Source: Epibacterium sp. Ofav1-8
GTDB lineage: Bacteria > Pseudomonadota > Alphaproteobacteria > Rhodobacterales > Rhodobacteraceae
Assembly (NCBI RefSeq): GCF_022348185.1
Contig: NZ_JAKRFD010000001.1
Span: forward strand, 310,001-374,000
DNA length: 64,000 bases
Reading direction: 5' to 3'
A program made the position numbers and the translations under genes. Positions within the stretch are counted from its first letter, which is position 1, and each line of letters begins with the position of its first letter. Under the pieces are notes generated by a model. That model was not told the DNA's origin. It saw only the letters and a list, made by a program, of their open reading frames with translations, and did no database searches. Positions 1 through 64,000 of the stretch are shown one piece after another.

Positions 1-664
1 TCGCGGCAAAGCGCAGCCCGCGCACGGACACACCGGCGGTGTCCACGGCGGCCGGGTTTTCCCCCACGGCGCGCAGGCGCAGGCCAAAGCGGGTGCGAAA
101 CAGCACCCACCATGTCAGCGGCACCATCAGGGCGGCGACATAGACCAGAATGGAATGGCCGGAGATCAGCTCGGACCAGATCTGCTGGATCACGTTGGCC
201 TCGCCAATCAGCTCGTTCAGCGGGCGGTCGGCGGCTTCGGCCTCGGTCGGACCAATCGCAAAGGGCAGTTCAATCCCGTTGAAGCGGCCTTCGGTGAACA
301 GCGACGGCGTGCGCCCGCCCTGGCGAAACCAGCTCTCGGCAATCAGGACCGTGAGACCGGAGGCCAGGAAGTTGAGCGCCACGCCGGAGATCAGCTGGTT
401 GCCCCGGAAGGTGATCGACGCCAGACCGTGCAGGCCAGAGAGAAGCATGGATGCGCCGATCCCAGCCAGAAGGCCAAGCCAGACATTGCCGGTGACGGCG
501 GCGACGGCGGCAGAGAAAAACGCGGCCATCAGCATTTTGCCCTCAAGGCCGATGTCGAAAATGCCCGCGCGTTCGGAAAAGAGACCGGCCAGACAGGCCA
601 GCAGAAGCGGCGTCGCCATGCGCACGGTGCTGTCGAGCACCTGAATGAGTGTCAGGAAATCCAT
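1..664 (-). CDS. ABC transporter permease, nucleoside/BMP type (partial, C-terminus outside window)
   Basis: Inner-membrane permease, the second of the pair in a BMP-type (nucleoside/purine) ABC importer. Translation from the ATG at 664 gives MDFLTLIQVLDSTVRMATP followed by several hydrophobic segments and the motif SERAGIFDIGLEGKMLM, which is typical of the RbsC-like permease superfamily in nucleoside importers. The reading frame stays open to base 1, so about 221 codons are present and the end of the gene lies outside the window. Its ATG overlaps the stop of the upstream permease by one base (TGATG), which indicates translational coupling. The substrate is inferred from the BMP-family receptor of the same operon; it could be a nucleoside, a free purine or a related compound. 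Confidence 0.9.
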   Translation of the reverse strand, partial: MDFLTLIQVLDSTVRMATPLLLACLAGLFSERAGIFDIGLEGKMLMAAFFSAAVAAVTGNVWLGLLAGIGASMLLSGLHGLASITFRGNQLISGVALNFLASGLTVLIAESWFRQGGRTPSLFTEGRFNGIELPFAIGPTEAEAADRPLNELIGEANVIQQIWSELISGHSILVYVAALMVPLTWWVLFRTRFGLRLRAVGENPAAVDTAGVSVRGLRFAA

Positions 665-1758
665 CAGGCGTTCTCCTTCCGGAAGGCGAGGAAGATCTTT
701 TCAATCGGCATCCGCACCATATTGTCGAGCGCGCCGGTGAACAGGATCACGAGGGCCTGAATGACCACGATCAGCTCGGACGGGATATTGGTCCAGAGCG
801 CCAGTTCCGCGCCGCCCTGATAGAGGAACCCAAAGAGGATCGCCGCGAGAAAGACCCCAAACGGGTGGTTGCGGCCCATCAGGGCCACCGCGATCCCGAT
901 AAAGCCGGCGCCCTCGGTGGCGTTCAGCACCAGACGTTCGGCCTCGCCCATGACGTTGTTGGTGGCCATCAAACCGCAGAGCGCGCCGGAAATCAGCATG
1001 GTGATCATCACCGTGCGCACCGGCGAAATACCTGCGTAGACCGCGCCGCGCTCGGACTTGCCCAGAGCGCGGATCTCGTGGCCCAGCGGCGTGTGCCAGA
1101 TGAGGCCCCAGACCACGATACAGGCGGCGATGCCGACAAAGAGCGTGACATTGGCGGGCGCGGATTTGGAGAACTCGATGCCGATTGGCGCCAGGATTTC
1201 GTGCAGGGAGGGCAGCTGCGTGCTTTCGGGGAACTTGGCCGTGGCCGGGTCCATCGCGCCCTTGGGCTTCAGCACGCTCACCAGCATGTAGTTCAGCACC
1301 GCTGCCGCGATGAAGTTGAACATGATGGTGGTGATGACGATATGGCTGCCGCGTTTGGCTTGCAGATAGGCGGGGATCGCGGCCCAGGCTGCCCCAAAGA
1401 TCCCGGCGCCGAGGGCGGCAAAGACCAGCGCGATGGTCCAATGCGGGAAGGGGATATAGAGGCAGACCAGTGCCAGCCCCAGCCCGCCGATCATCGCCTG
1501 GCCTTCACCGCCGATATTGAACAGCCCGGCATGCGCCGCCACCGCCACCGCCAGCCCGGTAAATAGGAAGTTGGTGGCATAATAGAGCGTGTAGCCCCAG
1601 CCATAGGTGGACCCCAGCGCGCCGGTGACCATCAGGTCCAGCGCTTCCATCGGGCTTTCGCCGATCAGCAGGATCACGATTGCGGAGATAAGTGCGGCCA
1701 ACAGCAGGCTGATCACCGGGATCAGCACCACATCGGCCCATTTTGGCATCTTTTCCAT
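664..1758 (-). CDS. ABC transporter permease, nucleoside/BMP type (first permease)
   Basis: Integral membrane permease of 364 aa. It has an N-terminal hydrophobic helix (about residues 10-33) and around eight further membrane segments. The motif GLFNIGGEGQAMIGG near residues 80-95 is characteristic of the YufP/NupP-type permeases that work with BMP receptors, and it is slightly longer than the partner permease, as is usual for this subunit. It starts directly after the TAA of the ATPase gene with no intervening base, and its own TGA overlaps the next ATG by one base. Receptor, ATPase and both permeases therefore form one minus-strand operon. Confidence 0.93.
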   Translation of the reverse strand: MEKMPKWADVVLIPVISLLLAALISAIVILLIGESPMEALDLMVTGALGSTYGWGYTLYYATNFLFTGLAVAVAAHAGLFNIGGEGQAMIGGLGLALVCLYIPFPHWTIALVFAALGAGIFGAAWAAIPAYLQAKRGSHIVITTIMFNFIAAAVLNYMLVSVLKPKGAMDPATAKFPESTQLPSLHEILAPIGIEFSKSAPANVTLFVGIAACIVVWGLIWHTPLGHEIRALGKSERGAVYAGISPVRTVMITMLISGALCGLMATNNVMGEAERLVLNATEGAGFIGIAVALMGRNHPFGVFLAAILFGFLYQGGAELALWTNIPSELIVVIQALVILFTGALDNMVRMPIEKIFLAFRKENA

Positions 1759-3288
1759 TTACGCGGCCTCCCCCGCGACGCCGGCCATCAGGAGGCCGAG
1801 TTCTTTTTCATCGGTTTGATCTGCGGGGCGTTCGCCCATGATCTTGCCGTCAAACATCACCGCAACCCGGTCGCTGAGCGACAGGATCTCCTCAAGCTCC
1901 ACCGAGACCAGCAGGATCGCCTTGCCTTGGTCGCGCAGCTCCATGATCTGCTGGTGGATGAACTCGATGGCGCCGATATCGACACCGCGGGTGGGCTGGC
2001 CGATCAGCAGCAGGTCGGGGTTGCGCTCAATTTCGCGCGCGACGACGATCTTCTGCTGGTTGCCGCCGGAAAAGCTCTTGGCGGCGAGCCAGGGATTGGG
2101 CGGGCGGACGTCGAATTTGGCCATCTTGGCCTCGGTGTCGGCGCGCAGGGCGGCATTGTCGAGGAACAGGCCCTTTTTGTAGATCTCTTCGCGGTGATAG
2201 CCGAAGGCGACGTTTTCCCAGGCGTGGAAGTCCATGATGAGACCTTCGCGCTGGCGATCCTCGGGCACATGGGCGATGCCCGCGTGACGGCGGGCGCGTG
2301 CGTCCGAACCCGCGCCGGACAGCGGCAGCGGTTCGCCGTTGATCCGGATGCTGCCGGTGCCCTCGCGCATACCGCCCAGCACCTCCAGCAGTTCCGACTG
2401 ACCATTGCCCGCAACACCCGCGATGCCGAGGATCTCGCCCGCGCGCACGGTGAGATCGATGTCTTTCACGCGCTGCACACCGGCACTGTCGACGACCGAG
2501 AGCTTCTCGATCTCGAGGATCGGCTTGCCGGGGGTGGCGGGGACTTTATCCACGCGCAACAAGACCTTGCGGCCCACCATCAGCTCGGCAAGATGTTCCG
2601 GGCTGCTCTCGGCAGTTTTGACGGTCGCGGTCATTTCTCCGCGCCGCATCACCGACACGGTGTCGGTATATTCCATGATCTCGCGCAGCTTGTGCGTGAT
2701 CAGGATGATGGTTTTTCCTTCCGAGCGCAGCCGGTCGAGGATGCGGAACAGCTGGTCGGCCTCGGCCGGGGTCAGCACCCCGGTGGGCTCGTCCAGAATG
2801 AGGATCTCGGCCTTGCGATAGAGCGCCTTCAGGATCTCCACCCGCTGCTGCATGCCTACGCCGATTTCGTCGATGCGTTTGTCGGGGTCGACATAGAGCT
2901 CGTATTCTTCCTCCAGCTCCTTCAGCTCCTTGCGGGCGCGAGAGAGCGAGGGCATCAGCAGGCCGGAATCCTCGGCGCCGAGCACGATGTTTTCCAGAAC
3001 GGTAAAGTTCTCCACCAGCTTGAAATGCTGAAACACCATGCCGATGCCGGCAGAGATGGCCGCCTGGCTGTCGGGGATCTCGGTCTTGTTGCCCTTGATC
3101 CAAATCTCGCCTTTGTCGGCCTTGTAAAACCCGTAGAGAATGCTCATCAGCGTGGATTTACCCGCGCCGTTTTCGCCGATGATCCCGTGGATCGTGCCGG
3201 GCTCGACGCGGATGGAAATGTCCTTGTTTGCCTGGACGGGGCCAAAGGCCTTGGAAATGCCTTTGAGTTCGATTGCTGGTGCCGTCAT
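1759..3288 (-). CDS. ABC transporter ATPase, duplicated nucleoside/sugar type
   Basis: Cytoplasmic ATPase of 509 aa with two fused nucleotide-binding domains. The first domain has Walker A GENGAGKS (about residues 38-45) and Walker B ILILDEPT (about 161-168). The second has a degenerate P-loop GVAGNGQSE and the signature FSGGNQQKIVVAREI. A degenerate C-terminal P-loop is normal for RbsA/NupO-like ATPases, so only one canonical site is expected. It lies 193 bp downstream of the receptor gene, the gap holding a hairpin (3427-3468), and abuts the first permease. It energises uptake of the nucleoside-type substrate. Confidence 0.95.
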   Translation of the reverse strand: MTAPAIELKGISKAFGPVQANKDISIRVEPGTIHGIIGENGAGKSTLMSILYGFYKADKGEIWIKGNKTEIPDSQAAISAGIGMVFQHFKLVENFTVLENIVLGAEDSGLLMPSLSRARKELKELEEEYELYVDPDKRIDEIGVGMQQRVEILKALYRKAEILILDEPTGVLTPAEADQLFRILDRLRSEGKTIILITHKLREIMEYTDTVSVMRRGEMTATVKTAESSPEHLAELMVGRKVLLRVDKVPATPGKPILEIEKLSVVDSAGVQRVKDIDLTVRAGEILGIAGVAGNGQSELLEVLGGMREGTGSIRINGEPLPLSGAGSDARARRHAGIAHVPEDRQREGLIMDFHAWENVAFGYHREEIYKKGLFLDNAALRADTEAKMAKFDVRPPNPWLAAKSFSGGNQQKIVVAREIERNPDLLLIGQPTRGVDIGAIEFIHQQIMELRDQGKAILLVSVELEEILSLSDRVAVMFDGKIMGERPADQTDEKELGLLMAGVAGEAA

Positions 3289-3426
3289 CGGGGCTCCCCT
3301 GTCGCCTCATCGCCGGTTCATGCGCGCAGGGTGCGTGCTGCGCATTATGATCATGTTAAGAAGGACCGGGACGGGAAAAACCAAACCCGGAGGGCACGCG
3401 GACGCGACCTCCGGGCCATATGCAAA

Positions 3427-3468
3427 CGCCCCGCCCGCCGGGCAGACCTGCCATGGCGGAGCGGGGCG
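3427..3468 (-). promoter_or_regulatory. Intercistronic hairpin after the BMP receptor gene
   Basis: The arms CGCCCCGC (3427-3434) and GCGGGGCG (3461-3468) form a perfect 8-bp stem just downstream of the receptor stop codon. A short T stretch (TTTGCAT on the minus strand) follows. A partial terminator or 3'-end stabiliser would make the periplasmic receptor more abundant than the membrane subunits. The base pairing is seen; the role is inferred. Confidence 0.6.
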
Positions 3469-3481
3469 CGGATCATGTCGA

Positions 3482-4477
3482 TCAGAAGTTCAGAACCGGG
3501 CAGCTGTCGTCGCTGGTGTAGTTGTGAACCTCGATATCGCCGGAGATGATCTGGGCCTTGGCCTCTTCGACGGTGGCCTGCATTTCATCGCTGACCAGCT
3601 CGGCGTTGTTGTCATCCATCGCATAGCCGACACCGTTGTCGGAGAGGTCGAGGGTGACCTTGCCCACTTCGAGGTCTTCGCCGGCTTGCAGGATGTTGTA
3701 GACCGCCACGTCCACGCGCTTCAGCATCGAGGTCAGGACCTTGCCCGGGTGCAGGTGGTTCTGGTTGCTGTCGACGCCGATGGAGAGGATGCCCTCATCC
3801 GCGGCGGTTTGCAGAACGCCCACGCCGGTGCCGCCCGCTGCGGCATAGATCACGTCCGCGCCCTGGGAGATCTGCGCCTTGGTCAGCTCGGAGCCCTTCA
3901 CGGGATCGTTCCAGGCCGCCGGGGTGGTGCCGGTCATGTTGGAGATCACGGTGGCATCCGGGTTCACCGCTTTGACGCCCTGGGCGTAGCCGCAGGCGAA
4001 TTTGCGGATCAGCGGAACATCCATGCCGCCGATAAATCCGACGGTGCCGGAGTTGGACGCCTGCGCCGCCATCATGCCCACGAGGTAGGAGCCTTCGTGC
4101 TCGGAAAAGCTGACCACATGGACGTTGGGGGCATCGACCCAGCCGTCGATGGTGACGAATTTGGTGTCCGGGTAGTCACCGGCCACATCCGCCAGCGGTG
4201 CGCTCATGGCGAAACCGGTGGTGATGATCGGGTTGGCGCCGGATTCGGCAAAGCGGCGCAGCGCCTGTTCGCGCTGGGCTTCGGACTTCATTTCGATTTC
4301 CAGATATTTGCCGCCGGTCTCATCCGCCCAACGTTTGGCGCCATTGTAGGCCGCCTCGTTAAAGGATTTGTCGAACTTGCCGCCGAGATCGAAGATCAGC
4401 GCCGGGTTTGCCAGAGCCGCACCTGCGGTCAGCGCAACCGCTGCCGCCGCGCCCATGAGCGATTTCATCAGGGTCAT
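3482..4477 (-). CDS. BMP-family substrate-binding protein of nucleoside/purine ABC importer
   Basis: Periplasmic receptor of 331 aa. The N-terminus MTLMKSLMGAAAAVALTAG is a signal peptide with likely cleavage after AALA. The mature protein begins with LIFDLGGKFDKSFNEAAYNG, the BMP/Med family hallmark in which the aspartate and the Phe-Asp-Lys-Ser-Phe-Asn segment line the binding cleft. Family members bind nucleosides, purines or autoinducer-2-like ligands. This is the first gene of the importer operon and is separated from the ATPase gene by a strong hairpin. Its own upstream region holds an A/T-flanked palindrome (4578-4601). The exact ligand cannot be read from the sequence. Confidence 0.94.
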   Translation of the reverse strand: MTLMKSLMGAAAAVALTAGAALANPALIFDLGGKFDKSFNEAAYNGAKRWADETGGKYLEIEMKSEAQREQALRRFAESGANPIITTGFAMSAPLADVAGDYPDTKFVTIDGWVDAPNVHVVSFSEHEGSYLVGMMAAQASNSGTVGFIGGMDVPLIRKFACGYAQGVKAVNPDATVISNMTGTTPAAWNDPVKGSELTKAQISQGADVIYAAAGGTGVGVLQTAADEGILSIGVDSNQNHLHPGKVLTSMLKRVDVAVYNILQAGEDLEVGKVTLDLSDNGVGYAMDDNNAELVSDEMQATVEEAKAQIISGDIEVHNYTSDDSCPVLNF

Positions 4478-4577
4478 TCAGTTACTCCCAGTTTTTCTTT
4501 TTCTGCCCCGCGTGGCGGGCGTGTCCGTTCAAAAAGGTGGAGCGATTTAGCCTGCTGTGCCGGTCCGGGGTCAACAA

Positions 4578-4601
4578 TTTTTTGACCAACCGGTCCAAAA
4601 A
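4578..4601. promoter_or_regulatory. Operator-like palindrome upstream of the BMP importer operon
   Basis: The arms TTTTTTGACC (4578-4587) and GGTCCAAAAA (4592-4601) match at nine of ten positions around the spacer AACC, about 100 bp upstream of the receptor ATG. The dyad is AT-flanked in an otherwise GC-rich gap and is a plausible repressor site. No regulator gene is adjacent in this window. Confidence 0.4.
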
Positions 4602-4614
4602 TCGCCAACTTCCC

Positions 4615-5052
4615 CTAGGGAAGCCGCCGTTTCATGAGCAATGCATCCGCCGCTGCCGTCGTCGGGCGCGGATAGTAGGCCTTTCGAATCCCGACAAGAC
4701 CGAATCCGCAGGCCGAGTATAGCGCCTGTGCGGCGGTATTGTCTTGTGCGACCTCAAGAAAAGCCTCTGTCGCGCCCCGTTCTGCGGCGGTTTTCATCCA
4801 GCTCTGCATGATGTGGCGGCCGAGGCCCTGCCGCTGGTGATCGGGATGGGTGGCGATGGTGAGCAGTTCGGCCTCGCCCGCGATTTCGCGCACCAGCGCA
4901 AAGGCGCGGGCATCGCCGGTGAGATGGGTGAATCGGTCCGCCAGAAGCTCTGCAAACTCCTGCGCGGTCCACGGTCGGGACTGGGTAAAGGCCGCTTTAT
5001 GCGTCGCGGCAAGCGCCGCAGGGTCGGCCTGCGGTGGCATTGGATCAGTCAT
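4615..5052 (-). CDS. rimI: GNAT acetyltransferase, ribosomal protein S18 N-acetyltransferase type
   Basis: GNAT-fold N-acetyltransferase of 145 aa, the size of RimI. The acetyl-CoA-binding motif A is visible as LLTIATHPDHQRQGLGRHIM (Q/R-x-x-G-x-G), followed by a motif-B-like segment ending in NTAAQALYSACGF. The ATG at 5052 (MTDPMPPQAD) was chosen because it overlaps the end of tsaB by 8 bp. RimI proteins acetylate the N-terminal alanine of ribosomal protein S18, although many homologues act on other proteins. The tsaB-rimI pairing is a conserved bacterial arrangement, which supports the name more than the sequence alone. Confidence 0.85.
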   Translation of the reverse strand: MTDPMPPQADPAALAATHKAAFTQSRPWTAQEFAELLADRFTHLTGDARAFALVREIAGEAELLTIATHPDHQRQGLGRHIMQSWMKTAAERGATEAFLEVAQDNTAAQALYSACGFGLVGIRKAYYPRPTTAAADALLMKRRLP

Positions 5053-5710
5053 CGAGCAGGGCAGGCGGCTGCTCGCGCGAGGGGGCGGCATCGGCCTCGC
5101 GCAGGTAGAGCGGTGCCGGTGCGGGCAGATCGATCCGGTCAAGTCGAGTGGCAGCGACACGGGCGATGGCCTCGGCAATGGAATAGCGGGGGGCGGTGAC
5201 CGTCCCCGCGCACAGAGGGGCAATGTCTTCGGCGCGATGTCCGATGCACGACGGCTCGGCGCCTGCGGGAATGTCTGGCAGCGTGTCGAGTGTGCAGTGG
5301 CGGGGCTGCGACCCGGTTTGCGTTCCGAACACCTGCACATAGAGGCCCTCGCGGCGCGCATCGAGGCTGGAGACCACGACGCCTGCGGTTCCAAAGGTCT
5401 GGGCCTCAAGACTGGAGACGCCGATGGCGGGCACATCCAGCCCCAACGCAAGGCCGCGTGCGGCAGAGACGGAGATGCGGATGCCGGTGAAATTGCCGGG
5501 TCCTATGCCAACGGCGATGGCGTCCAGATCCGCCCATGTCACGCCGCCTTGGGTCAGGAGTTCCTCGAGCAGGGGCATCAAACGTTCCGCCTGGCCCTTG
5601 GCCATGTCCTCGCGGCGCTGCGCCAGAATTTCGTTGCCGCGCAACAACGCCGCCGCGCAATGGGCCGCTGAGGTGTCAAAACCCAGGATCAGGGGGGCGT
5701 CTGTCGGCAT
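5045..5710 (-). CDS. tsaB: tRNA threonylcarbamoyladenosine biosynthesis protein TsaB
   Basis: TsaB of 221 aa, the non-catalytic ASKHA-fold partner of TsaD in forming t6A37 on ANN-decoding tRNAs. The N-terminus has the phosphate-1-like motif LGFDTSAAHCAAALL, and the central GIGPGNFTGIRISVSAARGL is the family signature. Length is normal for TsaB. It overlaps rimI by 8 bp, so the two are co-translated. A 301-bp gap separates it from the nfu-type gene upstream. Confidence 0.95.
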   Translation of the reverse strand: MPTDAPLILGFDTSAAHCAAALLRGNEILAQRREDMAKGQAERLMPLLEELLTQGGVTWADLDAIAVGIGPGNFTGIRISVSAARGLALGLDVPAIGVSSLEAQTFGTAGVVVSSLDARREGLYVQVFGTQTGSQPRHCTLDTLPDIPAGAEPSCIGHRAEDIAPLCAGTVTAPRYSIAEAIARVAATRLDRIDLPAPAPLYLREADAAPSREQPPALLDD

Positions 5711-6011
5711 CTCGGTTCAGTCTCTGTGGTCTGTGGCTACAGTCAGCCGGTCTCTGGCAGAGCCGCCCGCCCATGGCAAGCCGTCCGCGCGTGGCGCTGC
5801 ATGATGCAGAACGCATCCGTCACGGGCACATGCGGTTGAAAATGGCGGGGAGAGCGTCGCGGTGGCCGCATCTGTCGCTCCGGTGCGGCGCCAGTCGTCA
5901 AGGTCGTGACGGGCGGAACCGGGGGAGGGCGGGGCACGAAACAAGATCCGTCCCCCGCCAAAATCGTGCGGCGCCGCATCGGGCGCCTGGAGTGTCTCAG
6001 TCCGGCGCGCC
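5711..6011. other. Intergenic region, no gene recognised
   Basis: This 301-bp gap lies between the nfu-type gene and tsaB, both on minus. Short open frames exist on both strands but show no recognisable domain, and their residue composition is that of GC-rich out-of-frame translation. A small inverted repeat GGCGCC / GGCGCC occurs around 5980-5998. The region probably contains the tsaB promoter. Confidence 0.5.
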
Positions 6012-6575
6012 TCAGACGGCAACCGGGCGGACCTCGGTCACCTCGGGGATGTAGTGGCGCAACAGGTTCTCGATCCCCATCTTGAGCGTCAGGGTCGAGG
6101 ACGGGCAGCCCGCACAAGCCCCCTGCATATGCAGGTAGACAACGCCGCGGTCAAAGCCGTGGAAGGTGATGTCGCCGCCATCCTGTGCCACCGCAGGGCG
6201 CACGCGGCTGTCGAGCAGCTCCTTGATCTGGTCGACGATTTCGCCGTCTTCGCCGCTGTGCTCGGCATGGCCGGAGGCCTGCTGGCCGCCCTCGTCGATC
6301 ACCGGCTGGCCGGATTGGTAGTGCTCCATCACCGCGCCCAGAACGGCGGGTTTGATGTGGTCCCACTCGACCGAGTCGTCCTTGGTGACGGTGACGAAGT
6401 CATTGCCAAAGAACACGCCGGTCACGCCGCTGACCGCAAAGATACGCTGCGCCAGCGGTGATTTCGACGCCGCTTCGGCCGAGGGGAAGTCGGCGGTGCC
6501 AGCATCCAGAACGGTCTGGCCTGGCAGGAATTTCAGGGTCGCCGGGTTCGGCGTGGATTCGGTCTGGATAAACAT
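6012..6575 (-). CDS. NifU-family Fe-S scaffold/carrier protein (Nfu type)
   Basis: Protein of 187 aa with two domains. The N-terminal Nfu domain (about 1-85) begins MFIQTESTPNPATLKFLPGQ. The C-terminal NifU-like domain (about 110-187) holds the cluster-binding pair Cys154-x-x-Cys157 in GACAGCPSSTLTLKMG. Such proteins carry or deliver 4Fe-4S clusters to apo-enzymes. Several Fe-S enzymes are encoded in this window (PhnJ, PaaE, indolepyruvate ferredoxin oxidoreductase), but no specific partnership is implied. A flexible linker rich in Gly, Glu and His (about 95-112) joins the domains. Confidence 0.94.
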   Translation of the reverse strand: MFIQTESTPNPATLKFLPGQTVLDAGTADFPSAEAASKSPLAQRIFAVSGVTGVFFGNDFVTVTKDDSVEWDHIKPAVLGAVMEHYQSGQPVIDEGGQQASGHAEHSGEDGEIVDQIKELLDSRVRPAVAQDGGDITFHGFDRGVVYLHMQGACAGCPSSTLTLKMGIENLLRHYIPEVTEVRPVAV

Positions 6576-6699
6576 CTCGGTTCTCCGTCAGACTGGCCCG
6601 GGCGGTCGGCCCGGTGCCTGTCGGGTTTTGGAATGGTTCTAAATTAAAGGCTGCGGCGCGAAATGCAAGGGTTTGCCCGATGCGGCGTGGCGGATTGCG

Positions 6700-7155
6700 T
6701 CAGGTGATGGCCTCGAGCTTTTCTTTGGACATGTCGCCGGGGACGATGGTGATCGGAAAGGGAAGCGTGCCGGCGGTGCGCGTCAGCTGGGTGACGATGG
6801 GGCCGGGGCCCTTGCGGTCGCTGGCGGCGCCCAGTACCAGCACGCCCACTTCGGGGTCGGCTTCGATCTGGGCGAGGATTTCCGGCACGATGTCGCCCTC
6901 GCGGATGACCAGTTCGGGATCGACGCCCTGGCGGTCGCGCATCCATTTGGCAAAGACTTCGAAGTGGGCGTGGATGCGCTCGCGGGCCTCCTCGCGCATC
7001 ACCTCGCCGACGCCGATCCAGTGGTTGAATTCATCCGGCGGGATGATCGACAGGATGACCACGCCGCCACCGGTGTTGGACGCGCGCATGGCGGCAAAGC
7101 GCATGGCGTTCAGGCATTCACGGCTGTCGTCGAGGACGACCAGGAACTTGCGCAT
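6700..7155 (-). CDS. Universal stress protein (UspA family)
   Basis: Single-domain Usp of 151 aa. It begins MRKFLVVLDDSRECLNAMRF and carries a C-terminal nucleotide-binding-like segment with VLVLGAASDRKGPGPIV, close to the G-x2-G-x9-G-(S/T) pattern of ATP-binding Usps although the spacing is not canonical. The ATG at 7155 was chosen because AGAGG lies 7 nt upstream and because family homology starts there; the longer in-frame extension upstream is low-complexity and unlikely to be coding. It lies 124 bp upstream of the nfu-type gene on the same strand. Confidence 0.9.
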   Translation of the reverse strand: MRKFLVVLDDSRECLNAMRFAAMRASNTGGGVVILSIIPPDEFNHWIGVGEVMREEARERIHAHFEVFAKWMRDRQGVDPELVIREGDIVPEILAQIEADPEVGVLVLGAASDRKGPGPIVTQLTRTAGTLPFPITIVPGDMSKEKLEAIT

Positions 7156-7266
7156 CAAAACCTCTGTTGTCGTGTCCCGGACATATTGGCTGATGCAACC
7201 GTCCCGCGCAATAGAGGTCTGCGGTCGCGCCCGTTGTCCGCGCCGCGCGGCGAACCACCGGAGGAA

Positions 7267-7478
7267 GGGGGACCTCCCGCCCGATTCCATTGCATTGAAA
7301 ATGCAACGGAAACCGTTGGGCCGGGCGCCGGACTGCCGTCCGGCGCGGTTGCGTTCTGCGGAGAGGGCAGGATCTGGACGCAACCGCATCGCGGCCCGTC
7401 AGGGCTGCGATGCGCGGCCCAACGCCGCCAGGGATCTTTGGCGCAGCCAGAAGATCGCGCGGGGGCGGGAGGGCTCCC
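7267..7478. repeat. Palindromic interspersed element R1 (full length, family R)
   Basis: The element is bounded by GGGGGACCTCCCGCCC (7267-7282) and its inverted counterpart GGGGGCGGGAGGGCTCCC (7461-7478). Inside, CGTTGGGCC (7314-7322) pairs with GGCCCAACG (7416-7424) and encloses three more hairpins. These are GCGCCGGAC/GTCCGGCGC (7325-7346, perfect), GGTTGCGT/ACGCAACC (about 7347-7385), and a GCATCGC-based stem around 7386-7413. The result is a cloverleaf-like fold. It fills most of the 353-bp gap between the usp and aminotransferase genes. Related elements are at 25941, 31878, 40291 and 49839. Confidence 0.75.
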
Positions 7479-7508
7479 TTTCCTATTGCGATGACGTGAC
7501 GGCGCCTC

Positions 7509-8372
7509 TCAGATGCCGGATTTGGCCCAGTCCCAATAAAGTTCGCGCACCCGGCGGGTGACGGGGCCATGGGGATAGGTGACATCGTCAAATGCGGTGA
7601 CCGGGGTCACCTTGGACATGTTGCCGGACATGAAGATCTCATCCGCGGCTTCGAAATGCGCATAGCCCAGCACGGTCTCATGCACGGCGATCCCGTCGGC
7701 GCGCATGTTTTCGATGTGGCGCGCGCGGGTGATGCCAGCAAGGAACGTCCCGTTGGCAATCGGCGTGAACACCTCACCGTCCTTGACCATGAAAATATTG
7801 GCGGTGGCGGCTTCGGCCACGTTGCCCATCACGTCGCAGGTCAATGTGTTGGTGAAGCCCTTGGCACGCGCCTCGCGCAGCATGCGAGCGTTGTTGGGGT
7901 AGAGGCAGCCGGCCTTGGCATTGACCACCGCGGACTCCAGAACCGGGCGGCGAAAGCGGGTCCGCGTGAGCGTGGCCGAGGCGGCTTCGGAAGCCATCGG
8001 GATCTCCTCGAGGCAGAGCGCGAATTGCGTCGCCTCTGGCGCGGGAGCGATCAGGGTCTGATCGCCGTCGGTGGCCCAATACATCGGCCGGATGTAGACG
8101 GCGCTGTCGGCAGAAAACCCTTCGAGCCCCTCGCGCACGATCTCCACCATCTGGTCGGCGGGCACCGTTGCCGCCATCATCAGCGCCTCCGCCGAGGCAT
8201 TGGTGCGGGCGCAGTGCTTGTCCAGATCCGGGCTGACGCCGTCAAACCAGCGCGCGCCGTCGAAGACGGAAGAGCCAAGCCAGGCGGCATGGTCGGCGGC
8301 GGACATGATCGGCACATCGCCGTCATGCCATTGGCCGTTGAAATAGGTGCGGATACTCTTGCCGACAGCCAT
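7509..8372 (-). CDS. Class IV (branched-chain amino acid type) PLP aminotransferase
   Basis: PLP enzyme of 287 aa and fold-type IV. Lys153 in VVNAKAGCLYPNN is the expected Schiff-base lysine, and the cofactor-binding segment GNVAEAATANIFMV follows near residue 185. The family includes branched-chain aminotransferases, D-amino acid aminotransferases and aminodeoxychorismate lyase. The overall pattern (YFNGQWHDGDVPIMSAADHA at the start, YWATDG in the middle) resembles the roseobacter proteins annotated as branched-chain aminotransferase. The substrate is not settled by sequence. It lies 110 bp downstream of paaE, so co-transcription with paa is possible but not evident. Confidence 0.88.
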   Translation of the reverse strand: MAVGKSIRTYFNGQWHDGDVPIMSAADHAAWLGSSVFDGARWFDGVSPDLDKHCARTNASAEALMMAATVPADQMVEIVREGLEGFSADSAVYIRPMYWATDGDQTLIAPAPEATQFALCLEEIPMASEAASATLTRTRFRRPVLESAVVNAKAGCLYPNNARMLREARAKGFTNTLTCDVMGNVAEAATANIFMVKDGEVFTPIANGTFLAGITRARHIENMRADGIAVHETVLGYAHFEAADEIFMSGNMSKVTPVTAFDDVTYPHGPVTRRVRELYWDWAKSGI

Positions 8373-8482
8373 GGGAACCTCGGGTCTGGGAATGCGGATT
8401 GGATACGATCGGGACGTTAGGCGGCACGCCCGGCAAGGTCCAGAGCCAATCCCGTCTCAGGTTGGTCTGGACCAAGCGCCTG

Positions 8483-9553
8483 TCATTCGTCGTAGCTGAC
8501 CACCAGGTGATCGGTCACCGGGTAGGACTGGCAGGACAGCACAAAACCCTTTGCGACCTCGTCATCCTCCAGCGCGTGGTTGGCGGCCATCTCGACCTCG
8601 CCCTCGATCACGCGACAGCGGCAGGTGGAGCAGACACCGGCGCGGCACGACCACGGAGCATCCATGGCGTTGTCCAGCGCGGCCTCAAGCACGCTGGTAT
8701 TGCGATCCAGCGTCACCGAGCGGGTGGCCCCATCCAGCGTGATGGCGGCGGTGACCGGCGCACTGGCGGCGGCGTCACTGCTGGCAGCCTTTTTCGCAGC
8801 GCGTCCGGGCTGGTTGGAGGCGAAGAGTTCGAACTTGATCTGCGCATCCGTCAAGCCCGCCGTGCGCAATGCCTCGGCAATGCCAAGCATCATCGGCTCA
8901 GGTCCGCAGATGAACGCGGTGTCGACGCTCTGGATCGGAATCCAGCGTTCGAACAGCTGGGCGCATTTCTCCTGCGTGACCAGCCCGGTGAACAGATCCA
9001 CCTCCTGCGCATCCGCCTCCAGCACATGGATTACCGACAGGCGGCCCATGTAGCGGTTTTTCAGGTCTTCGATCTCCTCGCGGAACATGATCGAGTTGAT
9101 GCCCTTGTTGGCGTAAACCAGCGTGAAACGGGACTGGGGTTCGGCCTGCAGAGTGGTTTTCAGGATCGACAATACCGGCGTGATGCCAGAGCCACCGGCA
9201 AAGCCGAGGTAGTGTTTTTCGGCTGCTGCATCGAGATCGGTGAAAAACCGCCCCTGCGGCGGCATCGCCTCGACCGTGTCGCCGACCTTGAGGTCGGTGT
9301 TGGCCCAGGTCGAGAAAGCCCCGCCATCGACCCGTTTGATGCCGACCTGCAGGATACCCTCGTCCTTGCCCGCACAGATCGAATAGCTGCGGCGCAACTC
9401 GGTGCCGTCGAAATCGCGGCGAAACGTCAGGTATTGGCCTTGGGTGAAGTCGAATTCTGCCGCCGCGCCGTTGACGGGCTTCAGCGTGACCACCACTGCA
9501 TCGCGGATGGTGTGTTTGATGTCGGTGACTTCGAGCGGGTGAAAGCGGGCCAT
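8483..9553 (-). CDS. paaE: 1,2-phenylacetyl-CoA epoxidase, reductase subunit PaaE
   Basis: Electron-transfer subunit of 356 aa for the PaaABCE monooxygenase, which converts phenylacetyl-CoA to ring-1,2-epoxyphenylacetyl-CoA. Domains in order are a ferredoxin-reductase FAD domain with RRSYSICAG (about 55-65), an NAD(P)-binding domain with GFAGGSGITPVLSILK (about 118-133) and ICGPEPMM, and a C-terminal plant-type 2Fe-2S domain with SCRAGVCSTCRCRV and a final Cys in VLSCQ. Its SD (GAGGAGG) lies just behind the paaD stop, 13 bp away. It is the last gene of paaABCDE. Confidence 0.96.
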   Translation of the reverse strand: MARFHPLEVTDIKHTIRDAVVVTLKPVNGAAAEFDFTQGQYLTFRRDFDGTELRRSYSICAGKDEGILQVGIKRVDGGAFSTWANTDLKVGDTVEAMPPQGRFFTDLDAAAEKHYLGFAGGSGITPVLSILKTTLQAEPQSRFTLVYANKGINSIMFREEIEDLKNRYMGRLSVIHVLEADAQEVDLFTGLVTQEKCAQLFERWIPIQSVDTAFICGPEPMMLGIAEALRTAGLTDAQIKFELFASNQPGRAAKKAASSDAAASAPVTAAITLDGATRSVTLDRNTSVLEAALDNAMDAPWSCRAGVCSTCRCRVIEGEVEMAANHALEDDEVAKGFVLSCQSYPVTDHLVVSYDE

Positions 9554-9566
9554 GAGCCAAGCCTCC

Positions 9567-10043
9567 TCAGATACACTTGAAATAATCGAAAGGTTCCAGG
9601 CAGCTGTTGCAGCGCCAATGGGCCTTGCACGGGGTGGAGCCGAACTGGCTCACGCGGGTCACTTCAGGACTGCCGCAGCGGGGGCAATGGTCGGGGCCGC
9701 CAGCGGGGGAGGGCGGCGCGATGCCGTATTCCTCCAGCCGGGCGCGGCCTTTCTCTGAGAGCCAGTCGGTGGTCCAGGGCGGCGCGATCTGGGTCTTGAT
9801 CTCCACGCGCTCAACCCCGTGGGCGGCCAGCGCGGTTTCCACATCCAGCCGAATGATCGAGGTCGCCGGACAGCCCGAATAGGTCGGCGTCAGGGTGACG
9901 ATCAACCCGTCGTCGCTCCACTCAATATCGCGCACGATGCCGAGGTCGACGAGGGAGATCACCGGGATTTCCGGATCGGGCACCGCGTCGAGCCATTCCC
10001 AGATCTGCGCGAGGGAGGGTTGGTTGGATTGCGTGTCTTGCAT
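9567..10043 (-). CDS. paaD: Phenylacetate catabolism protein PaaD
   Basis: DUF59/MIP18-family protein of 158 aa needed for maturation of the phenylacetyl-CoA epoxidase, probably by Fe-S or iron-centre assembly. The N-terminal DUF59 domain has AVPDPEIPVISLVDLGIVRD and TYSGCPATSII. The C-terminus is a zinc-ribbon-like tail with two cysteine pairs: CPRCGSPE and a later C-x-x-C in WRCNSCLEPF. A final Cys is one residue from the end. A structured repeat element occupies most of the 110-bp gap between this gene and paaC. Confidence 0.95.
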   Translation of the reverse strand: MQDTQSNQPSLAQIWEWLDAVPDPEIPVISLVDLGIVRDIEWSDDGLIVTLTPTYSGCPATSIIRLDVETALAAHGVERVEIKTQIAPPWTTDWLSEKGRARLEEYGIAPPSPAGGPDHCPRCGSPEVTRVSQFGSTPCKAHWRCNSCLEPFDYFKCI

Positions 10044-10052
10044 TCAGGCACC

Positions 10053-10133
10053 TCGCCCGGACGATAGGCCGGGCAGCCCCCGACCTCCCCCCCGGGAGGG
10101 GGCTTCACCCCCACCCGAGGCCGGGGGATGCCC
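10053..10133. repeat. Structured repeat element S1 between paaC and paaD
   Basis: The outer arms GGGCAGCCCCCG (10071-10082) and CGGGGGATGCCC (10122-10133) pair at 11 of 12 positions. An additional short GCCCGG/CCGGGC pair precedes them. The sequence aligns along its whole length with 15243-15327, and the arm differences between copies are compensatory. It lies within the paa operon, where it may act on transcript processing or stability. Confidence 0.65.
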
Positions 10134-10153
10134 TATGCGCGTAAAGGCAAACA

Positions 10154-10915
10154 TCACCACGTCGCGCCCGGATAGGCGCGCTGCATCCATTGCATGGTGG
10201 TCAGCAGATGGCCGAGGTGTTCGGTGTGCATCTTGCCATCGCGGCCCCCGCCACGGGCGCGGCGGGCTTCGGGGAGCGTCAGCGTCGCCTCGCCCAGAAC
10301 GCGGGCAAGTGTTTCATCGTAGTCCGCGCGCAAGCTTGCGGGATCGGGGGCAATCCCGGCCTCGACCAGCGCTGCATCCACCGCGTCGCTCAGGAACATC
10401 TCGCCCACATAGGGGTAAAGGTAATCGAGCGCTGCCTGCATCCGGGCGTGGCTTTCCGCGGTGCCGTCGCCAAGGCCCACGACGGTCTCGGCAGAGCGCT
10501 CCAGATGGTAGGTCGCTTCCTTCACCGCCTTTGCGGCGATAGCCGCGACACGCTCGTCAGAGGACCCGGTCAGCGCGCGCAGTTGCAGCACGTGCCAGGC
10601 ATCAAACAGGAACTGCCGCATCAGGGTCTGGCCAAAATCGCCGTTTGGCATTTCGACCAGCAGCAGGTTGCGGAAGTCCCAGGCATCGCGCAGGAAAGCC
10701 AGATCATCTGCGGACTTTCCCTCGCCCTGAACCTCCGCTGCAAGACCAAGCCACATCTGGGTCTGACCGATGAGATCGAGCGCTGTATTGGCGAGGGCGA
10801 TATCCTCTTCCAGCACCGGCGCGTGGCCGCACCATTCGCTGACACGATGGCCGAGGATCAGGGTGTTGTCCCCCATCCGCAGCAGGAATTCATAAAAAGC
10901 AGCGTCGCGCGACAT
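10154..10915 (-). CDS. paaC: 1,2-phenylacetyl-CoA epoxidase structural subunit PaaC
   Basis: Ferritin-like structural subunit of 253 aa that forms the PaaA-PaaC catalytic core. The start resembles other PaaC proteins (MSRDAAFYEFLLRMGDNTLILGHRVSEW), and residues such as EDIALANTALDLIGQTQMWL form the first long helix of the four-helix bundle. PaaC lacks the iron ligands of PaaA. The ATG at 10915 overlaps the paaB TGA by one base (TGATG); a GTG three bases upstream is an alternative start. Length matches the family. Confidence 0.95.
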   Translation of the reverse strand: MSRDAAFYEFLLRMGDNTLILGHRVSEWCGHAPVLEEDIALANTALDLIGQTQMWLGLAAEVQGEGKSADDLAFLRDAWDFRNLLLVEMPNGDFGQTLMRQFLFDAWHVLQLRALTGSSDERVAAIAAKAVKEATYHLERSAETVVGLGDGTAESHARMQAALDYLYPYVGEMFLSDAVDAALVEAGIAPDPASLRADYDETLARVLGEATLTLPEARRARGGGRDGKMHTEHLGHLLTTMQWMQRAYPGATW

Positions 10916-11199
10916 CACATCGCCCCCACGTCTTCGGGAATGTCGTAAAATGAGGGATGACGGTAGACCTTGCTCTCGGAGGGCTCATACATGGGGCCTT
11001 TGTCGGAGGGCGAGGAGGCGGTGATCTGCGCCGCCTCGACCACCCAGATCGACACGCCTTCATTGCGGCGGGTGTAGACGTCGCGGGCGTTCTTGATCGC
11101 CATTTCCGCGTCCGGCGCGTGCAGGCTGCCGACGTGGCGGTGGCTGAGGCCATGCTGGCCGCGGATGAAGATTTCCCAGAGGGGCCATTCGGTTTTCAT
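10915..11199 (-). CDS. paaB: 1,2-phenylacetyl-CoA epoxidase subunit PaaB
   Basis: Small subunit of 94 aa that bridges the epoxidase heterodimers. It shows the family pattern EWPLWEIFIRGQHGLSHRHV at the start and AIKNARDVYTRRNEGVSIWV in the middle. The stop codon overlaps the start of paaC by one base. Between it and paaA is an 88-bp gap with a strong hairpin (11227-11250). Confidence 0.96.
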   Translation of the reverse strand: MKTEWPLWEIFIRGQHGLSHRHVGSLHAPDAEMAIKNARDVYTRRNEGVSIWVVEAAQITASSPSDKGPMYEPSESKVYRHPSFYDIPEDVGAM

Positions 11200-11226
11200 G
11201 TTTGGTCCTTTCGGTGCTGAGACAGG

Positions 11227-11250
11227 GCGCGCCCGGGGCTGCGGGCGCGC
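11227..11250 (-). promoter_or_regulatory. Intercistronic hairpin between paaA and paaB
   Basis: GCGCGCCC (11227-11234) and GGGCGCGC (11243-11250) form a perfect 8-bp stem with an 8-nt loop. It lies 37 bp after the paaA stop, with no T-run. It may stabilise the paaA mRNA end or lower expression of the distal genes. Confidence 0.5.
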
Positions 11251-11287
11251 GGCGCTGCCGCAGGGAATGTCAAAACGAAGGGGGCGC

Positions 11288-12280
11288 TTATTCCGCCGCC
11301 ATCTTGCGGGCGCGTTTCTTCTCGGCGTGGGCCATCATGCCCTCGCGTACCCAAGCCCCGTCATCCCAAGCTTTGTTACGTGCGGCCAGACGGTCGGTGT
11401 TACAGGGGCCGTTGCCCTTGATGACCTCAAAGAACTCCTCCCAATCGGGCTCGGAAAAGTCGTAACCGCCCTTTTCCTCGTTCCACGTGAGGTTCTCGTC
11501 CGGCACCGTCAGTCCGAGGTATTCGGCCTGTGGTACAGTCTGGTCGACGAACTTCTGACGCAGCTCGTCATTGGTGTTCATCTTGATCTTCCACGCCATC
11601 GACTGCGCGGAATGGACAGAGTCCTTGTCCGAGGGGCCGAACATCATCAGCGCCGGATACCAGAAGCGGTTGAGCGCATCCTGGGCCATGGCTTTTTGCT
11701 GCGCATTGCCCTGCGCCATCTTCATCATGATGTCAAAGCCCTGACGCTGGTGGAAACTCTCTTCCTTGCAGACGCGGATCATCGCACGCGAATAGGGGCC
11801 AAAGGACGTGCGCTGCAGCGGCACCTGATTCATGATTGCCGCGCCATCGACCAGCCAACCGACCGCGCCCATATCGGCCCATGTCAGCGTCGGGTAGTTG
11901 AAGATCGACGAATACTTCATCCGCCCATCCAGCAGCATCTCGGTCATCTCATCGCGGCTGACGCCCAGCGTTTCAGCGGCGCAATAGAGATAGAGCCCAT
12001 GGCCCGCCTCATCCTGCACCTTGGCCAGGAGGATCGCCTTGCGCTCCAATGTTGGCGCGCGGGTGATCCAGTTGCCCTCCGGCAGTTGGCCGACGATTTC
12101 GGAATGGGCGTGCTGGCCGATCTGGCGGATCAGCGTTTTGCGATAGCCTTCGGGCATCCAGTCCTTGGGCTCGATCTTTTCGCCCGCGTCGATGCGGGCC
12201 TGAAACGCGCGCTCCTTGGCGCTCATCTCGTCCGCGGATTTTAGTCCCGTGCCGGTCGATCTGACCATTTGCGCGTACAT
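11288..12280 (-). CDS. paaA: 1,2-phenylacetyl-CoA epoxidase catalytic subunit PaaA
   Basis: Catalytic di-iron subunit of 330 aa that epoxidises the aromatic ring of phenylacetyl-CoA. Ferritin-like iron-binding motifs are visible as [13 protein letters not shown] (E-x-x-H) and [12 protein letters not shown] (E-x-x-H). The ATG at 12280 ([12 protein letters not shown]) is preceded by GGAGGA at a good distance, whereas an upstream in-frame ATG lacks a ribosome-binding site. It is the first gene of paaABCDE; the region upstream to 12524 is shared with a divergent GntR regulator. Confidence 0.96.
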
Positions 12281-12524
12281 GGCTGGCTCCTCCGGTCCTG
12301 GCCCAATACTCGGCCCGAATAACTTGGCGTGCATCGCCGCATGTTGCGCGACGCAGGATCAATCTACGCCCGCGCTCGATTCGGCTCAAGAGAAATGTAA
12401 CACAAAAATACACATTAGCAAAAAGCGGTAACGCATTGGGGTGACCACCCAGGCGGGTTGCCCTGCCGCGTTGCCAATGTTGCCCTTGCTGCCGTAAGCA
12501 GGGGGCAGGCAGCAGGAGACAGCG
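12281..12524. promoter_or_regulatory. Divergent promoter region, paaA / gntR
   Basis: This 244-bp gap separates paaA from the divergent regulator gene. It contains an A/T-rich stretch at 12390-12423 with an imperfect dyad AATGT (12394-12398) / ACATT (12412-12416), which stands out from the GC-rich surroundings. It is a reasonable place for the paa promoter and for a GntR operator. No other feature is seen. Confidence 0.45.
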
Positions 12525-13175
12525 ATGGCCGGGCAGACAGATACGCTGATTGCCGCGATCCTTGAGGATATCGACGCCGGGCGGCTGGCGCCGGGGCAGG
12601 AGATTGACGAGGCCGCATTGGCTGCGCGCCATTCGGTGTCGCGCACCCCGATCCGCGAGGCCTATATCCAGCTCGAAGCCTCTGGCCTGATCCGGCGTCT
12701 GCCCCGCAAGGGCGCAGTGCTGTTCAAACCCACGCTGGAGGAATTCCTCGCCATCCAGGAGGTGCATGCGCAGCTGGAGGGGCAGGCGGCGGGGTTGGCC
12801 GCGCGGCGGATCTCGCCTGTGTTGCGAGAGCAGTTGCACGCGGTGGTCGCAGCCTGCGAGGCGCATGCGTCGGAAAAGGGCGACGCCGACCCCGATGGGT
12901 ATTACCAGTTGAACCTGCGGTTTCATGAAACGGTCGCGCTGGGCGCGGCAAATCCGTTTCTGGTCGAAATGATAAAGACCAATGCCCGCAAGCTGATGGC
13001 CTATTATCGTGCGCGCTACCGCTATCCCGGTGCCATTGCGCAATCGGCGCTGGAGCATCGCGAGATCGCGACGCTGATCCTGTCGCATGACCGCGACGGT
13101 GCCGAGGCCGCGATGCAGGCGCATGTGCTGTTTGATCAGGTCACGGTGATGGATCTGCTGGCCGCCCTTGGCTAG
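12525..13175 (+). CDS. GntR-family regulator, FadR/FCD subfamily; candidate paa regulator
   Basis: Transcription factor of 216 aa. The N-terminal winged helix (about 5-70) contains LAARHSVSRTPIREAYIQLE, a standard GntR recognition helix. The C-terminal all-helical FCD domain (about 75-205) binds small carboxylic effectors and contains the metal/ligand-type residues of FYH-like segment NLRFHETVALGAANPFL. The start is supported by AGGAGA 8 nt upstream. It is divergent from paaABCDE, so it probably controls that operon in place of PaaX or PaaR. Its TAG is shared with the convergent amidotransferase gene. Confidence 0.9.
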   Translation: MAGQTDTLIAAILEDIDAGRLAPGQEIDEAALAARHSVSRTPIREAYIQLEASGLIRRLPRKGAVLFKPTLEEFLAIQEVHAQLEGQAAGLAARRISPVLREQLHAVVAACEAHASEKGDADPDGYYQLNLRFHETVALGAANPFLVEMIKTNARKLMAYYRARYRYPGAIAQSALEHREIATLILSHDRDGAEAAMQAHVLFDQVTVMDLLAALG

Positions 13176-13882
13176 GCGGCGCGCGCAGCCTCGAAAAACC
13201 GTGCGATGGCCTCTGCCAGTGCGGGCTGGTCGACCTTCTGCTGCAGGCTCTCTTGCGCGCGGGCGTAGACCTCGGGGCCCATGTCCTGCCGCAGTTCTTC
13301 GGTTAGCGCGCTTATGAACGCATGGGTCATTTCCGGGTGATGCTGGCTGGTGGCGATATGGGTGCCGAGGGTGAAACCGGTGTTGTGGCCGTCGCGGGTC
13401 ATTAACGGGTCGGCCCCTTTCGGCAAGTCGCGCACATATTCCACATGAGAGCCGTAGATCGAGACCACCTCCGGCAGCTCAGCGGCCCACTCCGGGCGCG
13501 CAACCAGGTGATTCTCTGTGCGGCCATGCACCCAGCCGCCGGGCAGAGTGTCGACGCGACCACCCAAGGCGAGTGCAATCGCCTGATGGCCGAAACAGGC
13601 GCCAAAAAGCGGCAGGCGCAACGCATGCATCTGCCGGATCAGATCCAAAAGACGCGTCACCCACGGCGCGCCGGACCGTGTTGAGGCCGGGCTGCCGGTG
13701 ATTATCGCGCCGTCATAAGTACTTATATCTTCGGGAAAAATATCGTCCTTCACCGCAAAAACATCACAGGACCAGTGGGGCCGCGCCATCTGCACCAAAG
13801 TGGTGAACTTCTCACCATCCATCGGGTGCCTGTGTGCAAAGGCGCTGTCGTCCGTATTGGTCATCAAAATCGCAATGCGCAT
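13172..13882 (-). CDS. Class I glutamine amidotransferase-like protein
   Basis: Stand-alone class I GATase of 236 aa. The nucleophile elbow GACFGHQAIALALGG gives Cys96, and QHHPE gives His182 and Glu184 as the rest of the triad. There is no synthetase domain, so it is not GMP synthase. Relatives include gamma-glutamyl hydrolases such as PuuD and the GATase components of amine gamma-glutamylation pathways. It is divergent from a P450 gene that is followed by a glutamine-synthetase-like gene, which fits a ligase/hydrolase pair. The ATG at 13882 was preferred over upstream in-frame starts because the fold begins there (MRIAILMTN). Confidence 0.88.
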   Translation of the reverse strand: MRIAILMTNTDDSAFAHRHPMDGEKFTTLVQMARPHWSCDVFAVKDDIFPEDISTYDGAIITGSPASTRSGAPWVTRLLDLIRQMHALRLPLFGACFGHQAIALALGGRVDTLPGGWVHGRTENHLVARPEWAAELPEVVSIYGSHVEYVRDLPKGADPLMTRDGHNTGFTLGTHIATSQHHPEMTHAFISALTEELRQDMGPEVYARAQESLQQKVDQPALAEAIARFFEAARAA

Positions 13883-13955
13883 GTTCAGGCTTCCCATATG
13901 CATATTTACAGTGCTTAATAATATACATGTGAAGCAACCCAAAGGAAGCCCCGCC
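13883..13955. promoter_or_regulatory. Divergent AT-rich promoter region, GATase / P450
   Basis: The 73-bp gap is markedly AT-rich (including CATATGCATATTTACA and TTAATAATATACATG) in a GC-rich genome. It separates two divergent genes, so it must hold both promoters. Individual -10 and -35 boxes cannot be assigned with confidence. Confidence 0.5.
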
Positions 13956-15215
13956 ATGACGATCTGGACCCCGACCGATGATGGATACGCGGACCTGTCG
14001 AGCCATGACGCCTTTGCCGGTGGTGCGCCGCACAACACCTTTGCCCGGCTCCGGCGTGATGATCCGCTGCATTGGACAGACTACCCGGACGGGCAGAATT
14101 TCTGGTCGGTGACGCGCTACGATGACATCACCAAGATGAACAAGAACACAGAGGTGTTCTCCTCGGCGCGCGGCATCCGCATGGAAGACCAGACCTATGA
14201 GGAATACCTCGCACGGCGCACCTTTCAGGAAACCGACCCGCCCGAGCATTCACAGGTGCGGATGAAACTGCTGAAGGCGTTCTCCAAAACCACCATGGCG
14301 CAATACGAGGACGACATCCGCGACCTCTGCGCCGAAATTCTGGACGCGGCGCTGGCAAAGGGCAGCTTTGACGCCACCAAGGAGATCGCCCGGCAACTGC
14401 CGATGCGGATGCTGGGGCGCGTGGTGGGTCTACCGGACGCAGATCTGCCGTGGCTGGTGGAAAAGGGTGACGCACTGATCGCCAATACCGACCCGGATTT
14501 CACCTCGCATGTGCTGGATAAAATGGACACGGATGAATTCCGCATGATGCCCTTCAACTCTCCGGCGGGGGCAGAATTATACATCTATGCCAAGGAGTTG
14601 ATGGAAGCCAAGGAAAAGGCGGGCGACACATCCGGCGTGCTCAACATGATCTTGCAGCCGGCGCGGGATGGATCAGTCATTACCGAGACCGAGTTTCGCA
14701 ATTTCTTCTGCCTCTTGGTGGCGGCGGGCAATGACACCACGCGTTATTCCATCGCCGCTGGCATTCAAGCGATGTGTCATCAGCCGGAGCTTTTGGCGCA
14801 GATGCAGGCGGGTGGCGATGTCTGGGAGACGGCGGCGGATGAGATCATCCGCTGGGCGACGCCCGCGCTCTATTTCCGCCGCACCGCGACGCAGGATGTA
14901 GAGATGCACGGCAAGACCATCCGCGAAGGCGACAAGGTGCTCTATTGGTTTGCCTCGGCCAATCGCGACGACAGCTATTTTGACGACCCGTTCCGGGTGA
15001 ACCTGATGCGCAATCCAAACCGGCACCTGTCCTTTGGCCAGTTTGGTCCGCATGTCTGCCTTGGCATGTGGCTGGCGCGGCTGGAGGTCACCGTGCTGTT
15101 TCAGGAGCTTGCCAAGCGGATCAAGTCCATCGAGCCAGCCGGTGCCCATAAATTCCTGCGCTCGAATTTCGTCGGCGGCATCAAGGAATTGCCGGTTCGG
15201 GTGGAAGCCGCGTAG
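13956..15215 (+). CDS. Cytochrome P450
   Basis: Soluble class I bacterial P450 of 419 aa. Visible landmarks are the I-helix oxygen-activation motif AAGNDTTR (about 256-263), the K-helix E-x-x-R in DEIIRW (Glu296, Arg299) and the haem loop FGQFGPHVCLGMWLARLE with Cys368 as axial ligand. Its substrate is unknown. No ferredoxin or ferredoxin-reductase gene is adjacent, so electrons must come from partners encoded elsewhere. The ATG at 13956 has AAAGGAAG upstream. A glutamine-synthetase-like gene follows 192 bp downstream, with repeat element S2 between. Confidence 0.94.
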   Translation: MTIWTPTDDGYADLSSHDAFAGGAPHNTFARLRRDDPLHWTDYPDGQNFWSVTRYDDITKMNKNTEVFSSARGIRMEDQTYEEYLARRTFQETDPPEHSQVRMKLLKAFSKTTMAQYEDDIRDLCAEILDAALAKGSFDATKEIARQLPMRMLGRVVGLPDADLPWLVEKGDALIANTDPDFTSHVLDKMDTDEFRMMPFNSPAGAELYIYAKELMEAKEKAGDTSGVLNMILQPARDGSVITETEFRNFFCLLVAAGNDTTRYSIAAGIQAMCHQPELLAQMQAGGDVWETAADEIIRWATPALYFRRTATQDVEMHGKTIREGDKVLYWFASANRDDSYFDDPFRVNLMRNPNRHLSFGQFGPHVCLGMWLARLEVTVLFQELAKRIKSIEPAGAHKFLRSNFVGGIKELPVRVEAA

Positions 15216-15242
15216 GCTCAAGCTCGTCAGGTTGAAACTGGG

Positions 15243-15327
15243 TCGCCCGGGCGAAGAGCCCGGGCAGCGCCCGACCCTCCCCCCAGGGAGGGCGCTTTTG
15301 CGCCCACCCTAGGATCGGGCGCTGCCC
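15243..15327. repeat. Structured repeat element S2 between P450 and GS-like genes
   Basis: The first hairpin has GCCCGGGC arms (15245-15252 and 15258-15265). It runs into an outer stem of perfect 13-bp arms, GGGCAGCGCCCGA (15262-15274) and TCGGGCGCTGCCC (15315-15327), which encloses GGGCGC/GCGCCC (15290-15305). It aligns with 10053-10133, and the stem differences are compensatory, so the structure rather than the primary sequence is conserved. Confidence 0.7.
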
Positions 15328-15407
15328 TTACGTGGGCGCGTTCCGCAGATCCCAAGGCCAAGACGCACGCCAAAGATGCGCAGGCCGCCAACAGGAAAGG
15401 AAGCCAA

Positions 15408-16697
15408 ATGAAAACCCGCCTGCGCGCGCTTTTCTGCGACCATCTCAGTATCATGCGCGGAAAATACCTGCCGCATTCCAAGATCGGAGACGATGACACC
15501 CGGTTCTGCCGCTCCGTCTTTGGCACCCATTATGACCGCGATCTGCTGGACGCGCCGGGGTCGATGGTGAAACAGGGCCTGCCGGATATGGAACTGCGCT
15601 GGCGCGGCGAGGAGATCCGCGACAGCTGGCATGCCTCGACCAAGATCGTGCTGGGCGATCTCTATGATGATGCGGGCGCGCCGCTCACGCTCTGTCCGCG
15701 GGGGGCGCTGAAACGCGCGGTGGCGGATTGGCAGGCCAAGGGGCTTTCGCCAAAAATTGGCATCGAGCTGGAGGCCTTTGCCCTGCAACCCGATGATTAC
15801 GGGCGGCTGGTGCCCTATGATGCGCCGGGCGGCGTGGTCTATGGCACCGGACCTTTTGCCGACCCGCTGCGGTTCAACGACCGGATCTGGGCGATGGCGG
15901 ATGAGATGGGCTTCTCGCTCGATATGATCACCGCCGAGTTTGACAGCCCGCAGTTTGAATACACGCTGACCTTTGACGATGCCGTCAAAGCGGTCGATGA
16001 CATCGTGCTGTTTCGCCTGATGGCGCGGGAGATTGCGCTGGAATACGGGATCGTCCTGACCTTCATGCCCAAGCCGGTGGCACAGGCCGGTGGCTCGGGC
16101 ATGCATGTGAACCTGTCGTTTGCGGATGAGGCCGGGGGCAATGCGCTTTCGTCCGGACCCAAAGGTGGGCCGGAGCATATGAATGATCTGGCGCGCGGCT
16201 GCCTTGCCGGGTTTCTGCATCACCACAAGGGTCTGGCCGGTCTGATCGCGCCCACCGCCAACAGCTACATGCGCTTGCAGCCGGGGAGCCTGTCGGGCTT
16301 CTGGCAGAACTGGGGCGGCGATCATCGCAATGTCACCACGCGGATCAGTTCCGAGGGCGGTGCCAAGGCACGGCTGGAGCATCGGATGGCGGATGCCTCG
16401 TCGAACCCTTACACCACGGTGGCGGCGCTGTTGCAGGCGGCACGGCTTGGGGTGGAGAACGGCTATGAACTGGGGCCGATGGAAACCGGCGACGGGTTCG
16501 ATCGCACGGATACTCGCGAAAGCACCGCAATGACGCTGAAGGGCGCGGTGGCGGATCTGGAGAAGGACGTCGCGCTGACGCAGGCGGTGGGCGCAGATCT
16601 GGTCGCCAATCACGTCTACATGAAACAAAAAGAGGTCCGCAAAACCCGTGATCTGGAAGGCGACGCCCTGCGCGATTTCTACGTGCATTTTGTCTGA
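15408..16697 (+). CDS. Glutamine synthetase-like (gamma-glutamyl-amine ligase type)
   Basis: Protein of 429 aa with the glutamine-synthetase catalytic fold. Seen in order are the metal-ligand motif KIGIELEAFAL (about 120-130), EFDSPQFEYTL, the metal/ATP histidine motif GGSGMHVNLSF, the substrate and phosphate loop NSYMRLQPGSLSGFWQNWGG, and RLEHRMADASSNPY. It is shorter than housekeeping GlnA, and the usual GlnA adenylylation-site motif was not recognised. Such proteins (PuuA, IpuC, GMA synthetase, aniline GS-like) usually ligate glutamate to an amine. Next to a P450 and a GATase, a role in activating an amine substrate is a reasonable inference. SD AAGGAAG precedes the ATG. Confidence 0.9.
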   Translation: MKTRLRALFCDHLSIMRGKYLPHSKIGDDDTRFCRSVFGTHYDRDLLDAPGSMVKQGLPDMELRWRGEEIRDSWHASTKIVLGDLYDDAGAPLTLCPRGALKRAVADWQAKGLSPKIGIELEAFALQPDDYGRLVPYDAPGGVVYGTGPFADPLRFNDRIWAMADEMGFSLDMITAEFDSPQFEYTLTFDDAVKAVDDIVLFRLMAREIALEYGIVLTFMPKPVAQAGGSGMHVNLSFADEAGGNALSSGPKGGPEHMNDLARGCLAGFLHHHKGLAGLIAPTANSYMRLQPGSLSGFWQNWGGDHRNVTTRISSEGGAKARLEHRMADASSNPYTTVAALLQAARLGVENGYELGPMETGDGFDRTDTRESTAMTLKGAVADLEKDVALTQAVGADLVANHVYMKQKEVRKTRDLEGDALRDFYVHFV

Positions 16698-16733
16698 CGG
16701 ATTGTCTGAACTGGGACACAGATGATGGTCGAT

Positions 16734-16766
16734 GCGCAGGCCCGCTGCGGCCTGCGCTTGCTTTTG
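16734..16766 (+). terminator. Probable rho-independent terminator after the GS-like gene
   Basis: GCGCAGGCC (16734-16742) and GGCCTGCGC (16749-16757) form a perfect 9-bp stem with a 6-nt loop. TTGCTTTTG follows. It lies 37 bp after the stop codon and 56 bp before the FkbM methyltransferase gene. Confidence 0.65.
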
Positions 16767-16822
16767 CATCGAAGACCGCGCCAGAGTGACGGCATAATCA
16801 ACTCAGGCGAAACGAGCAGAAC

Positions 16823-17557
16823 ATGTCTGATACAGAAGTGGCACCGCATGATGCGGGCCCGGTGGTGACGCAGGAGGTCGCAGCGACCTGCCTTGGCGTG
16901 AAGGTGCCGCAGTCGTCCTTTTTGACCGAGACGCGGATCAATCGGATCAATGCGGCGCGCTATGAGGGTCAGGAAATTGCCGGCGCGCTGCATGTGGTGC
17001 GCGAAGACGACCGGGTGCTGGAGGTTGGCGCAGGCCTTGGCGTGGTGGGGGCGGTGATCGCAACCAACGCCAAGCCCGAAAAGGTGCTGGCGTTCGAGGC
17101 CAACCCGGAGCTGGTGCCCGTCATCCGCGCCTTGCACCAGATGAATGATCTTGGCGATCGGGTGGAGCTGCGCAATCAGGTGCTCTTTGCCGGTACGGAC
17201 CGACCCGACAGTATGGACTTCCACCTGCGCAACAGCTTTCTCGGCTCTTCGCTGCTGAACGAGGGCGGGCGCCCGTCGCGCGTGGTGCAGGTCCCCACCG
17301 TCGATCTGGCCGAGGTCGTTGCCGAGCTGACCCCCACCGTCTTGGTAATGGACATCGAGGGCGGCGAGCTGGCGCTGCTGGAAGCGATGGACCTCAGCCC
17401 CTTCCGGGCCATCGTGATCGAATTCCACCCGGAGGCCTATGAGGTCAAGGGCATGCGCCGCTGCAAGACCATCCTGCGCGAGGCGGGGTTTCAGAAGGTC
17501 GAAGAGGTCTCCAGCCGCACGGTCTGGACCTGCACCCGCGCGGAGACGCCGAGCTGA
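16823..17557 (+). CDS. FkbM-family SAM-dependent methyltransferase
   Basis: Methyltransferase of 244 aa. The SAM-binding motif I is VLEVGAGLGVVGAVIA (about 72-87), followed by LAFEANPELVPVIRAL with the acidic ribose-binding residue. The FkbM-type core VLVMDIEGGELALLEAM (about 172-188) and a conserved IVIEFHPE complete the domain. FkbM enzymes O-methylate sugars or secondary metabolites. A terminator-like hairpin separates it from the GS-like gene, so it may be a separate unit. No clear ribosome-binding site is seen, so the start is less sure. Confidence 0.85.
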   Translation: MSDTEVAPHDAGPVVTQEVAATCLGVKVPQSSFLTETRINRINAARYEGQEIAGALHVVREDDRVLEVGAGLGVVGAVIATNAKPEKVLAFEANPELVPVIRALHQMNDLGDRVELRNQVLFAGTDRPDSMDFHLRNSFLGSSLLNEGGRPSRVVQVPTVDLAEVVAELTPTVLVMDIEGGELALLEAMDLSPFRAIVIEFHPEAYEVKGMRRCKTILREAGFQKVEEVSSRTVWTCTRAETPS

Positions 17558-17591
17558 TCGCCGTCCCCGCCTGGGGTCGGAAAGGCCCGCC

Positions 17592-18824
17592 TTAGCGCTG
17601 GATCACCCCGGTGGCGATCCAGCGGTCAAACTGCGCCAGCACGGCCTCTGTAAAGGGGGCGTCGTTGATGTGGCAGGCCAGCTCCTGCAGGTCGACTGTG
17701 TCGGGCACCGTGCGGCGAATCTCGTCACAAAAGGCGGCCAGCCCGTCGGCGTCATGCAGATCTCCGCCGCTGCGATCCCATTCATTGCAGCCTTCGGTGG
17801 GAAGAAAGAAGGCAACGGGGGCTTTGGCACCTGACAGTTTCTCGCAGATCGCCCGGGCCACCGTGCGGCGCTCCTCTGTCGAGAGCATGGCAGAGGTCAG
17901 CAGGCGGTTGTGGGCGTGGCACTCCCGCCCCTGAAGCGGCGCAGGCACGCCCTGCCAGCCGACAAAATCCACCAGATCGTAGCAGCCCGGCGCGATCATC
18001 TGCGGCACGCCCGCCCGGCCCGCATGGGTCATACGCCCCTCACCGGCCGAGAGCCCGCCAAACAGATGATTGCTCACCTCTTGCGGGGCAAAATCCATCA
18101 CCGCGGCAAAGGCACCATCGCCGGCAAGGCTCTCAAACGCGCGTCCGCCCATGCCGGTGGCATGAAACACCGCCACATCAAACCCGCGCCGTTCAAGCTC
18201 CGGTTTCAGAGTCACCATGTAGCGCAGCACCGTCTTGCCAAAAGACGTCATCCCGATCATCGGCCGCGTGAACGTCGGTGCCTCCACCGCGCGGGCGGCG
18301 CCCAGCACTGCACCCGCCGCCTGACTGAGCGATGCCTTGCAGATGTCATTCAATCCATAAAGCCCGCCGGCCCAGAGGATCATCTGCACATCCGCCGGAA
18401 TGCGATCTGGCGGCAGCAGCGGCGAAAACGCCACGGTAGAGACCACATATTTCGGCACCCCAAGCGGCAATGCCCCGCAGAGATCCAGCGCCAGATCGGT
18501 GCCCATGGTGCCGCCCAGCACGATCACGCCATGAATGCGCCCCTCCCGCCACAGGTCCAGCGCAAGCCGGGCCGATCCCGCCCCCATGATCTGCATCGCG
18601 GTATTTTCATCGCCGCTGTCGATGGCCGCCTGAATGGAGCTGCCTGCCGCCGCGGCCACCTCGTGTTTGGAGACATCCGTGGGAAGCTTTGGATCGCCCA
18701 GAACACTCACGTCCATGCTAAGCACCTGACCGCCCTGTCCCCGGATCACCTCCGACAGATAGGACAGCTCATCATCCTTGGTGTCCCAGGTCCCGGCCAC
18801 AAGGATCGTCTTTTCACCGCTCAT
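17592..18824 (-). CDS. UPF0261 / Tm-1-like ATP-binding domain protein
   Basis: Protein of 410 aa, full length for the UPF0261 family. The start TILVAGTWDTKDDELSYLSEV is the family hallmark, followed by GGTMGTDLALDLCGALPLG and MIGMTSFGKTVLRYM, which form the nucleotide-binding region by analogy with the plant Tm-1 N-terminal domain. Bacterial members have no established reaction. Many relatives are fused to or adjacent to a PEP-mutase-like TIM-barrel protein, and none is seen here. It is the last gene of the tctCBA-aldehyde dehydrogenase array, so it probably acts on the imported compound or its product. Confidence 0.9.
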   Translation of the reverse strand: MSGEKTILVAGTWDTKDDELSYLSEVIRGQGGQVLSMDVSVLGDPKLPTDVSKHEVAAAAGSSIQAAIDSGDENTAMQIMGAGSARLALDLWREGRIHGVIVLGGTMGTDLALDLCGALPLGVPKYVVSTVAFSPLLPPDRIPADVQMILWAGGLYGLNDICKASLSQAAGAVLGAARAVEAPTFTRPMIGMTSFGKTVLRYMVTLKPELERRGFDVAVFHATGMGGRAFESLAGDGAFAAVMDFAPQEVSNHLFGGLSAGEGRMTHAGRAGVPQMIAPGCYDLVDFVGWQGVPAPLQGRECHAHNRLLTSAMLSTEERRTVARAICEKLSGAKAPVAFFLPTEGCNEWDRSGGDLHDADGLAAFCDEIRRTVPDTVDLQELACHINDAPFTEAVLAQFDRWIATGVIQR

Positions 18825-18857
18825 CTTATCCTCCCCTCAGGCGCCTCCCGCGCCCGT

Positions 18858-18891
18858 CTTCATCTTCTTCCAAATATCCCCGCCGGAGGCC
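18858..18891 (-). repeat. Short interspersed repeat (GGCCTCCGGCGGG type), copy 1
   Basis: Read on minus, the sequence starts GGCCTCCGGCGGGGATATTT and continues with an A/G-rich tail. A near-identical unit is at 59035-59070. A perfect 9-bp hairpin, GCGCGGTCC (18892-18900) with GGACCGCGC (18912-18920), directly precedes it on the minus strand, just after the aldehyde dehydrogenase stop. This suggests a 3'-end or processing element. Confidence 0.5.
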
Positions 18892-18925
18892 GCGCGGTCC
18901 GGGCGCAGCCAGGACCGCGCTCCCG

Positions 18926-20410
18926 TCAAAGCTGAATCCAGGCGGTTTTCAGATCGACGTACTTCTCCAGCGCATGCAGGGATTTGTCGTGACCGTTACC
19001 GGACTGGCCAACACCGCCCAAGGGCACCGTATTATCCGCACCGCCATAGGTGTTCACATGCACCACACCGGCGCGTATGCCTGCCACACAGCGATGCGCC
19101 CGCGACAGATCCTGCGTCCAGACCCCGGCGGCAAGGCCATAGTCGGTGGCATTCGCGAGCCGTAGCGCCTCTTCTTCCGTCTCGAACGGGGTCACCGCCA
19201 ACACAGGCCCAAACACCTCGCGTTGAAACAGACTCGCCTGCTGGGTCACACCGGTCACGACAGTGGGGGCCATGTATGTGCCGCCAGTGTCCTGCAAAAT
19301 TCGCCCGCCGCCACACAGCACCTCGCCGCCTTCGGCGATAGCGCGCTCCACATGCGCGAGGTTGGCCTCCAGTTGCACCTCAGAATTCACCGCACCGATC
19401 TGGGTGCCCAGATCCAACGGATCACCGACCGTCAACGCTTTGGCATGGTCCACCACCCGCGCGACAAATTCATCATGGATCGATGCCTCCACAAGCAGGC
19501 GGGAGCCTGCGACACAGACCTGCCCGGAGTTGCGAAAGATCCCCATGGCGGACACCTTGGCGGCGTGGTCCAGATCCTTGGCATTGGCAAAGACGATGTT
19601 GGGCGACTTGCCGCCCAGCTCCAGATAGCAGCGTTTGAGGTTGGAACGCGCCGAGGCCTCCAGCAACTGCCGTCCCGTCGCGCCAGAACCGGTAAAGACC
19701 ATCACGTCCACATCCATATGCTCCGACAGGGCGGCACCTGTCACAGCACCCGGCCCGGTCACAACATTCAGTACGCCATCCGGCAGGCCGCAGTCCGAAC
19801 AAATCTCTGCCAGCCGAAGCAGCGACAGCGACGCGGTCTCAGCCGGTTTCAGCACCACGGAATTGCCCATCGCGAGCGCGGGCGCCAGTTTCCACGCGCC
19901 GATCATCAGCGGGAAGTTCCATGGCACGATCGCGCCCACCACACCGACGGGGGCGCGCTGCACAAGCCCCAGCACATCCGGCGCGGTGGGGGCCACTTCG
20001 CCCGCCACCTTGTCCAGCGCCTCGGCGTAGTAGCGAAAGGTCCCGGCTGCAGAGCCAGCCTCGGCCTTCAGCGCCATGTTAAACTCGGTGCCGTTGTCAC
20101 GCACGCCAAGCACCGTGAGCGCCACAGCCTCGGCCTCGATCCTGTCGGCGATCCTGTGCAGTACTTTTTTGCGCACCGCCGGCGCCAGCCTTGACCAGCG
20201 GCCATTCTCGAACGCCCGCCGTGCGGAGGCGACGGCCCGGTCGACATCCGCCGCCGTGGCCGTGGCCAATGTGGTCAGAACAGATCCGTCAATCGGCGAA
20301 GTAGTTTCGCGTGGCGTGCCCGAACCTTGCGTCCATGCTCCTTCAAGAAAGAGGTTTTGCGGCGCAATAGCAGTGCGCCGAAGCGTGTTGATGAGGTCTT
20401 GGTCTGCCAT
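18926..20410 (-). CDS. NAD(P)-dependent aldehyde dehydrogenase
   Basis: ALDH-superfamily enzyme of 494 aa that oxidises an aldehyde to the acid. Asn165 lies in VPWNFPLMI. Glu264 is the general base in LELGGKSPNIVF. Cys299 is the nucleophile in NSGQVCVAGSR. The pattern is close to betaine-aldehyde and gamma-aminobutyraldehyde dehydrogenases, but substrate choice cannot be read out. The ATG at 20410 has AAGGAGG in a good position, inside the tctA reading frame. The tctA frame runs 136 bp into this gene, which is unusual. It may act on the aldehyde made by the class III aminotransferase encoded across the divergent promoter. Confidence 0.94.
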   Translation of the reverse strand: MADQDLINTLRRTAIAPQNLFLEGAWTQGSGTPRETTSPIDGSVLTTLATATAADVDRAVASARRAFENGRWSRLAPAVRKKVLHRIADRIEAEAVALTVLGVRDNGTEFNMALKAEAGSAAGTFRYYAEALDKVAGEVAPTAPDVLGLVQRAPVGVVGAIVPWNFPLMIGAWKLAPALAMGNSVVLKPAETASLSLLRLAEICSDCGLPDGVLNVVTGPGAVTGAALSEHMDVDVMVFTGSGATGRQLLEASARSNLKRCYLELGGKSPNIVFANAKDLDHAAKVSAMGIFRNSGQVCVAGSRLLVEASIHDEFVARVVDHAKALTVGDPLDLGTQIGAVNSEVQLEANLAHVERAIAEGGEVLCGGGRILQDTGGTYMAPTVVTGVTQQASLFQREVFGPVLAVTPFETEEEALRLANATDYGLAAGVWTQDLSRAHRCVAGIRAGVVHVNTYGGADNTVPLGGVGQSGNGHDKSLHALEKYVDLKTAWIQL

Positions 20411-21894
20411 TCGGCCTCCTTCAGCTCGCGCGCTTCCTTGCGAATGCGAAGGATATGCGTCGCCAGCACGATCAAGATGAGAGTGAACAGGATGAACGCC
20501 ACCGGGCGGTCAATGAAATCAAAGGGGGTCTTTACCCGCGCCATGGCGGCGCGCAGCTTCACTTCCATGATGCCGCCCAGAACCATGCCGAGGATGATCG
20601 GTACGGCGGGCAGTTGCAGGCGCTTGAGGATGAAGCCAAAGAGACCAAAACCTGCCGCAATAAAGCAATCAGTGGCGGAGTTTCTCAGGGAGTAAACGCC
20701 CACGAAACTGAGGGTCAGGATGCCCACGCCGAGGAACCGGTTCGGGATACGCACCACCTGAATGAGCGATTTGGTTGCACCCAAGAGGAAGATCAGAACC
20801 AGCACGTTAAGGATCAGCAGCGCCAGATAAAGTGCGACGACAAAATCCATCTGGTTCTGGAACAGCCCCGGCCCCGGCACCACGTTGTGCACGTAAAAGA
20901 CCGACAGCATCATCGCCGTCAGCGCCTCACCCGGAATGCCAAGCGCCAGAAGCGGCACCATGGCGGCGGCGGGCACGGCGTTGTTGGCGGTCTCGGCGGC
21001 GATCAGCCCCTCGGAGGAGCCATTGCCAAAATCCTGCGGCCGTTTCGAGGATTTCTGCGCGTAGGTGTAGGACATGAACTGTGCCGTGAACTCACCCACA
21101 CCGGGGATCATGCCCATGACAACGCCAAACCCCGCCGACACCGAGGCCACGCGCGGGTGGCGCGCCAACTCGCGCAGGCCCTGAAACATGCCGCCGCGCA
21201 GCTTGGTGAGGCGGATCTTCTCGTCCTCATCGGTCAGCAGTACAAAGGCCTGCGAGATCGCAAATAGCCCCAGCACAACCACGATGAGGTTGATGCCCGA
21301 CCCAAGCGCATCCGTGCCAAATGTGTAGCGCTGGGTGTATTTCACCGGCTCCATGCCGATGGTGTTGAGGAATATCCCCAGACAGGCCAGCGCCGCCGCG
21401 ATCAGCGCCTGACCGCGATGGGCCACCACCACCAGCAACAAACCAAGGAGTGCGGCGAGGAAGATCTCGCGCGCGCCAAACAGCGGCGCGATTTTTGCCA
21501 GCACGGGCGCAAAGAGTATCAGGCAGATCACCGAGAACACGCCGCCGAAGAAGCTCGCGGAATAGGCGAGGCTGAGGGCGCGGCGCGGCTCGCCCCGGGC
21601 GGTCATCGGGTAGCCGTCATAGGTGGTGAGCGCGTTGACGGCGGTGCCGGGGGTGTTGATCAGGATCGCCGGGATCGCACCGCCATACATCGACGAGCCA
21701 TAGATGCCCAACAGCACCGTCAGCCCCACGATGGGATCAAGCGAGAAGGTCGCGGGCAGCAGGATCGCGATGGCGACCGCCGGGCCGACCCCGGGGATCG
21801 CCCCGATCAGCACACCGCCGACGGAGCCCGCCAGCAGCGCCAGCGCCACGTCCCAGCGCATCAGGATATCGAGGGCAGAAAGGATCAGGTCCAT
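20275..21894 (-). CDS. tctA: Tripartite tricarboxylate transporter, large membrane subunit TctA
   Basis: Integral membrane subunit of 539 aa and about 12 segments in a TTT carrier. The family motif GAIPGVGPAVAIAILLPATFSLDP lies near residues 32-55, and a second re-entrant copy GMIPGVGEFTAQFMSYTYAQ lies mid-protein. TctA proteins are usually about 500 aa. Here the last 45 or so codons lie inside the aldehyde dehydrogenase gene and are basic and low-complexity (KTSFLKEHGRKVRARHAKLL). The frame passes the ALDH start as GAATGG, where a TGA would have produced an ATGA overlap, so a lost stop codon is plausible. Confidence 0.9.
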   Translation of the reverse strand: MDLILSALDILMRWDVALALLAGSVGGVLIGAIPGVGPAVAIAILLPATFSLDPIVGLTVLLGIYGSSMYGGAIPAILINTPGTAVNALTTYDGYPMTARGEPRRALSLAYSASFFGGVFSVICLILFAPVLAKIAPLFGAREIFLAALLGLLLVVVAHRGQALIAAALACLGIFLNTIGMEPVKYTQRYTFGTDALGSGINLIVVVLGLFAISQAFVLLTDEDEKIRLTKLRGGMFQGLRELARHPRVASVSAGFGVVMGMIPGVGEFTAQFMSYTYAQKSSKRPQDFGNGSSEGLIAAETANNAVPAAAMVPLLALGIPGEALTAMMLSVFYVHNVVPGPGLFQNQMDFVVALYLALLILNVLVLIFLLGATKSLIQVVRIPNRFLGVGILTLSFVGVYSLRNSATDCFIAAGFGLFGFILKRLQLPAVPIILGMVLGGIMEVKLRAAMARVKTPFDFIDRPVAFILFTLILIVLATHILRIRKEARELKEAEWQTKTSSTRFGALLLRRKTSFLKEHGRKVRARHAKLLRRLTDLF

Positions 21895-21921
21895 GCGCGC
21901 GCGTCTTCCTTGGAAAGAGTC

Positions 21922-22452
21922 TCAGAGATAGAGGATGGCAAAGCTGCGCCAGGCGTCCGGCAGGTATTCATAAAGCGCCGCCCCGGGGATGCGCACCGCC
22001 AGAACCCCCTTGAAGAACAGGACGATGAACACCGCAAACCCGGCACTGATCATCATCATCTGCGGGCTGCGATAGCCCATCCGCCAGGCCAGCAGCGGCA
22101 CGAACACCAGGGTCACGGGCAGGTAGCCAGCCAGCGGCACCAGCACGACATAGCCCATGAACCACAGCATGTATTCCAGCGCACTGGCCCAGCGCAGCGC
22201 CTCGCGCAGGTCGGTGCGTTCAATCCGGCGAAACGGCAGCCGCCACAGGTGCAAGGCGGTGAACAGCACCATGCCGCCCACGCCCACTGCGGGCCAGAAC
22301 CGTGGCTGGGCAAAGAAATCGGTTTTCTTCACCCAGGCGGTCTGGGTGCCGATCTGCGACAGGAGCAGCACCGAGAGGATGAGGAAAGACAGGACAAACA
22401 GAAGCTGTCCCCGGCGCGGGCCGACAAATCTGCGTTCGCGTTCGCTTTGCAT
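21922..22452 (-). CDS. tctB: Tripartite tricarboxylate transporter, small membrane subunit TctB
   Basis: Small membrane subunit of 176 aa with four predicted helices: LLFVLSFLILSVLLLSQIG, the AVGVGGMVLFTALHLW region, MLWFMGYVVLVPLAGYLPVT and FAVFIVLFFKGVLAV. The sequence is poorly conserved in the family, so the call rests on size, topology and position between tctC and tctA. The ATG at 22452 (MQSERERRFVGPRRGQ) gives a normal N-terminus. It lies 27 bp upstream of tctA and is separated from tctC by a terminator-like hairpin. Confidence 0.88.
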   Translation of the reverse strand: MQSERERRFVGPRRGQLLFVLSFLILSVLLLSQIGTQTAWVKKTDFFAQPRFWPAVGVGGMVLFTALHLWRLPFRRIERTDLREALRWASALEYMLWFMGYVVLVPLAGYLPVTLVFVPLLAWRMGYRSPQMMMISAGFAVFIVLFFKGVLAVRIPGAALYEYLPDAWRSFAILYL

Positions 22453-22502
22453 GGAAGGTCTCTGGCTGGGAAGGCGGATCGTGTGGGTGCGTTCAGCGCT
22501 GC

Positions 22503-22539
22503 AAAAAATCCGCCGGCTCACATAGGTGACACCGGCGGA
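22503..22539 (-). terminator. Terminator/attenuator between tctC and tctB
   Basis: On the minus strand, TCCGCCGG and CCGGCGGA form a perfect 8-bp stem with a 15-nt loop, followed by six T residues. It lies 14 bp after the tctC stop. The geometry is that of a rho-independent terminator. Partial read-through would give excess receptor over membrane subunits. Confidence 0.8.
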
Positions 22540-22552
22540 AGGCTCGGGGAGG

Positions 22553-23497
22553 TTACTCCAGTGTTTCGCTGATCCGCGCCATGGTCTCGATGTCATTGGC
22601 AACGCGCGCCGCGCTTTCATCGGCGGTCTGCCAGTAGACCAGCGCGCCGGTTTCGGCCGCAACGGCCTGCGCCCGGTCGCTCATCACCGTTTCCTTGGCG
22701 ACGGCGATGATCTTGTCGCGCACGTCCTGCGGCGTGTCCTTGGTCACGAACAGCCCGTTCCACAGCGCGATATCCAGATCCGGGTTCAGTTCACCAATGG
22801 CGGGCGCATCCGGCACCAGCGGGATCCGTTGGTCGGTGATGGAGACCAGCACCTTCACATCGTCCAGGCAGGGCAGGATCAGTTGCAGCGTGGTGTTGAT
22901 CACATCCGCATCGCCCGACGCCAGCGTGTTGCAATCCAGCGCATCAAAGGCGGCATCCGCGCCCCACTCGAACCCGGCAGATTTGGCATAGGCCTTGGTC
23001 ACCTGGGTCGGCGTCAGCACATCGCCGAAATGGCCCAGCACCACGTCATTGTCCTGCGCATGCGCCGCCAGTTCCTCCATCGAGGAGTAGGGCGCATCGC
23101 CCGAGGTCGCGATCACGAAGGGATAGGTCAGGAAAATCCCCAGCGGGTCGAACTTTGCAGGTGTCAGCGGCGGGATGTCGATCTGGTGGCCCATCACCGG
23201 CACGCCGATCACGAAGGAGCCCACGGTGTAGCCATCCGCCGGCGCATTGGCGACCTCGATCGCCCCGGGGAAGGGCCCGCCACCGCCGCCGGGCTTGTTC
23301 ACCACCGCGGCCGCAACGCCGTATTCCTCCTGGAAATCCTCGGCGATCATGCGGGTCAGCACGTCCTCAAGATCACCCGGGGGCCAGGGCACGATGAAGT
23401 TCACGGGCTTTTCCGGGTAGTCCGCAAACGCGGCCCCCGCTGTCAGTGCCAGGCCGGCTGCGGCCACACATCCCTTGAGTACAGATGTCACGGTCAT
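22553..23497 (-). CDS. tctC: Tripartite tricarboxylate transporter receptor TctC (Bug family)
   Basis: Periplasmic receptor of 314 aa. The signal peptide MTVTSVLKGCVAAAGLALTAG is cleaved probably after AFA, and the mature protein starts DYPEKPVNFIVPWPPGD, the Bug-family N-terminal strand. Bug receptors bind carboxylates through water-mediated contacts; ligands range from citrate to nicotinate and amino acids, so the substrate is open. It is the first gene of the minus-strand operon and faces an IclR regulator across a 136-bp promoter region. Confidence 0.93.
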   Translation of the reverse strand: MTVTSVLKGCVAAAGLALTAGAAFADYPEKPVNFIVPWPPGDLEDVLTRMIAEDFQEEYGVAAAVVNKPGGGGGPFPGAIEVANAPADGYTVGSFVIGVPVMGHQIDIPPLTPAKFDPLGIFLTYPFVIATSGDAPYSSMEELAAHAQDNDVVLGHFGDVLTPTQVTKAYAKSAGFEWGADAAFDALDCNTLASGDADVINTTLQLILPCLDDVKVLVSITDQRIPLVPDAPAIGELNPDLDIALWNGLFVTKDTPQDVRDKIIAVAKETVMSDRAQAVAAETGALVYWQTADESAARVANDIETMARISETLE

Positions 23498-23565
23498 TGG
23501 CTGTCTCCCTGTTCGCCATTCGAGTTGCCGTTGGTGAGGTGGCGGCGTTGCTCGCCGCTCGGATG

Positions 23566-23586
23566 GTGGTTTGATATATGAACCAC
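23566..23586. promoter_or_regulatory. IclR-type operator candidate between tctC and iclR
   Basis: The palindrome GTGGTT (23566-23571) and AACCAC (23581-23586) flank the AT-rich centre TGATATATG. A second, overlapping half-site AACCACTGGTTT follows directly. The site lies in the divergent promoter region, 69 bp from tctC and 48 bp from the regulator start, and is the obvious binding site for the adjacent IclR protein. Confidence 0.55.
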
Positions 23587-23633
23587 TGGTTTGAATTTAG
23601 ATTGACAGCCATGGGGCAGATCTGTCAACAAAA

Positions 23634-24482
23634 ATGAAAGGGCGCGGATCTCTCGGGGTCGCAAGCGCTGTGTTTTCCGGCAGACAGGGACCTGTGACAC
23701 CCATGGGAACAACCACCAAAGCCTTGAGTTTGCTCACCCATTTCAACCATGGGCGGCTGGAGATCGGCTTGAGCGACCTCACCCGGCTGTCGGGGATGAA
23801 CAAGGCCACCGTCTATCGCCTGATGAGCGAATTGCAGGAGGTGGGATTCGTCGAGCAGGTGGATGGCGCGCGCTCCTATCGTCTGGGGCCGCAGGTTTTG
23901 CGGCTGGCGGCGCTGCGCGAAGCCAGCGTGCCGATTCTGTCGGCCTCGCGCCGGGTGCTGCGGGAATTGTCCGAGGAAACCGGCGAAACCACCCACCTGT
24001 CGCTGTTGCAGGGCGATCAGCTGGCCTCGCTCAGCCACGCCTATGCGCCGCAACATGCCACCAAGGTGATGATGGAAGACGCCGAGGTGCTGACCTTTCA
24101 CGGCACCGCCTCGGGGCTTGCGGTGCTGGGCTTTGCCGAGCCGGGCTTTGTCGAACGTGTGCTCAGCGCGCCGCTGGCCGCCCGCACGGCCCAGACCGAG
24201 ACCGATCCGGGCGCGATCCGGGCGCTGATAGCCGAGGTGCAGGCGACAGGCATGGCGCAATCCGTCGGCGGGTTCGAGGCGGAGGTGCATTCCCACGCGG
24301 TGCCGATCTTCGGCCCCGACCGCGCGGTGATGGGGGCCCTGGCCGTGGCCGCGCCAACCTCGCGGATGACTGACAACCAACGGATTGCGATCCCGCGCGC
24401 CTTGCGCGCCGCGGGGCTTGCCCTCACCGAACGCATCGGCGGCGCCTGTCCGCCCGAGTTCCCCACCGACATCGCGGCCTGA
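23634..24482 (+). CDS. IclR-family transcriptional regulator
   Basis: Regulator of up to 282 aa. The N-terminal winged helix (about 25-90) includes LTRLSGMNKATVYRLMSELQEVGFVEQ. The C-terminal GAF-like IclR effector domain (about 100-275) includes EETGETTHLSLLQGDQLASL and SVGGFEAEVHSHAVPIFGPD. The ATG at 23634 is used here; the ATG at 23703 (MGTTTKALSLL) fits family N-termini better, and neither has a strong ribosome-binding site. It is divergent from tctCBA and 29 bp upstream of a class III aminotransferase gene. It probably controls both. Confidence 0.9.
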   Translation: MKGRGSLGVASAVFSGRQGPVTPMGTTTKALSLLTHFNHGRLEIGLSDLTRLSGMNKATVYRLMSELQEVGFVEQVDGARSYRLGPQVLRLAALREASVPILSASRRVLRELSEETGETTHLSLLQGDQLASLSHAYAPQHATKVMMEDAEVLTFHGTASGLAVLGFAEPGFVERVLSAPLAARTAQTETDPGAIRALIAEVQATGMAQSVGGFEAEVHSHAVPIFGPDRAVMGALAVAAPTSRMTDNQRIAIPRALRAAGLALTERIGGACPPEFPTDIAA

Positions 24483-24511
24483 CCCGCCGCGCCGCGACAA
24501 GGAGACCGACC

Positions 24512-25882
24512 ATGACCGCACATCAGCCCGACGCCAACTTCCTGAAGGAACACAACGCCCGGAGCCTCTGGCATCCGATGGCGCATCCCGGCGACAGCCT
24601 CGCCAACCCGCCGACTATCGTGACAGGCGCCTCCGGCGTGCGCATCAAGGATGTGGACGGGCACGAGGTGGTCGACGCCGTGGGCGGCCTGTGGAACGTG
24701 AACCTCGGGTTTTCCTGCCAGCCCGTAAAGGACGCCATCGCCGCGCAGCTGGACGTGCTGCCCTACTACTCGATCTTTCGCGGCACCACCAACGATCAGG
24801 TCATCCAGCTGGCTGAAGAGCTGCGAGACTTTTTCGCCCCCGACGGCCTCAGCCGCGCGTTTTTCACCTCGGGCGGATCCGATTCGGTGGAAACCGCCCT
24901 GCGGTTGGCGCGGCAGTATCACAAGGTACGTGGCGAGCCGTCCCGGGTGAAATATCTGAGCCTGAAGAAGGGCTACCACGGCACCCATTTTGGCGGTGCC
25001 TCGGTCAATGGCAACGCCAACTTCCGCACTGCCTATGAGCCATTGCTGGCCGGCTGCCACCACATCCCGGCCCCCTATACCTATCGCAATCCGTTTAATG
25101 AAACGGACCCGGAGCGGCTGGCGCAACTGTGCCTCGCGGCGCTGGAGGACGAGATCGCCTTTCAGGGGGCTGGCACCATCGCGGCCTTCATCATGGAGCC
25201 GATCCTGGGCGCAGGGGGCGTGATCCCGCCACATGAGAGCTTCATGCCCGGGGTGGCCGAGATCTGCCGCAAGCATGGTATCTTGCTGATCGCGGATGAG
25301 GTCATCACCGCCTTTGGCCGCTGCGGCTCGTGGAGCGGATCACGCCATTGGGGCGTGCAGCCGGATATGATGTGTACCGCCAAGGCGATCACCAATGGCT
25401 ATTTCCCCTTCGGGGCGCTGATGATTTCTGAGCGGTTGGTCGAGGTGTTCGAAAAGGATGAGAGTGGCAAGGCCGCGATCGGCCATGGCTACACCTATTC
25501 CGGCCACCCGGTGGGCGCGGCGGCGGCGCTGGCCTGTCTGGCGGAGACCAAGCGCCTCGATGTGCCCACAAATGCGGCGGCGCGCGGTGCGCAGATCTGC
25601 GCGGGGCTCCAGGATCTGCAAGAGCGCTACAGCCTGATCGGCGATGTGCGTGGGGGCCACGGGCTGATGAGCGCGTTGGAACTGGTCAGCGACCGCACGA
25701 CCAAGGCGGCCATCGACAAGAAGACCATCAACACCGTTCAGGAGGTCGCCTATCAGAACGGCGCCATGGTGCGGGTCAGCGGGCCCAACATCATCCTGTC
25801 GCCGCCGCTGGTCCTGACCGAAGCGGATGCCGCGCAGATCCTGTCGGCGCTGGACGCGGGCTTTGCGGCGGTGAGCGGCTAG
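24512..25882 (+). CDS. Class III PLP aminotransferase (omega-aminotransferase type)
   Basis: PLP enzyme of 456 aa that moves an amino group from an omega-amino compound or amine to a keto acid. SGGSDSVETALRLAR (about 120-134) binds phosphate, Asp262 in ADEVITAFGR contacts the PLP ring nitrogen, and Lys291 in CTAKAITNGYFPFGA forms the Schiff base. The pattern is close to taurine-pyruvate and beta-alanine-pyruvate type enzymes. It is in tandem with the IclR gene and opposite a Bug/TTT importer with an aldehyde dehydrogenase, which fits catabolism of an imported amino acid or amine. Confidence 0.92.
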   Translation: MTAHQPDANFLKEHNARSLWHPMAHPGDSLANPPTIVTGASGVRIKDVDGHEVVDAVGGLWNVNLGFSCQPVKDAIAAQLDVLPYYSIFRGTTNDQVIQLAEELRDFFAPDGLSRAFFTSGGSDSVETALRLARQYHKVRGEPSRVKYLSLKKGYHGTHFGGASVNGNANFRTAYEPLLAGCHHIPAPYTYRNPFNETDPERLAQLCLAALEDEIAFQGAGTIAAFIMEPILGAGGVIPPHESFMPGVAEICRKHGILLIADEVITAFGRCGSWSGSRHWGVQPDMMCTAKAITNGYFPFGALMISERLVEVFEKDESGKAAIGHGYTYSGHPVGAAAALACLAETKRLDVPTNAAARGAQICAGLQDLQERYSLIGDVRGGHGLMSALELVSDRTTKAAIDKKTINTVQEVAYQNGAMVRVSGPNIILSPPLVLTEADAAQILSALDAGFAAVSG

Positions 25883-25940
25883 GACCTGCTGACAGGCTGT
25901 CTGGCAGGCAGCCCCGTAACAGGTCTGCGGTGGATCGTTC

Positions 25941-26042
25941 CCCGTTGCGAAGGGCGCTGATGCGCCGGGCCGTGAGGTCCGGCGCCCGGCCCAACGGGAG
26001 CGGATCTGCCCTGCAGATCCGGCGACGGGCGGGAGCCTCCCC
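25941..26042. repeat. Palindromic interspersed element R2 (family R, left end missing)
   Basis: CCGTTG (25942-25947) pairs with CAACGG (25992-25997) around two GGCGC-rich hairpins. Next is GGATCTGC/GCAGATCC (26002-26020, perfect), and the element ends GACGGGCGGGAGCCTCCCC. The right half aligns base for base with R3, the stem bases changing in pairs. It lies between two convergent genes (aminotransferase and rpe) and could serve as a bidirectional 3' end. Confidence 0.7.
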
Positions 26043-26072
26043 GTCTCTATCTCACCGAGAGGGCCTGTCGGA

Positions 26073-26756
26073 TCAGTCGCGGGTCGCTGCGGCGCGGATC
26101 TTGCGGATATTGTCACCGTACACCTGCGGCGCCTCGACGGAGCCGCCGCGGAATACGGCAGAACCCGCCACCAGAACATCGGCCCCGGCTTCGGCCACCA
26201 GCGGCGCGGTGGTCGGGTCAACACCGCCGTCGATCTCGATATGCACCGGACGGTCCCCGATCATGTCCCGCAGGGCACGGATCTTGCCTGTCATGTCGAT
26301 GAACTTCTGGCCGCCAAAGCCCGGGTTCACGGTCATCACGCAGATCAGATCGGTGAGGTCCAGCAAATGCGCAACGGCTTCTGCCGGGGTGCCGGGGTTC
26401 AGCGCGATACCGGCCCTCATGCCCGCGGCCCGGATGGCTTGCAGGGTGCGGTGAATATGCGGGCCGGCCTCCACATGCGCGGTCAGCACATCCGCCCCGG
26501 CATCCGCATAGGCGTCGATATAGGGATCGACCGGCGCGATCATCAGATGCACGTCCATCACCGTCTTGACGTGCGGGCGAAAGGCTTTGACCGCCGCCGG
26601 ACCAAAGGTGAGGTTGGGCACGAAGTGACCGTCCATCACATCCACATGCACCCAGTCCGCGCCCTGGGCCTCGATGGCCTGAATTTCCTGCCCGAAGTTG
26701 GCGAAATCCGCCGATAGGATGGACGGGGCGATCTTGATGGAGCGGTCAAACGACAT
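26073..26756 (-). CDS. rpe: Ribulose-phosphate 3-epimerase
   Basis: TIM-barrel epimerase of 227 aa that interconverts ribulose 5-phosphate and xylulose 5-phosphate in the pentose phosphate pathway. Family motifs are IAPSILSADFANFGQEI at the start, HVDVMDGHFVPNLTFG (metal His and Asp), DVHLMI, NPGFGGQKF and EIDGGVDPTTAPLVAEAGAD. The ATG at 26756 has AAGGGA upstream. Placement beside the phosphonate importer may be incidental, although the C-P lyase route also ends in ribose phosphates. Confidence 0.96.
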   Translation of the reverse strand: MSFDRSIKIAPSILSADFANFGQEIQAIEAQGADWVHVDVMDGHFVPNLTFGPAAVKAFRPHVKTVMDVHLMIAPVDPYIDAYADAGADVLTAHVEAGPHIHRTLQAIRAAGMRAGIALNPGTPAEAVAHLLDLTDLICVMTVNPGFGGQKFIDMTGKIRALRDMIGDRPVHIEIDGGVDPTTAPLVAEAGADVLVAGSAVFRGGSVEAPQVYGDNIRKIRAAATRD

Positions 26757-26985
26757 CGGCGGGGTCCCTTGTGAGAAACGGTGTGAGTGTGATCGCCGAC
26801 CGTATAGACCGAAACACAGGATGTGCACAGGCCCTGTTTCCCACCCGCGCGATCGACGCGGACAGAGGCGGGCGGCGAAGGGGGCATCCCCGCAAATCCG
26901 CGGGGTTTACAAAACTTTTACCCTCCTGACACAAATGATTTGGTGATTATGCGTAGGCAGTCGCGGAACCAAAGGGGGCCGCCAC

Positions 26986-27804
26986 GTGCTGCGCATCGAC
27001 AAACTGACCAAGAGATTCGGCGACAAGACGGCTGTCGAGGCCGCCACGCTCGAAATCGACAAACCCTGCATGCTGGGCATCATCGGACGCTCTGGCGCAG
27101 GCAAATCCACCCTGCTGCGGATGATCAACCGTCTGGGCGACGCCTCCGAGGGCTCGATCAGCTTTGAGGGCCGCGAGATCACCACCCTGAAGGGCACGGA
27201 CAAACGCGCATGGCAGTCCGAATGCGCGATGATCTTTCAGCAGTTCAACCTGGTGCCACGTATGGATGTGGTCTCCAACGTCCTGCACGGCACGCTGAAC
27301 CGGCGCTCGACGCTGGCGACCATGTTCAACCTCTATCCGATGGCGGACATCCACAAGGCGATCGAGATTCTGGATCGCCTGGGTATCGCCGAACATGCGC
27401 CCAAGCGGGCCGAGGCGCTCTCGGGTGGGCAGCAGCAGCGTGTGGCGATTGCCCGCGCGCTGATGCAGGACCCCAAGATCATCCTCGCCGACGAGCCGAT
27501 CGCCTCGCTCGACCCGATGAACGCCCAAACCGTGATGGAGGCCCTGCGCCGCATCCACGAGGAAGACGGCCGCACCGTCATCGCCAACCTGCACACGCTG
27601 GATACCGCGCGCCGCTACTGCGACCGGGTTGTCGGCATGCGCGACGGGCGCATCGTCTTTGACGGCCTGCCGGAGCAGCTGACCACCGGCGTTGCCCGCG
27701 AAATCTATGGCGCTGGCGCGGATTTCTCCGAAGCCGCCACCTCCACCGCGATCGAAACACTGGACCAGACCGAGGCCGTGCGCACGGCAGAGGCCTACGT
27801 CTGA
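26986..27804 (+). CDS. phnC: Phosphonate ABC transporter ATPase PhnC
   Basis: Cytoplasmic ATPase of 272 aa for phosphonate import. Walker A is [12 protein letters not shown] (about 35-46), the signature is [15 protein letters not shown] (about 146-160) and Walker B is [13 protein letters not shown]. The gene starts with GTG at 26986, with AGGGGG a good distance upstream. It heads a phnC-phnD-phnE-phnE2 operon, separated by 68 bp from phnD, and is divergent from rpe over a 229-bp gap. Confidence 0.96.
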
Positions 27805-27872
27805 TCCTCCCCCCTTTCATCATCCCGGGGCCGGTGTGGTCCCGGGCCAACCAACAACCGGAGTGTTCCACG

Positions 27873-28775
27873 ATGAAAAAACTGATCCTTGCCGCACTGG
27901 CCACCACCGCCCTGACCTCCCCGGTCCTGGCAGACGAGATTTCTGAATTCCGCATCGGCATCCTCGGCGGCGAAAACGCCCAGGACCGTCTGAACTCCAA
28001 CGAGTGCCTGCGCGCCAAGACCGAAGAGCTGCTGGGTGTCGAAACCAAGCTGTTCGCCCCTGCCGACTACAACGGCGTGATCCAGGGTCTGCTGGGCGGC
28101 ACCATCGACATGGCCTGGCTGGGCGCATCCGGCTACGCAAAGACCTATCTCTCCGACCCCGAAGCGGTTGAGCCGGTTCTGGTCAAGGTCAACGTCGACG
28201 GCGGCTACGGCTACTACTCGGTTGGTTTTGCCCGCAAAGACAGCGGCATCGAGGCACTGGAAGACGTCAAGGGCAAGGTCTTTGGCTTTGGTGATCCGAA
28301 CTCCACCTCCGGCTACCTGATCCCCTCCATCGAGATCCCGCAGGCCACCGGCTCCACCATGCAGTCCGGCGACTACTTCGGCGAAGTGAAATTCACCGGC
28401 GGCCACGAGCAGACCATCGTTGCGGTTGCAAACGGCGACATCGACGCCGGCGTGACCTGGGCCGACGGTCTGGGCAACTGGGAAGACGGCTACAACTCCG
28501 GCGCCCTGCGCAAGGCGGTTGACGCTGGTCTCATCGACATGAACGATCTGGTCCAGATCTGGCAGTCCAAGCCGATCCCCGAAGGCCCGGTTGTGCTGCG
28601 CAAAGCCCTGCCCGAGGACGTCAAGGTCAAGATGACCGCGCTGATGGCCTCCATGCCGGCGATGGACTACGACTGCTACTACTCCGTGGCGGCGGGCGAC
28701 TCCAAAGGCTTCCAGCCGATTTCCCACGACGCTTACGAAGTCATCATCGAAGCCCGCAAGCTGAAGTCCAACTAA
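27873..28775 (+). CDS. phnD: Phosphonate ABC transporter substrate-binding protein PhnD
   Basis: Periplasmic receptor of 300 aa. The signal peptide MKKLILAALATTALTSPVLA is probably cleaved before DEISEFRIGILGGENAQD. The core has the PhnD-type helix starts DMAWLGASGYAKTYL and FGFGDPNSTSGYLIPS, where Ser/Thr residues hold the phosphonate group. The ATG at 27873 is the natural signal-peptide start; an upstream in-frame start would add a non-signal leader. Codon choice is more strongly biased to C-ending codons than in neighbouring genes, as expected of a highly expressed receptor. A strong hairpin follows the stop. Confidence 0.96.
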   Translation: MKKLILAALATTALTSPVLADEISEFRIGILGGENAQDRLNSNECLRAKTEELLGVETKLFAPADYNGVIQGLLGGTIDMAWLGASGYAKTYLSDPEAVEPVLVKVNVDGGYGYYSVGFARKDSGIEALEDVKGKVFGFGDPNSTSGYLIPSIEIPQATGSTMQSGDYFGEVKFTGGHEQTIVAVANGDIDAGVTWADGLGNWEDGYNSGALRKAVDAGLIDMNDLVQIWQSKPIPEGPVVLRKALPEDVKVKMTALMASMPAMDYDCYYSVAAGDSKGFQPISHDAYEVIIEARKLKSN

Positions 28776-28795
28776 GCGCGCGCTTTTATGTCTTC

Positions 28796-28825
28796 GCGGG
28801 GTTCGGGCCGGTGCCCGGGCCCCGC
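28796..28825 (+). promoter_or_regulatory. Hairpin downstream of phnD
   Basis: GCGGGGTTCGGGC (28796-28808) pairs with GCCCGGGCCCCGC (28813-28825) along 13 positions including two G-U pairs, with the tetraloop CGGT. It starts 20 bp after the phnD stop and has no T-run. It should stabilise the phnCD transcript end and favour receptor synthesis over the permeases. Confidence 0.65.
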
Positions 28826-28887
28826 ATTCGTGGCCCGGGCCCGCGTGTGCCACCCCGTGCCACCCCCAATGACTCAGGAAGAATTCA

Positions 28888-29766
28888 ATGGCTGATCTGA
28901 CCGCTCAGGCCCCCGGATCGGTGGCTGAGATCAAGGCGCAATACGCCGATCTCACCCGTCGCAAGCGTATCTATGGCGGCATCCTTCTGGCCCTGTTCAT
29001 CGCGCTGATGGTGGCGGGGTTCCGCACCGCCGACGACCGCAATGCAGGCTCCTTTGCCGATGGCTACCAGCGCATCTTCGACTACCCGGCCGAGGTGCTG
29101 TCGGAAGCGGCGGAGAAGGCGGTTGAGCTGCCCGCCCATGTGGTCCATTTCTTCCCGGCCCTGATCGAGACCGTGAACATCGCCGGCGCGGCGACCCTGA
29201 TCGGTGCCATCTTCGGCACGCTCCTGTCGCTTTTGTCGACCCGCGGCATGGCCCCGTGGCCCGCATTGATTCCGCTGTTCCGCCGCATCATGGACATCTG
29301 CCGCGCGATCCCGGAAATCGTGATCGCCCTGGTGCTGATCTTCCTTTTGGGCGGCGGCCCGGTGCCGGCGATGATCGCCATTGCGATCCATACCGCGGGC
29401 GCCCTGGGCAAGCTGTTCTCCGAGGTCAACGAAAACGCTTCGCTCAAACCCGTCGAGGGGCTGAATTCCACCGGCGCCTCCTGGGCGCAACGCATGTGGC
29501 TTGGGGTGATCCCGCAGGTGGGGCCGAACTATGTGTCCTATGCGCTGTTGCGCTTTGAGATCAACATTCGCGCCTCTGCGATCCTCGGTTTTGTCGGCGC
29601 AGGCGGCATCGGCTACGAGCTCAAGAACTCCATGTCCTGGGGGCAGGGCAAATACGACGAGGCGGCGGCGATCTTCATTCTGCTGTTTGTGACCATTGTT
29701 GTGGTGGACCAGATCTCTGGCGCGCTGCGTGACCGTCTGACCCACGGCAACCGGAAAGGGGCCTGA
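28888..29766 (+). CDS. phnE: Phosphonate ABC transporter permease PhnE
   Basis: Permease of 292 aa with a cytoplasmic N-terminal helix, about six membrane segments and the EAA-like coupling loop with EVNENASLKPVEGLNSTGASWAQRMW. An N-terminal hydrophobic segment is at about 32-48 (YGGILLALFIALMVAGF). It is followed after 3 bp by a second, longer phnE gene, so the transporter probably uses a heterodimeric channel. The ribosome-binding site GGAAG lies 8 nt upstream of the ATG. Confidence 0.94.
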   Translation: MADLTAQAPGSVAEIKAQYADLTRRKRIYGGILLALFIALMVAGFRTADDRNAGSFADGYQRIFDYPAEVLSEAAEKAVELPAHVVHFFPALIETVNIAGAATLIGAIFGTLLSLLSTRGMAPWPALIPLFRRIMDICRAIPEIVIALVLIFLLGGGPVPAMIAIAIHTAGALGKLFSEVNENASLKPVEGLNSTGASWAQRMWLGVIPQVGPNYVSYALLRFEINIRASAILGFVGAGGIGYELKNSMSWGQGKYDEAAAIFILLFVTIVVVDQISGALRDRLTHGNRKGA

Positions 29767-29769
29767 GAC

Positions 29770-31089
29770 ATGAGCACCATGGACCTCAACACCGCGCCCC
29801 TCAAAGGGCAGATGGACAAGCTGTTTTTCAAGAAACGGCTGATGAACTTCGGCATTCCGGCCGTGATCCTGGCCTATCTCACCTATGTGTTCTTTGCCTT
29901 TGACGTGCCGGGCCTGTGGGAACGCGCGTCGATGGACAATGCCCGCACGCTGGTGTCTGACACCTATAGTTATAAAACCCATGTGACCCGCGACAATCGC
30001 ACGGGCGATGTGACCTATGCCGTCGAGGGCGAGCGCAAGGGCGAATACCCCGAGGGCATGAGCCCCGACTGGGTCACCCCCGGCGAGACCACGATCGTGG
30101 ATCTGACGGGCGGACATGTGGTGCGCTTTGGGCCCGAGACCATCGAGTATGATATTCCGGGCTATGGTCTGGTCTCTGCCACGCCATCGCGCAGCCAGGG
30201 TGTGCAGGCTGTCCTGCCCGAAGGCGACGTGCCCGAATGGATCAACCTGTCGAAGAACCGTCTGGCGATCACCACCGATGCAGGCCGCCTGACCGTGACC
30301 CGCAACCGCGCCGAAGTGTTCCGCTACTTTGTCGGCTGGGAGCTGTTCTTCTTTACCCTCGACAGCCCTTATCACGGTCTGAACCCGTTTGAACTGACAG
30401 GCCGTGCAGTGTCTGGCGAGGCCGGGGCGATCTGGAATGACTTCTGGAACAACAAGATGTGGCGCCACGGCGATGTGGCCTGGGCCATTGGCGAGACCAT
30501 TCTGATGGCCTTCCTCGGCACCTTTGGTGCGGGTCTGGTGGCGTTGCCGCTGGCCTTCCTTGGGACGCGTAACTTCATGCCCGTGCGGGTGATCCGCTTT
30601 GCGGCGCGGCGGTTCTTTGACTTTGTCCGCGGGGTCGACTCGCTCATCTGGACCGTGGTTCTGGCCCGCGCCTTCGGGCCCGGCCCGCTGACCGGCGCGC
30701 TGGCGATCCTGATCACGGACACCGGCACCTTTGGCAAGATCTTCTCCGAGGCGCTGGAAAACGTCGATGAGAAGCAGATCGAAGGGGTGTCCTCCACCGG
30801 GGCCAAGCCGATCCAGCGCTACCGCTTTGGGGTGATCCCGCAGATCACGCCGGTTCTGCTGTCGCAGCTGTTGTACTTCCTCGAGTCCAACACGCGGTCG
30901 GCCACCATCATCGGGGCCATCACCGGCGGCGGTATCGGCCTGTTGCTGACGCAGGCGATCATCACCCAGAAGGACTGGGAAGAGGTCTCCTATTATATCG
31001 TGCTGATCATCGTCATGGTGATGTTCATGGACTGGTTCTCCGGCTGGCTGCGCAAGCGTCTGATCAGCGGGGACGAAGGCGGCCACTAA
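29770..31089 (+). CDS. phnE2: Phosphonate ABC transporter permease, second PhnE (long form)
   Basis: Permease of 439 aa. The C-terminal half (about 210-435) is a normal PhnE domain with coupling-loop EALENVDEKQIEGVSSTGAKPIQRYRF. Between the first membrane helix (about 25-45) and that domain is an extra periplasmic segment of about 150 residues (for example GDVTYAVEGERKGEYPEGMS and IVDLTGGHVVRFGPETIEYD). Long PhnE forms of this size are usual in alphaproteobacterial phnCDEE operons. Three bases separate it from phnE. A clear terminator follows 30 bp after the stop. Confidence 0.93.
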   Translation: MSTMDLNTAPLKGQMDKLFFKKRLMNFGIPAVILAYLTYVFFAFDVPGLWERASMDNARTLVSDTYSYKTHVTRDNRTGDVTYAVEGERKGEYPEGMSPDWVTPGETTIVDLTGGHVVRFGPETIEYDIPGYGLVSATPSRSQGVQAVLPEGDVPEWINLSKNRLAITTDAGRLTVTRNRAEVFRYFVGWELFFFTLDSPYHGLNPFELTGRAVSGEAGAIWNDFWNNKMWRHGDVAWAIGETILMAFLGTFGAGLVALPLAFLGTRNFMPVRVIRFAARRFFDFVRGVDSLIWTVVLARAFGPGPLTGALAILITDTGTFGKIFSEALENVDEKQIEGVSSTGAKPIQRYRFGVIPQITPVLLSQLLYFLESNTRSATIIGAITGGGIGLLLTQAIITQKDWEEVSYYIVLIIVMVMFMDWFSGWLRKRLISGDEGGH

Positions 31090-31119
31090 AGGCGCGCCGC
31101 CGATACCGACGCCTCTTTC

Positions 31120-31156
31120 AAAAGACCCCTTTCGCTGACGTGAGAGGGGTCTTTTT
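31120..31156 (+). terminator. Rho-independent terminator after phnCDEE
   Basis: AAAAGACCCCT (31120-31130) and AGGGGTCTTTT (31145-31155) form a perfect 11-bp stem with a T-run inside and after the right arm. This ends the import operon and isolates it from the acyltransferase gene downstream. Confidence 0.88.
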
Positions 31157-31211
31157 GCATCCGGTTAGTGGTGTTTCGGATGGTCTCATGACGGTCGCGA
31201 TGGTAGTATAA

Positions 31212-31224
31212 GTCTAGTTGTATA
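31212..31224 (+). promoter_or_regulatory. Shared 13-mer upstream of the hexapeptide transferase gene
   Basis: GTCTAGTTGTATA occurs here, 22 bp before the acyltransferase start, and again at 32864-32876 in the phnF-phnG promoter region. The surrounding sequence is AT-rich. It is a candidate PhnF site that ties this gene to the C-P lyase operon. Confidence 0.55.
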
Positions 31225-31246
31225 TTGAATCTCGACAGGTGCCCAG

Positions 31247-31861
31247 ATGCCCAGACTTTCCGCCCTTGAACCGCTTGTGCACGCCGGGTGCAGCCTGACC
31301 AACAGCACCTTTGGGGCTTGGGTCGAGATCGGGGCCGACACCCGGGTCGCCAACAGTCATTTTGGTGACTACAGCTATTGCGACCGGATGTGCGACATCG
31401 CCAATGCCGAGATCGGGAAATTCGCCAATATCGCCAGTTCCGTGCGGATCGGGGCGACCGATCACCCGATGGAGAAGGCCTCATTGCATCACTTTCTCTA
31501 TCGCTCCGCGAGTTATTGGGAAGATGCCGAGGATGACGCGGATTGGTTTCAGCACCGCAAGAGCCGCCGCGCCGTGATCGGGCATGACACATGGATCGGC
31601 CATGGGGCGCTGATCAAACCAGAGGTCACGATTGGCCATGGGGCGGTGGTGGCCTCCGGGGCTGTGGTGACGAAGGATGTGGCGCCTTACACCATCGTGG
31701 GGGGCAACACCGCCAAGCTGATCCGTCGCCGGTATCCGGAGCAAGTGGCGGACCGGATGATGGCACTTGCCTGGTGGGATTGGGATCACGCGGTTTTGCG
31801 CGAGAGGCTTGCGGATTTTCGCAGCCTAAAGGCGGGAGAGTTCCTGGAGAAATACGAATGA
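31247..31861 (+). CDS. Hexapeptide-repeat acyltransferase of phosphonate clusters
   Basis: Left-handed beta-helix transferase of 204 aa. Imperfect hexapeptide repeats run through the protein (for example IGADTRVANSHFGDY, IGKFANIASSVRIGAT and IKPEVTIGHGAVVASGAVVTKDVAPYTIVGG). The C-terminal LIRRRYPEQVADRMMALAWWDW is typical of chloramphenicol/virginiamycin-acetyltransferase-like proteins. This subtype recurs in phosphonate operons and is a candidate for acetylating aminoalkylphosphonates, as the unrelated PhnO does in enteric bacteria. That role is inferred. It shares a 13-bp promoter word with phnG and lies convergent with phnF. Confidence 0.88.
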   Translation: MPRLSALEPLVHAGCSLTNSTFGAWVEIGADTRVANSHFGDYSYCDRMCDIANAEIGKFANIASSVRIGATDHPMEKASLHHFLYRSASYWEDAEDDADWFQHRKSRRAVIGHDTWIGHGALIKPEVTIGHGAVVASGAVVTKDVAPYTIVGGNTAKLIRRRYPEQVADRMMALAWWDWDHAVLRERLADFRSLKAGEFLEKYE

Positions 31862-31877
31862 AATAAAAGGGGTGCGC

Positions 31878-32066
31878 AACAAGGGGGGCGCTCCCGCCTC
31901 CGCAGGTGCCTTGGCCTCAAAAGGCCAAAACCCCTTGGCGGAGTTGGGCCCGGCCGCGCGTCCCCTTCGGGGACGCGCGGCGCGCCGCCGGTACACCGGC
32001 GGCGCCACCCCCAACGGGAGCGGATCGCACCCGCGATCCAGCGACGGGCGGGAGTGCCCCCTTGTT
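31878..32066. repeat. Palindromic interspersed element R3 (full length, family R)
   Basis: Terminal inverted repeats are AACAAGGGGGGCGCTCCCGC (from 31878) and GGCGGGAGTGCCCCCTTGTT (32047-32066). Internal perfect hairpins include TTGGCCT/AGGCCAA near 31911-31928, GCGCGTCCCC/GGGGACGCGC near 31956-31978, GCCGCCGGT/ACCGGCGGC near 31985-32004, and GGATCGC/GCGATCC near 32022-32039. It lies between the convergent acyltransferase and phnF genes. Confidence 0.8.
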
Positions 32067-32069
32067 TGT

Positions 32070-32792
32070 TCAATCGTCGCCAACGGTAAGAGTCACCCGG
32101 TCGCCCGCAAACCAGGTGCGGCCAAATTCGATCGGTGTGCCGTTCGCATCATCCGAGATGCCGGTGGTGCGCAGTATGGGCGCGCCTTCCGATGTGCGCA
32201 GGTGCAGCGCCTGCGTCGCGGTGGCGAGCTTGGCGGTGATCCGGGTTTCCCGGCGGGTGTAGTCCTCCACCCCGCAGGCGTTCAGCGCAGCCGTGATCGA
32301 CTCATGGGCCTCCAGCGCGTCGAGGATTCCGGGCAGCCGTTCTGCCGGAAACACCGTACGCGCCAGCGCCACGGGGTGGTCGTCCGCATAGGACAGCCCC
32401 TCATAGACCACCACCGGATCACCGGGCTCCAGATCCAGCGCATCCGCCTCGCGTGCATCTGCTGCAAGTACCTCCAGGCGCAGGACTTTCTTGCTCGGCA
32501 CGCGTCCTGCGCGACGAATGTTCTGGTGAAAGCGGATGCGCTTGCCCACCGGATAATCGGTGGGCTTTGCCGCGACAAACACGCCCGCACCACGGCGTGC
32601 ATGCACCAGCCCCTGTTCCGCCATATCCGCCAATGCGCGCCGCACCGTGTGACGGTTGACACCAAAGCGTTCGGCGAGCTGCGCCTCGGCTGGCAGTTTT
32701 GTTCCCGTGTCATAACGGCCCTGCGCAATGTCATCGATCAAAGTGATCGCGATCGACTTCCAGACCGGTGTGCGGGTGGCGGATTTGGCCAT
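32070..32792 (-). CDS. phnF: GntR-family regulator PhnF (HutC subfamily)
   Basis: Regulator of 240 aa. The N-terminal winged helix (about 10-75) contains AEAQLAERFGVNRHTVRRALADMAEQGLVHARRG. The C-terminal UTRA ligand domain (about 95-235) contains RLEVLAADAREADALDLEPGDPVVVYEGL. It sits divergently from phnG, the standard place for phnF. The ATG at 32792 has AGAGGA 7 nt upstream and was preferred to a TTG two codons earlier. It probably represses the C-P lyase operon, with the dyad at 32861-32891 as operator. Confidence 0.94.
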   Translation of the reverse strand: MAKSATRTPVWKSIAITLIDDIAQGRYDTGTKLPAEAQLAERFGVNRHTVRRALADMAEQGLVHARRGAGVFVAAKPTDYPVGKRIRFHQNIRRAGRVPSKKVLRLEVLAADAREADALDLEPGDPVVVYEGLSYADDHPVALARTVFPAERLPGILDALEAHESITAALNACGVEDYTRRETRITAKLATATQALHLRTSEGAPILRTTGISDDANGTPIEFGRTWFAGDRVTLTVGDD

Positions 32793-32860
32793 GTTCAATC
32801 CTCTGTCACGAAACCTTCACGAGAGAGCGGCTTGCGTCCCTTGAGCCGACTCATGTATTA

Positions 32861-32891
32861 TTTGTCTAGTTGTATAGGACATGTAGACAAA
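32861..32891. promoter_or_regulatory. PhnF operator candidate upstream of phnG
   Basis: TTTGTCTA (32861-32868) and TAGACAAA (32884-32891) are perfect 8-bp inverted arms, 15 bp apart. The 13-mer GTCTAGTTGTATA (32864-32876), also found before the acyltransferase gene, overlaps the left arm. The dyad lies between the divergent phnF and phnG starts, where autoregulation and operon control would be expected. Confidence 0.7.
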
Positions 32892-32914
32892 TCTGCCAAG
32901 AGGCGACACCAGAC

Positions 32915-33367
32915 ATGACACAAGAAATCACGCCGGAGGCACGCAAGGCTTGGATGAGCCTGCTGTCCACCGCGCCCGAGGCCCGGCTTGCCGCGCTCTT
33001 CGACAAGCTGGACAACAGCCCCGACCACGATACCCTGCGCGCGCCGGAAACCGGTGGCGTGATGGTGCGGGGCCGGGCAGGGGGCACCGGCGCGCCCTTC
33101 AACCTCGGTGAGATGACCGTCACCCGATGCACATTGAAACTGGCGTCCGGTGCGGTGGGGCATGGGTACGTGCAGGGACGCAGCAAACGGCAGGCGGAAC
33201 TGGCCGCAAAGCTCGACGCGATGATGCAGACAGAGGCCGCCGCAGAGGTCGAGGACAAGATCCTGACACCCCTGCGCACTGAGCGTGATGCGGCCCGCGA
33301 TGCCCGCGCCGCCAAAGCGGCCGCCACCAAGGTCGATTTCTTCACCATGGTGCGAGGAGAGGACTGA
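32915..33367 (+). CDS. phnG: C-P lyase core subunit PhnG
   Basis: Subunit of 150 aa of the PhnGHIJ core. With PhnI, PhnH and PhnL it displaces adenine from MgATP with the phosphonate, giving ribose 5-triphosphate 1-phosphonate. PhnG features are ARKAWMSLLSTAPEARLAAL, a central RGRAGGTGAPFNLGEMTVTRC and GYVQGRSKRQAELAAKLDA. The ATG at 32915 gives the family-length protein. It overlaps phnH by one base (TGATG) and is the first gene of the C-P lyase operon. Confidence 0.96.
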   Translation: MTQEITPEARKAWMSLLSTAPEARLAALFDKLDNSPDHDTLRAPETGGVMVRGRAGGTGAPFNLGEMTVTRCTLKLASGAVGHGYVQGRSKRQAELAAKLDAMMQTEAAAEVEDKILTPLRTERDAARDARAAKAAATKVDFFTMVRGED

Positions 33368-33942
33368 TGACGCAGACCAATATCTACACAGGCGGCTTTG
33401 TCGACCCGGCGGTGGCCTCGGCCCATGGGTTCCGCGCTGCGATGGACGTCATGGCGCGTCCGGGCGAGATCCGCGAAATCACGGGTGCTGTGGCGCCTGA
33501 GGGGCTGAGCATTGCGGCAGCGAGCCTGATCCTGACGCTTTGCGATCCTGAAACCGGGATCTACCTCGCGCCGGATGTCGACAGCACTGCCTTGCGCGGT
33601 TGGATCACCTTCCACACCGGCGCGCCGATTGTGCCCGCAGCGGAGGCTGATTTTGCCGTGGGGGGCTGGGATGCGCTGATGCCCATCGACCAATACCGCA
33701 TCGGCACCTCGGAGTACCCGGACCGCTCCGCCACGCTGGTGGTGGAACTGGCAGAATTCGCCGCCCCCAATGCCACTCTCACCGGCCCGGGCATCAAGGA
33801 CTCCGTGCGGATGAACCTGCCCGATGTGGCGCTGATGCAGCGCAACGCCATGCTCTACCCGCTTGGGGTGGATCTGTTCTTCACCTGCGGGTCGGAAGTG
33901 TCGGCGCTGCCGCGCTCGACCCAGATCCAAGCGGAGGGCTAA
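33367..33942 (+). CDS. phnH: C-P lyase core subunit PhnH
   Basis: Subunit of 191 aa of the C-P lyase core complex, a PLP-transferase-like fold without the cofactor. Family pattern: GGFVDPAVASAHGFRAAMDVMARPG at the start, TLCDPETGIYLAPD in the middle and NLPDVALMQRNAMLYPLGVDLFFT near the end. It is coupled to phnG by a one-base overlap and followed 4 bp later by phnI. Confidence 0.96.
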   Translation: MTQTNIYTGGFVDPAVASAHGFRAAMDVMARPGEIREITGAVAPEGLSIAAASLILTLCDPETGIYLAPDVDSTALRGWITFHTGAPIVPAAEADFAVGGWDALMPIDQYRIGTSEYPDRSATLVVELAEFAAPNATLTGPGIKDSVRMNLPDVALMQRNAMLYPLGVDLFFTCGSEVSALPRSTQIQAEG

Positions 33943-33946
33943 GCAG

Positions 33947-35050
33947 ATGTATGTAGCAGTAAAAGGCGGTGAGCGCGCCATCGACAACGCGCATGCGTGG
34001 CTTGCCGAAGAACGCCGGGGCGATCAAAGCATCGCAGAGATGACGCTGGCGCAGATCCGCGCGCAGCTGAAACTGGCGGTGAACCGGGTGATGGCCGAAG
34101 GCTCGCTCTATGATCCCGATCTGGCCGCACTGGCGATCAAACAGTCGCGGGGCGACCTGATCGAGGCGATCTTTCTGATCCGCGCCTACCGCACCACGCT
34201 GCCGCGCTTTGGCAACTCGCGCCCGGTGGAGACCGCGAATATGGCCTGCGACCGCCGGATTTCCGCGACCTTCAAGGATGTGCCGGGCGGGCAGGTGCTG
34301 GGGCCGACATTCGACTACACGCACCGTTTGCTGGATTTCAAACTCGCCGCCGAAGGCGAGGTGCCCGAGGCCCCTGCTGCGGAGCCGCGTCGCGAGCCGA
34401 CCCCGCATGTGACATCCTTTCTGCGCGGTGAGGATATCATCCAGACCGAGGAAGAGTCGGATGCGACGCCCAAGGACATCACCCGCGAGCCGATGTCCTT
34501 CCCGGCGGATCGTGCCACCCGGTTGCAGACGCTGACCCGGGGAGATGAGGGTTTTGTGCTGGGCATGGCCTATTCCACCCAGCGCGGCTATGCGCGCAAC
34601 CACGCCTTTGTGGGCGAGCTGCGCATCGGCACCGTCGCGGTTGAGATGGACATTCCCGAGCTGGGCTTTGCCATCGAAATCGGCGAGGTGGAACTGACGG
34701 AATGCGAAACGGTGAACCAGTTCAAAGGCTCCAAGACCGAGCCGCCGCAGTTCACCCGGGGCTATGGTCTGGTGTTTGGCCAGACAGAGCGCAAGGCGAT
34801 CTCCATGGCGCTGGTGGATCGCGCGCTGCGCTGGAAGGAGCTCGGCGAGGATAACCTGGGGGCCGCCGCGCAGGATGAGGAATTTGTCCTCAGCCATTGC
34901 GACAACATTCAGGCGACCGGTTTCCTCGAACATATCAAACTGCCGCATTACGTGGATTTCCAGTCCGAACTGGAACTGGTGCGCAAGCTGCGTCGCGAGG
35001 CCGAGGCCGCGCGCACTGAGGCTGAGCAAGCGCGGGAGGCGGCGGAATGA
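33947..35050 (+). CDS. phnI: C-P lyase core subunit PhnI
   Basis: Core subunit of 367 aa with nucleosidase activity in the PhnGHIL step. It starts MYVAVKGGERAIDNAHAWLAEERRG, the conserved PhnI N-terminus, and carries GFVLGMAYSTQRGYARNHAFVGELR and VLSHCDNIQATGFLEHIKLPHYVDFQSELELVR. The last 25 residues are an Ala/Glu/Arg-rich helix. The ATG at 33947 lies 12 nt after GGAGGG. The stop overlaps the start of a short open frame (35047-35214), then phnJ follows. Confidence 0.97.
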   Translation: MYVAVKGGERAIDNAHAWLAEERRGDQSIAEMTLAQIRAQLKLAVNRVMAEGSLYDPDLAALAIKQSRGDLIEAIFLIRAYRTTLPRFGNSRPVETANMACDRRISATFKDVPGGQVLGPTFDYTHRLLDFKLAAEGEVPEAPAAEPRREPTPHVTSFLRGEDIIQTEEESDATPKDITREPMSFPADRATRLQTLTRGDEGFVLGMAYSTQRGYARNHAFVGELRIGTVAVEMDIPELGFAIEIGEVELTECETVNQFKGSKTEPPQFTRGYGLVFGQTERKAISMALVDRALRWKELGEDNLGAAAQDEEFVLSHCDNIQATGFLEHIKLPHYVDFQSELELVRKLRREAEAARTEAEQAREAAE

Positions 35051-35214
35051 AGCATTCCATCATGAGGGCCGCGACTGCCTGGGCGGGCGCGCATGCGCCT
35101 GCCGGGGGGCAGGCAGGCGCAGCCCGGGCCGCAAGCGCCCCGGGCGTGAGAGTCGCACCCGTGTTCACCCATTCCCGATCCCTTCGAGCGACCGAAAGGA
35201 CTCGATATGTCTGA
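35047..35214 (+). CDS. Short open frame between phnI and phnJ, doubtful
   Basis: A 55-codon frame starts at an ATG that overlaps the phnI TGA (ATGA) and stops with a TGA inside the first codons of phnJ. The predicted peptide is Ala/Arg/Gly-rich, with no recognised domain. The underlying DNA is hairpin-rich (for example GCCTGCCGGGGGGCAGGC near 35089). It could be a translated spacer that couples phnI to phnJ, or chance. Confidence 0.2.
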   Translation: MKHSIMRAATAWAGAHAPAGGQAGAARAASAPGVRVAPVFTHSRSLRATERTRYV

Positions 35215-36088
35215 CTACAACTTTGCCTACCTCGACGAGCAGACCAAGCGGATGATCCGTCGCGCGATCCTCAAAGGTCTCGCCATCCCCGGTTATCAGG
35301 TGCCCTTTGCCAGCCGTGAAATGCCCATGCCTTATGGCTGGGGCACTGGCGGCGTGCAGGTCTCTGCCGCGGCACTGACACCCGATGACACCTTCAAGGT
35401 CATCGACCAGGGTGCCGATGACACCACCAACGCGGTCTCTATCCGCAAGTTCTTTGAGCGCACCGCAGGTGTCGCCACCACCGAGGAAACCGAAAAGGCC
35501 TCGATCATCCAAACCCGCCACCGCATCCCGGAGGCCGATCTGCGCGAGGATCAGATCATCGTCTATCAGGTGCCGATCCCGGAACCCCTGCGTTTTCTGG
35601 AGCCGCGTGAGACCGAGACCCGCAAGATGCACGCGCTTGAGGAATACGGCCTCATGCATGTGAAACTCTATGAAGACATCAGCCAACATGGCGCCATTGC
35701 TACCGCTTACGCCTATCCGGTGAAGGTGGAGGGGCGCTACGTGATGGATCCGTCTCCCATTCCGAAGTTCGACAACCCCAAGATGGAAATGGCCGCGATC
35801 CAGCTCTTTGGTGCGGGGCGGGAGCAGCGTATCTACGCAGTTCCGCCCTACACCAAAGTGGTCTCTCTCGATTTCGAGGACTACCCGTTCGAGGCCACCA
35901 AGGCCGACCACCCCTGTGATCTCTGCGCCGCAGAGGACAGCTATCTCGACGAGGTGATCCTCGATGATCAGGGCGGGCGGATGTTCGTCTGCTCCGACAC
36001 CGACTATTGCCGCTCTCGGCGTGAGGCGGGCCATGTGGGCCGTCTGGGCCAGGACGCTCCTCTCACCACCGGACCGGAGGCCGCGTGA
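35207..36088 (+). CDS. phnJ: C-P lyase, radical SAM subunit PhnJ
   Basis: Catalytic radical-SAM enzyme of 293 aa that cleaves the C-P bond of ribose 1-phosphonate 5-phosphate, releasing the alkane and the 1,2-cyclic phosphate. The non-canonical 4Fe-4S pattern C-x2-C-x21-C-x5-C is exact here, from HPCDLCAAEDSYLDEV to FVCSDTDYC. GYQVPFASREMPMPYGWGTGG near residue 30 is also conserved. Its TGA overlaps the phnK ATG by one base. Confidence 0.97.
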   Translation: MSDYNFAYLDEQTKRMIRRAILKGLAIPGYQVPFASREMPMPYGWGTGGVQVSAAALTPDDTFKVIDQGADDTTNAVSIRKFFERTAGVATTEETEKASIIQTRHRIPEADLREDQIIVYQVPIPEPLRFLEPRETETRKMHALEEYGLMHVKLYEDISQHGAIATAYAYPVKVEGRYVMDPSPIPKFDNPKMEMAAIQLFGAGREQRIYAVPPYTKVVSLDFEDYPFEATKADHPCDLCAAEDSYLDEVILDDQGGRMFVCSDTDYCRSRREAGHVGRLGQDAPLTTGPEAA

Positions 36089-36858
36089 TGCATCCCCTTC
36101 TGAAAGTCAACAATATCAAAAAGATGTACGGCCATCGCATCGGCTGTACGGATGTCTCCTTTGACCTTTATCCGGGCGAAGTCATGGGCATCGTGGGCGA
36201 GTCCGGTTCCGGCAAGTCCACCTTGCTGAACTGCCTTGCGGGTCATCTGGACACGGACGGCGGCGAGGTGATCTTTGACACCCGGGATCGTGGTCCCGTC
36301 GATACGCTCACCATGTCGGAACCCGAGCGCCGCATGCTTGGACGCACCGACTGGGCCTTTGTGCACCAGCATGCGCGCGAGGGCCTGCGCATGTCGGTCT
36401 CTGCCGGTGGTAACATCGGTGAGCGGCTGATGGCCGTCGGCGACCGCCACTATGGCAACATCCGCGACCGTGCCGTCGACTGGCTCGACCGCGTGGAGAT
36501 CGACGAGAGCCGGGTGGATGATCGCCCGACGGCGTTTTCGGGCGGCATGCAGCAACGCTTGCAGATTGCCCGCAACCTCGTCACTGGCCCGCGTCTGGTG
36601 TTCATGGACGAACCCACCGGCGGTCTTGATGTATCGGTACAGGCGCGGCTTTTGGATCTGCTGCGTGGCTTGGTGCGCGAAATGGGCCTTTCGGCGATTA
36701 TCGTCACCCATGACCTCGCGGTGGTGCGCCTGCTGGCGGATCGCCTGATGGTTATGAAGTCGGGCCACGTCGTGGAAACCGGCCTCACCGATCAGGTGCT
36801 GGATGATCCTCAGCATGCCTATACGCAGTTGCTGGTCTCCTCCGTGTTGCAGGTGTGA
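36088..36858 (+). CDS. phnK: C-P lyase ABC-type ATPase PhnK
   Basis: ABC-family ATPase of 256 aa that docks on the PhnGHIJ core and is not part of a transporter. Walker A is GESGSGKSTLLN (about 36-47), the signature FSGGMQQRLQIARNL (about 150-164) and Walker B LVFMDEPTGGLDV. The ATG at 36088 has GGAGG 7 nt upstream; a GTG three bases earlier is less well spaced. A terminator-like hairpin lies in the 72-bp gap before phnL. Confidence 0.95.
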   Translation: MHPLLKVNNIKKMYGHRIGCTDVSFDLYPGEVMGIVGESGSGKSTLLNCLAGHLDTDGGEVIFDTRDRGPVDTLTMSEPERRMLGRTDWAFVHQHAREGLRMSVSAGGNIGERLMAVGDRHYGNIRDRAVDWLDRVEIDESRVDDRPTAFSGGMQQRLQIARNLVTGPRLVFMDEPTGGLDVSVQARLLDLLRGLVREMGLSAIIVTHDLAVVRLLADRLMVMKSGHVVETGLTDQVLDDPQHAYTQLLVSSVLQV

Positions 36859-36871
36859 CTTGATGCGTTCT

Positions 36872-36912
36872 GCCTGCGCGATGGATGCAGACGCGCGGCA
36901 GGCTTCTTTTTA
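36872..36912 (+). terminator. Terminator-like hairpin between phnK and phnL
   Basis: GCCTGCGCG (36872-36880) pairs with CGCGCGGCAGGC (36892-36903) with one bulged base, followed by TTCTTTTTAT. It lies inside the C-P lyase operon, so it may act as an attenuator that sets a lower level for phnL and later genes. Complete termination would require a separate promoter for phnL. Confidence 0.55.
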
Positions 36913-36930
36913 TCGTTGGAAAGGCTGGCT

Positions 36931-37635
36931 ATGACCGCTTCTCAAACTCCCATGATCGACATTCAAAATGTCTCCAAGACCTTCACACTGCACAATCAGG
37001 GCAGCGCCCTGATCCCGGTGATGGAAGGGGCCACCCTTTCGGTGAACCCCGGCGAATGTGTCGGGCTGATCGGTGCCTCGGGCGCCGGAAAATCGACCCT
37101 GATGCGGCTGATTTACGGCAATTACCTTGCCGCCTCCGGCCATATCATGATCGGTGGGCTGGATGTCGCCAATGCCGAGCCGCGCGAAATTCTGGAACTG
37201 CGCCGCAAGACACTGGGCTATGTGAGCCAGTTCCTGCGGGTGGTGCCACGGGTCTCGACGCTGGATGTGGTGGCAGAGCCGCTCTTGTCCGTTGGCACCC
37301 CGGTGGAAAAGGCCCGCGACCGCGCGGCGTCGCTTCTGGCGCAGCTCAACATTCCCGAGCGGCTCTGGACTCTGAGCCCCACAACCTTCTCCGGTGGCGA
37401 ACAGCAGCGGGTCAATATTGCGCGTGGCTTTGCCTATGACTACCCGGCGATGCTGCTCGACGAGCCGACCGCCAGCCTTGATGCGCAGAACCGTGCAACG
37501 GTGCTGAACCTCATTGAGACCGCCAAGGAGCGCGGCGCGGCCATCATCGGCATCTTCCACGACGAATCCGCCCGTGAACAGGTCTGCGACCGTTTCATCG
37601 ATGTCTCGGCCTTTGCCCCCAAGGCCGCCGCATGA
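36931..37635 (+). CDS. phnL: C-P lyase ABC-type ATPase PhnL
   Basis: ABC-family protein of 234 aa. Walker A is [13 protein letters not shown] (about 41-53), the signature is FSGGEQQRVNIARGFAYD and Walker B is MLLDEPTASLDAQNR. With PhnGHI it supports the first, nucleosidase-type step, and it can dock with PhnK on the core complex. The ATG at 36931 (MTASQTPMIDIQNVSKTF) has AAGG upstream. Its stop overlaps the phnN start by four bases (ATGA). Confidence 0.95.
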   Translation: MTASQTPMIDIQNVSKTFTLHNQGSALIPVMEGATLSVNPGECVGLIGASGAGKSTLMRLIYGNYLAASGHIMIGGLDVANAEPREILELRRKTLGYVSQFLRVVPRVSTLDVVAEPLLSVGTPVEKARDRAASLLAQLNIPERLWTLSPTTFSGGEQQRVNIARGFAYDYPAMLLDEPTASLDAQNRATVLNLIETAKERGAAIIGIFHDESAREQVCDRFIDVSAFAPKAAA

Positions 37636-38204
37636 GCGCGCCTGCCGACAATAACCCCGCAAAAGGGCCGGTGATTGCCGTTGTCGGCCCCTCGGGCGTC
37701 GGCAAGGACAGTCTGATGAGCGGTCTTGCCGTGGCCGATCCGCGCCTGCGCAGCATGCGGCGCGTCATCACCCGCGCGCCAGAGGCCGGGGGGGAGGATT
37801 ATCAACCCGTCAGCGAGGCGGAGTTCGCGGCCCTGGTCGAGGCGGATGTCTTTGCGCTCCACTGGGAGGCCCATGGGCTGCGCTACGGCGTGCCGCGCGA
37901 CATCGAGAAACTGCGCGTGGGCGCGTCCGGTGTGCTGGTGAACCTGTCACGCGCGGTGCTTTTGCAGGCGCAGGAGGTGTTTGACGACTTCCGCGTGATT
38001 TCCGTCACCGCCCGGCCAGAGGTTCTGGCAGAGCGGCTGGCAGGCCGAGGGCGCGAGGATGCCGATGAGGTCAAACGCCGCCTTGCACGCGCCAGCCTCG
38101 CGCTGCCCGACGGGCTGAAACAGGTCTATGAGGTGGACAACAGCGGCGATCTTTGCGCCGCCATCGTCCAAGCTCAGTCGATCATTCAGGCCAAGAGGGG
38201 GTAG
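37632..38204 (+). CDS. phnN: Ribose 1,5-bisphosphate phosphokinase PhnN
   Basis: Guanylate-kinase-like P-loop kinase of 190 aa that phosphorylates ribose 1,5-bisphosphate to PRPP. The P-loop is VVGPSGVGKDSLMSGL (about 18-33). RMRRVITRAPEAGGEDYQPVSEAEF follows the guanylate-kinase pattern, and AERLAGRGREDADEVKRRLAR is lid-like. It is coupled to phnL by an ATGA overlap. Its last 19 bp overlap the 3' end of the convergent DUF1045 gene. Confidence 0.95.
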   Translation: MSAPADNNPAKGPVIAVVGPSGVGKDSLMSGLAVADPRLRSMRRVITRAPEAGGEDYQPVSEAEFAALVEADVFALHWEAHGLRYGVPRDIEKLRVGASGVLVNLSRAVLLQAQEVFDDFRVISVTARPEVLAERLAGRGREDADEVKRRLARASLALPDGLKQVYEVDNSGDLCAAIVQAQSIIQAKRG

Positions 38205-38869
38205 CGTTGGATCAGGTGAAAACGCCCATCCTCGGCCTCGCCCATCAGCGCCAGATCGTTGATCTCAAAGGGCTGTGGCAACAGCGGCGCCAGTTCGGTC
38301 GCGAGGTAATCCTCGACCGCGGGCAGATCGCCCTTGGGCAGCTTGCCGGTGAGGGTGATGTGAAAGCGGAACTGATCCAGCACATAAGGATACCCCCACT
38401 GGATGAGGTTTGTGTCCTGCTCTGCGCTCAGTCCCGCCGCCCGGCGTTTCTCGATTTCCGCATCGGATGCGGGCGCGCGAAAGGCGTCAAGCTCGGTGAC
38501 GCAAGCCGCTGCCAGCGCATTCAGCGCGTGCACATCCCCAAGCGGGCGCAGCGCCAGAAACCGGCCCAGACGTTCCACCTGCAAACCATCCAGGCGGACG
38601 GGGGCGCGGGTGGCGGCCAGTGCCGCGCATGCTGCGCGCAGGGCGTCCTCATCGGTGCCCGTCGCCAGCCGCATCGGCGGCTTCATTGTCGCATGCAGCC
38701 CGTATTTGCGCGGCGTTGCCGTGATCGCCGCCACATCCAACGCTCCGGCGTCGGGGAGCGCGGTCGCACAGCCCGCCTCCATATCCCAACCGAGCCAGCC
38801 GGTTGCCCATTTGCTCCACGCCGCCTCGGCGGGGGGCGCATAATAGATCGCGTATCGCGTAAATGTCAC
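38186..38869 (-). CDS. DUF1045 phosphonate-operon protein, 2H-phosphoesterase fold
   Basis: Protein of 227 aa of the DUF1045 family regularly found in C-P lyase clusters. Two H-x-T motifs are present, HATMKPP (about residue 58) and FHITLTGKLP (about 167), the signature of 2H phosphoesterases that open cyclic phosphates. The gene is read from GTG at 38869 with AGGAGG upstream. It is inverted inside the operon, convergent with phnN and divergent from phnM. With no PhnP (metallo-beta-lactamase cyclic phosphodiesterase) in the window, it may open the 1,2-cyclic phosphate made by PhnJ. That role is inferred. Confidence 0.9.
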   Translation of the reverse strand: MTFTRYAIYYAPPAEAAWSKWATGWLGWDMEAGCATALPDAGALDVAAITATPRKYGLHATMKPPMRLATGTDEDALRAACAALAATRAPVRLDGLQVERLGRFLALRPLGDVHALNALAAACVTELDAFRAPASDAEIEKRRAAGLSAEQDTNLIQWGYPYVLDQFRFHITLTGKLPKGDLPAVEDYLATELAPLLPQPFEINDLALMGEAEDGRFHLIQRYPLLA

Positions 38870-38921
38870 ATTGGCCTCCTAAGACGTGGGCCTTCCCTAT
38901 CCCGAAAGATGTGAACTTCAG

Positions 38922-40064
38922 ATGACACAAGAGTTGATCCTTGCCAATGCCACGCTGATCCTTGCAGGTGAAACCCGCACAGGCAGCTTGAAAATCAGCC
39001 AAGGCGTGATTTCCGACATCTCCGAGGGTACCGCTGTCCCTGCCGGTGCGGTGGATCTTGAGGGCGATTTCCTCAGCCCCGGTCTGGTGGAACTGCACAC
39101 GGACAATCTGGAACGCCACATCGAACCGCGCCCCGGCGTCGACTGGCCCCACGCGGCAGCGCTGGTGGCCCATGACGCGGAATTGGCCTCCACCGGGATC
39201 ACCACGGTGTTTGATGCGATGCGGGTGGGCTCGATCCCGCGCGGCAAGGGGCGCTACCTGAAATATGCCCGCCAGCTTGCCACCGAGATGCTGGAGTTGC
39301 GCGCCAAGGACATGCTGAAGATCAGCCACTTCCTGCACCTGCGCGCCGAGGTCTGTTCGGAAACGCTGGCCGAGGAGCTGTCGGAATTCACCGCCGAGGA
39401 CCGCGTCGGGCTGGTCAGCCTGATGGACCACACGCCGGGTCAGCGCCAGTTCCGCGATATCTCCAAGCTCGAACAATATGTGAAATCCAAACGCGGCATG
39501 TCGGATGAGGAGTTCATCAACCATGTGGCCGAGCTGAAAGACCTGCGCGCGCGATACGGCGATATGCACGAAGCGGCCACGGTATCTGAGGCCGCGCGGT
39601 TTGGGGCGGTGCTGGCAAGCCACGATGACACCACCGCCGAGCAGGTCGCCACCTCCGCAAGCCACGGCATCCGACTGGCCGAGTTTCCCACCACGGTCGA
39701 GGCGGCTCGGGCCTGTCACGAGCATGGCATCAAGGTGATGATGGGCGCGCCAAACCTCATTCGCGGCGGGTCGCATTCCGGCAATGTCGCGGCGCGCGAG
39801 CTTGCGGATCTGGAACTGCTGGACATCGTCTCGTCGGATTACATCCCGGCGGCACTGTTGCAGGCGGCGGTCAAACTCGGTGACATCTGGGGCGATCTGG
39901 CGCGGGGTATGGCGACGGTGACAGCAGCGCCTGCTGCTGCGGTTGGCTTGACGGATCGCGGGGTGCTGGAGGTTGGCAAACGCGCAGACCTGATCCGGTT
40001 CCGTGTTGGCGAAGGGGTTCCGATGCCACGGGCCGTCTATGCGCGCGGTGCGCGTGTCGCCTGA
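38922..40064 (+). CDS. phnM: RPnTP hydrolase PhnM
   Basis: Amidohydrolase-superfamily enzyme of 380 aa that removes pyrophosphate from ribose 1-phosphonate 5-triphosphate. The metal motif is LSPGLVELHTDNLERHIEPRPG, where PhnM proteins have H-x-D in place of H-x-H. Further metal ligands occur in KISHFLHLRAEVCSE and VLASHDDTTAEQV. It ends with the amidohydrolase beta-sandwich segment GVLEVGKRADLIRFRV. The ATG at 38922 lacks a strong SD. It is 52 bp from the divergent DUF1045 gene, so it either has its own promoter or relies on read-through. A terminator-like hairpin follows. Confidence 0.95.
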   Translation: MTQELILANATLILAGETRTGSLKISQGVISDISEGTAVPAGAVDLEGDFLSPGLVELHTDNLERHIEPRPGVDWPHAAALVAHDAELASTGITTVFDAMRVGSIPRGKGRYLKYARQLATEMLELRAKDMLKISHFLHLRAEVCSETLAEELSEFTAEDRVGLVSLMDHTPGQRQFRDISKLEQYVKSKRGMSDEEFINHVAELKDLRARYGDMHEAATVSEAARFGAVLASHDDTTAEQVATSASHGIRLAEFPTTVEAARACHEHGIKVMMGAPNLIRGGSHSGNVAARELADLELLDIVSSDYIPAALLQAAVKLGDIWGDLARGMATVTAAPAAAVGLTDRGVLEVGKRADLIRFRVGEGVPMPRAVYARGARVA

Positions 40065-40088
40065 CGGGAAAGGCGTTGGGTGTTTATG

Positions 40089-40120
40089 ACGTGCGCCTTC
40101 CATGGGCGCGCGTTATATTT
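40089..40120 (+). terminator. Terminator-like hairpin after phnM
   Basis: ACGTGCGCC (40089-40097) pairs with GGCGCGCGT (40105-40113) with one G-U pair, followed by TATATTT. It lies 24 bp after the phnM stop and probably ends the C-P lyase operon. Confidence 0.55.
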
Positions 40121-40146
40121 CAGTAGGTTAAAGATCCGGTGAGTCC

Positions 40147-40187
40147 GCTGACATCTGGTGCAAGCGAGCGCATCCCCAGATGTCAGC
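40147..40187. other. Perfect 12-bp inverted repeat in the gap after phnM
   Basis: GCTGACATCTGG (40147-40158) and CCAGATGTCAGC (40176-40187) match exactly around a 17-nt loop, without a T-run. Together with the palindrome at 40237 it sits in a 397-bp gap between convergent genes, where no promoter is required. It may be part of a small RNA or a DNA-binding site. Confidence 0.45.
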
Positions 40188-40236
40188 GTACGCTGCATGC
40201 GCAACGCCCACATAAAGTATCAGTCTCTGTGACCTG

Positions 40237-40256
40237 TTGTTTCGCACGCGAAACAA
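40237..40256. promoter_or_regulatory. Perfect 20-bp palindrome
   Basis: TTGTTTCGCACGCGAAACAA is a perfect dyad with 9-bp arms around AC. Its form is that of a repressor operator. It lies between convergent genes (phnM and the small methyltransferase), so its target is not obvious. Confidence 0.5.
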
Positions 40257-40290
40257 TCCGACAAGACAGCTGACCTATTCTCTGTGTTGC

Positions 40291-40441
40291 GGGGAGGGGG
40301 GAGCTCCCGCCCCTTTATGAGTGAGGCAAAGCCTCCCCCAAAAAGCGTTGGGCCGGGCGGTGGCCGCGCCGCAGGCGTGGCCACCGCCCCACCGCGATTT
40401 GCAAAGCAAAGCGCAAAACCTGAGAGCCGCAAGGCTCTCCG
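40291..40441. repeat. Palindromic interspersed element R5 (family R, right end missing)
   Basis: Starts with GGGGAGGGGGGAGCTCCCGC and contains the family core GCGTTGGGCCGGGCGG. Hairpins are GAGGC/GCCTC near 40323, GGCGGTGGCC/GGCCACCGCC (about 40356-40388, perfect 10-bp arms) and GAGAGCC/GGCTCTC (about 40422-40439). The right-hand GGCGGGAG end is not found. It lies directly downstream of the glycan operon. Confidence 0.65.
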
Positions 40442-40461
40442 CTGGGGTAAGAGATCGCGGC

Positions 40462-40941
40462 CTACCCGGCGCGGTAGAACATGTAACGGCCTTCGGGGAT
40501 GCCTTCGGGGCCGTCGATTTCCTCAAACCCCACCAGTGGCTGGCCTGAGATGATCAGCCCTCCCGCTGCCATGACCTGCAAAATCGCGGGCGAGAGTTTT
40601 GCGGCTTCGGCAACATCCTGTTCCTTGACGCCAAACCCCAGATCGTAATGGGCAAGCGCCAGCCGATGCCCGCCGTCTGCAAGTCGCGCCAGCATCGGTT
40701 CTGCCTCGCCTTGCAGGAAGTTTTCTTCCGGGGGCACACAGGAGGGGTGGCATTGCAGGACGCGATCAATGACCCAGACCCGCCGCTCCGGCATGACCTC
40801 GCGCAGATGGTCATAGGTGCGTCCGTTGCCCAATCCCAGATCAAGCACATCCCCCGCAATGCCCGAGATCTGCTGCGCGGCCCAGTTGAGCCCATCGCGT
40901 TGCGCAGTGAGGCGGCGCAGCATGCTGTCCAGTCGGCTCAT
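40462..40941 (-). CDS. Small SAM-dependent methyltransferase (paralogue 1)
   Basis: Protein of 159 aa with a Rossmann methyltransferase motif I, DVLDLGLGNGRTYDHLRE (about 29-46), an acidic motif II WVIDRVL and a post-motif segment LALAHYDLG. It aligns along its whole length with the product of 57667-58158, sharing LGLGNGRTY, a Pro-rich IPPE-like loop, and an EGRxxxYR-type C-terminus. Its acceptor is unknown. The gene is last in the seven-gene glycan operon; its ATG at 40941 is one base after the deacetylase stop, with AAGGA upstream. Confidence 0.8.
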   Translation of the reverse strand: MSRLDSMLRRLTAQRDGLNWAAQQISGIAGDVLDLGLGNGRTYDHLREVMPERRVWVIDRVLQCHPSCVPPEENFLQGEAEPMLARLADGGHRLALAHYDLGFGVKEQDVAEAAKLSPAILQVMAAGGLIISGQPLVGFEEIDGPEGIPEGRYMFYRAG

Positions 40942-40942
40942 C

Positions 40943-41701
40943 TCAGCCAATCCTTTCATTGAAACGCCAAGGGTGTGCCGGGCCATCCAGCAGTCGGCGC
41001 AGCAGTGTTTCGCAGAACTCCCACACCTCGTCACTGTGCACAAGGTGATGCGTCAGCAGGCCAAGTGGCTCTGCGTTATCTTGCTGACCGGTGCGGCGCG
41101 CTATGAGCGTGTCGACCAACGGTGTCAGGAGGTGCTCCTCGGGCACCAGACCCCGTCCATGTTTCCAGTCGATGGGATCGATATGGGTGTTGATCTGCAC
41201 CAGACCCGGCGCGGCCTGAACGCGCTTGCGTGGCCCATAGGTGGAGATCGCAGCAAAGCCCAGACCCGCAAGCCAGGGCAGCATGGCTGGAGAAATCCGG
41301 TTCCAGGGGGGCACAAACATCGGCTGCAACGCCGGACCAAACAGATGTTTCAGGCGATCCATCCCCTGTTCCGCCGCGTTGAGCGCCTCATCCACCGGGC
41401 GGGTACTGGGAAATTCGCATTTCTTCTTGTCGGCGCTGGCGTGGTTTTTATGCGCCCAGCCATGCACCACCGGGATCAGGTGGCTGGATTGCGCAACCGC
41501 CTGTGCCAGTTCCTGCTGCGCAGTTTCGGGGATCACCGCCAGATGCACCGGCAGGTCGAGCCGCGTCGCCAGTGTCTCCAGCCGGACCAGCGCCTCGGTG
41601 GGCGCAATCGCATCATCATCCCGCCACCAGAGCGGTAGCCGCAGGCCCTCCGTGGCCCAATGCGCCAACTCCGCGTCCAGCGCGTCCCAGCCTTGTGTCA
41701 T
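40943..41701 (-). CDS. Polysaccharide deacetylase-fold protein
   Basis: Protein of 252 aa with a NodB-like barrel in a divergent form. LPLWWRDDDAIAPTEALVRL (about 22-41) provides the aspartate pair, VVHGWAHKNHA the H-x3-H-like histidines and FVPPWNRISPAMLPWLAGLGF the Pro-rich motif 3. LLTHHLVHSDEVWEF near the C-terminus supplies the late histidine motif. These motifs suggest a metal-dependent N- or O-deacetylase acting on a glycan. There is no signal peptide, so cytoplasmic action during assembly is likely. The ATG at 41701 is 20 bp after the glycosyltransferase stop. Confidence 0.82.
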   Translation of the reverse strand: MTQGWDALDAELAHWATEGLRLPLWWRDDDAIAPTEALVRLETLATRLDLPVHLAVIPETAQQELAQAVAQSSHLIPVVHGWAHKNHASADKKKCEFPSTRPVDEALNAAEQGMDRLKHLFGPALQPMFVPPWNRISPAMLPWLAGLGFAAISTYGPRKRVQAAPGLVQINTHIDPIDWKHGRGLVPEEHLLTPLVDTLIARRTGQQDNAEPLGLLTHHLVHSDEVWEFCETLLRRLLDGPAHPWRFNERIG

Positions 41702-41721
41702 GTCCGTCCCCCCCGTTGCGC

Positions 41722-42861
41722 TCAAGCGCGCTGCCGCCTCAGCAGCGTTGCGGCAATCTCCACGCTCCGCTGCGCCCCGTCAAATTCAAAGCCGTCAAGG
41801 CCGCGTTGCGTATCGTGCATGGCACGGGAGAGTGCGGCGCACAGACGAGCCGGGGTGAGGGTTGCTGCGCCCTCCACCTCAATGCCTGCGAGGGGCGAAA
41901 GGCTCTGGGCGCGCAAGGATTGTTCCACCTCTTTGCCCGCATCAAACGGCACCAGAACGGCGGGTGTGCCGGATTGCAGCAGATCAAGCGCGGTGTTGTA
42001 GCCACACATGCTGACCGAGGCCGCCGCATGAGGCAGCATGGCGCGAAACTCCGGGCGGGCAGGTTCCAGGATCGCGGGCGAGCCTGCATCCTCAAGATCT
42101 GCGATGCGCGCCCGTGCATCCGCGCCGCCAACCAGAATGCGCCAGCGGTAATCGGGCATCAGTTTGGCGGCCTCGATCGCGCAAGCGTAAAGCGCATCCC
42201 CCACGCTGCCACCGCCGGCACTGACGAGGATTTCCCCTTTGCCGAGGCCCTCGGGGTGCGGTGCAGCAGCAGGTGGTGCGACATAGCCGGTATACTGCAG
42301 CCGTGACGCCAGCATCTCTGAGACCGGCCAACTGACGTCCAGCGTCGTGGCCTTGGGGTCTGAGTGAACGAGCACGCCATCGTAAAAGGTGGCGATCATT
42401 GCATCGGCGTCTTCGGCCTTTTTGGGCTTTGAGGGCGGTGCGAGGATGTCGCGGATCGACGACAGCACCAGCGGACGACGAGGCAGCGCATGCGCGGCCT
42501 CCAGCAGGGCGCGAAACTCATCCCGGAGGGAACGACGACCAAACGGATAGAGCTCGGTGATCAGCACATCCGGCTGCTGATCCTGAATCAGTGCCTGCAT
42601 CTGCTGACGCCTGCGCATCAGATAAGCCTCATCCGCAACCGTGCCATCCGTGCCAAGCAGGCGCGAGAACTCCACGCCATCAGAGCGCAGAGGCGGTAGC
42701 TGTTCAAACTGCAGACCCTGCGCAGAGAGTTGCGGTGCCGGAAAGCCACCAGAAACTACCGTAACCTGATGATTTTCCGACGCAAATGCGCGCCCCAGTG
42801 TCAGGGCGCGTGACAGGTGCCCGGTGCCCAGAAGGTGGGTGACGGCAATCAGAACCTTCAT
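41722..42861 (-). CDS. GT-B glycosyltransferase, MurG/UGT-like
   Basis: Glycosyltransferase of 379 aa. The N-terminal domain begins MKVLIAVTHLLGTGHLSRALTLGRA, with the G-T-G-H acceptor-side loop shared with MurG and UDP-glycosyltransferases. The C-terminal donor domain has ILVSAGGGSVGDALY and SVSMCGYNTALDLLQSGTPAVLVPFD, the nucleotide-sugar-binding signature. No membrane helix is seen. It overlaps the phosphatase gene by four bases (ATGA). Donor and acceptor are unknown; the homologous gene at 45786-47009 has the same architecture. Confidence 0.85.
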   Translation of the reverse strand: MKVLIAVTHLLGTGHLSRALTLGRAFASENHQVTVVSGGFPAPQLSAQGLQFEQLPPLRSDGVEFSRLLGTDGTVADEAYLMRRRQQMQALIQDQQPDVLITELYPFGRRSLRDEFRALLEAAHALPRRPLVLSSIRDILAPPSKPKKAEDADAMIATFYDGVLVHSDPKATTLDVSWPVSEMLASRLQYTGYVAPPAAAPHPEGLGKGEILVSAGGGSVGDALYACAIEAAKLMPDYRWRILVGGADARARIADLEDAGSPAILEPARPEFRAMLPHAAASVSMCGYNTALDLLQSGTPAVLVPFDAGKEVEQSLRAQSLSPLAGIEVEGAATLTPARLCAALSRAMHDTQRGLDGFEFDGAQRSVEIAATLLRRQRA

Positions 42862-43442
42862 GATGGCCGTCGCTCAAGTCGAATGGGATCGGGCCAGGGC
42901 GTGAGCTTGTCGCGCGAAACCTCCACCACAAAGAGCCGATTGCGTTTGACCTGAAACGGAGCAGGGCCGTCGAAATCCCAGCCATGGGCGCGGGCAAGGA
43001 TCATACGCATGATCCCGATATGGCAGACCGCGACGGTGTCGCGCGCGAGGCTCTTGATCCACGGATCGATGCGGTTCCAGACCTCAAGCGGGCTTTCACC
43101 GCCGGGGGGGCGATAGTCCCAGCCCCAGTGTTCGATGTCGCGAAAGCCGGACGCGGGATCTGCACGCAGGTCCACCCCGTGCTGGCCTTCCCATGCGCCC
43201 CAGTTCATTTCGATGAGTGCAGGCGTGGTCTGGGGCGCGCGCCCGGCCACAAGCGTGGCGGTTTCAGCGGCGCGTGTCAGGGGGCTGGACCAGAGATCCG
43301 CGTCGTTCCAACCCTCGGGGAGAGACTGCGCGGCGAGGTCTGCGCGTGCGGTCTCGTCAAGCGGGATGTCGCTGCGCCCCTGAATGCGGCCCGCACGGTT
43401 CCACGCGGTATGGCCGTGACGCAGCAGGGCAAGGCGGATCAT
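42858..43442 (-). CDS. Histidine phosphatase superfamily protein
   Basis: Phosphoglycerate-mutase-like phosphatase of 194 aa. The catalytic R-H-G motif is LALLRHGHTAWNRAGRIQG (His10 as phosphohistidine). The second catalytic histidine lies in TVAVCHIGIMRMILARAHG, where cHIGI replaces the usual sHGG. It may dephosphorylate a sugar phosphate or lipid-linked intermediate of the glycan pathway, which is inferred from its place in the middle of a glycosyltransferase operon. Overlaps of four bases join it to both neighbours. Confidence 0.88.
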   Translation of the reverse strand: MIRLALLRHGHTAWNRAGRIQGRSDIPLDETARADLAAQSLPEGWNDADLWSSPLTRAAETATLVAGRAPQTTPALIEMNWGAWEGQHGVDLRADPASGFRDIEHWGWDYRPPGGESPLEVWNRIDPWIKSLARDTVAVCHIGIMRMILARAHGWDFDGPAPFQVKRNRLFVVEVSRDKLTPWPDPIRLERRPS

Positions 43443-44545
43443 GTGCCCCGTTCCTGTATCAGTGGCCCCAGCGCAGCCCAAAGGGTGTCTGCAGCGGCGG
43501 GTCGCAGGTGGTGGGTGGCGATATGTTCGCGCGCCCGCCGCCTGAGGTCGTCGCGCTCAGAGGCACTGTCGAGAAGGCGCAGAACGCGGCCCGCCAGTGC
43601 GAAGGCCCCGGCGTCGGGCGCAGGATAGGCATCGGGCATTGCGGGCAGCAGCACATCGCGCAGGCCGGGGCGGTCTTGCGCCACCACGGGCAGCCCGTGG
43701 GATTGCGCCTCCAGGTAAACCATGCCGAAGGCTTCATTGACGCCGGGCCACAGGAACAGCTGTGCTGCGCAATAGGCCTCTGCCATGGCTGCGGCATCGA
43801 GCTGACCGAGAAAGCGCACGCGCGTTCCAAAGCGTGCAAAAAGCGATTCCACCTCGGTGCGCGCGGGGCCGTCGCCCGCAATCAAGAGCTGCCAGTCGAC
43901 CGCGCGCTCTGTGCTCTCCAGATGGCGCAGCGTCTCGGCGATGAGCGCATAGGAGGCCAGCTTGTCACCCCGCCGCATCATACCGGCAGCAAGCATTGGG
44001 CCATCACCCGTGCTGGGCGCGGGGAGGGCATCTTGCGGCAGGAAGGGGCGCAAGTGCACCAATTTCTGGTTGCCTGCGCGATCGCGCTCCAGCGTCTCGC
44101 GGTCCTGTTCGGTGAGGTAGAAAATCACCGCCGCCTGATCCGCTGCCGCATGTGCGGCTTGGGCAAATTCCGACCACGGGCCCGTCAGGCGTTTGCTGGC
44201 GCGGGTGCTCTCGATCTGCACATAAGGAATGTCACGGGCGGCCGCCAAGGCGGGGCCGATCAGATCGGGGGCCTTGTAATAGTTATGATAGGTGACCCAG
44301 GCGTCGACCTCGGGCAGCTCTTCGATCAGGCGGCCCACCTCATCCGCAGCGCGCTGTTGCAGGATCTGCTGGTGGTCGCGGTCGCCGAGTTTGTCATGCA
44401 GGCGCAGCTCAGACGCGAGAATGACCTCCTCACCACCCCTTTCCAACAGGCCCATCAGGCTTTGTGCCATGGCCCGGTCGCCGGAGGGCGTCGGATGGGT
44501 CGGGGCCTTCATCGGCGCATAATAGGCGATGCGGGGCGCGGTCAT
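43439..44545 (-). CDS. Glycosyltransferase, GT4-like family (A)
   Basis: GT-B glycosyltransferase of 368 aa. The N-terminal half carries IAYYAPMKAPTHPTPSGDRAMA and the central region QLLIAGDGPARTEVESLFARFG. The C-terminal donor site FLWPGVNEAFGMVYLEAQSHGLPVVAQDRPG has the E-x7-E pattern of retaining GT4 enzymes. It is cytoplasmic or membrane-associated. It overlaps both neighbours by four bases, so its dosage is tied to theirs. Confidence 0.88.
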   Translation of the reverse strand: MTAPRIAYYAPMKAPTHPTPSGDRAMAQSLMGLLERGGEEVILASELRLHDKLGDRDHQQILQQRAADEVGRLIEELPEVDAWVTYHNYYKAPDLIGPALAAARDIPYVQIESTRASKRLTGPWSEFAQAAHAAADQAAVIFYLTEQDRETLERDRAGNQKLVHLRPFLPQDALPAPSTGDGPMLAAGMMRRGDKLASYALIAETLRHLESTERAVDWQLLIAGDGPARTEVESLFARFGTRVRFLGQLDAAAMAEAYCAAQLFLWPGVNEAFGMVYLEAQSHGLPVVAQDRPGLRDVLLPAMPDAYPAPDAGAFALAGRVLRLLDSASERDDLRRRAREHIATHHLRPAAADTLWAALGPLIQERGT

Positions 44546-45789
44546 GCAGCGCCCTTGAGCATGGCGTTCAGGCGGGTGTTCAGCTGCCGGATGCCCGGGT
44601 CCATGCCAAAATCACGTCGCAGGCGGTTGAGCGCGGCGTCGGCCATGCGGCGGGCCTCGTCTGGGGCATGCGCGAGGCGCAGCATCGCATCGGCAAGCGC
44701 TGCGGGCGCGTCATCACTGAGGAGACCATGGGTGCCGCTTTGGATGAATTCCGGGATCGCCGACACGGGCGTCGACAGGATCGGCAGGCCCTGCGATGCG
44801 GCCTCCATCAGAACATTGGGCAGCCCGTCGCGGTCACCGTCCTCTGCCACACGCGAGGGCAGCACAAAAAGGTCGGCGGCGCGCATGGCGGCGATCACCT
44901 CCGGCTGGTCACAGGCACCGCGCCATGTGATGCGCGCTGCAATCCCTGCGTCCTCGGCCATGCCTTGCAGCAGATCGCCCAGCCCGCCACCGCCAATATG
45001 GGTCCAGTGCCAGTCCAGATCCACAGGCAGCAGCGCCAGTGCGGCGATCAGCCGGTCAAAGCCCTTTTTCTCGACGAGGCGCCCCACCGACATCATGTGA
45101 AAGGAGGCGTCAGGCGCGCGCAGCTCCCGGTCGGGCGGGGCTGGGAACCGCGTCAGGTCAAGGCCGTGATAGATCAGATCCACCGGAGTGCCAGCCGAGA
45201 GGTCTTGCAGGTGTTTCGCGCCAAAGCCCGTGCAGGTCGCGCCAAAGGCCGCGCCTTGGGTCTGTGATGAGAGCTTTTCGCGCAACTCCCATTCGGGCGA
45301 GGTCCAGATGTCCTTGGCGTGGGCGGAAAAGCTCCATGGCAGGCCGCGCATGATCGCGGCGTAGCGTGCCACCGATGAGGGCGTGTGCAGGAAATGCGCA
45401 TAGAGGCCGCGCACCTCGGGCGGCAGTTCCGCCGCCAGTACACAGGCCTGACCAAAGCGGCGCACCCGGTTGCGGGTCGGATCACGGCGCAGGTCCGCGC
45501 GCCAGACGCGATAGGCGGCGGCATAGCCGGGCAGGGCCTGCGCGATGGCGCGCGATCTGGCGACGCGGGCCGGGTCGTCATACAGATATTCCGGCAGGTA
45601 GTGCACCGGGGCCTGCAAACGATCGTGCAGCGGGTGGGTCTTGGTGTCGGTGGGGTGACGCAGCGACCAGATTTCAAACGGCTGGCCTGCGTCCTCGAGG
45701 GCGACAAGTTCCTGCGCGATAAAGGTCTCGGACAGGCGCGGCCAGCCCTTGACCAGCACGGCGAGCGCCGGACGGCGGGTCATGTTCAT
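44542..45789 (-). CDS. Glycosyltransferase, GT4-like family (B)
   Basis: GT-B glycosyltransferase of 415 aa. It begins LAVLVKGWPRLSETFIAQELVALE, a form common in colanic-acid-type (WcaL-like) GT4 enzymes. The donor domain has MMSVGRLVEKKGFDRLIAALALL and LFVLPSRVAEDGDRDGLPNVLMEAASQGLP with the E-x7-E pattern. LYAHFLHTPSSVARYAAIM in the middle is typical of this subgroup. Four-base overlaps (ATGA) link it to the genes on both sides. Confidence 0.9.
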   Translation of the reverse strand: MNMTRRPALAVLVKGWPRLSETFIAQELVALEDAGQPFEIWSLRHPTDTKTHPLHDRLQAPVHYLPEYLYDDPARVARSRAIAQALPGYAAAYRVWRADLRRDPTRNRVRRFGQACVLAAELPPEVRGLYAHFLHTPSSVARYAAIMRGLPWSFSAHAKDIWTSPEWELREKLSSQTQGAAFGATCTGFGAKHLQDLSAGTPVDLIYHGLDLTRFPAPPDRELRAPDASFHMMSVGRLVEKKGFDRLIAALALLPVDLDWHWTHIGGGGLGDLLQGMAEDAGIAARITWRGACDQPEVIAAMRAADLFVLPSRVAEDGDRDGLPNVLMEAASQGLPILSTPVSAIPEFIQSGTHGLLSDDAPAALADAMLRLAHAPDEARRMADAALNRLRRDFGMDPGIRQLNTRLNAMLKGAA

Positions 45790-47009
45790 TCGGCAGCCTC
45801 ACGCGGCAAGAGATGCAGAAGGTGGTCGACACGGCCGGTCACATAGTCGAGCCCGTCGAGCAGCCCGTCGGAAATCGCCTGCGAGGGGCGGGGTTGACGG
45901 TCGAGGGCGCGGATCGCGCCGATCATGGCATCCGGTGTCCAGCCGTCGCGGGTCTCGTCCAGCATGGTGACAAGGCCCAGCTCCTCGGCGCGGCTGGCGC
46001 GGATCCATTGCTCCAGCCGCGGCGTGGTGCGGGGCACGATCACGGCCGGTTTGTCAAAGGACAGGACCTCGCAGAAGGTGTTGTAACCGCCCATGCAGAT
46101 CACCCCCTGGGCACCGGCAAACAGGGTCTCGATCTGGCTTTCAAAGCCGACAGCGGTGACACGACCGTCCAGTGCCGCGACGCGGTCCTCGAACGCGGCG
46201 CGGGTCTCGCCCGAGAGGAACGGGCCGTAGACCAGCATCGCGCGGGGCGTCAGGCTGGGGTCACGCTCGTAGGCCGAGATCGCCAGATCCACCATCATCG
46301 CACCATCGCCACCGCCGCCGGGGGTGATCAGCACATAGGGCTGTTCGGGCGGCTCTCCGACCTCGCCGAGGTCCCGGCGCAGGTAGCCGGTCCAATGCAT
46401 GCGGGCCTGTGCCGCCGCACTCAGATCCAGCCCGGCGGTGGGGTCGTAGACATCGCGCAGGCCATAAACCCAGATCTCGTCGTAATACTGTTCGGTGGCC
46501 GCCAGCGCGCCCTTGCGATCCCATTCGGCGCTCAGCACCTCGGGCTCGTCCAGCACGTCGCGCAGGCCCAGCACCAGCTTGGCCTTGCCGCGGTGCTGCA
46601 ACAGGTCGAGCGTGGGCAGCAACTCGCCGCGAAAGCCGCAGGGTTCCTTGTCCACCACCAGCACATCCGGGTCGAACTGTTCGGCGGTGGAGCGGATCAG
46701 ACCGGCGCGCAACTCGGTGGTTTCCTCGATGGTCATGCCCATGGTGCGGCTGGCATAGGAGCCGTCGGCGCGTTTGATGACACCGGGCAGGCGCATGTGG
46801 TCGACCCGGTTGGGAAAGGCAAAGCGCCCCGCCACCGGCGAGCCGGTCAGGATCATCGCCGAGGCGGTGGGATCGGCAGAGGTGATCGCCGCCGCCAGCG
46901 CCCGCGAGCGGCGCAGGTGGCCAAGCCCAAAGGTGTCGTGGCTGTAGAACAGGATGCGCGGACCGCGCCCCGCCTCTGGGCCCAATCGGGACGTGGTGCT
47001 GGCACTCAT
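45786..47009 (-). CDS. Predicted glycosyltransferase (COG4671-like), first gene of the glycan operon
   Basis: GT-B glycosyltransferase of 407 aa. RILFYSHDTFGLGHLRRSRALAAAI (about 19-43) is the hallmark N-terminus of a poorly studied group of predicted transferases. YVLITPGGGGDGAMMVDLAI and GVICMGGYNTFCEVLSFDKPAVIVPR form the donor site, and TTPRLEQWIRA follows. No enzyme activity can be assigned beyond the fold. It leads the seven-gene minus-strand operon and is divergent from a mechanosensitive channel gene across a 436-bp region. Confidence 0.85.
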   Translation of the reverse strand: MSASTTSRLGPEAGRGPRILFYSHDTFGLGHLRRSRALAAAITSADPTASAMILTGSPVAGRFAFPNRVDHMRLPGVIKRADGSYASRTMGMTIEETTELRAGLIRSTAEQFDPDVLVVDKEPCGFRGELLPTLDLLQHRGKAKLVLGLRDVLDEPEVLSAEWDRKGALAATEQYYDEIWVYGLRDVYDPTAGLDLSAAAQARMHWTGYLRRDLGEVGEPPEQPYVLITPGGGGDGAMMVDLAISAYERDPSLTPRAMLVYGPFLSGETRAAFEDRVAALDGRVTAVGFESQIETLFAGAQGVICMGGYNTFCEVLSFDKPAVIVPRTTPRLEQWIRASRAEELGLVTMLDETRDGWTPDAMIGAIRALDRQPRPSQAISDGLLDGLDYVTGRVDHLLHLLPREAAE

Positions 47010-47445
47010 AGGGGGGCTCGCTTGCAGGGGTGGTCAGGATGTAAAACCGCGGGCGCAGGGCAGGAAGGGGGGACGACGCGGAGGCGCATCGGATCGAACC
47101 GGCGCCGCACGGAGGGCGATGCGCGACGCCCGGCCGGGCTGGCGCCTTGCGTTCTGGCCATATTCCGCCCCGCCATATTCCGCCCCAACGTCGTGACAGC
47201 CCGCTCCCGTCAGCGGCGGAGCGTGGCCGGTTGTTCCATCTTTCCCGCCCGGTTTTGCTATGGCCCCGCGAACACGCGAGGCGAAAAACAGGGGAATTAA
47301 ACATCCGTGATATAGCCTGCAGAGGCGGGTCATGCAATCAAACCAAAGAGAACGAGATGTGATTTGAGGCGCAAAATCGACAGTTGCCACCGGAAATGAC
47401 CCGGATCGCATATCATTTGCCCAAAGGGCCAAGGGAGAAAACGTC
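47010..47445. promoter_or_regulatory. Divergent regulatory region between glycan operon and mscS; 14-bp direct repeat
   Basis: No gene is recognised in this 436-bp gap. CCATATTCCGCCCC occurs twice in tandem with a 15-bp period (47158-47171 and 47173-47186), about 150 bp upstream of the glycan operon. Closer to mscS, the sequence becomes AT-richer (47320-47440) and ends with AAGGGAG ahead of the ATG. Both promoters are expected here; exact boxes are not clear. Confidence 0.45.
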
Positions 47446-49833
47446 ATGCAGAGCCTGATAAGCCTGTTTCGGTTGTGGATCGCGGTGGCAGTGCTGTGTG
47501 TCCTGTCCGTGGGGGGCGCCCAGGCCCAGACCGCGCTCAACAGCGTTGCCGGACGCGACAATGCGGGCGACGCCAGCGCCCTGGCGGAGGCGATCCGGCA
47601 GGCCTCGGAGGCGGGCGTTGGTGTGGTGATCCTGGATGGCAGCGGACGGCCGCTGACCGGGGCGGCGGCGCTGGCCGAAGCCGAGGCGGAAATGGCCAAT
47701 GAGCCGGGCGTCATGGGCGGGGCCTCGTCGATGATGAAGGCGCAGACCCGGATGCGCGAGTTCCGGGCCCAGCTGAACGAGCGCCTTGAGGCGCTGCCCA
47801 ACTCCTATATCGAGATGGCCTATATTCTGCGCGCTACCAGCCCCGACGGGCGCATCATGACCTATGTGGAGGTCATGGTGATCACGCTGCTGCTGTTGTT
47901 GATCGGTCGCTGGCTGTCGGTCGAGATCTATGGCAAGCGCCTGATAAAACGGTTTGTGGTCAGCCGGATCGAGGACGCGCCCGAGGGCTATGCGGGCAAG
48001 ATGCCGTTCCTGCTGATCCGCTTCTTTGCCGGGCTCGGGGCAACGCTGTTTGCCATGGTCTTTGCGCTGGTGGTGACGCTGCTTGTCTTTGGTCCCTCCG
48101 GCGATGTCTCGGTGGAGTTCACCTCGCTTGCGGTCTACCTGACCTTCTTTGCCGCCCGCACGGCGTCTGATCTGTGGCGCATGGTGCTGTCGCCTTACCT
48201 CAGCCAGTACCGCATTCCGGCGCTGGAGGACCGGGCGGCACGGCGGCTGTATCTGTGGCTATCGGGATTGGCGACGTTTGATTTTGCGGCGGTCATGATT
48301 GCAACCTGGGTGCAGGACTTCGGCCTCAACTACAATATCTACGTGCTGACCTATGCCATCCTGATGCTGGTCTCGTCGCTGTTGGGGATCTTGCTGGTGC
48401 TGGTCAACGCGCGGGCGGTCTCGGCGGCGATCCGCAACGCCGGGGCGGCGCATGTCGTGGCCTGGCCGAACCGCCTGTTGTCCTGGATCTGGGCCCCGAT
48501 GGTGATCCTCTATATCGCGTTCGGCTGGCTGGCGCTGACCTTTGATCTGGTGCTGGAGAACCCCAGCCCGGTGCCGCCGAACATGGGGCTGTTTGCGGTG
48601 CTGAGTTCGATCCTCGTGGTCTATGGCCTGATCAACTACGTCATCGAACAGTTTGCGACCCGGCGCCGCCGCGCCGAAATCGTCGCGGAACCTGCCGCGG
48701 GAGATACCGACGCGGAGGGTGATCCGGAGGGCTCGGTTGCAGGCGACGGGCAGGCGCCGGCCGGAGTGCCGCGGCACCCGATCGCCACCTTCCGCGATCT
48801 TGCGCGCCGTGCCGCTGGCATTCTTGCGTTCCTCGGCGGGGCGGTGTCGCTGATCTATGTCTGGAACCCGGATTTTTCGCTGGAGGAGAACTCGGTTCTC
48901 GACCGGATCATCGACGTGCTGGTGATCCTGTTCATCGGCTATCTGGTCTTTCATATCGCCCGGATCTGGATCGACAGCAAGATCGAGGAGGAAAGCCAGG
49001 ATCAGGAGGACGGCGAGCTTGGCGATGAAGGCGGCGCCTCCAGCGCCAGTCGTCTGGCAACCCTGCTGCCGCTGTTTCGCGGTGCGATCCTCGCCGTCGT
49101 GATCGTCACCATCGTGTTGATTGTCCTGATGGAGATCGGCATCAACGTCAGCCCGCTGTTCGCCGGCGCCGGTGTCGTTGGCCTGGCGGTGGGCTTTGGC
49201 TCGCAGACGCTGGTGCGGGATATTTTCTCGGGCGCCTTCTTCCTTTTGGATGATGCGTTCCGGCGGGGCGAGTATATCGACATCGGCAGCGTCAAGGGCA
49301 CGGTGGAGAAGATTTCCGTGCGGTCGTTCCAGTTGCGCCATCACCTTGGGGCGCTGCACACGATCCCCTTTGGCGAAATCCAGGTGCTGACCAACTACTC
49401 CCGTGACTGGGTGATCATGAAGCTGCCCTTGCGGGTGACCTATGACACCGACGTGGAGAAGGTGCGTAAGCTGATCAAAACCCTCGGCAAGGAGCTGCTG
49501 AAGGATGAGGTGATCGGCCACAACTTCATCCAGCCGCTGAAGTCGCAGGGGGTGATCGAGATGCAGGATTCGGCGATGATCATCCGGGTGAAGTTCATGA
49601 CCAAACCGGGCGATCAGTGGCTGGTGCGCAAGAAGGTGTTCCAGGAGATCCGCGACCTGTTTGAGCGCGAAGGAATCAAGTTCGCGCATCGGGAGGTCAC
49701 GGTTCGGGTCGTGGACGACAGTGAGGAGCGCAACACGCCGGCGCGACGGGATGCAGCACTTGGGGCGGCACAGGCAGCGATCGAGGACGATCTGATGGAT
49801 GCCAATGACGGCGGCGGCGGGGACGACCGCTGA
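47446..49833 (+). CDS. Large MscS-family mechanosensitive channel
   Basis: Membrane protein of 795 aa. A signal peptide (MQSLISLFRLWIAVAVLCVL, probable cut after AQA) is followed by a periplasmic region of about 110 residues and roughly ten membrane helices. The C-terminal MscS core has the pore helix GVVGLAVGFGSQTLVRDIFSG and the beta-domain IDIGSVKGTVEKISVRSFQLR. The predicted cytoplasmic linkers are acidic (EIVAEPAAGDTDAEGDPEG and EEESQDQEDGELGDEGG). It is much longer than MscS and resembles MscK/YbdG-like large forms. It protects against hypo-osmotic shock. A palindromic element follows the stop. Confidence 0.93.
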   Translation: MQSLISLFRLWIAVAVLCVLSVGGAQAQTALNSVAGRDNAGDASALAEAIRQASEAGVGVVILDGSGRPLTGAAALAEAEAEMANEPGVMGGASSMMKAQTRMREFRAQLNERLEALPNSYIEMAYILRATSPDGRIMTYVEVMVITLLLLLIGRWLSVEIYGKRLIKRFVVSRIEDAPEGYAGKMPFLLIRFFAGLGATLFAMVFALVVTLLVFGPSGDVSVEFTSLAVYLTFFAARTASDLWRMVLSPYLSQYRIPALEDRAARRLYLWLSGLATFDFAAVMIATWVQDFGLNYNIYVLTYAILMLVSSLLGILLVLVNARAVSAAIRNAGAAHVVAWPNRLLSWIWAPMVILYIAFGWLALTFDLVLENPSPVPPNMGLFAVLSSILVVYGLINYVIEQFATRRRRAEIVAEPAAGDTDAEGDPEGSVAGDGQAPAGVPRHPIATFRDLARRAAGILAFLGGAVSLIYVWNPDFSLEENSVLDRIIDVLVILFIGYLVFHIARIWIDSKIEEESQDQEDGELGDEGGASSASRLATLLPLFRGAILAVVIVTIVLIVLMEIGINVSPLFAGAGVVGLAVGFGSQTLVRDIFSGAFFLLDDAFRRGEYIDIGSVKGTVEKISVRSFQLRHHLGALHTIPFGEIQVLTNYSRDWVIMKLPLRVTYDTDVEKVRKLIKTLGKELLKDEVIGHNFIQPLKSQGVIEMQDSAMIIRVKFMTKPGDQWLVRKKVFQEIRDLFEREGIKFAHREVTVRVVDDSEERNTPARRDAALGAAQAAIEDDLMDANDGGGGDDR

Positions 49834-49838
49834 GGGCG

Positions 49839-49960
49839 GGCAGGCTCTCCCGCCTCCGCAGCGGACCGCAAGTGCCTTGCGCCCCCTTTGGAGTTGGGCC
49901 GCGCGCGCCGCGGACCCGGAAGGGTCCGCGGCGCGGGTCGCTTCGGGCATGGCCCGAAGC
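49839..49960. repeat. Palindromic interspersed element R4 (family R, right end missing)
   Basis: The left part GGCTCTCCCGCCTCCGCA aligns with the left part of R3, as does GGAGTTGGGCC further in. It then carries GCGCCGCGGACCC/GGGTCCGCGGCGC (49905-49934, perfect 13-bp stem, loop GGAA) and GCTTCGGGC/GCCCGAAGC (49940-49960, perfect 9-bp stem). It follows mscS closely and could act as its 3' end. Confidence 0.7.
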
Positions 49961-50181
49961 GAAAGGCCTCTGGCGCTGGGCGAGGCGGATGGCGGCTGAT
50001 GTCAGCGCGTGAAACGAATTCCGGGCTTTGAAGGCCGCGCCGTCTGCGGTTGACTGCAGGCCGTCACGGGCAGCCGCAGGCCCCTGATCGACGAAAGTGA
50101 GGCCCGGCAAAACTGCTGTGTCTGGTTCAGCCATGGCCCGCCCCGTCCGCGTCCTCCCGGCGGGGGAGCAAGCCGCAACAA
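49961..50181. other. Intergenic remainder between element R4 and the CoA-transferase gene
   Basis: Together with R4 this makes a 348-bp gap between two convergent genes. No domain-bearing frame, promoter motif or terminator stands out in the 221 bp right of R4. Confidence 0.4.
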
Positions 50182-51528
50182 TCAGGCGGCGTCCCACCGG
50201 GGCGCATATGTGCCGCTCGGAGAGGCGGGCCATCTCCAGCACATCGCGCAGCCCTCCAGGCTCAGGGGCGGCGAGAGGCGTCGTGCCGGCCCCCAGCCGC
50301 TGTCCTCATGGGGCCCGAGATCCGCCGCATCGGCGGTGTGGATCTGGACGCCTCCCAGATCTTTGGGCAGTGCCACCAGCGTTTCGGCCATCCGCGCCAG
50401 CGACAGTCGTGCCACCGCGACCTCCTCGCCCCGGGCCGCCGCCGCCAGGGCGGACAGAACCGCTGCGGCCATCAGATAGCCTGTGCCGTGATCCAGCGCC
50501 TGCACGGGCAGCGGCGTCGGCCGGTCGCTCCGAGCCCAGTCCTGCCCGGCGTGGGCGATCCCGGCGCTCATCTGGACCAGGCTGTCAAAGCCGCGCCGCC
50601 CGGCCCAGGGACCGGTCCAGCCATAGGCGTTCAGCGTCACCTCGATCCGGTTGGGCGCAATGGCATCGCGCGTCGCCAGATCGAGCCCCAATGCCTCCAA
50701 CGCCCCGGGCCGATAACCGTGCACCAGCACATCCGCCTGCGCGAGCAGGTCCTTCAGCCGCTCCCGGTCGAGCGCACTGCGCAGATTGAGCTGCGCCATG
50801 TATTTCCCCAGGCTGATCTCCTGCAGCACCCCGGGCTCGTCCCAGCCGGGCGGGTCGATCCGCAACACATCGGCGCCGAACCCGGCCAGCGTGCGGGTGC
50901 TGACCGGACCGGCCAGCACGCGCGTCAGATCGAGCACCCGCATCCCCTGAAGCGGGCGCGACAGGCTTGCCTCCGGGCGGTCGCGCAGCACCACGCGGCG
51001 GGGCTTGATCCAGTCTACCAGCGGCTCCTCTGCCACCGCCTCACCCTGTGGATGCGTCTGCCAGTCCGCGCGGCTGCGCAGGGCGGCCGCGACACCGCCG
51101 GCGGCGATCACTGCCTGTTCAAGCGGATCGCCGCCCCAATGTGCAACCTCTGCCGCGACAGCCTCCCGGTCCTCGGCGCAGCCCAGCACGGAGAGCGCCG
51201 CAGCGCGGTGGTGCGGCAGGTTGGTGTGCAGGCGGATCCAGCCATCGGCGCAGGGATAGTCCCCAGCGATCGGATCCCAGAGCGCGGGCATCTCCCAGCC
51301 ATCCGGGTGAAAGGACGCGCCGAACCACAAGGACGCCAGACGCTGATCCACCGTGACCTCCGGCGCGCGCGCGGCGAGGTTCAGCGCCGCGATCAGATCC
51401 GCCATGGCCAGCCCCACCGCAGCAACCGACGCATTGGCCAGTTCCGACACCGCGTAGGCACTCGGCCGGTGGCCGGTGCCGGTGACGCGATAGGAGCCGG
51501 GGGGCGGGAGGGAGGTCAGGAGTGTCAT
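50182..51528 (-). CDS. Family III CoA-transferase-like protein with permuted domain order
   Basis: Protein of 448 aa. The usual family III N-terminal domain appears only from residue about 192 (PLQGMRVLDLTRVLAGPVST, then ADVLVHGYRPGALEALGLD). The likely catalytic Asp315 lies in RRGFDSLVQMSAGIA. The first 190 residues instead resemble the part that normally comes later (YPCADGWIRLHTNLPHHRAA). The C-terminus ends in WPASPSGTYAPRW, as in CaiB/BaiF relatives. It overlaps the YejE-like permease gene by four bases, an unusual partner for a peptide importer. Substrate unknown. Confidence 0.82.
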   Translation of the reverse strand: MTLLTSLPPPGSYRVTGTGHRPSAYAVSELANASVAAVGLAMADLIAALNLAARAPEVTVDQRLASLWFGASFHPDGWEMPALWDPIAGDYPCADGWIRLHTNLPHHRAAALSVLGCAEDREAVAAEVAHWGGDPLEQAVIAAGGVAAALRSRADWQTHPQGEAVAEEPLVDWIKPRRVVLRDRPEASLSRPLQGMRVLDLTRVLAGPVSTRTLAGFGADVLRIDPPGWDEPGVLQEISLGKYMAQLNLRSALDRERLKDLLAQADVLVHGYRPGALEALGLDLATRDAIAPNRIEVTLNAYGWTGPWAGRRGFDSLVQMSAGIAHAGQDWARSDRPTPLPVQALDHGTGYLMAAAVLSALAAAARGEEVAVARLSLARMAETLVALPKDLGGVQIHTADAADLGPHEDSGWGPARRLSPPLSLEGCAMCWRWPASPSGTYAPRWDAA

Positions 51529-52694
51529 TGCTGATAGGGATCCAGACTGTCGCGCAAACCGTCGCCGAGGAAATTGAAGGCCAGCACCACCACGATGATC
51601 GGCAGCATCGGGATCGCGGTCCAGGGGTAGATCTCGATATTGGCCAGGTTCTGCGCGTCATTGAGCATCACGCCCCAGCTGACTGCGGGCGCGCGCAGTC
51701 CAAGCCCGAGGAACGACAGAGCCGTCTCACCGAGGATCATCGCCGGGATCGACAGGGTGGCCGAGGCGATCAGGTGGCTCATGAAGTTGGGCAACAGGTG
51801 CTTCTTGATGACGCGGCCGGACGAGGCTCCCATCATCTCGGCGGCGCGGACGTATTCCTCTTCGCGCAAGCTGAGGAATTTGGCCCGTACCGAACGCGCC
51901 AGCCCGGGCCAGTCCAATATGCCGAGGATGATCGAAATGATGAAAAACACCGCCACCGGCGACCAGGTGGAGGGCACCGCGGCGGACAGCGCCAGCCAGA
52001 GCGGCAGCTCCGGCAGGCTGCGCAGGATCTCGATCACCCGGTTGATGACCCAGTCGATCTTGCCGCCGAAATACCCCGCCACCGAGCCGAAGAAAATGCC
52101 CAGCACAAAGGACACGGTGATGCCGATCAGACCCACCGTCAGCGACAGTTGCGCGCCAAAAAGGATGCGGCTGAAGATGTCCCGACCCAGCCGGTCCGAG
52201 CCCCAGAGGAACAATGTTGCACCCTCGGGGGCGCAGAACAGATGGGTATCGGCAGGGATCAGCCCGGCGAGACGATATTCCGCCCCCTCGCAGAAGAACT
52301 CGATCTGCCGGGGATTGTCATAATCGGGCTTCACCACCCATTGAAAGGTCTCCAGATCCGCTTCGGAGGTCAGCGGATAGATGAACGGGCCAAGGAATTC
52401 GCCCTCGTGAAACAGGTTCACCGATTGCGGCGGCGAATAGAGATGTTCGGCATCGCGTTCGTTTGGCCCATAGGGGGCGATAAAGCCGACAAAGGGCAGC
52501 ATCACGTAGCAGAACAGCAGGAAGATACCGGAAATCAGGCCCAGACGGTGGGTCTTGAACTTGCGCCAGATCAGCACCCAGTTGGGGGCGTCGAGGTCCT
52601 TGCGCTCCAGCTCGCGGATCGAGGCCTGCGGATCATAGGGGGCATCATCGACGTAGCGACCATCGGGGCGCCCATCGGGGGAATTCTGGCTCAT
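51525..52694 (-). CDS. Peptide ABC transporter permease, YejE-like
   Basis: DppC/OppC-family permease of 389 aa. After a cytoplasmic N-terminus comes the first helix (GLISGIFLLFCYVMLPFVGFI), then a periplasmic insertion of about 90 residues typical of YejE (YSPPQSVNLFHEGEFLGPF). The coupling loop is EYVRAAEMMGASSGRVIKKH. The C-terminus ends with a conserved IIVVVLAFNFLGDGLRDSLDP. It overlaps the DppB-type permease gene by four bases and the CoA-transferase gene by four bases. Confidence 0.94.
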   Translation of the reverse strand: MSQNSPDGRPDGRYVDDAPYDPQASIRELERKDLDAPNWVLIWRKFKTHRLGLISGIFLLFCYVMLPFVGFIAPYGPNERDAEHLYSPPQSVNLFHEGEFLGPFIYPLTSEADLETFQWVVKPDYDNPRQIEFFCEGAEYRLAGLIPADTHLFCAPEGATLFLWGSDRLGRDIFSRILFGAQLSLTVGLIGITVSFVLGIFFGSVAGYFGGKIDWVINRVIEILRSLPELPLWLALSAAVPSTWSPVAVFFIISIILGILDWPGLARSVRAKFLSLREEEYVRAAEMMGASSGRVIKKHLLPNFMSHLIASATLSIPAMILGETALSFLGLGLRAPAVSWGVMLNDAQNLANIEIYPWTAIPMLPIIVVVLAFNFLGDGLRDSLDPYQQ

Positions 52695-53719
52695 GTCTCA
52701 CGCCCCTCATAGCGGATGCGCGGATCAAGCAGGACCAGCAGCACGTCGGAGATCATGGTGCCGATCAATGTCAGCAAGGCCACGAACATCAGCACAAAGC
52801 CCGACAGGAACATGTCCTGCGACTTCAGCGCCTGCAGCAGCACCGGGCCGATCGTTTGCAGCCCCAGCACCACCGAGACCAGAACCGAGCCGGAGACCAT
52901 CGCGGGCAGCAGATTGCCGATATCGGCCACAAAGGGGTTGAAGGCCACCCGCAGCGGGTATTTCGCCAGCATCCGCGAGGGGCGCATGCCCTTGGCCACG
53001 GCGGTTTCCACATAGGGTTTGCCCAGTTCGTCCAGCATATTGGCCCGCAGCCGCTGCATCATCGCCGAAGCCCCGGAGGTGCCGATCACGAAGGTGGGCA
53101 CGATCAGGTGGATCAGGATCGACTTGACCTTGTCCCAGCTCATCGGCTCGCCCTCGAATTCCGGCGCCATCAGCCCGCCGATGGGCAGGTTCAGGTATTG
53201 GTGGCCATAGTAGAACAGGATCAGTGCCAGCAGAAAATTCGGCGTGGCAAGACCGAGATAGCCGATGAAGGCGGCGGTATAGTCGATCATGGTACGCGAT
53301 TTGGCGGCCGCCAGCACGCCCAAGGGCAGCGCCACCATATAGACAAACAGCACCGCTGCGAGGTTCACCAGCACGGTGAGCCAGAGGCTTTCGCCGACGA
53401 TTTCGGAGACCGGGCGGTCAAATTCGAACGACCAGCCGAAGTTGCCCTGCAACATGCCGGAAAACCCGTGCGGGCCGGGGAGAATGCCCATCCAGATGAA
53501 GTACTGCTGCCACAGCGGCTTGTCCAAGGCGTATTCGCGGCGCAGGAATTCCGCCTTGGCCACACCCGCCTCCTGCCCGGTGGCGCGCAGCTCCGCGATC
53601 TGGTTCGACAGGAAATCGCCCGGCGGCAGGTTGATGATAAAGAACACCAGGACCGACACCAGCAGCAGGGTCAGCAGCATGGTGCCGAACCGGTAGATCG
53701 CGTAGCGGAGAATTTCCAT
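52691..53719 (-). CDS. Peptide ABC transporter permease, YejB-like
   Basis: DppB/OppB-family permease of 342 aa with six membrane helices. It starts MEILRYAIYRFGTMLLTLLLVSVLVFFIIN, typical of the family, and carries the coupling loop YVETAVAKGMRPSRMLAKYPLRVA. A periplasmic segment between the first two helices contains EFLRREYALDKPLWQQYFIWM, as in YejB. It overlaps the receptor gene by one base and the next permease by four. Confidence 0.94.
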   Translation of the reverse strand: MEILRYAIYRFGTMLLTLLLVSVLVFFIINLPPGDFLSNQIAELRATGQEAGVAKAEFLRREYALDKPLWQQYFIWMGILPGPHGFSGMLQGNFGWSFEFDRPVSEIVGESLWLTVLVNLAAVLFVYMVALPLGVLAAAKSRTMIDYTAAFIGYLGLATPNFLLALILFYYGHQYLNLPIGGLMAPEFEGEPMSWDKVKSILIHLIVPTFVIGTSGASAMMQRLRANMLDELGKPYVETAVAKGMRPSRMLAKYPLRVAFNPFVADIGNLLPAMVSGSVLVSVVLGLQTIGPVLLQALKSQDMFLSGFVLMFVALLTLIGTMISDVLLVLLDPRIRYEGRET

Positions 53720-55641
53720 CAGCCTTGGCCGTCCTCAAAGAAAAACTCATCCATCCGGTGTACGCCGAAATGCGCCCCCGGATCCCAGGCCCAGATCGCG
53801 GTCTTGGGCACGTTACGCAACCGGTCGGAGACCACCACCGGCTGTGGTGCCCCGGCCACCAGCCCGATGGCAAAGACATTGTCGGCGTGGATCTGCAGCA
53901 TCTCGCGCCAGGCCTCGGCGCGCATGGTGGCATCCGTGGCAAGGTTCCAGTCGTGCAGCAGCTCCATCAGCCGCTGGGCGGGCGCCAGGTCGGGCGCTTC
54001 GCCGACCGCGCCGCCGGTCTGGTAGAACTGACCCCATTTGGGCCAGGACAAGAACACCTGATCGGTGGGGGCGAGATAGGCGGGCGAAGTATAGCTTTGC
54101 GGCAGCCCGTTGTCCCAGCCGTACCAGACCGAGGCCATGGTGGTGCCGGAAAACACCCGGTTGCGCAGGATGTCGCGGTCCAGCGGGCGCATCACCAGCT
54201 TGACGCCCACATCGCGCCAGTCATCGGTGATGATCTGCAGCGCGTTTTCCACCTCCTGACGCTCGCCGGCGGTCTCGATCACCAGCTCCATCGGGCGGCC
54301 ATCGGGCAGGCGGCGGATGCCGTAGCCGTCCCGCTCGACCAATCCGGCCTCGTCCAGCAGCCTGTTGGCCAGCTCCGGGTCATATTGCGCCCAGGCATCA
54401 CGCAGGCTCTGGTCGAAGAACGGGCTTTGCTCCAGCACCGTCATGGCGCCGGGCTTGGCCAGTTTGAAATAGAGCGATTTATTGATCGCGGCGCGGTTGA
54501 TGGCCACCGACAGTGCCCGGCGCACGCGCACGTCGCGCAGGGTCTGGCGCCAGACCTCATCGACGGTGTTGAGGTTGGGGTAGATCGCAATCTGCGAGGC
54601 GGTGCCGGAGGACCAGAGCTCTGTCCGGTAGCCCCCGGCGGCCTCGCCCTTGCGCAGGATCGGGATGTCGCGGAAATCGAGGCCGCGGGCCTGCAGGTCG
54701 GCCTCGCCCGCGTTGGATTTGGCCGCCACCAGCCCGCCGGAGACGATCTCCATCTCGACGGTGTCGATATAGGGCAGCTGCACGCCGTTCTCGTCGATGC
54801 GGTGGTAATAGGGATTGCGCACGAACTGGTGCCGGATCTTCTTGCCGGCGGTGGCGTTGATCCAGGGCTGCAGCGTGGGCAGGTCGGGATTGTCGAACTT
54901 GTCCATATTGTCGCGCTTGTTGTGCAGCGCGGCCCAGCTCTTGACCCGGGCGTAGTCGATTTCCTCCTGCAGCGCTTCGGGCTCGGCAAAATCCTTGTGG
55001 AACTGCTTCAGATAGGCGGAGGGGCGATAGATGAAGGGCGGGGCGGCCTGCGCCAGCACCTGCAGGAAGCTGGGGTTGGGGGTGGTCCATTCAAACACCA
55101 CTGTGGTCGCATCGGGAAATGAGACCTGCGGCAGCTCCCCCTCGACGCGGACAAAATCCGGCGGGCCGGTGGGGTTCAGGTCTTCGTTGTTGGCGATGTG
55201 TTTCCACCAGTATTCGAAATCGGCCGACGTAAACGGATCCCCCGAGGACCATTTGTGCCCTTCGCGCAGGTTCAGCGTGAACCTGCGGTCGCCCTCGCTT
55301 TCAAAGCTTTCAAGGATGTCGGGCACCAGATCGTAGGCTTCGTTGTAGCCAACAAGGCGGGCATAGCCGTAGACCACCATCTGGCGGATGTCCTTGGAGC
55401 GGGTGACCATGGTGTTCAATGTGCCGCCCTGAAGGCCGGGGGTGCGGCCCTTTGCGGCGACATTCACCACTAGAGGTTCGGCAGGAATTCGGTCGGCGAT
55501 GGGGGGCAGATCGCCTGACTCGACCTCCTGGCTCCAGAAGCCACTCTCCTGCAGCTGCGGCTGTGCGATCGCCACAAGCGGCAATGCCAGCGCCCAGGCA
55601 AGGGTGGAGGCGAGGGTGAACAGGGGGCGTGCGTTAGACAT
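53719..55641 (-). CDS. Peptide-type solute-binding protein, family 5 (YejA-like)
   Basis: Periplasmic receptor of 640 aa, long for family 5 but normal for YejA. The signal peptide MSNARPLFTLASTLAWALAL is probably cut after AIA. The core contains LNLREGHKWSSGDPFTSADFEYWW, a standard family 5 motif, and RRALSVAINRAAINKSLY. The ATG at 55641 starts 8 bp inside the end of the ATPase gene. YejA-type systems import oligopeptides or peptide antibiotics such as microcin C; other oligomers are possible. Unlike the other binding proteins here, no hairpin follows it. Confidence 0.93.
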   Translation of the reverse strand: MSNARPLFTLASTLAWALALPLVAIAQPQLQESGFWSQEVESGDLPPIADRIPAEPLVVNVAAKGRTPGLQGGTLNTMVTRSKDIRQMVVYGYARLVGYNEAYDLVPDILESFESEGDRRFTLNLREGHKWSSGDPFTSADFEYWWKHIANNEDLNPTGPPDFVRVEGELPQVSFPDATTVVFEWTTPNPSFLQVLAQAAPPFIYRPSAYLKQFHKDFAEPEALQEEIDYARVKSWAALHNKRDNMDKFDNPDLPTLQPWINATAGKKIRHQFVRNPYYHRIDENGVQLPYIDTVEMEIVSGGLVAAKSNAGEADLQARGLDFRDIPILRKGEAAGGYRTELWSSGTASQIAIYPNLNTVDEVWRQTLRDVRVRRALSVAINRAAINKSLYFKLAKPGAMTVLEQSPFFDQSLRDAWAQYDPELANRLLDEAGLVERDGYGIRRLPDGRPMELVIETAGERQEVENALQIITDDWRDVGVKLVMRPLDRDILRNRVFSGTTMASVWYGWDNGLPQSYTSPAYLAPTDQVFLSWPKWGQFYQTGGAVGEAPDLAPAQRLMELLHDWNLATDATMRAEAWREMLQIHADNVFAIGLVAGAPQPVVVSDRLRNVPKTAIWAWDPGAHFGVHRMDEFFFEDGQG

Positions 55642-57412
55642 GACAGCGTACCTTGTGTCCGGGGTCCAGTGGCACCAGCGGCGGGGCATCCTGTCCGGCA
55701 AAGCGGAAGGCCTCCGGCCAGCTTTCGGGCGCGCCTGCGCCCTGGGCCACGAGTTTCAGGTTGATGGGCCGGTCCACATCGGGCACCGGCTGAGCGGCGA
55801 TCAACGCCTTGGTATAGGGGTGTTTGGGATCATGAAACAGCACCTCGGGCGGGCCTTGTTCCACAATCATCCCGCGCCGCATGACAGCGACCTCATCCGC
55901 GATACGGGCCACCACCGCAAGGTCGTGGCTGATAAACAGATAGGACAGCTGACGGGCGTCGCGGATTTCTTCCAGCAGCGTCAGGATCTGCTCCTGCACC
56001 GAGACGTCCAGCGCCGAGGTTGGCTCGTCGCAGACCAGAAGCGCCGGATCGAGCATCAGCGCGCGGGCGATCGACAGGCGCTGACGCTGGCCGCCGGAAA
56101 ACGCATGCGGATAGCGGCTGAGCATGTCTGCGGGCAGGCCGACCAGCCGCAGCATCTCGGCGGCACGGGATTTGTGATCGGCGCGGCTGCCGATGCCATG
56201 GATCTCCAGCGGTTCGGCCAGGGTGTCAAAGATGCGCTGGCGCGGACTGAGCGAGGAATAGGGGTCCTGAAACACCATCTGCGCCTGTCGCTGAAAGGCG
56301 CGCCGGGCATCGCGGTCCATGTCGTGCACCTGAAGCGGCGCCGCGCCCGTGGTGGGGCGGAACAGCACCTCGCCACCGGGGTCGACGGTTTCGGCCCCGA
56401 GGGCGATCCGTGCCGCTGTGGTCTTGCCGGAACCGCTTTCGCCGACGATGGCCAGCGTCTTGCCGCGGGGCAGGCTCAGGTCGACCTGTTCGCAGGCGCG
56501 CACCAGAACCGGTTTGCTCCAGCTCTTGCCGGAGCGCATGGTGAAGGTCTTGGTGACGTTGCGCAGCTCAAGGATACGGTCCTCCTGCCCGTCGCGCAGC
56601 GGGCAGATCGCCTCCGGGATCTTGGGGGCGGCGTTGAACAGATGCTGGGTGTAGGGGTGTGCGGGGGCGCGCAGGATCGGCTCTGCCGGGCCGGCCTCCA
56701 TCACTCGCCCCTTGTGCATCACCACCACCTGTTCGGCCATATTGGCCACCACGCCGAGGTCATGGGTGACAAGGATCATCGCCATGCCGGTTTCCTGCTG
56801 CAGATCCTTCATCAGCCCAAGCACCTGCGCCTGGGTGGTCACGTCGAGCGCAGTTGTGGGTTCATCGGCGATCAGCAGGTCGGGTTTGGCCACCATGGCC
56901 ATGGCGATCATCGCGCGCTGGCGCATGCCGCCCGAGAGCTCAAACGGATACGAGCGCCAGGTGCGGTCCGGGTCGGGAAAGCCCACACGTTCGAAGCATT
57001 CGAGCACCTCGCGCCGGGCCTCTGCCTCGGACACCGATCTGTGCAGGTGGATGATCTCTGCCACCTGGTTGCCGATCCGGTGCAGCGGCGAGAGCGAGCG
57101 CATCGGTTCCTGAAAGATCATGGCGATCCGGTTGCCCCGCACATCGCGGCGCATCTGGCGCTCGCTGATCCGGGCAAGGTCGAGATCGCCATCGCCGTCA
57201 CCTCCGCTCAGCATCATGCGGCCCGAATGAAGCCTGGCGGTGCGCGGCAGGATGCGCAGCACGGCGCGGCAGCTGATGGTCTTGCCAGAGCCGCTTTCGC
57301 CGACAAGGGCCAGCGTTTCGCCGGGGGCGACGGAAAAGTTCACATTCCGGACAACCGGCTTGTCCTTTCCGAACCCGATACTTAGGTCTTCGACCGACAG
57401 GAGGGGACGCAT
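55634..57412 (-). CDS. Peptide ABC transporter ATPase with two domains, YejF-like
   Basis: Fused ATPase of 592 aa. Domain 1 has Walker A GESGSGKTISCRAVL, signature LSGGMRQRAMIAMAM and Walker B LLIADEPTTALDV. Domain 2 has Walker A GESGSGKTTAARI, signature FSGGQRQRLSIARAL and Walker B LLVCDEPTSALDV. An oligopeptide-transporter C-terminal segment with HPYTKALIAAQPVPD follows domain 2. Both sites look intact. The ATG at 57412 (MRPLLSVEDLSIGFG) has AGGGA upstream. It is the first gene of the five-gene operon. Confidence 0.95.
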   Translation of the reverse strand: MRPLLSVEDLSIGFGKDKPVVRNVNFSVAPGETLALVGESGSGKTISCRAVLRILPRTARLHSGRMMLSGGDGDGDLDLARISERQMRRDVRGNRIAMIFQEPMRSLSPLHRIGNQVAEIIHLHRSVSEAEARREVLECFERVGFPDPDRTWRSYPFELSGGMRQRAMIAMAMVAKPDLLIADEPTTALDVTTQAQVLGLMKDLQQETGMAMILVTHDLGVVANMAEQVVVMHKGRVMEAGPAEPILRAPAHPYTQHLFNAAPKIPEAICPLRDGQEDRILELRNVTKTFTMRSGKSWSKPVLVRACEQVDLSLPRGKTLAIVGESGSGKTTAARIALGAETVDPGGEVLFRPTTGAAPLQVHDMDRDARRAFQRQAQMVFQDPYSSLSPRQRIFDTLAEPLEIHGIGSRADHKSRAAEMLRLVGLPADMLSRYPHAFSGGQRQRLSIARALMLDPALLVCDEPTSALDVSVQEQILTLLEEIRDARQLSYLFISHDLAVVARIADEVAVMRRGMIVEQGPPEVLFHDPKHPYTKALIAAQPVPDVDRPINLKLVAQGAGAPESWPEAFRFAGQDAPPLVPLDPGHKVRCHV

Positions 57413-57666
57413 TGCTAGTGGTCCCTGCCGCGTGATCGCTGCGCAAGACTGGTGATGTGAGATCTCCCTGTTTTTGCCATACCTTCGCGCGGGCAGGCCC
57501 TTGTAGTCAAATGCCATTTGTCGCAGGCAGGGGACTGCTGGAGCAATTGTGACCCACGCGCCCGTTCCCGCGCCGCACCGATGGCGGTACGCAGGGGCTG
57601 ATAGTGTGAAGTTACGACATCAACGCGACAGTCCGGGTGGCTGTTCCAATCGAAAAGGGATCACAA

Positions 57667-58158
57667 GTGCCGACGAGACTGGATTTGTTCATCGACCGTA
57701 TGGTGTCGCAGCGCGCCTGCCTGGACTTTGCCATTGCCGAAACCGACCCGCTGCCGGGGCCGGTGTTCGAACTGGGGCTGGGCAACGGGCGCACCTATCA
57801 TCACATGCGGGAGCGGATCCGGGGGCGCGACATCTATGTGTTCGAGCGCGCGGTTGGGGCGCATCCCGACAGTATTCCGCCGGAAGACCGCACCATCCTG
57901 GGAGACGTGCGCGAGACGCTGCCGGCGGCGCTGGACCGGTTCGGGGCCAGTGCCAGCCTGATCCATGCCGATCTGGGCGGGCACAACCGCGACAAGAACG
58001 ATGCCTTTGCGCGGTTGATTTCGCCGCTGGTGGAGCCGCTGCTGGCGCCCGGGGGGCTGATGGTCTCCTCCGACCGGATGTATTTTGAGCAGATGCAGGA
58101 ACTGCCTCTGCCCGAAGGCGCGGTCGAGGGGCGCTGTTTCGTGTATCAGCGGGTCTGA
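57667..58158 (+). CDS. Small SAM-dependent methyltransferase (paralogue 2)
   Basis: Protein of 163 aa starting with GTG at 57667, with AAGGGA 9 nt upstream. Motif I is VFELGLGNGRTYHHMRERI (about 36-54), followed by YVFERAVGAHPDSIPPED and SLIHADLGGHN. The C-terminal PLPEGAVEGRCFVYQRV closes a fold that matches the last gene of the glycan operon (40462-40941) throughout. Its function is unknown. It stands as a single gene between the peptide importer promoter and a TetR regulator. Confidence 0.82.
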   Translation: MPTRLDLFIDRMVSQRACLDFAIAETDPLPGPVFELGLGNGRTYHHMRERIRGRDIYVFERAVGAHPDSIPPEDRTILGDVRETLPAALDRFGASASLIHADLGGHNRDKNDAFARLISPLVEPLLAPGGLMVSSDRMYFEQMQELPLPEGAVEGRCFVYQRV

Positions 58159-58289
58159 GCCTGCGTGATCCGGACCGGGCGTGCAGGGCCGCGCGGGGAG
58201 TGCGGTGCTCCGCCGCGACTTGCACTGGCGGGCCCATCGGGGCACTGTGCACGGGCGCGACATAGGCGCGCGATGACCCCGAGAGCGTG

Positions 58290-58964
58290 ATGACATCCAG
58301 ACCCCTGCTGCACCGTGATGATCCCGACGCGGCCCCCCTGATCGGCAATATCAAGGTCACCCGCGACGATTGGCTGAATGTCGCGCTTGATGTTCTGATC
58401 CGTGACGGGGTGGAGCGGGTGAAAGTGCTGGCGCTGGCCGAGGCGATGGGGGTCTCGCGATCCTCTTTCTATTGGTATTTCAAGTCGCGGCAGGATCTGC
58501 TGGACGCCCTCCTGACCCGCTGGGAAGAGACCAATACCGCGGGTCTGATCGCACAGGCGCAGGCGCCGGCGGAGCGGGTCACCGGTGCGGTTCTGAACAT
58601 CTTTCGCTGTATCGCCAATCCGGATCTGTTCGACACCGCGCTTGATTTTGCGGTGCGCGACTGGGCGCGTCGGTCCGATGCGGTGCTGGCACGGATGCGG
58701 GCGGGGGATGCGGCGCGGGTGGCGGCGCTGACCTCCATGTTTCAGCGCTACGGATGTGATGACCTTGAGGCGCTCACCCGGGCCAAGGTGCTGTATTACA
58801 TGCAGCTTGGCTATGACATGGCGGAGCCGCAGGAGAGCCATGACTATCGTCTCTCGATGACGCCGGAGTATCTGAAGGTCTTTACCGGCCAGGCGCCGAC
58901 GGATGCGGAGATGCAGGAGTTTGCCGATTACAGTCGCCGGTTCTGGCGCGATCTGTCCCGTTAG
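58290..58964 (+). CDS. TetR-family transcriptional regulator
   Basis: Regulator of 224 aa. The N-terminal helix-turn-helix (about 28-72) has NVALDVLIRDGVERVKVLALAEAMGVSRSSFYWYFKSRQDLLDAL. The ligand domain is all-helical and holds an unusually long C-terminal region. The ATG at 58290 is preceded in frame by an immediately adjacent GTG, so either could be used. Its targets are not evident. Convergent with the ior gene, with a short repeat element between. Confidence 0.9.
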   Translation: MTSRPLLHRDDPDAAPLIGNIKVTRDDWLNVALDVLIRDGVERVKVLALAEAMGVSRSSFYWYFKSRQDLLDALLTRWEETNTAGLIAQAQAPAERVTGAVLNIFRCIANPDLFDTALDFAVRDWARRSDAVLARMRAGDAARVAALTSMFQRYGCDDLEALTRAKVLYYMQLGYDMAEPQESHDYRLSMTPEYLKVFTGQAPTDAEMQEFADYSRRFWRDLSR

Positions 58965-59034
58965 AGGCGTCTGCCAAGCGGGCGCGCTGACGCGCGGCAG
59001 GTTGAGCCCTGCCCCCAAAAGAGGACAGGGCCGT

Positions 59035-59070
59035 GGCCTCCGGCGGGAGGTATTTTGGAAAAGGTGAAAG
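59035..59070 (+). repeat. Short interspersed repeat (GGCCTCCGGCGGG type), copy 2
   Basis: GGCCTCCGGCGGGAGGTATT begins the unit, which continues with an A/G-rich tail. Here CCTCC (59037-59041) and GGAGG (59046-59050) form a small hairpin followed by TATTTT, so the unit resembles a short terminator for the tetR gene. The related copy is at 18858-18891 on minus. Confidence 0.5.
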
Positions 59071-59073
59071 CGG

Positions 59074-62000
59074 TCAGGTTATGCGCAGGGCGTCGACCTG
59101 GGCCTTCACCCTGCGGGCGGCCTCTTCGCGCACCGGGCCATAGCCGCGGATTTCCATCGGGGCTTTGAGGATGGTGTCCAGCGTGTCGGGTGCCAGGGCT
59201 GCGGGGTGGGCAATGATGTCGTCGATCAGGTTCTGGAACCACTCCCTGAGATCGCGGTGCATGCGGGCCTCAGCGTGATAGGCGAAGGGGTTGAGCGGTG
59301 ACTGTCGGAGGGTCTTGCCTTTGGCCAGCAAGGACAGCACCGGTGTCATCCAAGCCCCAAGCGCGCGTTTGGCGGGGCGGCCCCGGGCATCGGTTTTGAA
59401 GTTCAAGAGCGGCGGGGCCATGTGGTATTTGACGGTGAAGTTGCCGTCGAATTCGCGGTCGAGTTCGGCCTTGAAACTGTCGGCGCTCATCAGGCGGGCC
59501 ACTTCGAACTCGTCCTTATAGGCCATGAGTTTAAAGAGGCTGCGGGCGGCTGTGGCCGTGAGCGCGTCGGCCTGATCCGCGGGCAGTGCTGTGTGCAGGC
59601 GCTTCAGGCGATCCGTGTAGGACTTGGCGTAGGCTGCGTTCTGGTAGGAGGTCAGGAATGCGGCGCGGCGGTCGATGAGCTGCTCCAGCGTTTCTTCCTC
59701 TGGCGTGTCCTCACTGTAGTGGGATTTCAGGCGGTCCGGTGCGGCGGCCATGGCGCGCCCAATGGCGAAGGCGAGCTGGTTTTTCTCGATCGCGACGCCG
59801 TTCAGCACAATGGCCTGTTGCAAGGCGGTGAGGCTGACGGGCACCAGACCTTGCTGCCATGAGAACCCCAGCATGATGACATTGGCCAGCACCGCATCGC
59901 CCAGAAGTGTTTCGGCAATGGCGTTTGCATTGAGGGCTGTGATGTTCTCGGTACCGACCACCGAGGCGACCGCGCGGGCGCGGGCGGGGATGTCGAGTGT
60001 GGCGTCGCGGCGCAGAACGATATCGCCGGTGGGCATTTCGGCAAGGTTCAGCGCCACCCGGCTGCCTTCGCGATAATGCGCAGAGGCCTTGGGCGCGGAG
60101 GAGACCACCGCGTCGCAGGCGATCACCGCGTCCGCCGCGCTCAGATCGGTGCGCACCTGATGGACCTCATCCGGGGATTTGGCGAGGCGGATGTAGCTGA
60201 GGACGGTGCCGAATTTCTGCGCAAAGCCTGTGAAATCAAGTACCGATGCGCCTTTGCCCTCCAGATGGGCGGCCATGGTGATGAGCGCGCCCACCGTGAC
60301 CACACCGGTGCCGCCAACGCCGGTGACCAAGAGGTCAAAGGGTTTCCCCAGCGCAGGCAGGTCGGGTGCGGGCAGATCGGCGGTGAGCTGCTGGGCGTCC
60401 AGATCGTGCAGTTCCTTCTTGCGCCGGGTTGCGCCCTCAACCGTCACGAAGCTGGGGCAGAAGCCATTGAGGCAGGAGAAATCCTTGTTGCAACTGGAGA
60501 GGTTGATCTTGCGCTTGCGGCCAAAGGGGGTCTCCTTGGGTTCGACGCTCAGGCAGTTGCTCTCGACGGAACAATCGCCGCAGCCTTCACAGACCAGATC
60601 GTTGATATAGGCAAAGCGCCTGGGGTCTTCCATCTTGCCGCGTTTGCGGCGGCGACGTTTCTCGGTGGCGCAGGTTTGCTCGTAGATCAGGAGGGTGACG
60701 CCCTTGATCTCGCGCAGCTGGCGCTGGACCAGATCGAGGTCGGCGCGATCATGAAAAGACGTGCCAGCCGGGAAGTCGCTACGGGTGAATTTACCGATAT
60801 CATCAGAGATCAGCGCGATGCGCTCCACGCCTTCGGCGCGCCCGGCCTGCGCGATGCCGGCGACCGAGACCGGGCCGTCCACGGGCTGACCGCCGGTCAT
60901 AGCCACCGCATCGTTATAGAGCACCTTGAAGGTGATATTGGCGCCCGCTGCCACCGCCTGACGGATGGCGAGGGAGCCGGAGTGATACCATGTGCCTTCG
61001 CCAAGGTTCTGGAACACATGTTTGCCGCCGTTGTACTTGGACGCGACCAGATGCGGCACGCCTTCGCCGCCCATCTGCGCATAGCCTGCGGTGTCGCGCC
61101 CCATCCAGGAGGCCATGACGTGACAGCCGATCCCGGAGTTGGCAGTGGAGCCTTCGGGGATCTTGGTGGAGGTGTTATGCGGGCAGCCCGAGCAGAAATA
61201 GGGCGTGCGGGTTGCGCCGGGGATGTTCAAAAGGTTGGGCGGCTGTTCGGTCAGGGCGCGCGCCTTGTCGCGCAGGTTCAGTTCCGGGAAGAACCGGTCA
61301 AGACGTTCGGCCACCACGGGCACCAGCATCAAGGGGCTCAACTCGCCCACCCATGGGATCAGCGGTTCGCCTGCGGCGTGGTATTTGCCGACCATTTTCT
61401 TGGGCTTGTCGCCGGGCCAGTCGTAGAAATACTCCTTGAACTGGCTCTCGATGATGCCGCGTTTTTCCTCGATGACCAGCACTTCTTCCTTGCCGTTCAC
61501 AAAACGCAGCGCTTCGGCGCGGGCCAGCGGCCAGACCATGCCAACCTTGTAGATGTCGATGCCCAGGCTGCGGCAGGCGTCCTCGTCCAGATCCAGCAGA
61601 CGCAGCGCCTCCATCAGGTCGAGATGCCCCTTGCCGGTGGTGACGATGCCAAAGCGCGCCTCGGGCAGATCGTAGATGCGGCGGTCGATCGGGTTGGCCT
61701 CGGCAAAGGCGCGCACGGCCTGAAGCTTGGCGCGAATGCGGGTCTCGATCTCGGGGCTGGGCAGGTCGGACGACCGGATGTGCAGCCCGCCGGGATGGTC
61801 CGGCAGATCGGGCAGGGTGAAGGTGCGGTCCTTGGGCAGCTCGACCGAGCGGCCACTTTCCACGGTTTCCGAGACGGCCTTGAACCCCACCCAAGTGCCG
61901 GAATAGCGCGACAGCGCGATGCCGTATTCGCCAAAGGACAGGTATTCGCCCACATCGGCCGGGTTCAGGACCGGCATGAACCACGACATGAAGGCCACAT

Positions 62001-62493
62001 CCGACTGATGCGGCATGGAGGAGGAGACACAGCCGTGGTCATCGCCCGCCACAACCAGAACGCCGCCTTTCGGCGATGATCCGTAGGCATTGCCGTGTTT
62101 CAGCGCATCGCCGGAGCGGTCCACGCCGGGGCCCTTGCCGTACCACATGGAAAACACGCCCTCGACCTCGCAGTCGGGATCAAGAATGGCCTGTTGCGCG
62201 CCCAGAACGGCCGTTGCGCCAAGGTCCTCGTTGACGGCGGGCATGAAGGTGATGCCGGCCTCGCTCATCCGGTCGCGGGCGCGCCAGAATTCCAGATCGA
62301 CACCGCCAAGGGGAGAGCCGCGATAGCCGGAGACAAACCCGGCGGTGTTCAGCCCGGCGGCGCGGTCGCGGCGGGATTGGTCCAACATGATCCGGGCGAG
62401 GGCTTGTGTTCCGGTCAGGAATACGCGGCCTTCGGTGCGGGCGTAGCGGTCCTCCAGCTGGTACGTGTCAAACGCGTGGGACAGCTCGGTCAT
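59074..62493 (-). CDS. Indolepyruvate ferredoxin oxidoreductase, fused alpha and beta subunits
   Basis: Fused TPP- and Fe-S-dependent 2-oxoacid:ferredoxin oxidoreductase of 1139 aa. It turns aryl-pyruvates into aryl-acetyl-CoA. The N-terminal PP domain has AGFVSGYRGSPLGGVDLEFW. The TPP-binding region contains YFCSGCPHNTSTKIPEG and IGCHVMASWMGRDTAGYAQM. A cysteine cluster CEGCGDCSVESNC with later NLSSCNKDFSCLNGFCPSF suits Fe-S binding. The gamma domain has LVTGVGGTGVVTVGALI (about 735). A C-terminal accessory domain of about 200 aa follows. The ATG at 62493 has AAGGAG upstream. Confidence 0.95.
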   Translation of the reverse strand: MTELSHAFDTYQLEDRYARTEGRVFLTGTQALARIMLDQSRRDRAAGLNTAGFVSGYRGSPLGGVDLEFWRARDRMSEAGITFMPAVNEDLGATAVLGAQQAILDPDCEVEGVFSMWYGKGPGVDRSGDALKHGNAYGSSPKGGVLVVAGDDHGCVSSSMPHQSDVAFMSWFMPVLNPADVGEYLSFGEYGIALSRYSGTWVGFKAVSETVESGRSVELPKDRTFTLPDLPDHPGGLHIRSSDLPSPEIETRIRAKLQAVRAFAEANPIDRRIYDLPEARFGIVTTGKGHLDLMEALRLLDLDEDACRSLGIDIYKVGMVWPLARAEALRFVNGKEEVLVIEEKRGIIESQFKEYFYDWPGDKPKKMVGKYHAAGEPLIPWVGELSPLMLVPVVAERLDRFFPELNLRDKARALTEQPPNLLNIPGATRTPYFCSGCPHNTSTKIPEGSTANSGIGCHVMASWMGRDTAGYAQMGGEGVPHLVASKYNGGKHVFQNLGEGTWYHSGSLAIRQAVAAGANITFKVLYNDAVAMTGGQPVDGPVSVAGIAQAGRAEGVERIALISDDIGKFTRSDFPAGTSFHDRADLDLVQRQLREIKGVTLLIYEQTCATEKRRRRKRGKMEDPRRFAYINDLVCEGCGDCSVESNCLSVEPKETPFGRKRKINLSSCNKDFSCLNGFCPSFVTVEGATRRKKELHDLDAQQLTADLPAPDLPALGKPFDLLVTGVGGTGVVTVGALITMAAHLEGKGASVLDFTGFAQKFGTVLSYIRLAKSPDEVHQVRTDLSAADAVIACDAVVSSAPKASAHYREGSRVALNLAEMPTGDIVLRRDATLDIPARARAVASVVGTENITALNANAIAETLLGDAVLANVIMLGFSWQQGLVPVSLTALQQAIVLNGVAIEKNQLAFAIGRAMAAAPDRLKSHYSEDTPEEETLEQLIDRRAAFLTSYQNAAYAKSYTDRLKRLHTALPADQADALTATAARSLFKLMAYKDEFEVARLMSADSFKAELDREFDGNFTVKYHMAPPLLNFKTDARGRPAKRALGAWMTPVLSLLAKGKTLRQSPLNPFAYHAEARMHRDLREWFQNLIDDIIAHPAALAPDTLDTILKAPMEIRGYGPVREEAARRVKAQVDALRIT

Positions 62494-62660
62494 GTCGGCT
62501 CCTTCGTGGCTATCGGGCATGGCAATCGGGCGGGGATGGCTCGGCGATGCAATGATACGCCCCGTTCGGCGAAAAAACTTGCCAGATATGGTGCTTCCTT
62601 GCAGTTATGTGGATAAACTGTCCGCGTGAGGCCGATTTTCTGAACAGGAGTTCCACGTCG

Positions 62661-63119
62661 ATGAAGCTGGATGACCGCGATCGTCGTATTCTGACGCTGC
62701 TACAAGAGGATTGCCGCATGTCGAACGCCGATCTGGCCGATGCGGTTGGTATGTCGCCCTCGGCGCTCTGGCGTCGGGTGCGCGCGCTGGAAGAGGCCGG
62801 TGTGATCGACCGCTATGGGGCCGTGGTGGTGCCCAAGGCGGTTGGATTGGGATTCGAGGCGCTGGTACAGGTCAATCTGACGCGGCACGCGCCCGAGCAT
62901 CTGACCGAGTTCATCCATGCGGTGGAGGCCAATCCACATGTGGTCGACTGCTATGCGACCACCGGACAGGCGGACTATCATTTGCGGGTGCTGGCGCCGG
63001 ATCTGGAAGCCTACAACCAGTTTCTGGAGCAGTTCCTGTTTCAGCTGGCGGGGGTGGCCAGCGCGCAAACCCATGTCATCCTGAAAACGATCAAGCGGGA
63101 TACCCCAGTGGTGCCCTGA
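62661..63119 (+). CDS. Lrp/AsnC-family transcriptional regulator
   Basis: Regulator of 152 aa. The N-terminal HTH has LDDRDRRILTLLQEDCRMSN and SALWRRVRALEEAGVIDRYGAVV. The C-terminal RAM domain has VDCYATTGQADYHLRVLAPD, in which the effector amino acid normally binds. It is divergent from the ior gene over 167 bp, a common pairing in which an Lrp-type protein senses an amino acid and controls its aryl-pyruvate oxidation. Confidence 0.93.
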   Translation: MKLDDRDRRILTLLQEDCRMSNADLADAVGMSPSALWRRVRALEEAGVIDRYGAVVVPKAVGLGFEALVQVNLTRHAPEHLTEFIHAVEANPHVVDCYATTGQADYHLRVLAPDLEAYNQFLEQFLFQLAGVASAQTHVILKTIKRDTPVVP

Positions 63120-63251
63120 GCGCGGCTGTGCGACGTCCCACTTTGCGACGCCTCGTGCGGGGGTGCGGGCATGCGCGGGGCTGGGTTTCCGGTTGTGCTA
63201 CCTGTATGTTCCCGATACGTTCCGAGTCGTGGTGAAGCGAGGAGTGAAGCG

Positions 63252-63842
63252 ATGGCCAGGGTTGCGGTGCTGCTGACGCAGGGGTTTGCGGATTGGGAAT
63301 ATGGTGTCTTGTGCGGCCTCGGACAGGGCTACTTCGGTCTTGAGATCCGCTATGTAGCCCCCGAGCCCGGCGTGGTGACCTCGATGGGCGGTCTGGTGGC
63401 GCGGGTGCAGGACGGATGTGAGGCGCTGGCGTCCTGGAACCCGGAGGCGTTGGTGGTGATCGGCGGCACGATCTGGGAGCAACCGAACGCGCCGGAGCTG
63501 TCCGCGTGGCTGCAAGACCTGCATGGGCGCGGCACGGTGATCGCGGGGATCTGCGGTGGAACTCTGGCGCTGGCGCGCGCCGGATTGTTGAATGCGCGGC
63601 GCCATACATCGAATGATCCGGCGTTTCTCGGCACCCACGCCGACAGCTATGCGGGCGCGGCACACTATGTGGACCAAGCCACGGGCGTTTCCGATGGCGG
63701 GGTGATCACTGCGGCGGGCACGGCACCGGTGAGCTTTGCTGCCGAGATCATGACCGCCGTCGATATCCCGCTGGAGACCGTGCATCAGTTGAAGTCGATG
63801 CTCGGCGCAGAGCACAAGGCAGGGCCGGTGCCGGTCTCCTGA
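63252..63842 (+). CDS. DJ-1/PfpI-family protein
   Basis: Protein of 196 aa with the DJ-1/PfpI fold. It starts MARVAVLLTQGFADWEYGVL with the acidic residue typical of the family, and the nucleophile elbow is VIAGICGGTLALARAGLLN (Cys near residue 101). Family members are deglycases, chaperones, proteases or transcription-related; relatives in this subgroup are often called glutamine amidotransferase by fold. The ATG at 63252 has GAGGAG 9 nt upstream. No operon partner is evident. Confidence 0.9.
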   Translation: MARVAVLLTQGFADWEYGVLCGLGQGYFGLEIRYVAPEPGVVTSMGGLVARVQDGCEALASWNPEALVVIGGTIWEQPNAPELSAWLQDLHGRGTVIAGICGGTLALARAGLLNARRHTSNDPAFLGTHADSYAGAAHYVDQATGVSDGGVITAAGTAPVSFAAEIMTAVDIPLETVHQLKSMLGAEHKAGPVPVS

Positions 63843-63914
63843 CCGGGGCGCTGCGGGCGGGAGGGTCAGGCACACAGGATCTGCGGCCCGATGATCCGGC
63901 CGCGGGGCGAGGTG

Positions 63915-64000
63915 TCAGAACGAGACCATTGCCCAGGCCGCGGCCATGCCCACGTAGGTCAGGTGATGCAGCAGTTGATCGGTGCCCATGGCGCGCCAGA
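63915..64000 (-). CDS. C-terminal end of a membrane-protein-like gene (partial)
   Basis: The frame is open from the window edge to a TGA at 63915-63917. The last residues, WRAMGTDQLLHHLTYVGMAA and AWAMVSF, have the hydrophobic pattern of a final membrane helix. Only 27 residues are visible, so the family cannot be named. Confidence 0.45.
   Translation of the reverse strand, partial: WRAMGTDQLLHHLTYVGMAAAWAMVSF

Follow-up and report, generated by a model that had tools for sequence, protein, structure and literature searches.

The question raised by this locus is what seven tightly packed genes for glycan enzymes produce, and whether they act alone. We use "the window" for the whole 64,000-nt stretch analysed, and all coordinates are positions in it. 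The operon (40462-47009) comprises seven genes, A to G, all on the minus strand. The tight coupling given in the original prediction was confirmed by the ORF coordinates: exactly 4 bases are shared at each of the four junctions A/B, B/C, C/D and D/E, and the last two genes stand close behind the preceding stops, with measured gaps of 20 bp (E to F) and 1 bp (F to G). The same prediction would fall if the genes were not conserved together. On this check the operon passed: the order A-B-C-D-E-F-G on one strand is found in 71 of 80 named Rhodobacterales loci, far beyond chance, though these loci were chosen by similarity of E. This joint conservation supports the view of one dedicated glycan pathway. 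A literature search by title and abstract start, over a set that excluded most subscription papers, returned nothing on the operon or on the module described below.

Four of the products are predicted glycosyltransferases (GTs). A (45786..47009, minus strand) is a GT28/MurG/UGT-like enzyme of the GT-B type according to Pfam, its profile and an AlphaFold model (mean pLDDT 83.7), whose structural matches are GT-B enzymes. E (41722..42861, minus strand) is a second GT-B enzyme by Pfam and alignment, and a distant paralogue of A (27 percent identity). Pfam placed the GT28 C-terminal domain in both, at 22.9 bits for A and 27 bits for E (cut-off 22), and neither gave a direct PDB sequence match. The GLGH motif of A and the GTGH motif of E had been pointed out before and are both present; their two Gly and the His are invariant or near-invariant across 18 rows for A and invariant across 149 rows for E. 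B (44542..45789, minus strand) and C (43439..44545, minus strand) contain GT4 domains found by Pfam. By NCBIfam, B is EpsE/WcaL-like (115 bits to the EpsE model, under its cut-off of 400), with weak matches to TviE models. C presents a conserved EX7E motif in the alignment (E271 in 139/139 rows and E279 in 138/139).

The other three genes encode putative modifying enzymes. D (42858..43442, minus strand) is a branch 1 histidine phosphatase by Pfam (His_Phos_1, PF00300) and alignment, with the RHG motif and second His of that branch: R8, H9, R57, E78 and H141 are invariant in 142/142 rows, and G10 is kept in 131/142. For F (40943..41701, minus strand, ATG start), Pfam gave no match and the profile found no direct PDB sequence match. 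Its AlphaFold model (mean pLDDT 92.2) has a NodB-like fold, aligning with the CE4/NodB deacetylase 3rxz_B (Z 17.9, rmsd 3.2, 218 residues) and with ArnD (8t0j; Z 15.6, rmsd 3.2, 208 residues). Residues D28, D29, H80 and H84 are invariant in 137/137 rows, and by analogy we take them to be the Asp-His-His metal triad and the catalytic Asp. Given this fold and these residues, F is a predicted CE4/NodB-type deacetylase; it shares the fold and metal triad of ArnD/CE4 enzymes but is too distant in sequence for a Pfam match. G (40462..40941, minus strand) is a PF12692 (Methyltransf_17) SAM-dependent methyltransferase by Pfam and PDB 3iht. A paralogue of G, a second PF12692 methyltransferase, lies at 57667..58158 on the plus strand, divergent from the importer genes.

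At the class level, it is strongly supported that the operon is one part of a larger module that includes an importer and an ABC protein. In other Alphaproteobacteria the GT genes continue into genes of a family-5 ABC importer on the same strand (importer ATPase downstream in 25/26 class loci, solute-binding protein, SBP, in 26/26), and divergent from them stand genes whose products are a PF12692 methyltransferase, a protein with a cyclic-nucleotide-binding (CNB) domain and an MsbA-like ABC protein (ABC protein in 26/28, CNB gene in 27/28). In the 18 class loci with a G homologue, this gene and the GT genes are on opposite strands, and its usual neighbour is the CNB gene. The A profile, which was also built in part from the distant A-B pairs considered below, matched in 132 of 385 class (Alphaproteobacteria) genomes, and PF12692 was present in 98 of these 132 vs. 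3 of the 253 without A. Both A and the ABC protein were found in 127 of the 385 genomes, only one of them in 5 and 5, and neither in 248 (odds ratio 1260; the E-value limits of the two class searches differ, 1e-30 and 1e-60). In a family sample, a strong E match and the ABC protein gave 24 genomes with both, 3 and 0 with one only, and 93 with neither. The genomes are related, and p-values overstate their independence. The original prediction saw no export gene in the operon; this is right for the seven genes themselves and incomplete for the wider system, to which the importer and the ABC-exporter-like protein belong.

Inside the window, the importer occupies 51525-57517 on the minus strand: permease 2 (51525..52694), permease 1 (52691..53719), an SBP_bac_5 solute-binding protein (53719..55641, its start set by eye at an ATG ahead of a signal-peptide-like stretch) and a double ATPase (55634..57517), the set that characterises family 5. 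Among characterised proteins, those closest to the SBP bind oligosaccharides: SPH1118 of Sphingomonas A1, at 232 bits, and, at 71 bits, a binder of alpha-galactosides. Its best PDB match is the putative oligopeptide binder 5ipw (268 bits), and weak NCBIfam matches were to peptide, nickel and metallophore binders. SPH1118 is a pectin-oligomer binding protein (PMC9314435). The module SBP is likewise a large family-5 SBP that keeps some ligand residues (R294 in 34/37 rows, R466 in 33/37, W594 in 24/37 with 11 gaps), and it differs in having several replaced (R438 kept in 10/37, N53 changed to Arg/Lys, R496 to Pro) and in sitting with biosynthetic genes. In the window SBP, other residues stand at N53, R496 and N324, and alignment gaps cover R57 (a key residue), E216 and E505, so its ligand residues are not those of an SPH1118-type acidic oligosaccharide binder. 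Since several of these residues are replaced, the ligand is probably other than pectin.

The ABC protein shares with MsbA/NdvA(ChvA)-type (type IV) exporters an ABC_membrane region followed by an NBD-like half, and its gene accompanies GT genes; PF00664 (ABC_membrane) was found in 6/6 proteins scanned. Unlike those exporters, it has no Ser/Thr after the Walker A lysine position in any of 35 homologues (the Lys itself remains in 19/35), has lost the Walker B Asp in 31/35 (retained in 4/35), holds a ~300-aa insertion with a repeated ENLLFG-type segment, and has a predicted CNB domain either fused to it or encoded beside its gene. A first-to-second NBD segment match was discarded (shared residues of two stretches), and the second-to-third repeat was retained. 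From its motifs the protein would be a pseudo-ATPase; residual nucleotide binding may persist, as Walker residues are partly kept in some homologues. PF00027 (cNMP_binding) was detected in the fused proteins of loci L252 and L246, in both copies of the window genome and in a separate Rhizobium protein. A PADLOC match of the CNB end to a TIR effector (18.5 bits) was weak and taken as chance. Each of the two window-genome copies combines ABC_membrane and cNMP_binding domains without an ABC_tran match; the nearer one starts 573 bp past the window edge, about 17.6 kb from A, and neither adjoins the operon. Ten ORFs neighbouring the ABC copies in Rhodobacterales belong to metabolic, housekeeping-like, transporter, regulator or unknown families (Rce1-like, carboxyl transferase, Mur ligase, AFG1, ILVD, MFS, MR_MLE, alcohol dehydrogenase, ArsR and DUF6478) and gave no clue.

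Several genes around the operon were also considered. An MscS-family channel (47446..49833, plus strand, 795 aa, by Pfam) is divergent from the operon in 75 of the 80 named Rhodobacterales loci and had no match in 40 class stretches (L206-L245). The envelope or osmotic hint once drawn from this channel thus concerns a real and conserved neighbour, though one of Rhodobacterales only. A TviB-like dehydrogenase gene lies near the operon in 21/80 loci, in 18 of these 21 between MscS and A; its product scores 460 bits to TviB, and the nearest PDB entries are UDP-ManNAcA/GalNAcA enzymes. The Salmonella Vi-antigen locus (TviB/TviE) is comparable in the TviB-like UDP-HexNAc dehydrogenase of some loci and in the weak TviE likeness of B. 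The Salmonella locus contains Vi export genes; in their place the module has a CE4 deacetylase, a phosphatase, an importer and a pseudo-ATPase-like ABC protein. Many Rhodobacterales carry Phn (C-P lyase) genes beside the operon; these were not counted as part of the module, since the class stretches had no match to PhnM or DUF1045. A defence system was rejected, as PADLOC matched none of the seven proteins or MscS, and so was a phage origin, with no PHROGs match for A, E and F, the three of seven proteins scanned.

The explanation we tentatively favour, at somewhat less than even probability, is a class-wide glycan module with cytoplasmic assembly, passage through the pseudo-ATPase ABC protein and re-uptake by the importer. 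Starting from the observed gene content, conservation, co-occurrence, D and F active-site residues and ATPase-motif loss, we infer the sugar identity, transport direction, cyclic-nucleotide gating and step order as follows. In the cytoplasm, A, B, C and E would assemble a chain of short or medium length, one unit of which is probably an N-acetylhexosaminuronic acid. The glycan would be acidic and, once F had taken off acetyl groups in the cytoplasm, partly de-N-acetylated. D would act on a precursor or product by removing a phosphate, and G would methylate some pathway component. The more definite scheme proposed earlier, with a chain-starting GT, a phosphatase releasing an intermediate and a methyltransferase as the finishing step, found no support. 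The product would then cross the inner membrane via the MsbA-like protein with its fused or adjacent CNB domain; because this protein is devoid of ATP-binding motifs, the passage would be gated or regulated rather than pumped. Finally, the family-5 importer would return part of the glycan or its fragments. Besides the conservation and co-occurrence counts and the lost ATPase motifs, this explanation draws on the TviB-like dehydrogenase gene (for the uronate unit), the CE4 fold and metal triad of F, the oligosaccharide-binding relatives of the SBP and the E. coli plasmid with an A-B pair described below. Some observations weigh against it. The dehydrogenase gene adjoins a minority of loci, and the SBP has a putative oligopeptide binder as best PDB match and only part of the SPH1118 ligand residues. 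The window-genome ABC copies lie away from the operon, and only some loci have a cyclase-like gene close to the importer. Moreover, no protein whose ATPase motifs are dead can pump uphill unaided, and L206-L245 yielded no conserved active ABC partner: the matches there were a single exporter-like one (L210) and a few weak ones, of 26-33 percent, to other ABC ATPases.

The likeness of F to ArnD, with no signal peptide seen by eye, would also suit a lipid-linked glycan made on the inner leaflet, with F working on a lipid-linked sugar as ArnD does, and flipped by the ABC-derived protein to give an envelope glycolipid, the importer only recycling sugars. The A profile reaches MurG (PDB 1f0k, E 1.2e-8), which works on a lipid-linked acceptor, and MsbA is the best NCBIfam model for the ABC protein (182 and 127 bits). 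However, A is at least as close to UGT-type enzymes, whose acceptors are soluble, as it is to MurG, and the conserved genes of the loci, as far as their ORFs were annotated, included none recognisable as an initiating phosphoglycosyltransferase or as a lipid-carrier gene. We regard this reading as rather unlikely.

A second context of 11 loci (L083-L092, L095) is built around distant homologues of A and B, at 31-40 percent identity. It shares the A-B pair with the module and differs by an ABC exporter ORF beside the pair with intact Walker A and hhhDE Walker B in 11/11, by accompanying APH-type kinases and by F, of which no homologue was found there; a D-like phosphatase at 30-35 percent occurs in 3/11. 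On the E. coli plasmid NZ_CP012501, the pair (36 and 35 percent) has as neighbours a nucleotide sugar dehydrogenase and a barrel of the "alginate export" kind. This plasmid, the EpsE/WcaL likeness of B and the apparent pseudo-ATPase would agree with a pathway for exopolysaccharide or capsule. There the ABC-derived protein, together with the cyclic nucleotide, would switch a synthase complex allosterically and would not be a conduit. We consider such a pathway improbable, as the queries used picked out neither a polymerase or Wzx/Wzy gene nor a synthase gene in the conserved set. As far as the ORFs of the loci were annotated, the same queries showed no flippase/polymerase or Wzm/Wzt pair among the conserved genes.

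A glycosylated small metabolite of the mycothiol or bacillithiol type, made by a GT, a deacetylase and then methylation, would fit BshA as the best NCBIfam match of C and the deacetylase gene later in the operon. The BshA match is 60 bits, far under the cut-off of 274, and covers residues 206-345 only. In addition, mycothiol and bacillithiol pathways use LmbE-type deacetylases and F is CE4, and four GTs exceed the need, making this reading very unlikely. That the seven genes act alone beside an unrelated importer and ABC protein, as the MscS and CoA-transferase genes between importer and operon and the ABC copies elsewhere in the window genome might suggest, is most improbable in view of the GT and importer genes on the same strand in class loci and the co-occurrence over 385 genomes.

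The module as a whole is present in about a third of the sampled Alphaproteobacteria genomes, rhizobia and roseobacters included, seemingly without a described function, and it couples glycan assembly to an ABC protein apparently devoid of a working ATPase and to predicted cyclic-nucleotide binding. A bolder proposal, which we consider doubtful, is that an ABC exporter has turned into an ATP-independent, cyclic-nucleotide-gated conduit, with glycan assembly, release and re-uptake in one module. If true, bacteria would have, in principle, their own equivalent of the ABC proteins that work like channels or receptors, and the module would serve one and the same glycan throughout, comparable to an osmotic or signalling cycle. 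Should the gating model prove right, it would add to the known ways in which glycans are moved or regulated across the inner membrane.

At the level of operon architecture, gene coordinates confirmed the positions originally predicted for the seven minus-strand genes A-G (window 40462-47009): four junctions are overlaps of exactly 4 bases, and the remaining two are gaps of 20 bp and 1 bp. Domain searches concurred with the enzyme labels, giving weak GT28 C-terminal domains for A and E, a GT4 domain for B and C, a branch-1 histidine phosphatase for D, and PF12692 for the methyltransferase G. The Pfam search gave no match for F; its AlphaFold model (built from 40 sequences, mean pLDDT 92.2) has a predicted fold that is a CE4/NodB deacetylase. 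Judging by Foldseek on its model (mean pLDDT 83.7), A is a predicted GT-B enzyme.

We inspected active-site positions in homologue rows that were selected by similarity and left out the distant A-B loci L083-L092 and L095. Phosphatase D kept R8, H9, R57, E78, and H141 in 142/142 rows, deacetylase F kept D28, D29, H80, and H84 in 137/137, and E presented G12, G14, H15, and the GYN motif in 149/149. The two glutamates of the EX7E motif of C were kept in 139/139 and 138/139 rows, and the glycine-rich motif of G was present in 115/115; for B, the motif scan of homologues retrieved no EX7E match. As read from the alignments, this invariance shows conservation within each family and says nothing on activity.

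Within the family sample, a protein search retrieved strong E matches (E <= 1e-60) in 27/120 genomes; at E <= 0.001 there were 43/120, those beyond the strong ones being A-like or other distant glycosyltransferases (GTs). One scan of a genome collection provided the named loci, which are the best 80 of at least 447 relatives. Seventy-one of these 80 presented all seven genes in the same order on one strand, which bears out the gene-order conservation on which the original prediction depended; five carried A-F without G (one, L173, at a contig end), and four were cut by a contig end. With start codons chosen by script, the 4-bp overlap was found at A/B in 75/76 of these loci, at C/D in 75/78, at D/E in 71/80, and more rarely at B/C (21/77). 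The large MscS channel gene (window 47446-49833, plus strand) lies on the strand opposite the operon in 75/80.

Other genes adjoin the operon. Its 3′ end is flanked (window 35207-40064) by a DUF1045 gene and by C-P lyase genes that were judged by eye to be PhnJ/K/L/N/M-like; PhnM and DUF1045 are found at this side in many Rhodobacterales loci and had no match in the class stretches. A CoA-transferase family III gene (window 50182-51528) sits between MscS and the importer, as in many of the best 80 relatives, and is missing from others. Additional PF12692-like methyltransferase copies, including a tandem pair, adjoin the operon or MscS (L066:7285-7776 and L075:1424-2527). The record L101 is probably mislabelled or contaminated, because it carries a Rhodobacterales-type operon (E identity of 72 percent) under the title Nocardioides marinus.

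Across Alphaproteobacteria, the profile of A matched 132/385 genomes. We took stretches of ~20 kb from 40 A-positive genomes, hand-picked for diverse families and long contigs, and added plasmid loci from Azospirillum, Sinorhizobium, Rhizobium, and Sulfitobacter. Strand counts cover query-found genes in 41 loci (L206-L246), A being found by script in 38. On the strand of A were B (35/36), C (31/32), D (30/30), E (33/33), F (30/30), and, from a family-5 ABC importer, the ATPase (25/26) and the solute-binding protein (SBP, 26/26); on the opposite strand were an MsbA-like ABC protein (26/28), a cyclic-nucleotide-binding (CNB) gene (27/28), and PF12692 genes (18/18). Sulfitobacter DSM 110093 has the importer first, followed by MscS, an NDP-sugar dehydrogenase gene, A-B-C-D-E-F, and the ABC protein. 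In the window, the importer genes occupy 51525-57517, and another PF12692 gene lies at 57667-58158; of the two ABC protein copies in the window genome, one (C11:374573-377158) has a match starting 573 bp past the window, and the other lies on a different contig (C7:83271-85826).

In the co-occurrence counts for the family sample, the ABC protein (E <= 1e-60) was present in 24/27 genomes with strong E and 0/93 without it; G003, G004, and G054 were scored as lacking it, their ABC matches being partial and generic-looking. In the class sample, 127 genomes had both A and the ABC protein, five A alone, five the ABC protein alone, and 248 neither, and PF12692 occurred in 98/132 genomes with A vs. 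3/253 without. Phylum-wide, 32/398 genomes had the ABC protein, 31 of them Alphaproteobacteria, and the single match outside the class was partial.

The ABC protein has ~900 aa, or 1020-1034 aa where a CNB domain (PF00027) is fused, and its transmembrane half is similar to MsbA-like exporters. Its nucleotide-binding domain (NBD) holds an insertion of ~300 aa. There are two copies of a 64-column segment bearing an ENLLFG-type motif (hhalign pairwise P 7.7e-12). Among 35 aligned homologues (33 class or plasmid loci and the two window-genome copies), the Walker A lysine was kept in 19, the following Ser/Thr in none, and the Walker B aspartate in four. Both window-genome copies matched ABC_membrane and cNMP_binding and had no ABC_tran match; in the proteins from Rhizobium and Azospirillum and in one from the class set, ABC_tran still matched partially, at the beginning of the NBD. 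Across L206-L245, we saw no active ABC partner that was conserved; the hits there were a single exporter-like one (L210) and a few weak ones to other ABC ATPases.

Distant A-B pairs (31-40 percent identity) occur in a second context in 11 family loci, next to another GT4 and an ABC exporter. In 11/11 loci, both Walker motifs (A and B) of the exporter ORF are intact, in contrast to the degenerate ones of the module ABC protein; ATPase loss would be confined to the main context. APH-type kinases lie beside the pairs in both loci checked, a D-like phosphatase (30-35 percent) was found in 3/11, and F had no match in any of the 11. An E. coli plasmid (NZ_CP012501.1, L250:9998-20176), one of 10 Escherichia plasmid records matching GT-A, carries a distant A-B pair with a GT4, an ABC exporter, two phosphotransferases, an alginate-export-like barrel, and a nucleotide sugar dehydrogenase. 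Since second-context pairs adjoin ABC exporters, their neighborhood supports a putative tie of A-B products to ABC-type export. In L087, a GLGH-type GT (14082-15083) overlaps a phosphotransferase-like gene (13411-14196), both named by eye, which suggests that GT-kinase combinations of this type form a broader family.

For the glycan, 18 of the best 80 relatives have a gene for a TviB-like dehydrogenase between MscS and A, and three more have one downstream of the operon. With the TviB model, whose cut-off is 592 bits, the Sulfitobacter enzyme scored 460. In the PDB it is closest to UDP-ManNAcA and GalNAcA dehydrogenases and to Cap5O; a homologue (51 percent) is encoded on a different contig of the window genome. 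This gene near the operon and its closest PDB enzymes point to a product that may contain a HexNAc-uronic acid, which would suit putative deacetylase F as a substrate.

The closest characterised relative of the SBP is SPH1118, whose ligand residues are kept only in part; thus, an importer for oligosaccharides is likely and a pectin importer unlikely. The best PDB match of the SBP is annotated as oligopeptide-binding, which weighs against oligosaccharides; SPH1118, which binds pectin oligomers (PMC9314435), likewise had an original oligopeptide-binding annotation. Cyclase-like genes lie close to the importer in the Rhizobium and Sinorhizobium loci and near it in a few class loci (24-30 percent identity); the window genome has seven cyclase-like matches, none on the window's contig. 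Because they are near the importer in some loci only, regulation of the module by a cyclic nucleotide would be plausible at most.

We found no paper on the operon or module in the openly accessible literature. In R. pomeroyi, SPO0560/SPO0561 may be the module's importer. Two papers on this species name SPO0560 a periplasmic oligopeptide ABC protein, with antisense RNA present, and SPO0561 an ABC transporter.

Overall, the operon is real and conserved, and its general nature, glycan assembly, is as first guessed. The key part lay outside the originally predicted operon, in the importer and the putative ATPase-dead ABC protein. The mechanism proposed for the module is a tentative working model; the linkage is strong, and both components very probably travel with the operon across Alphaproteobacteria.
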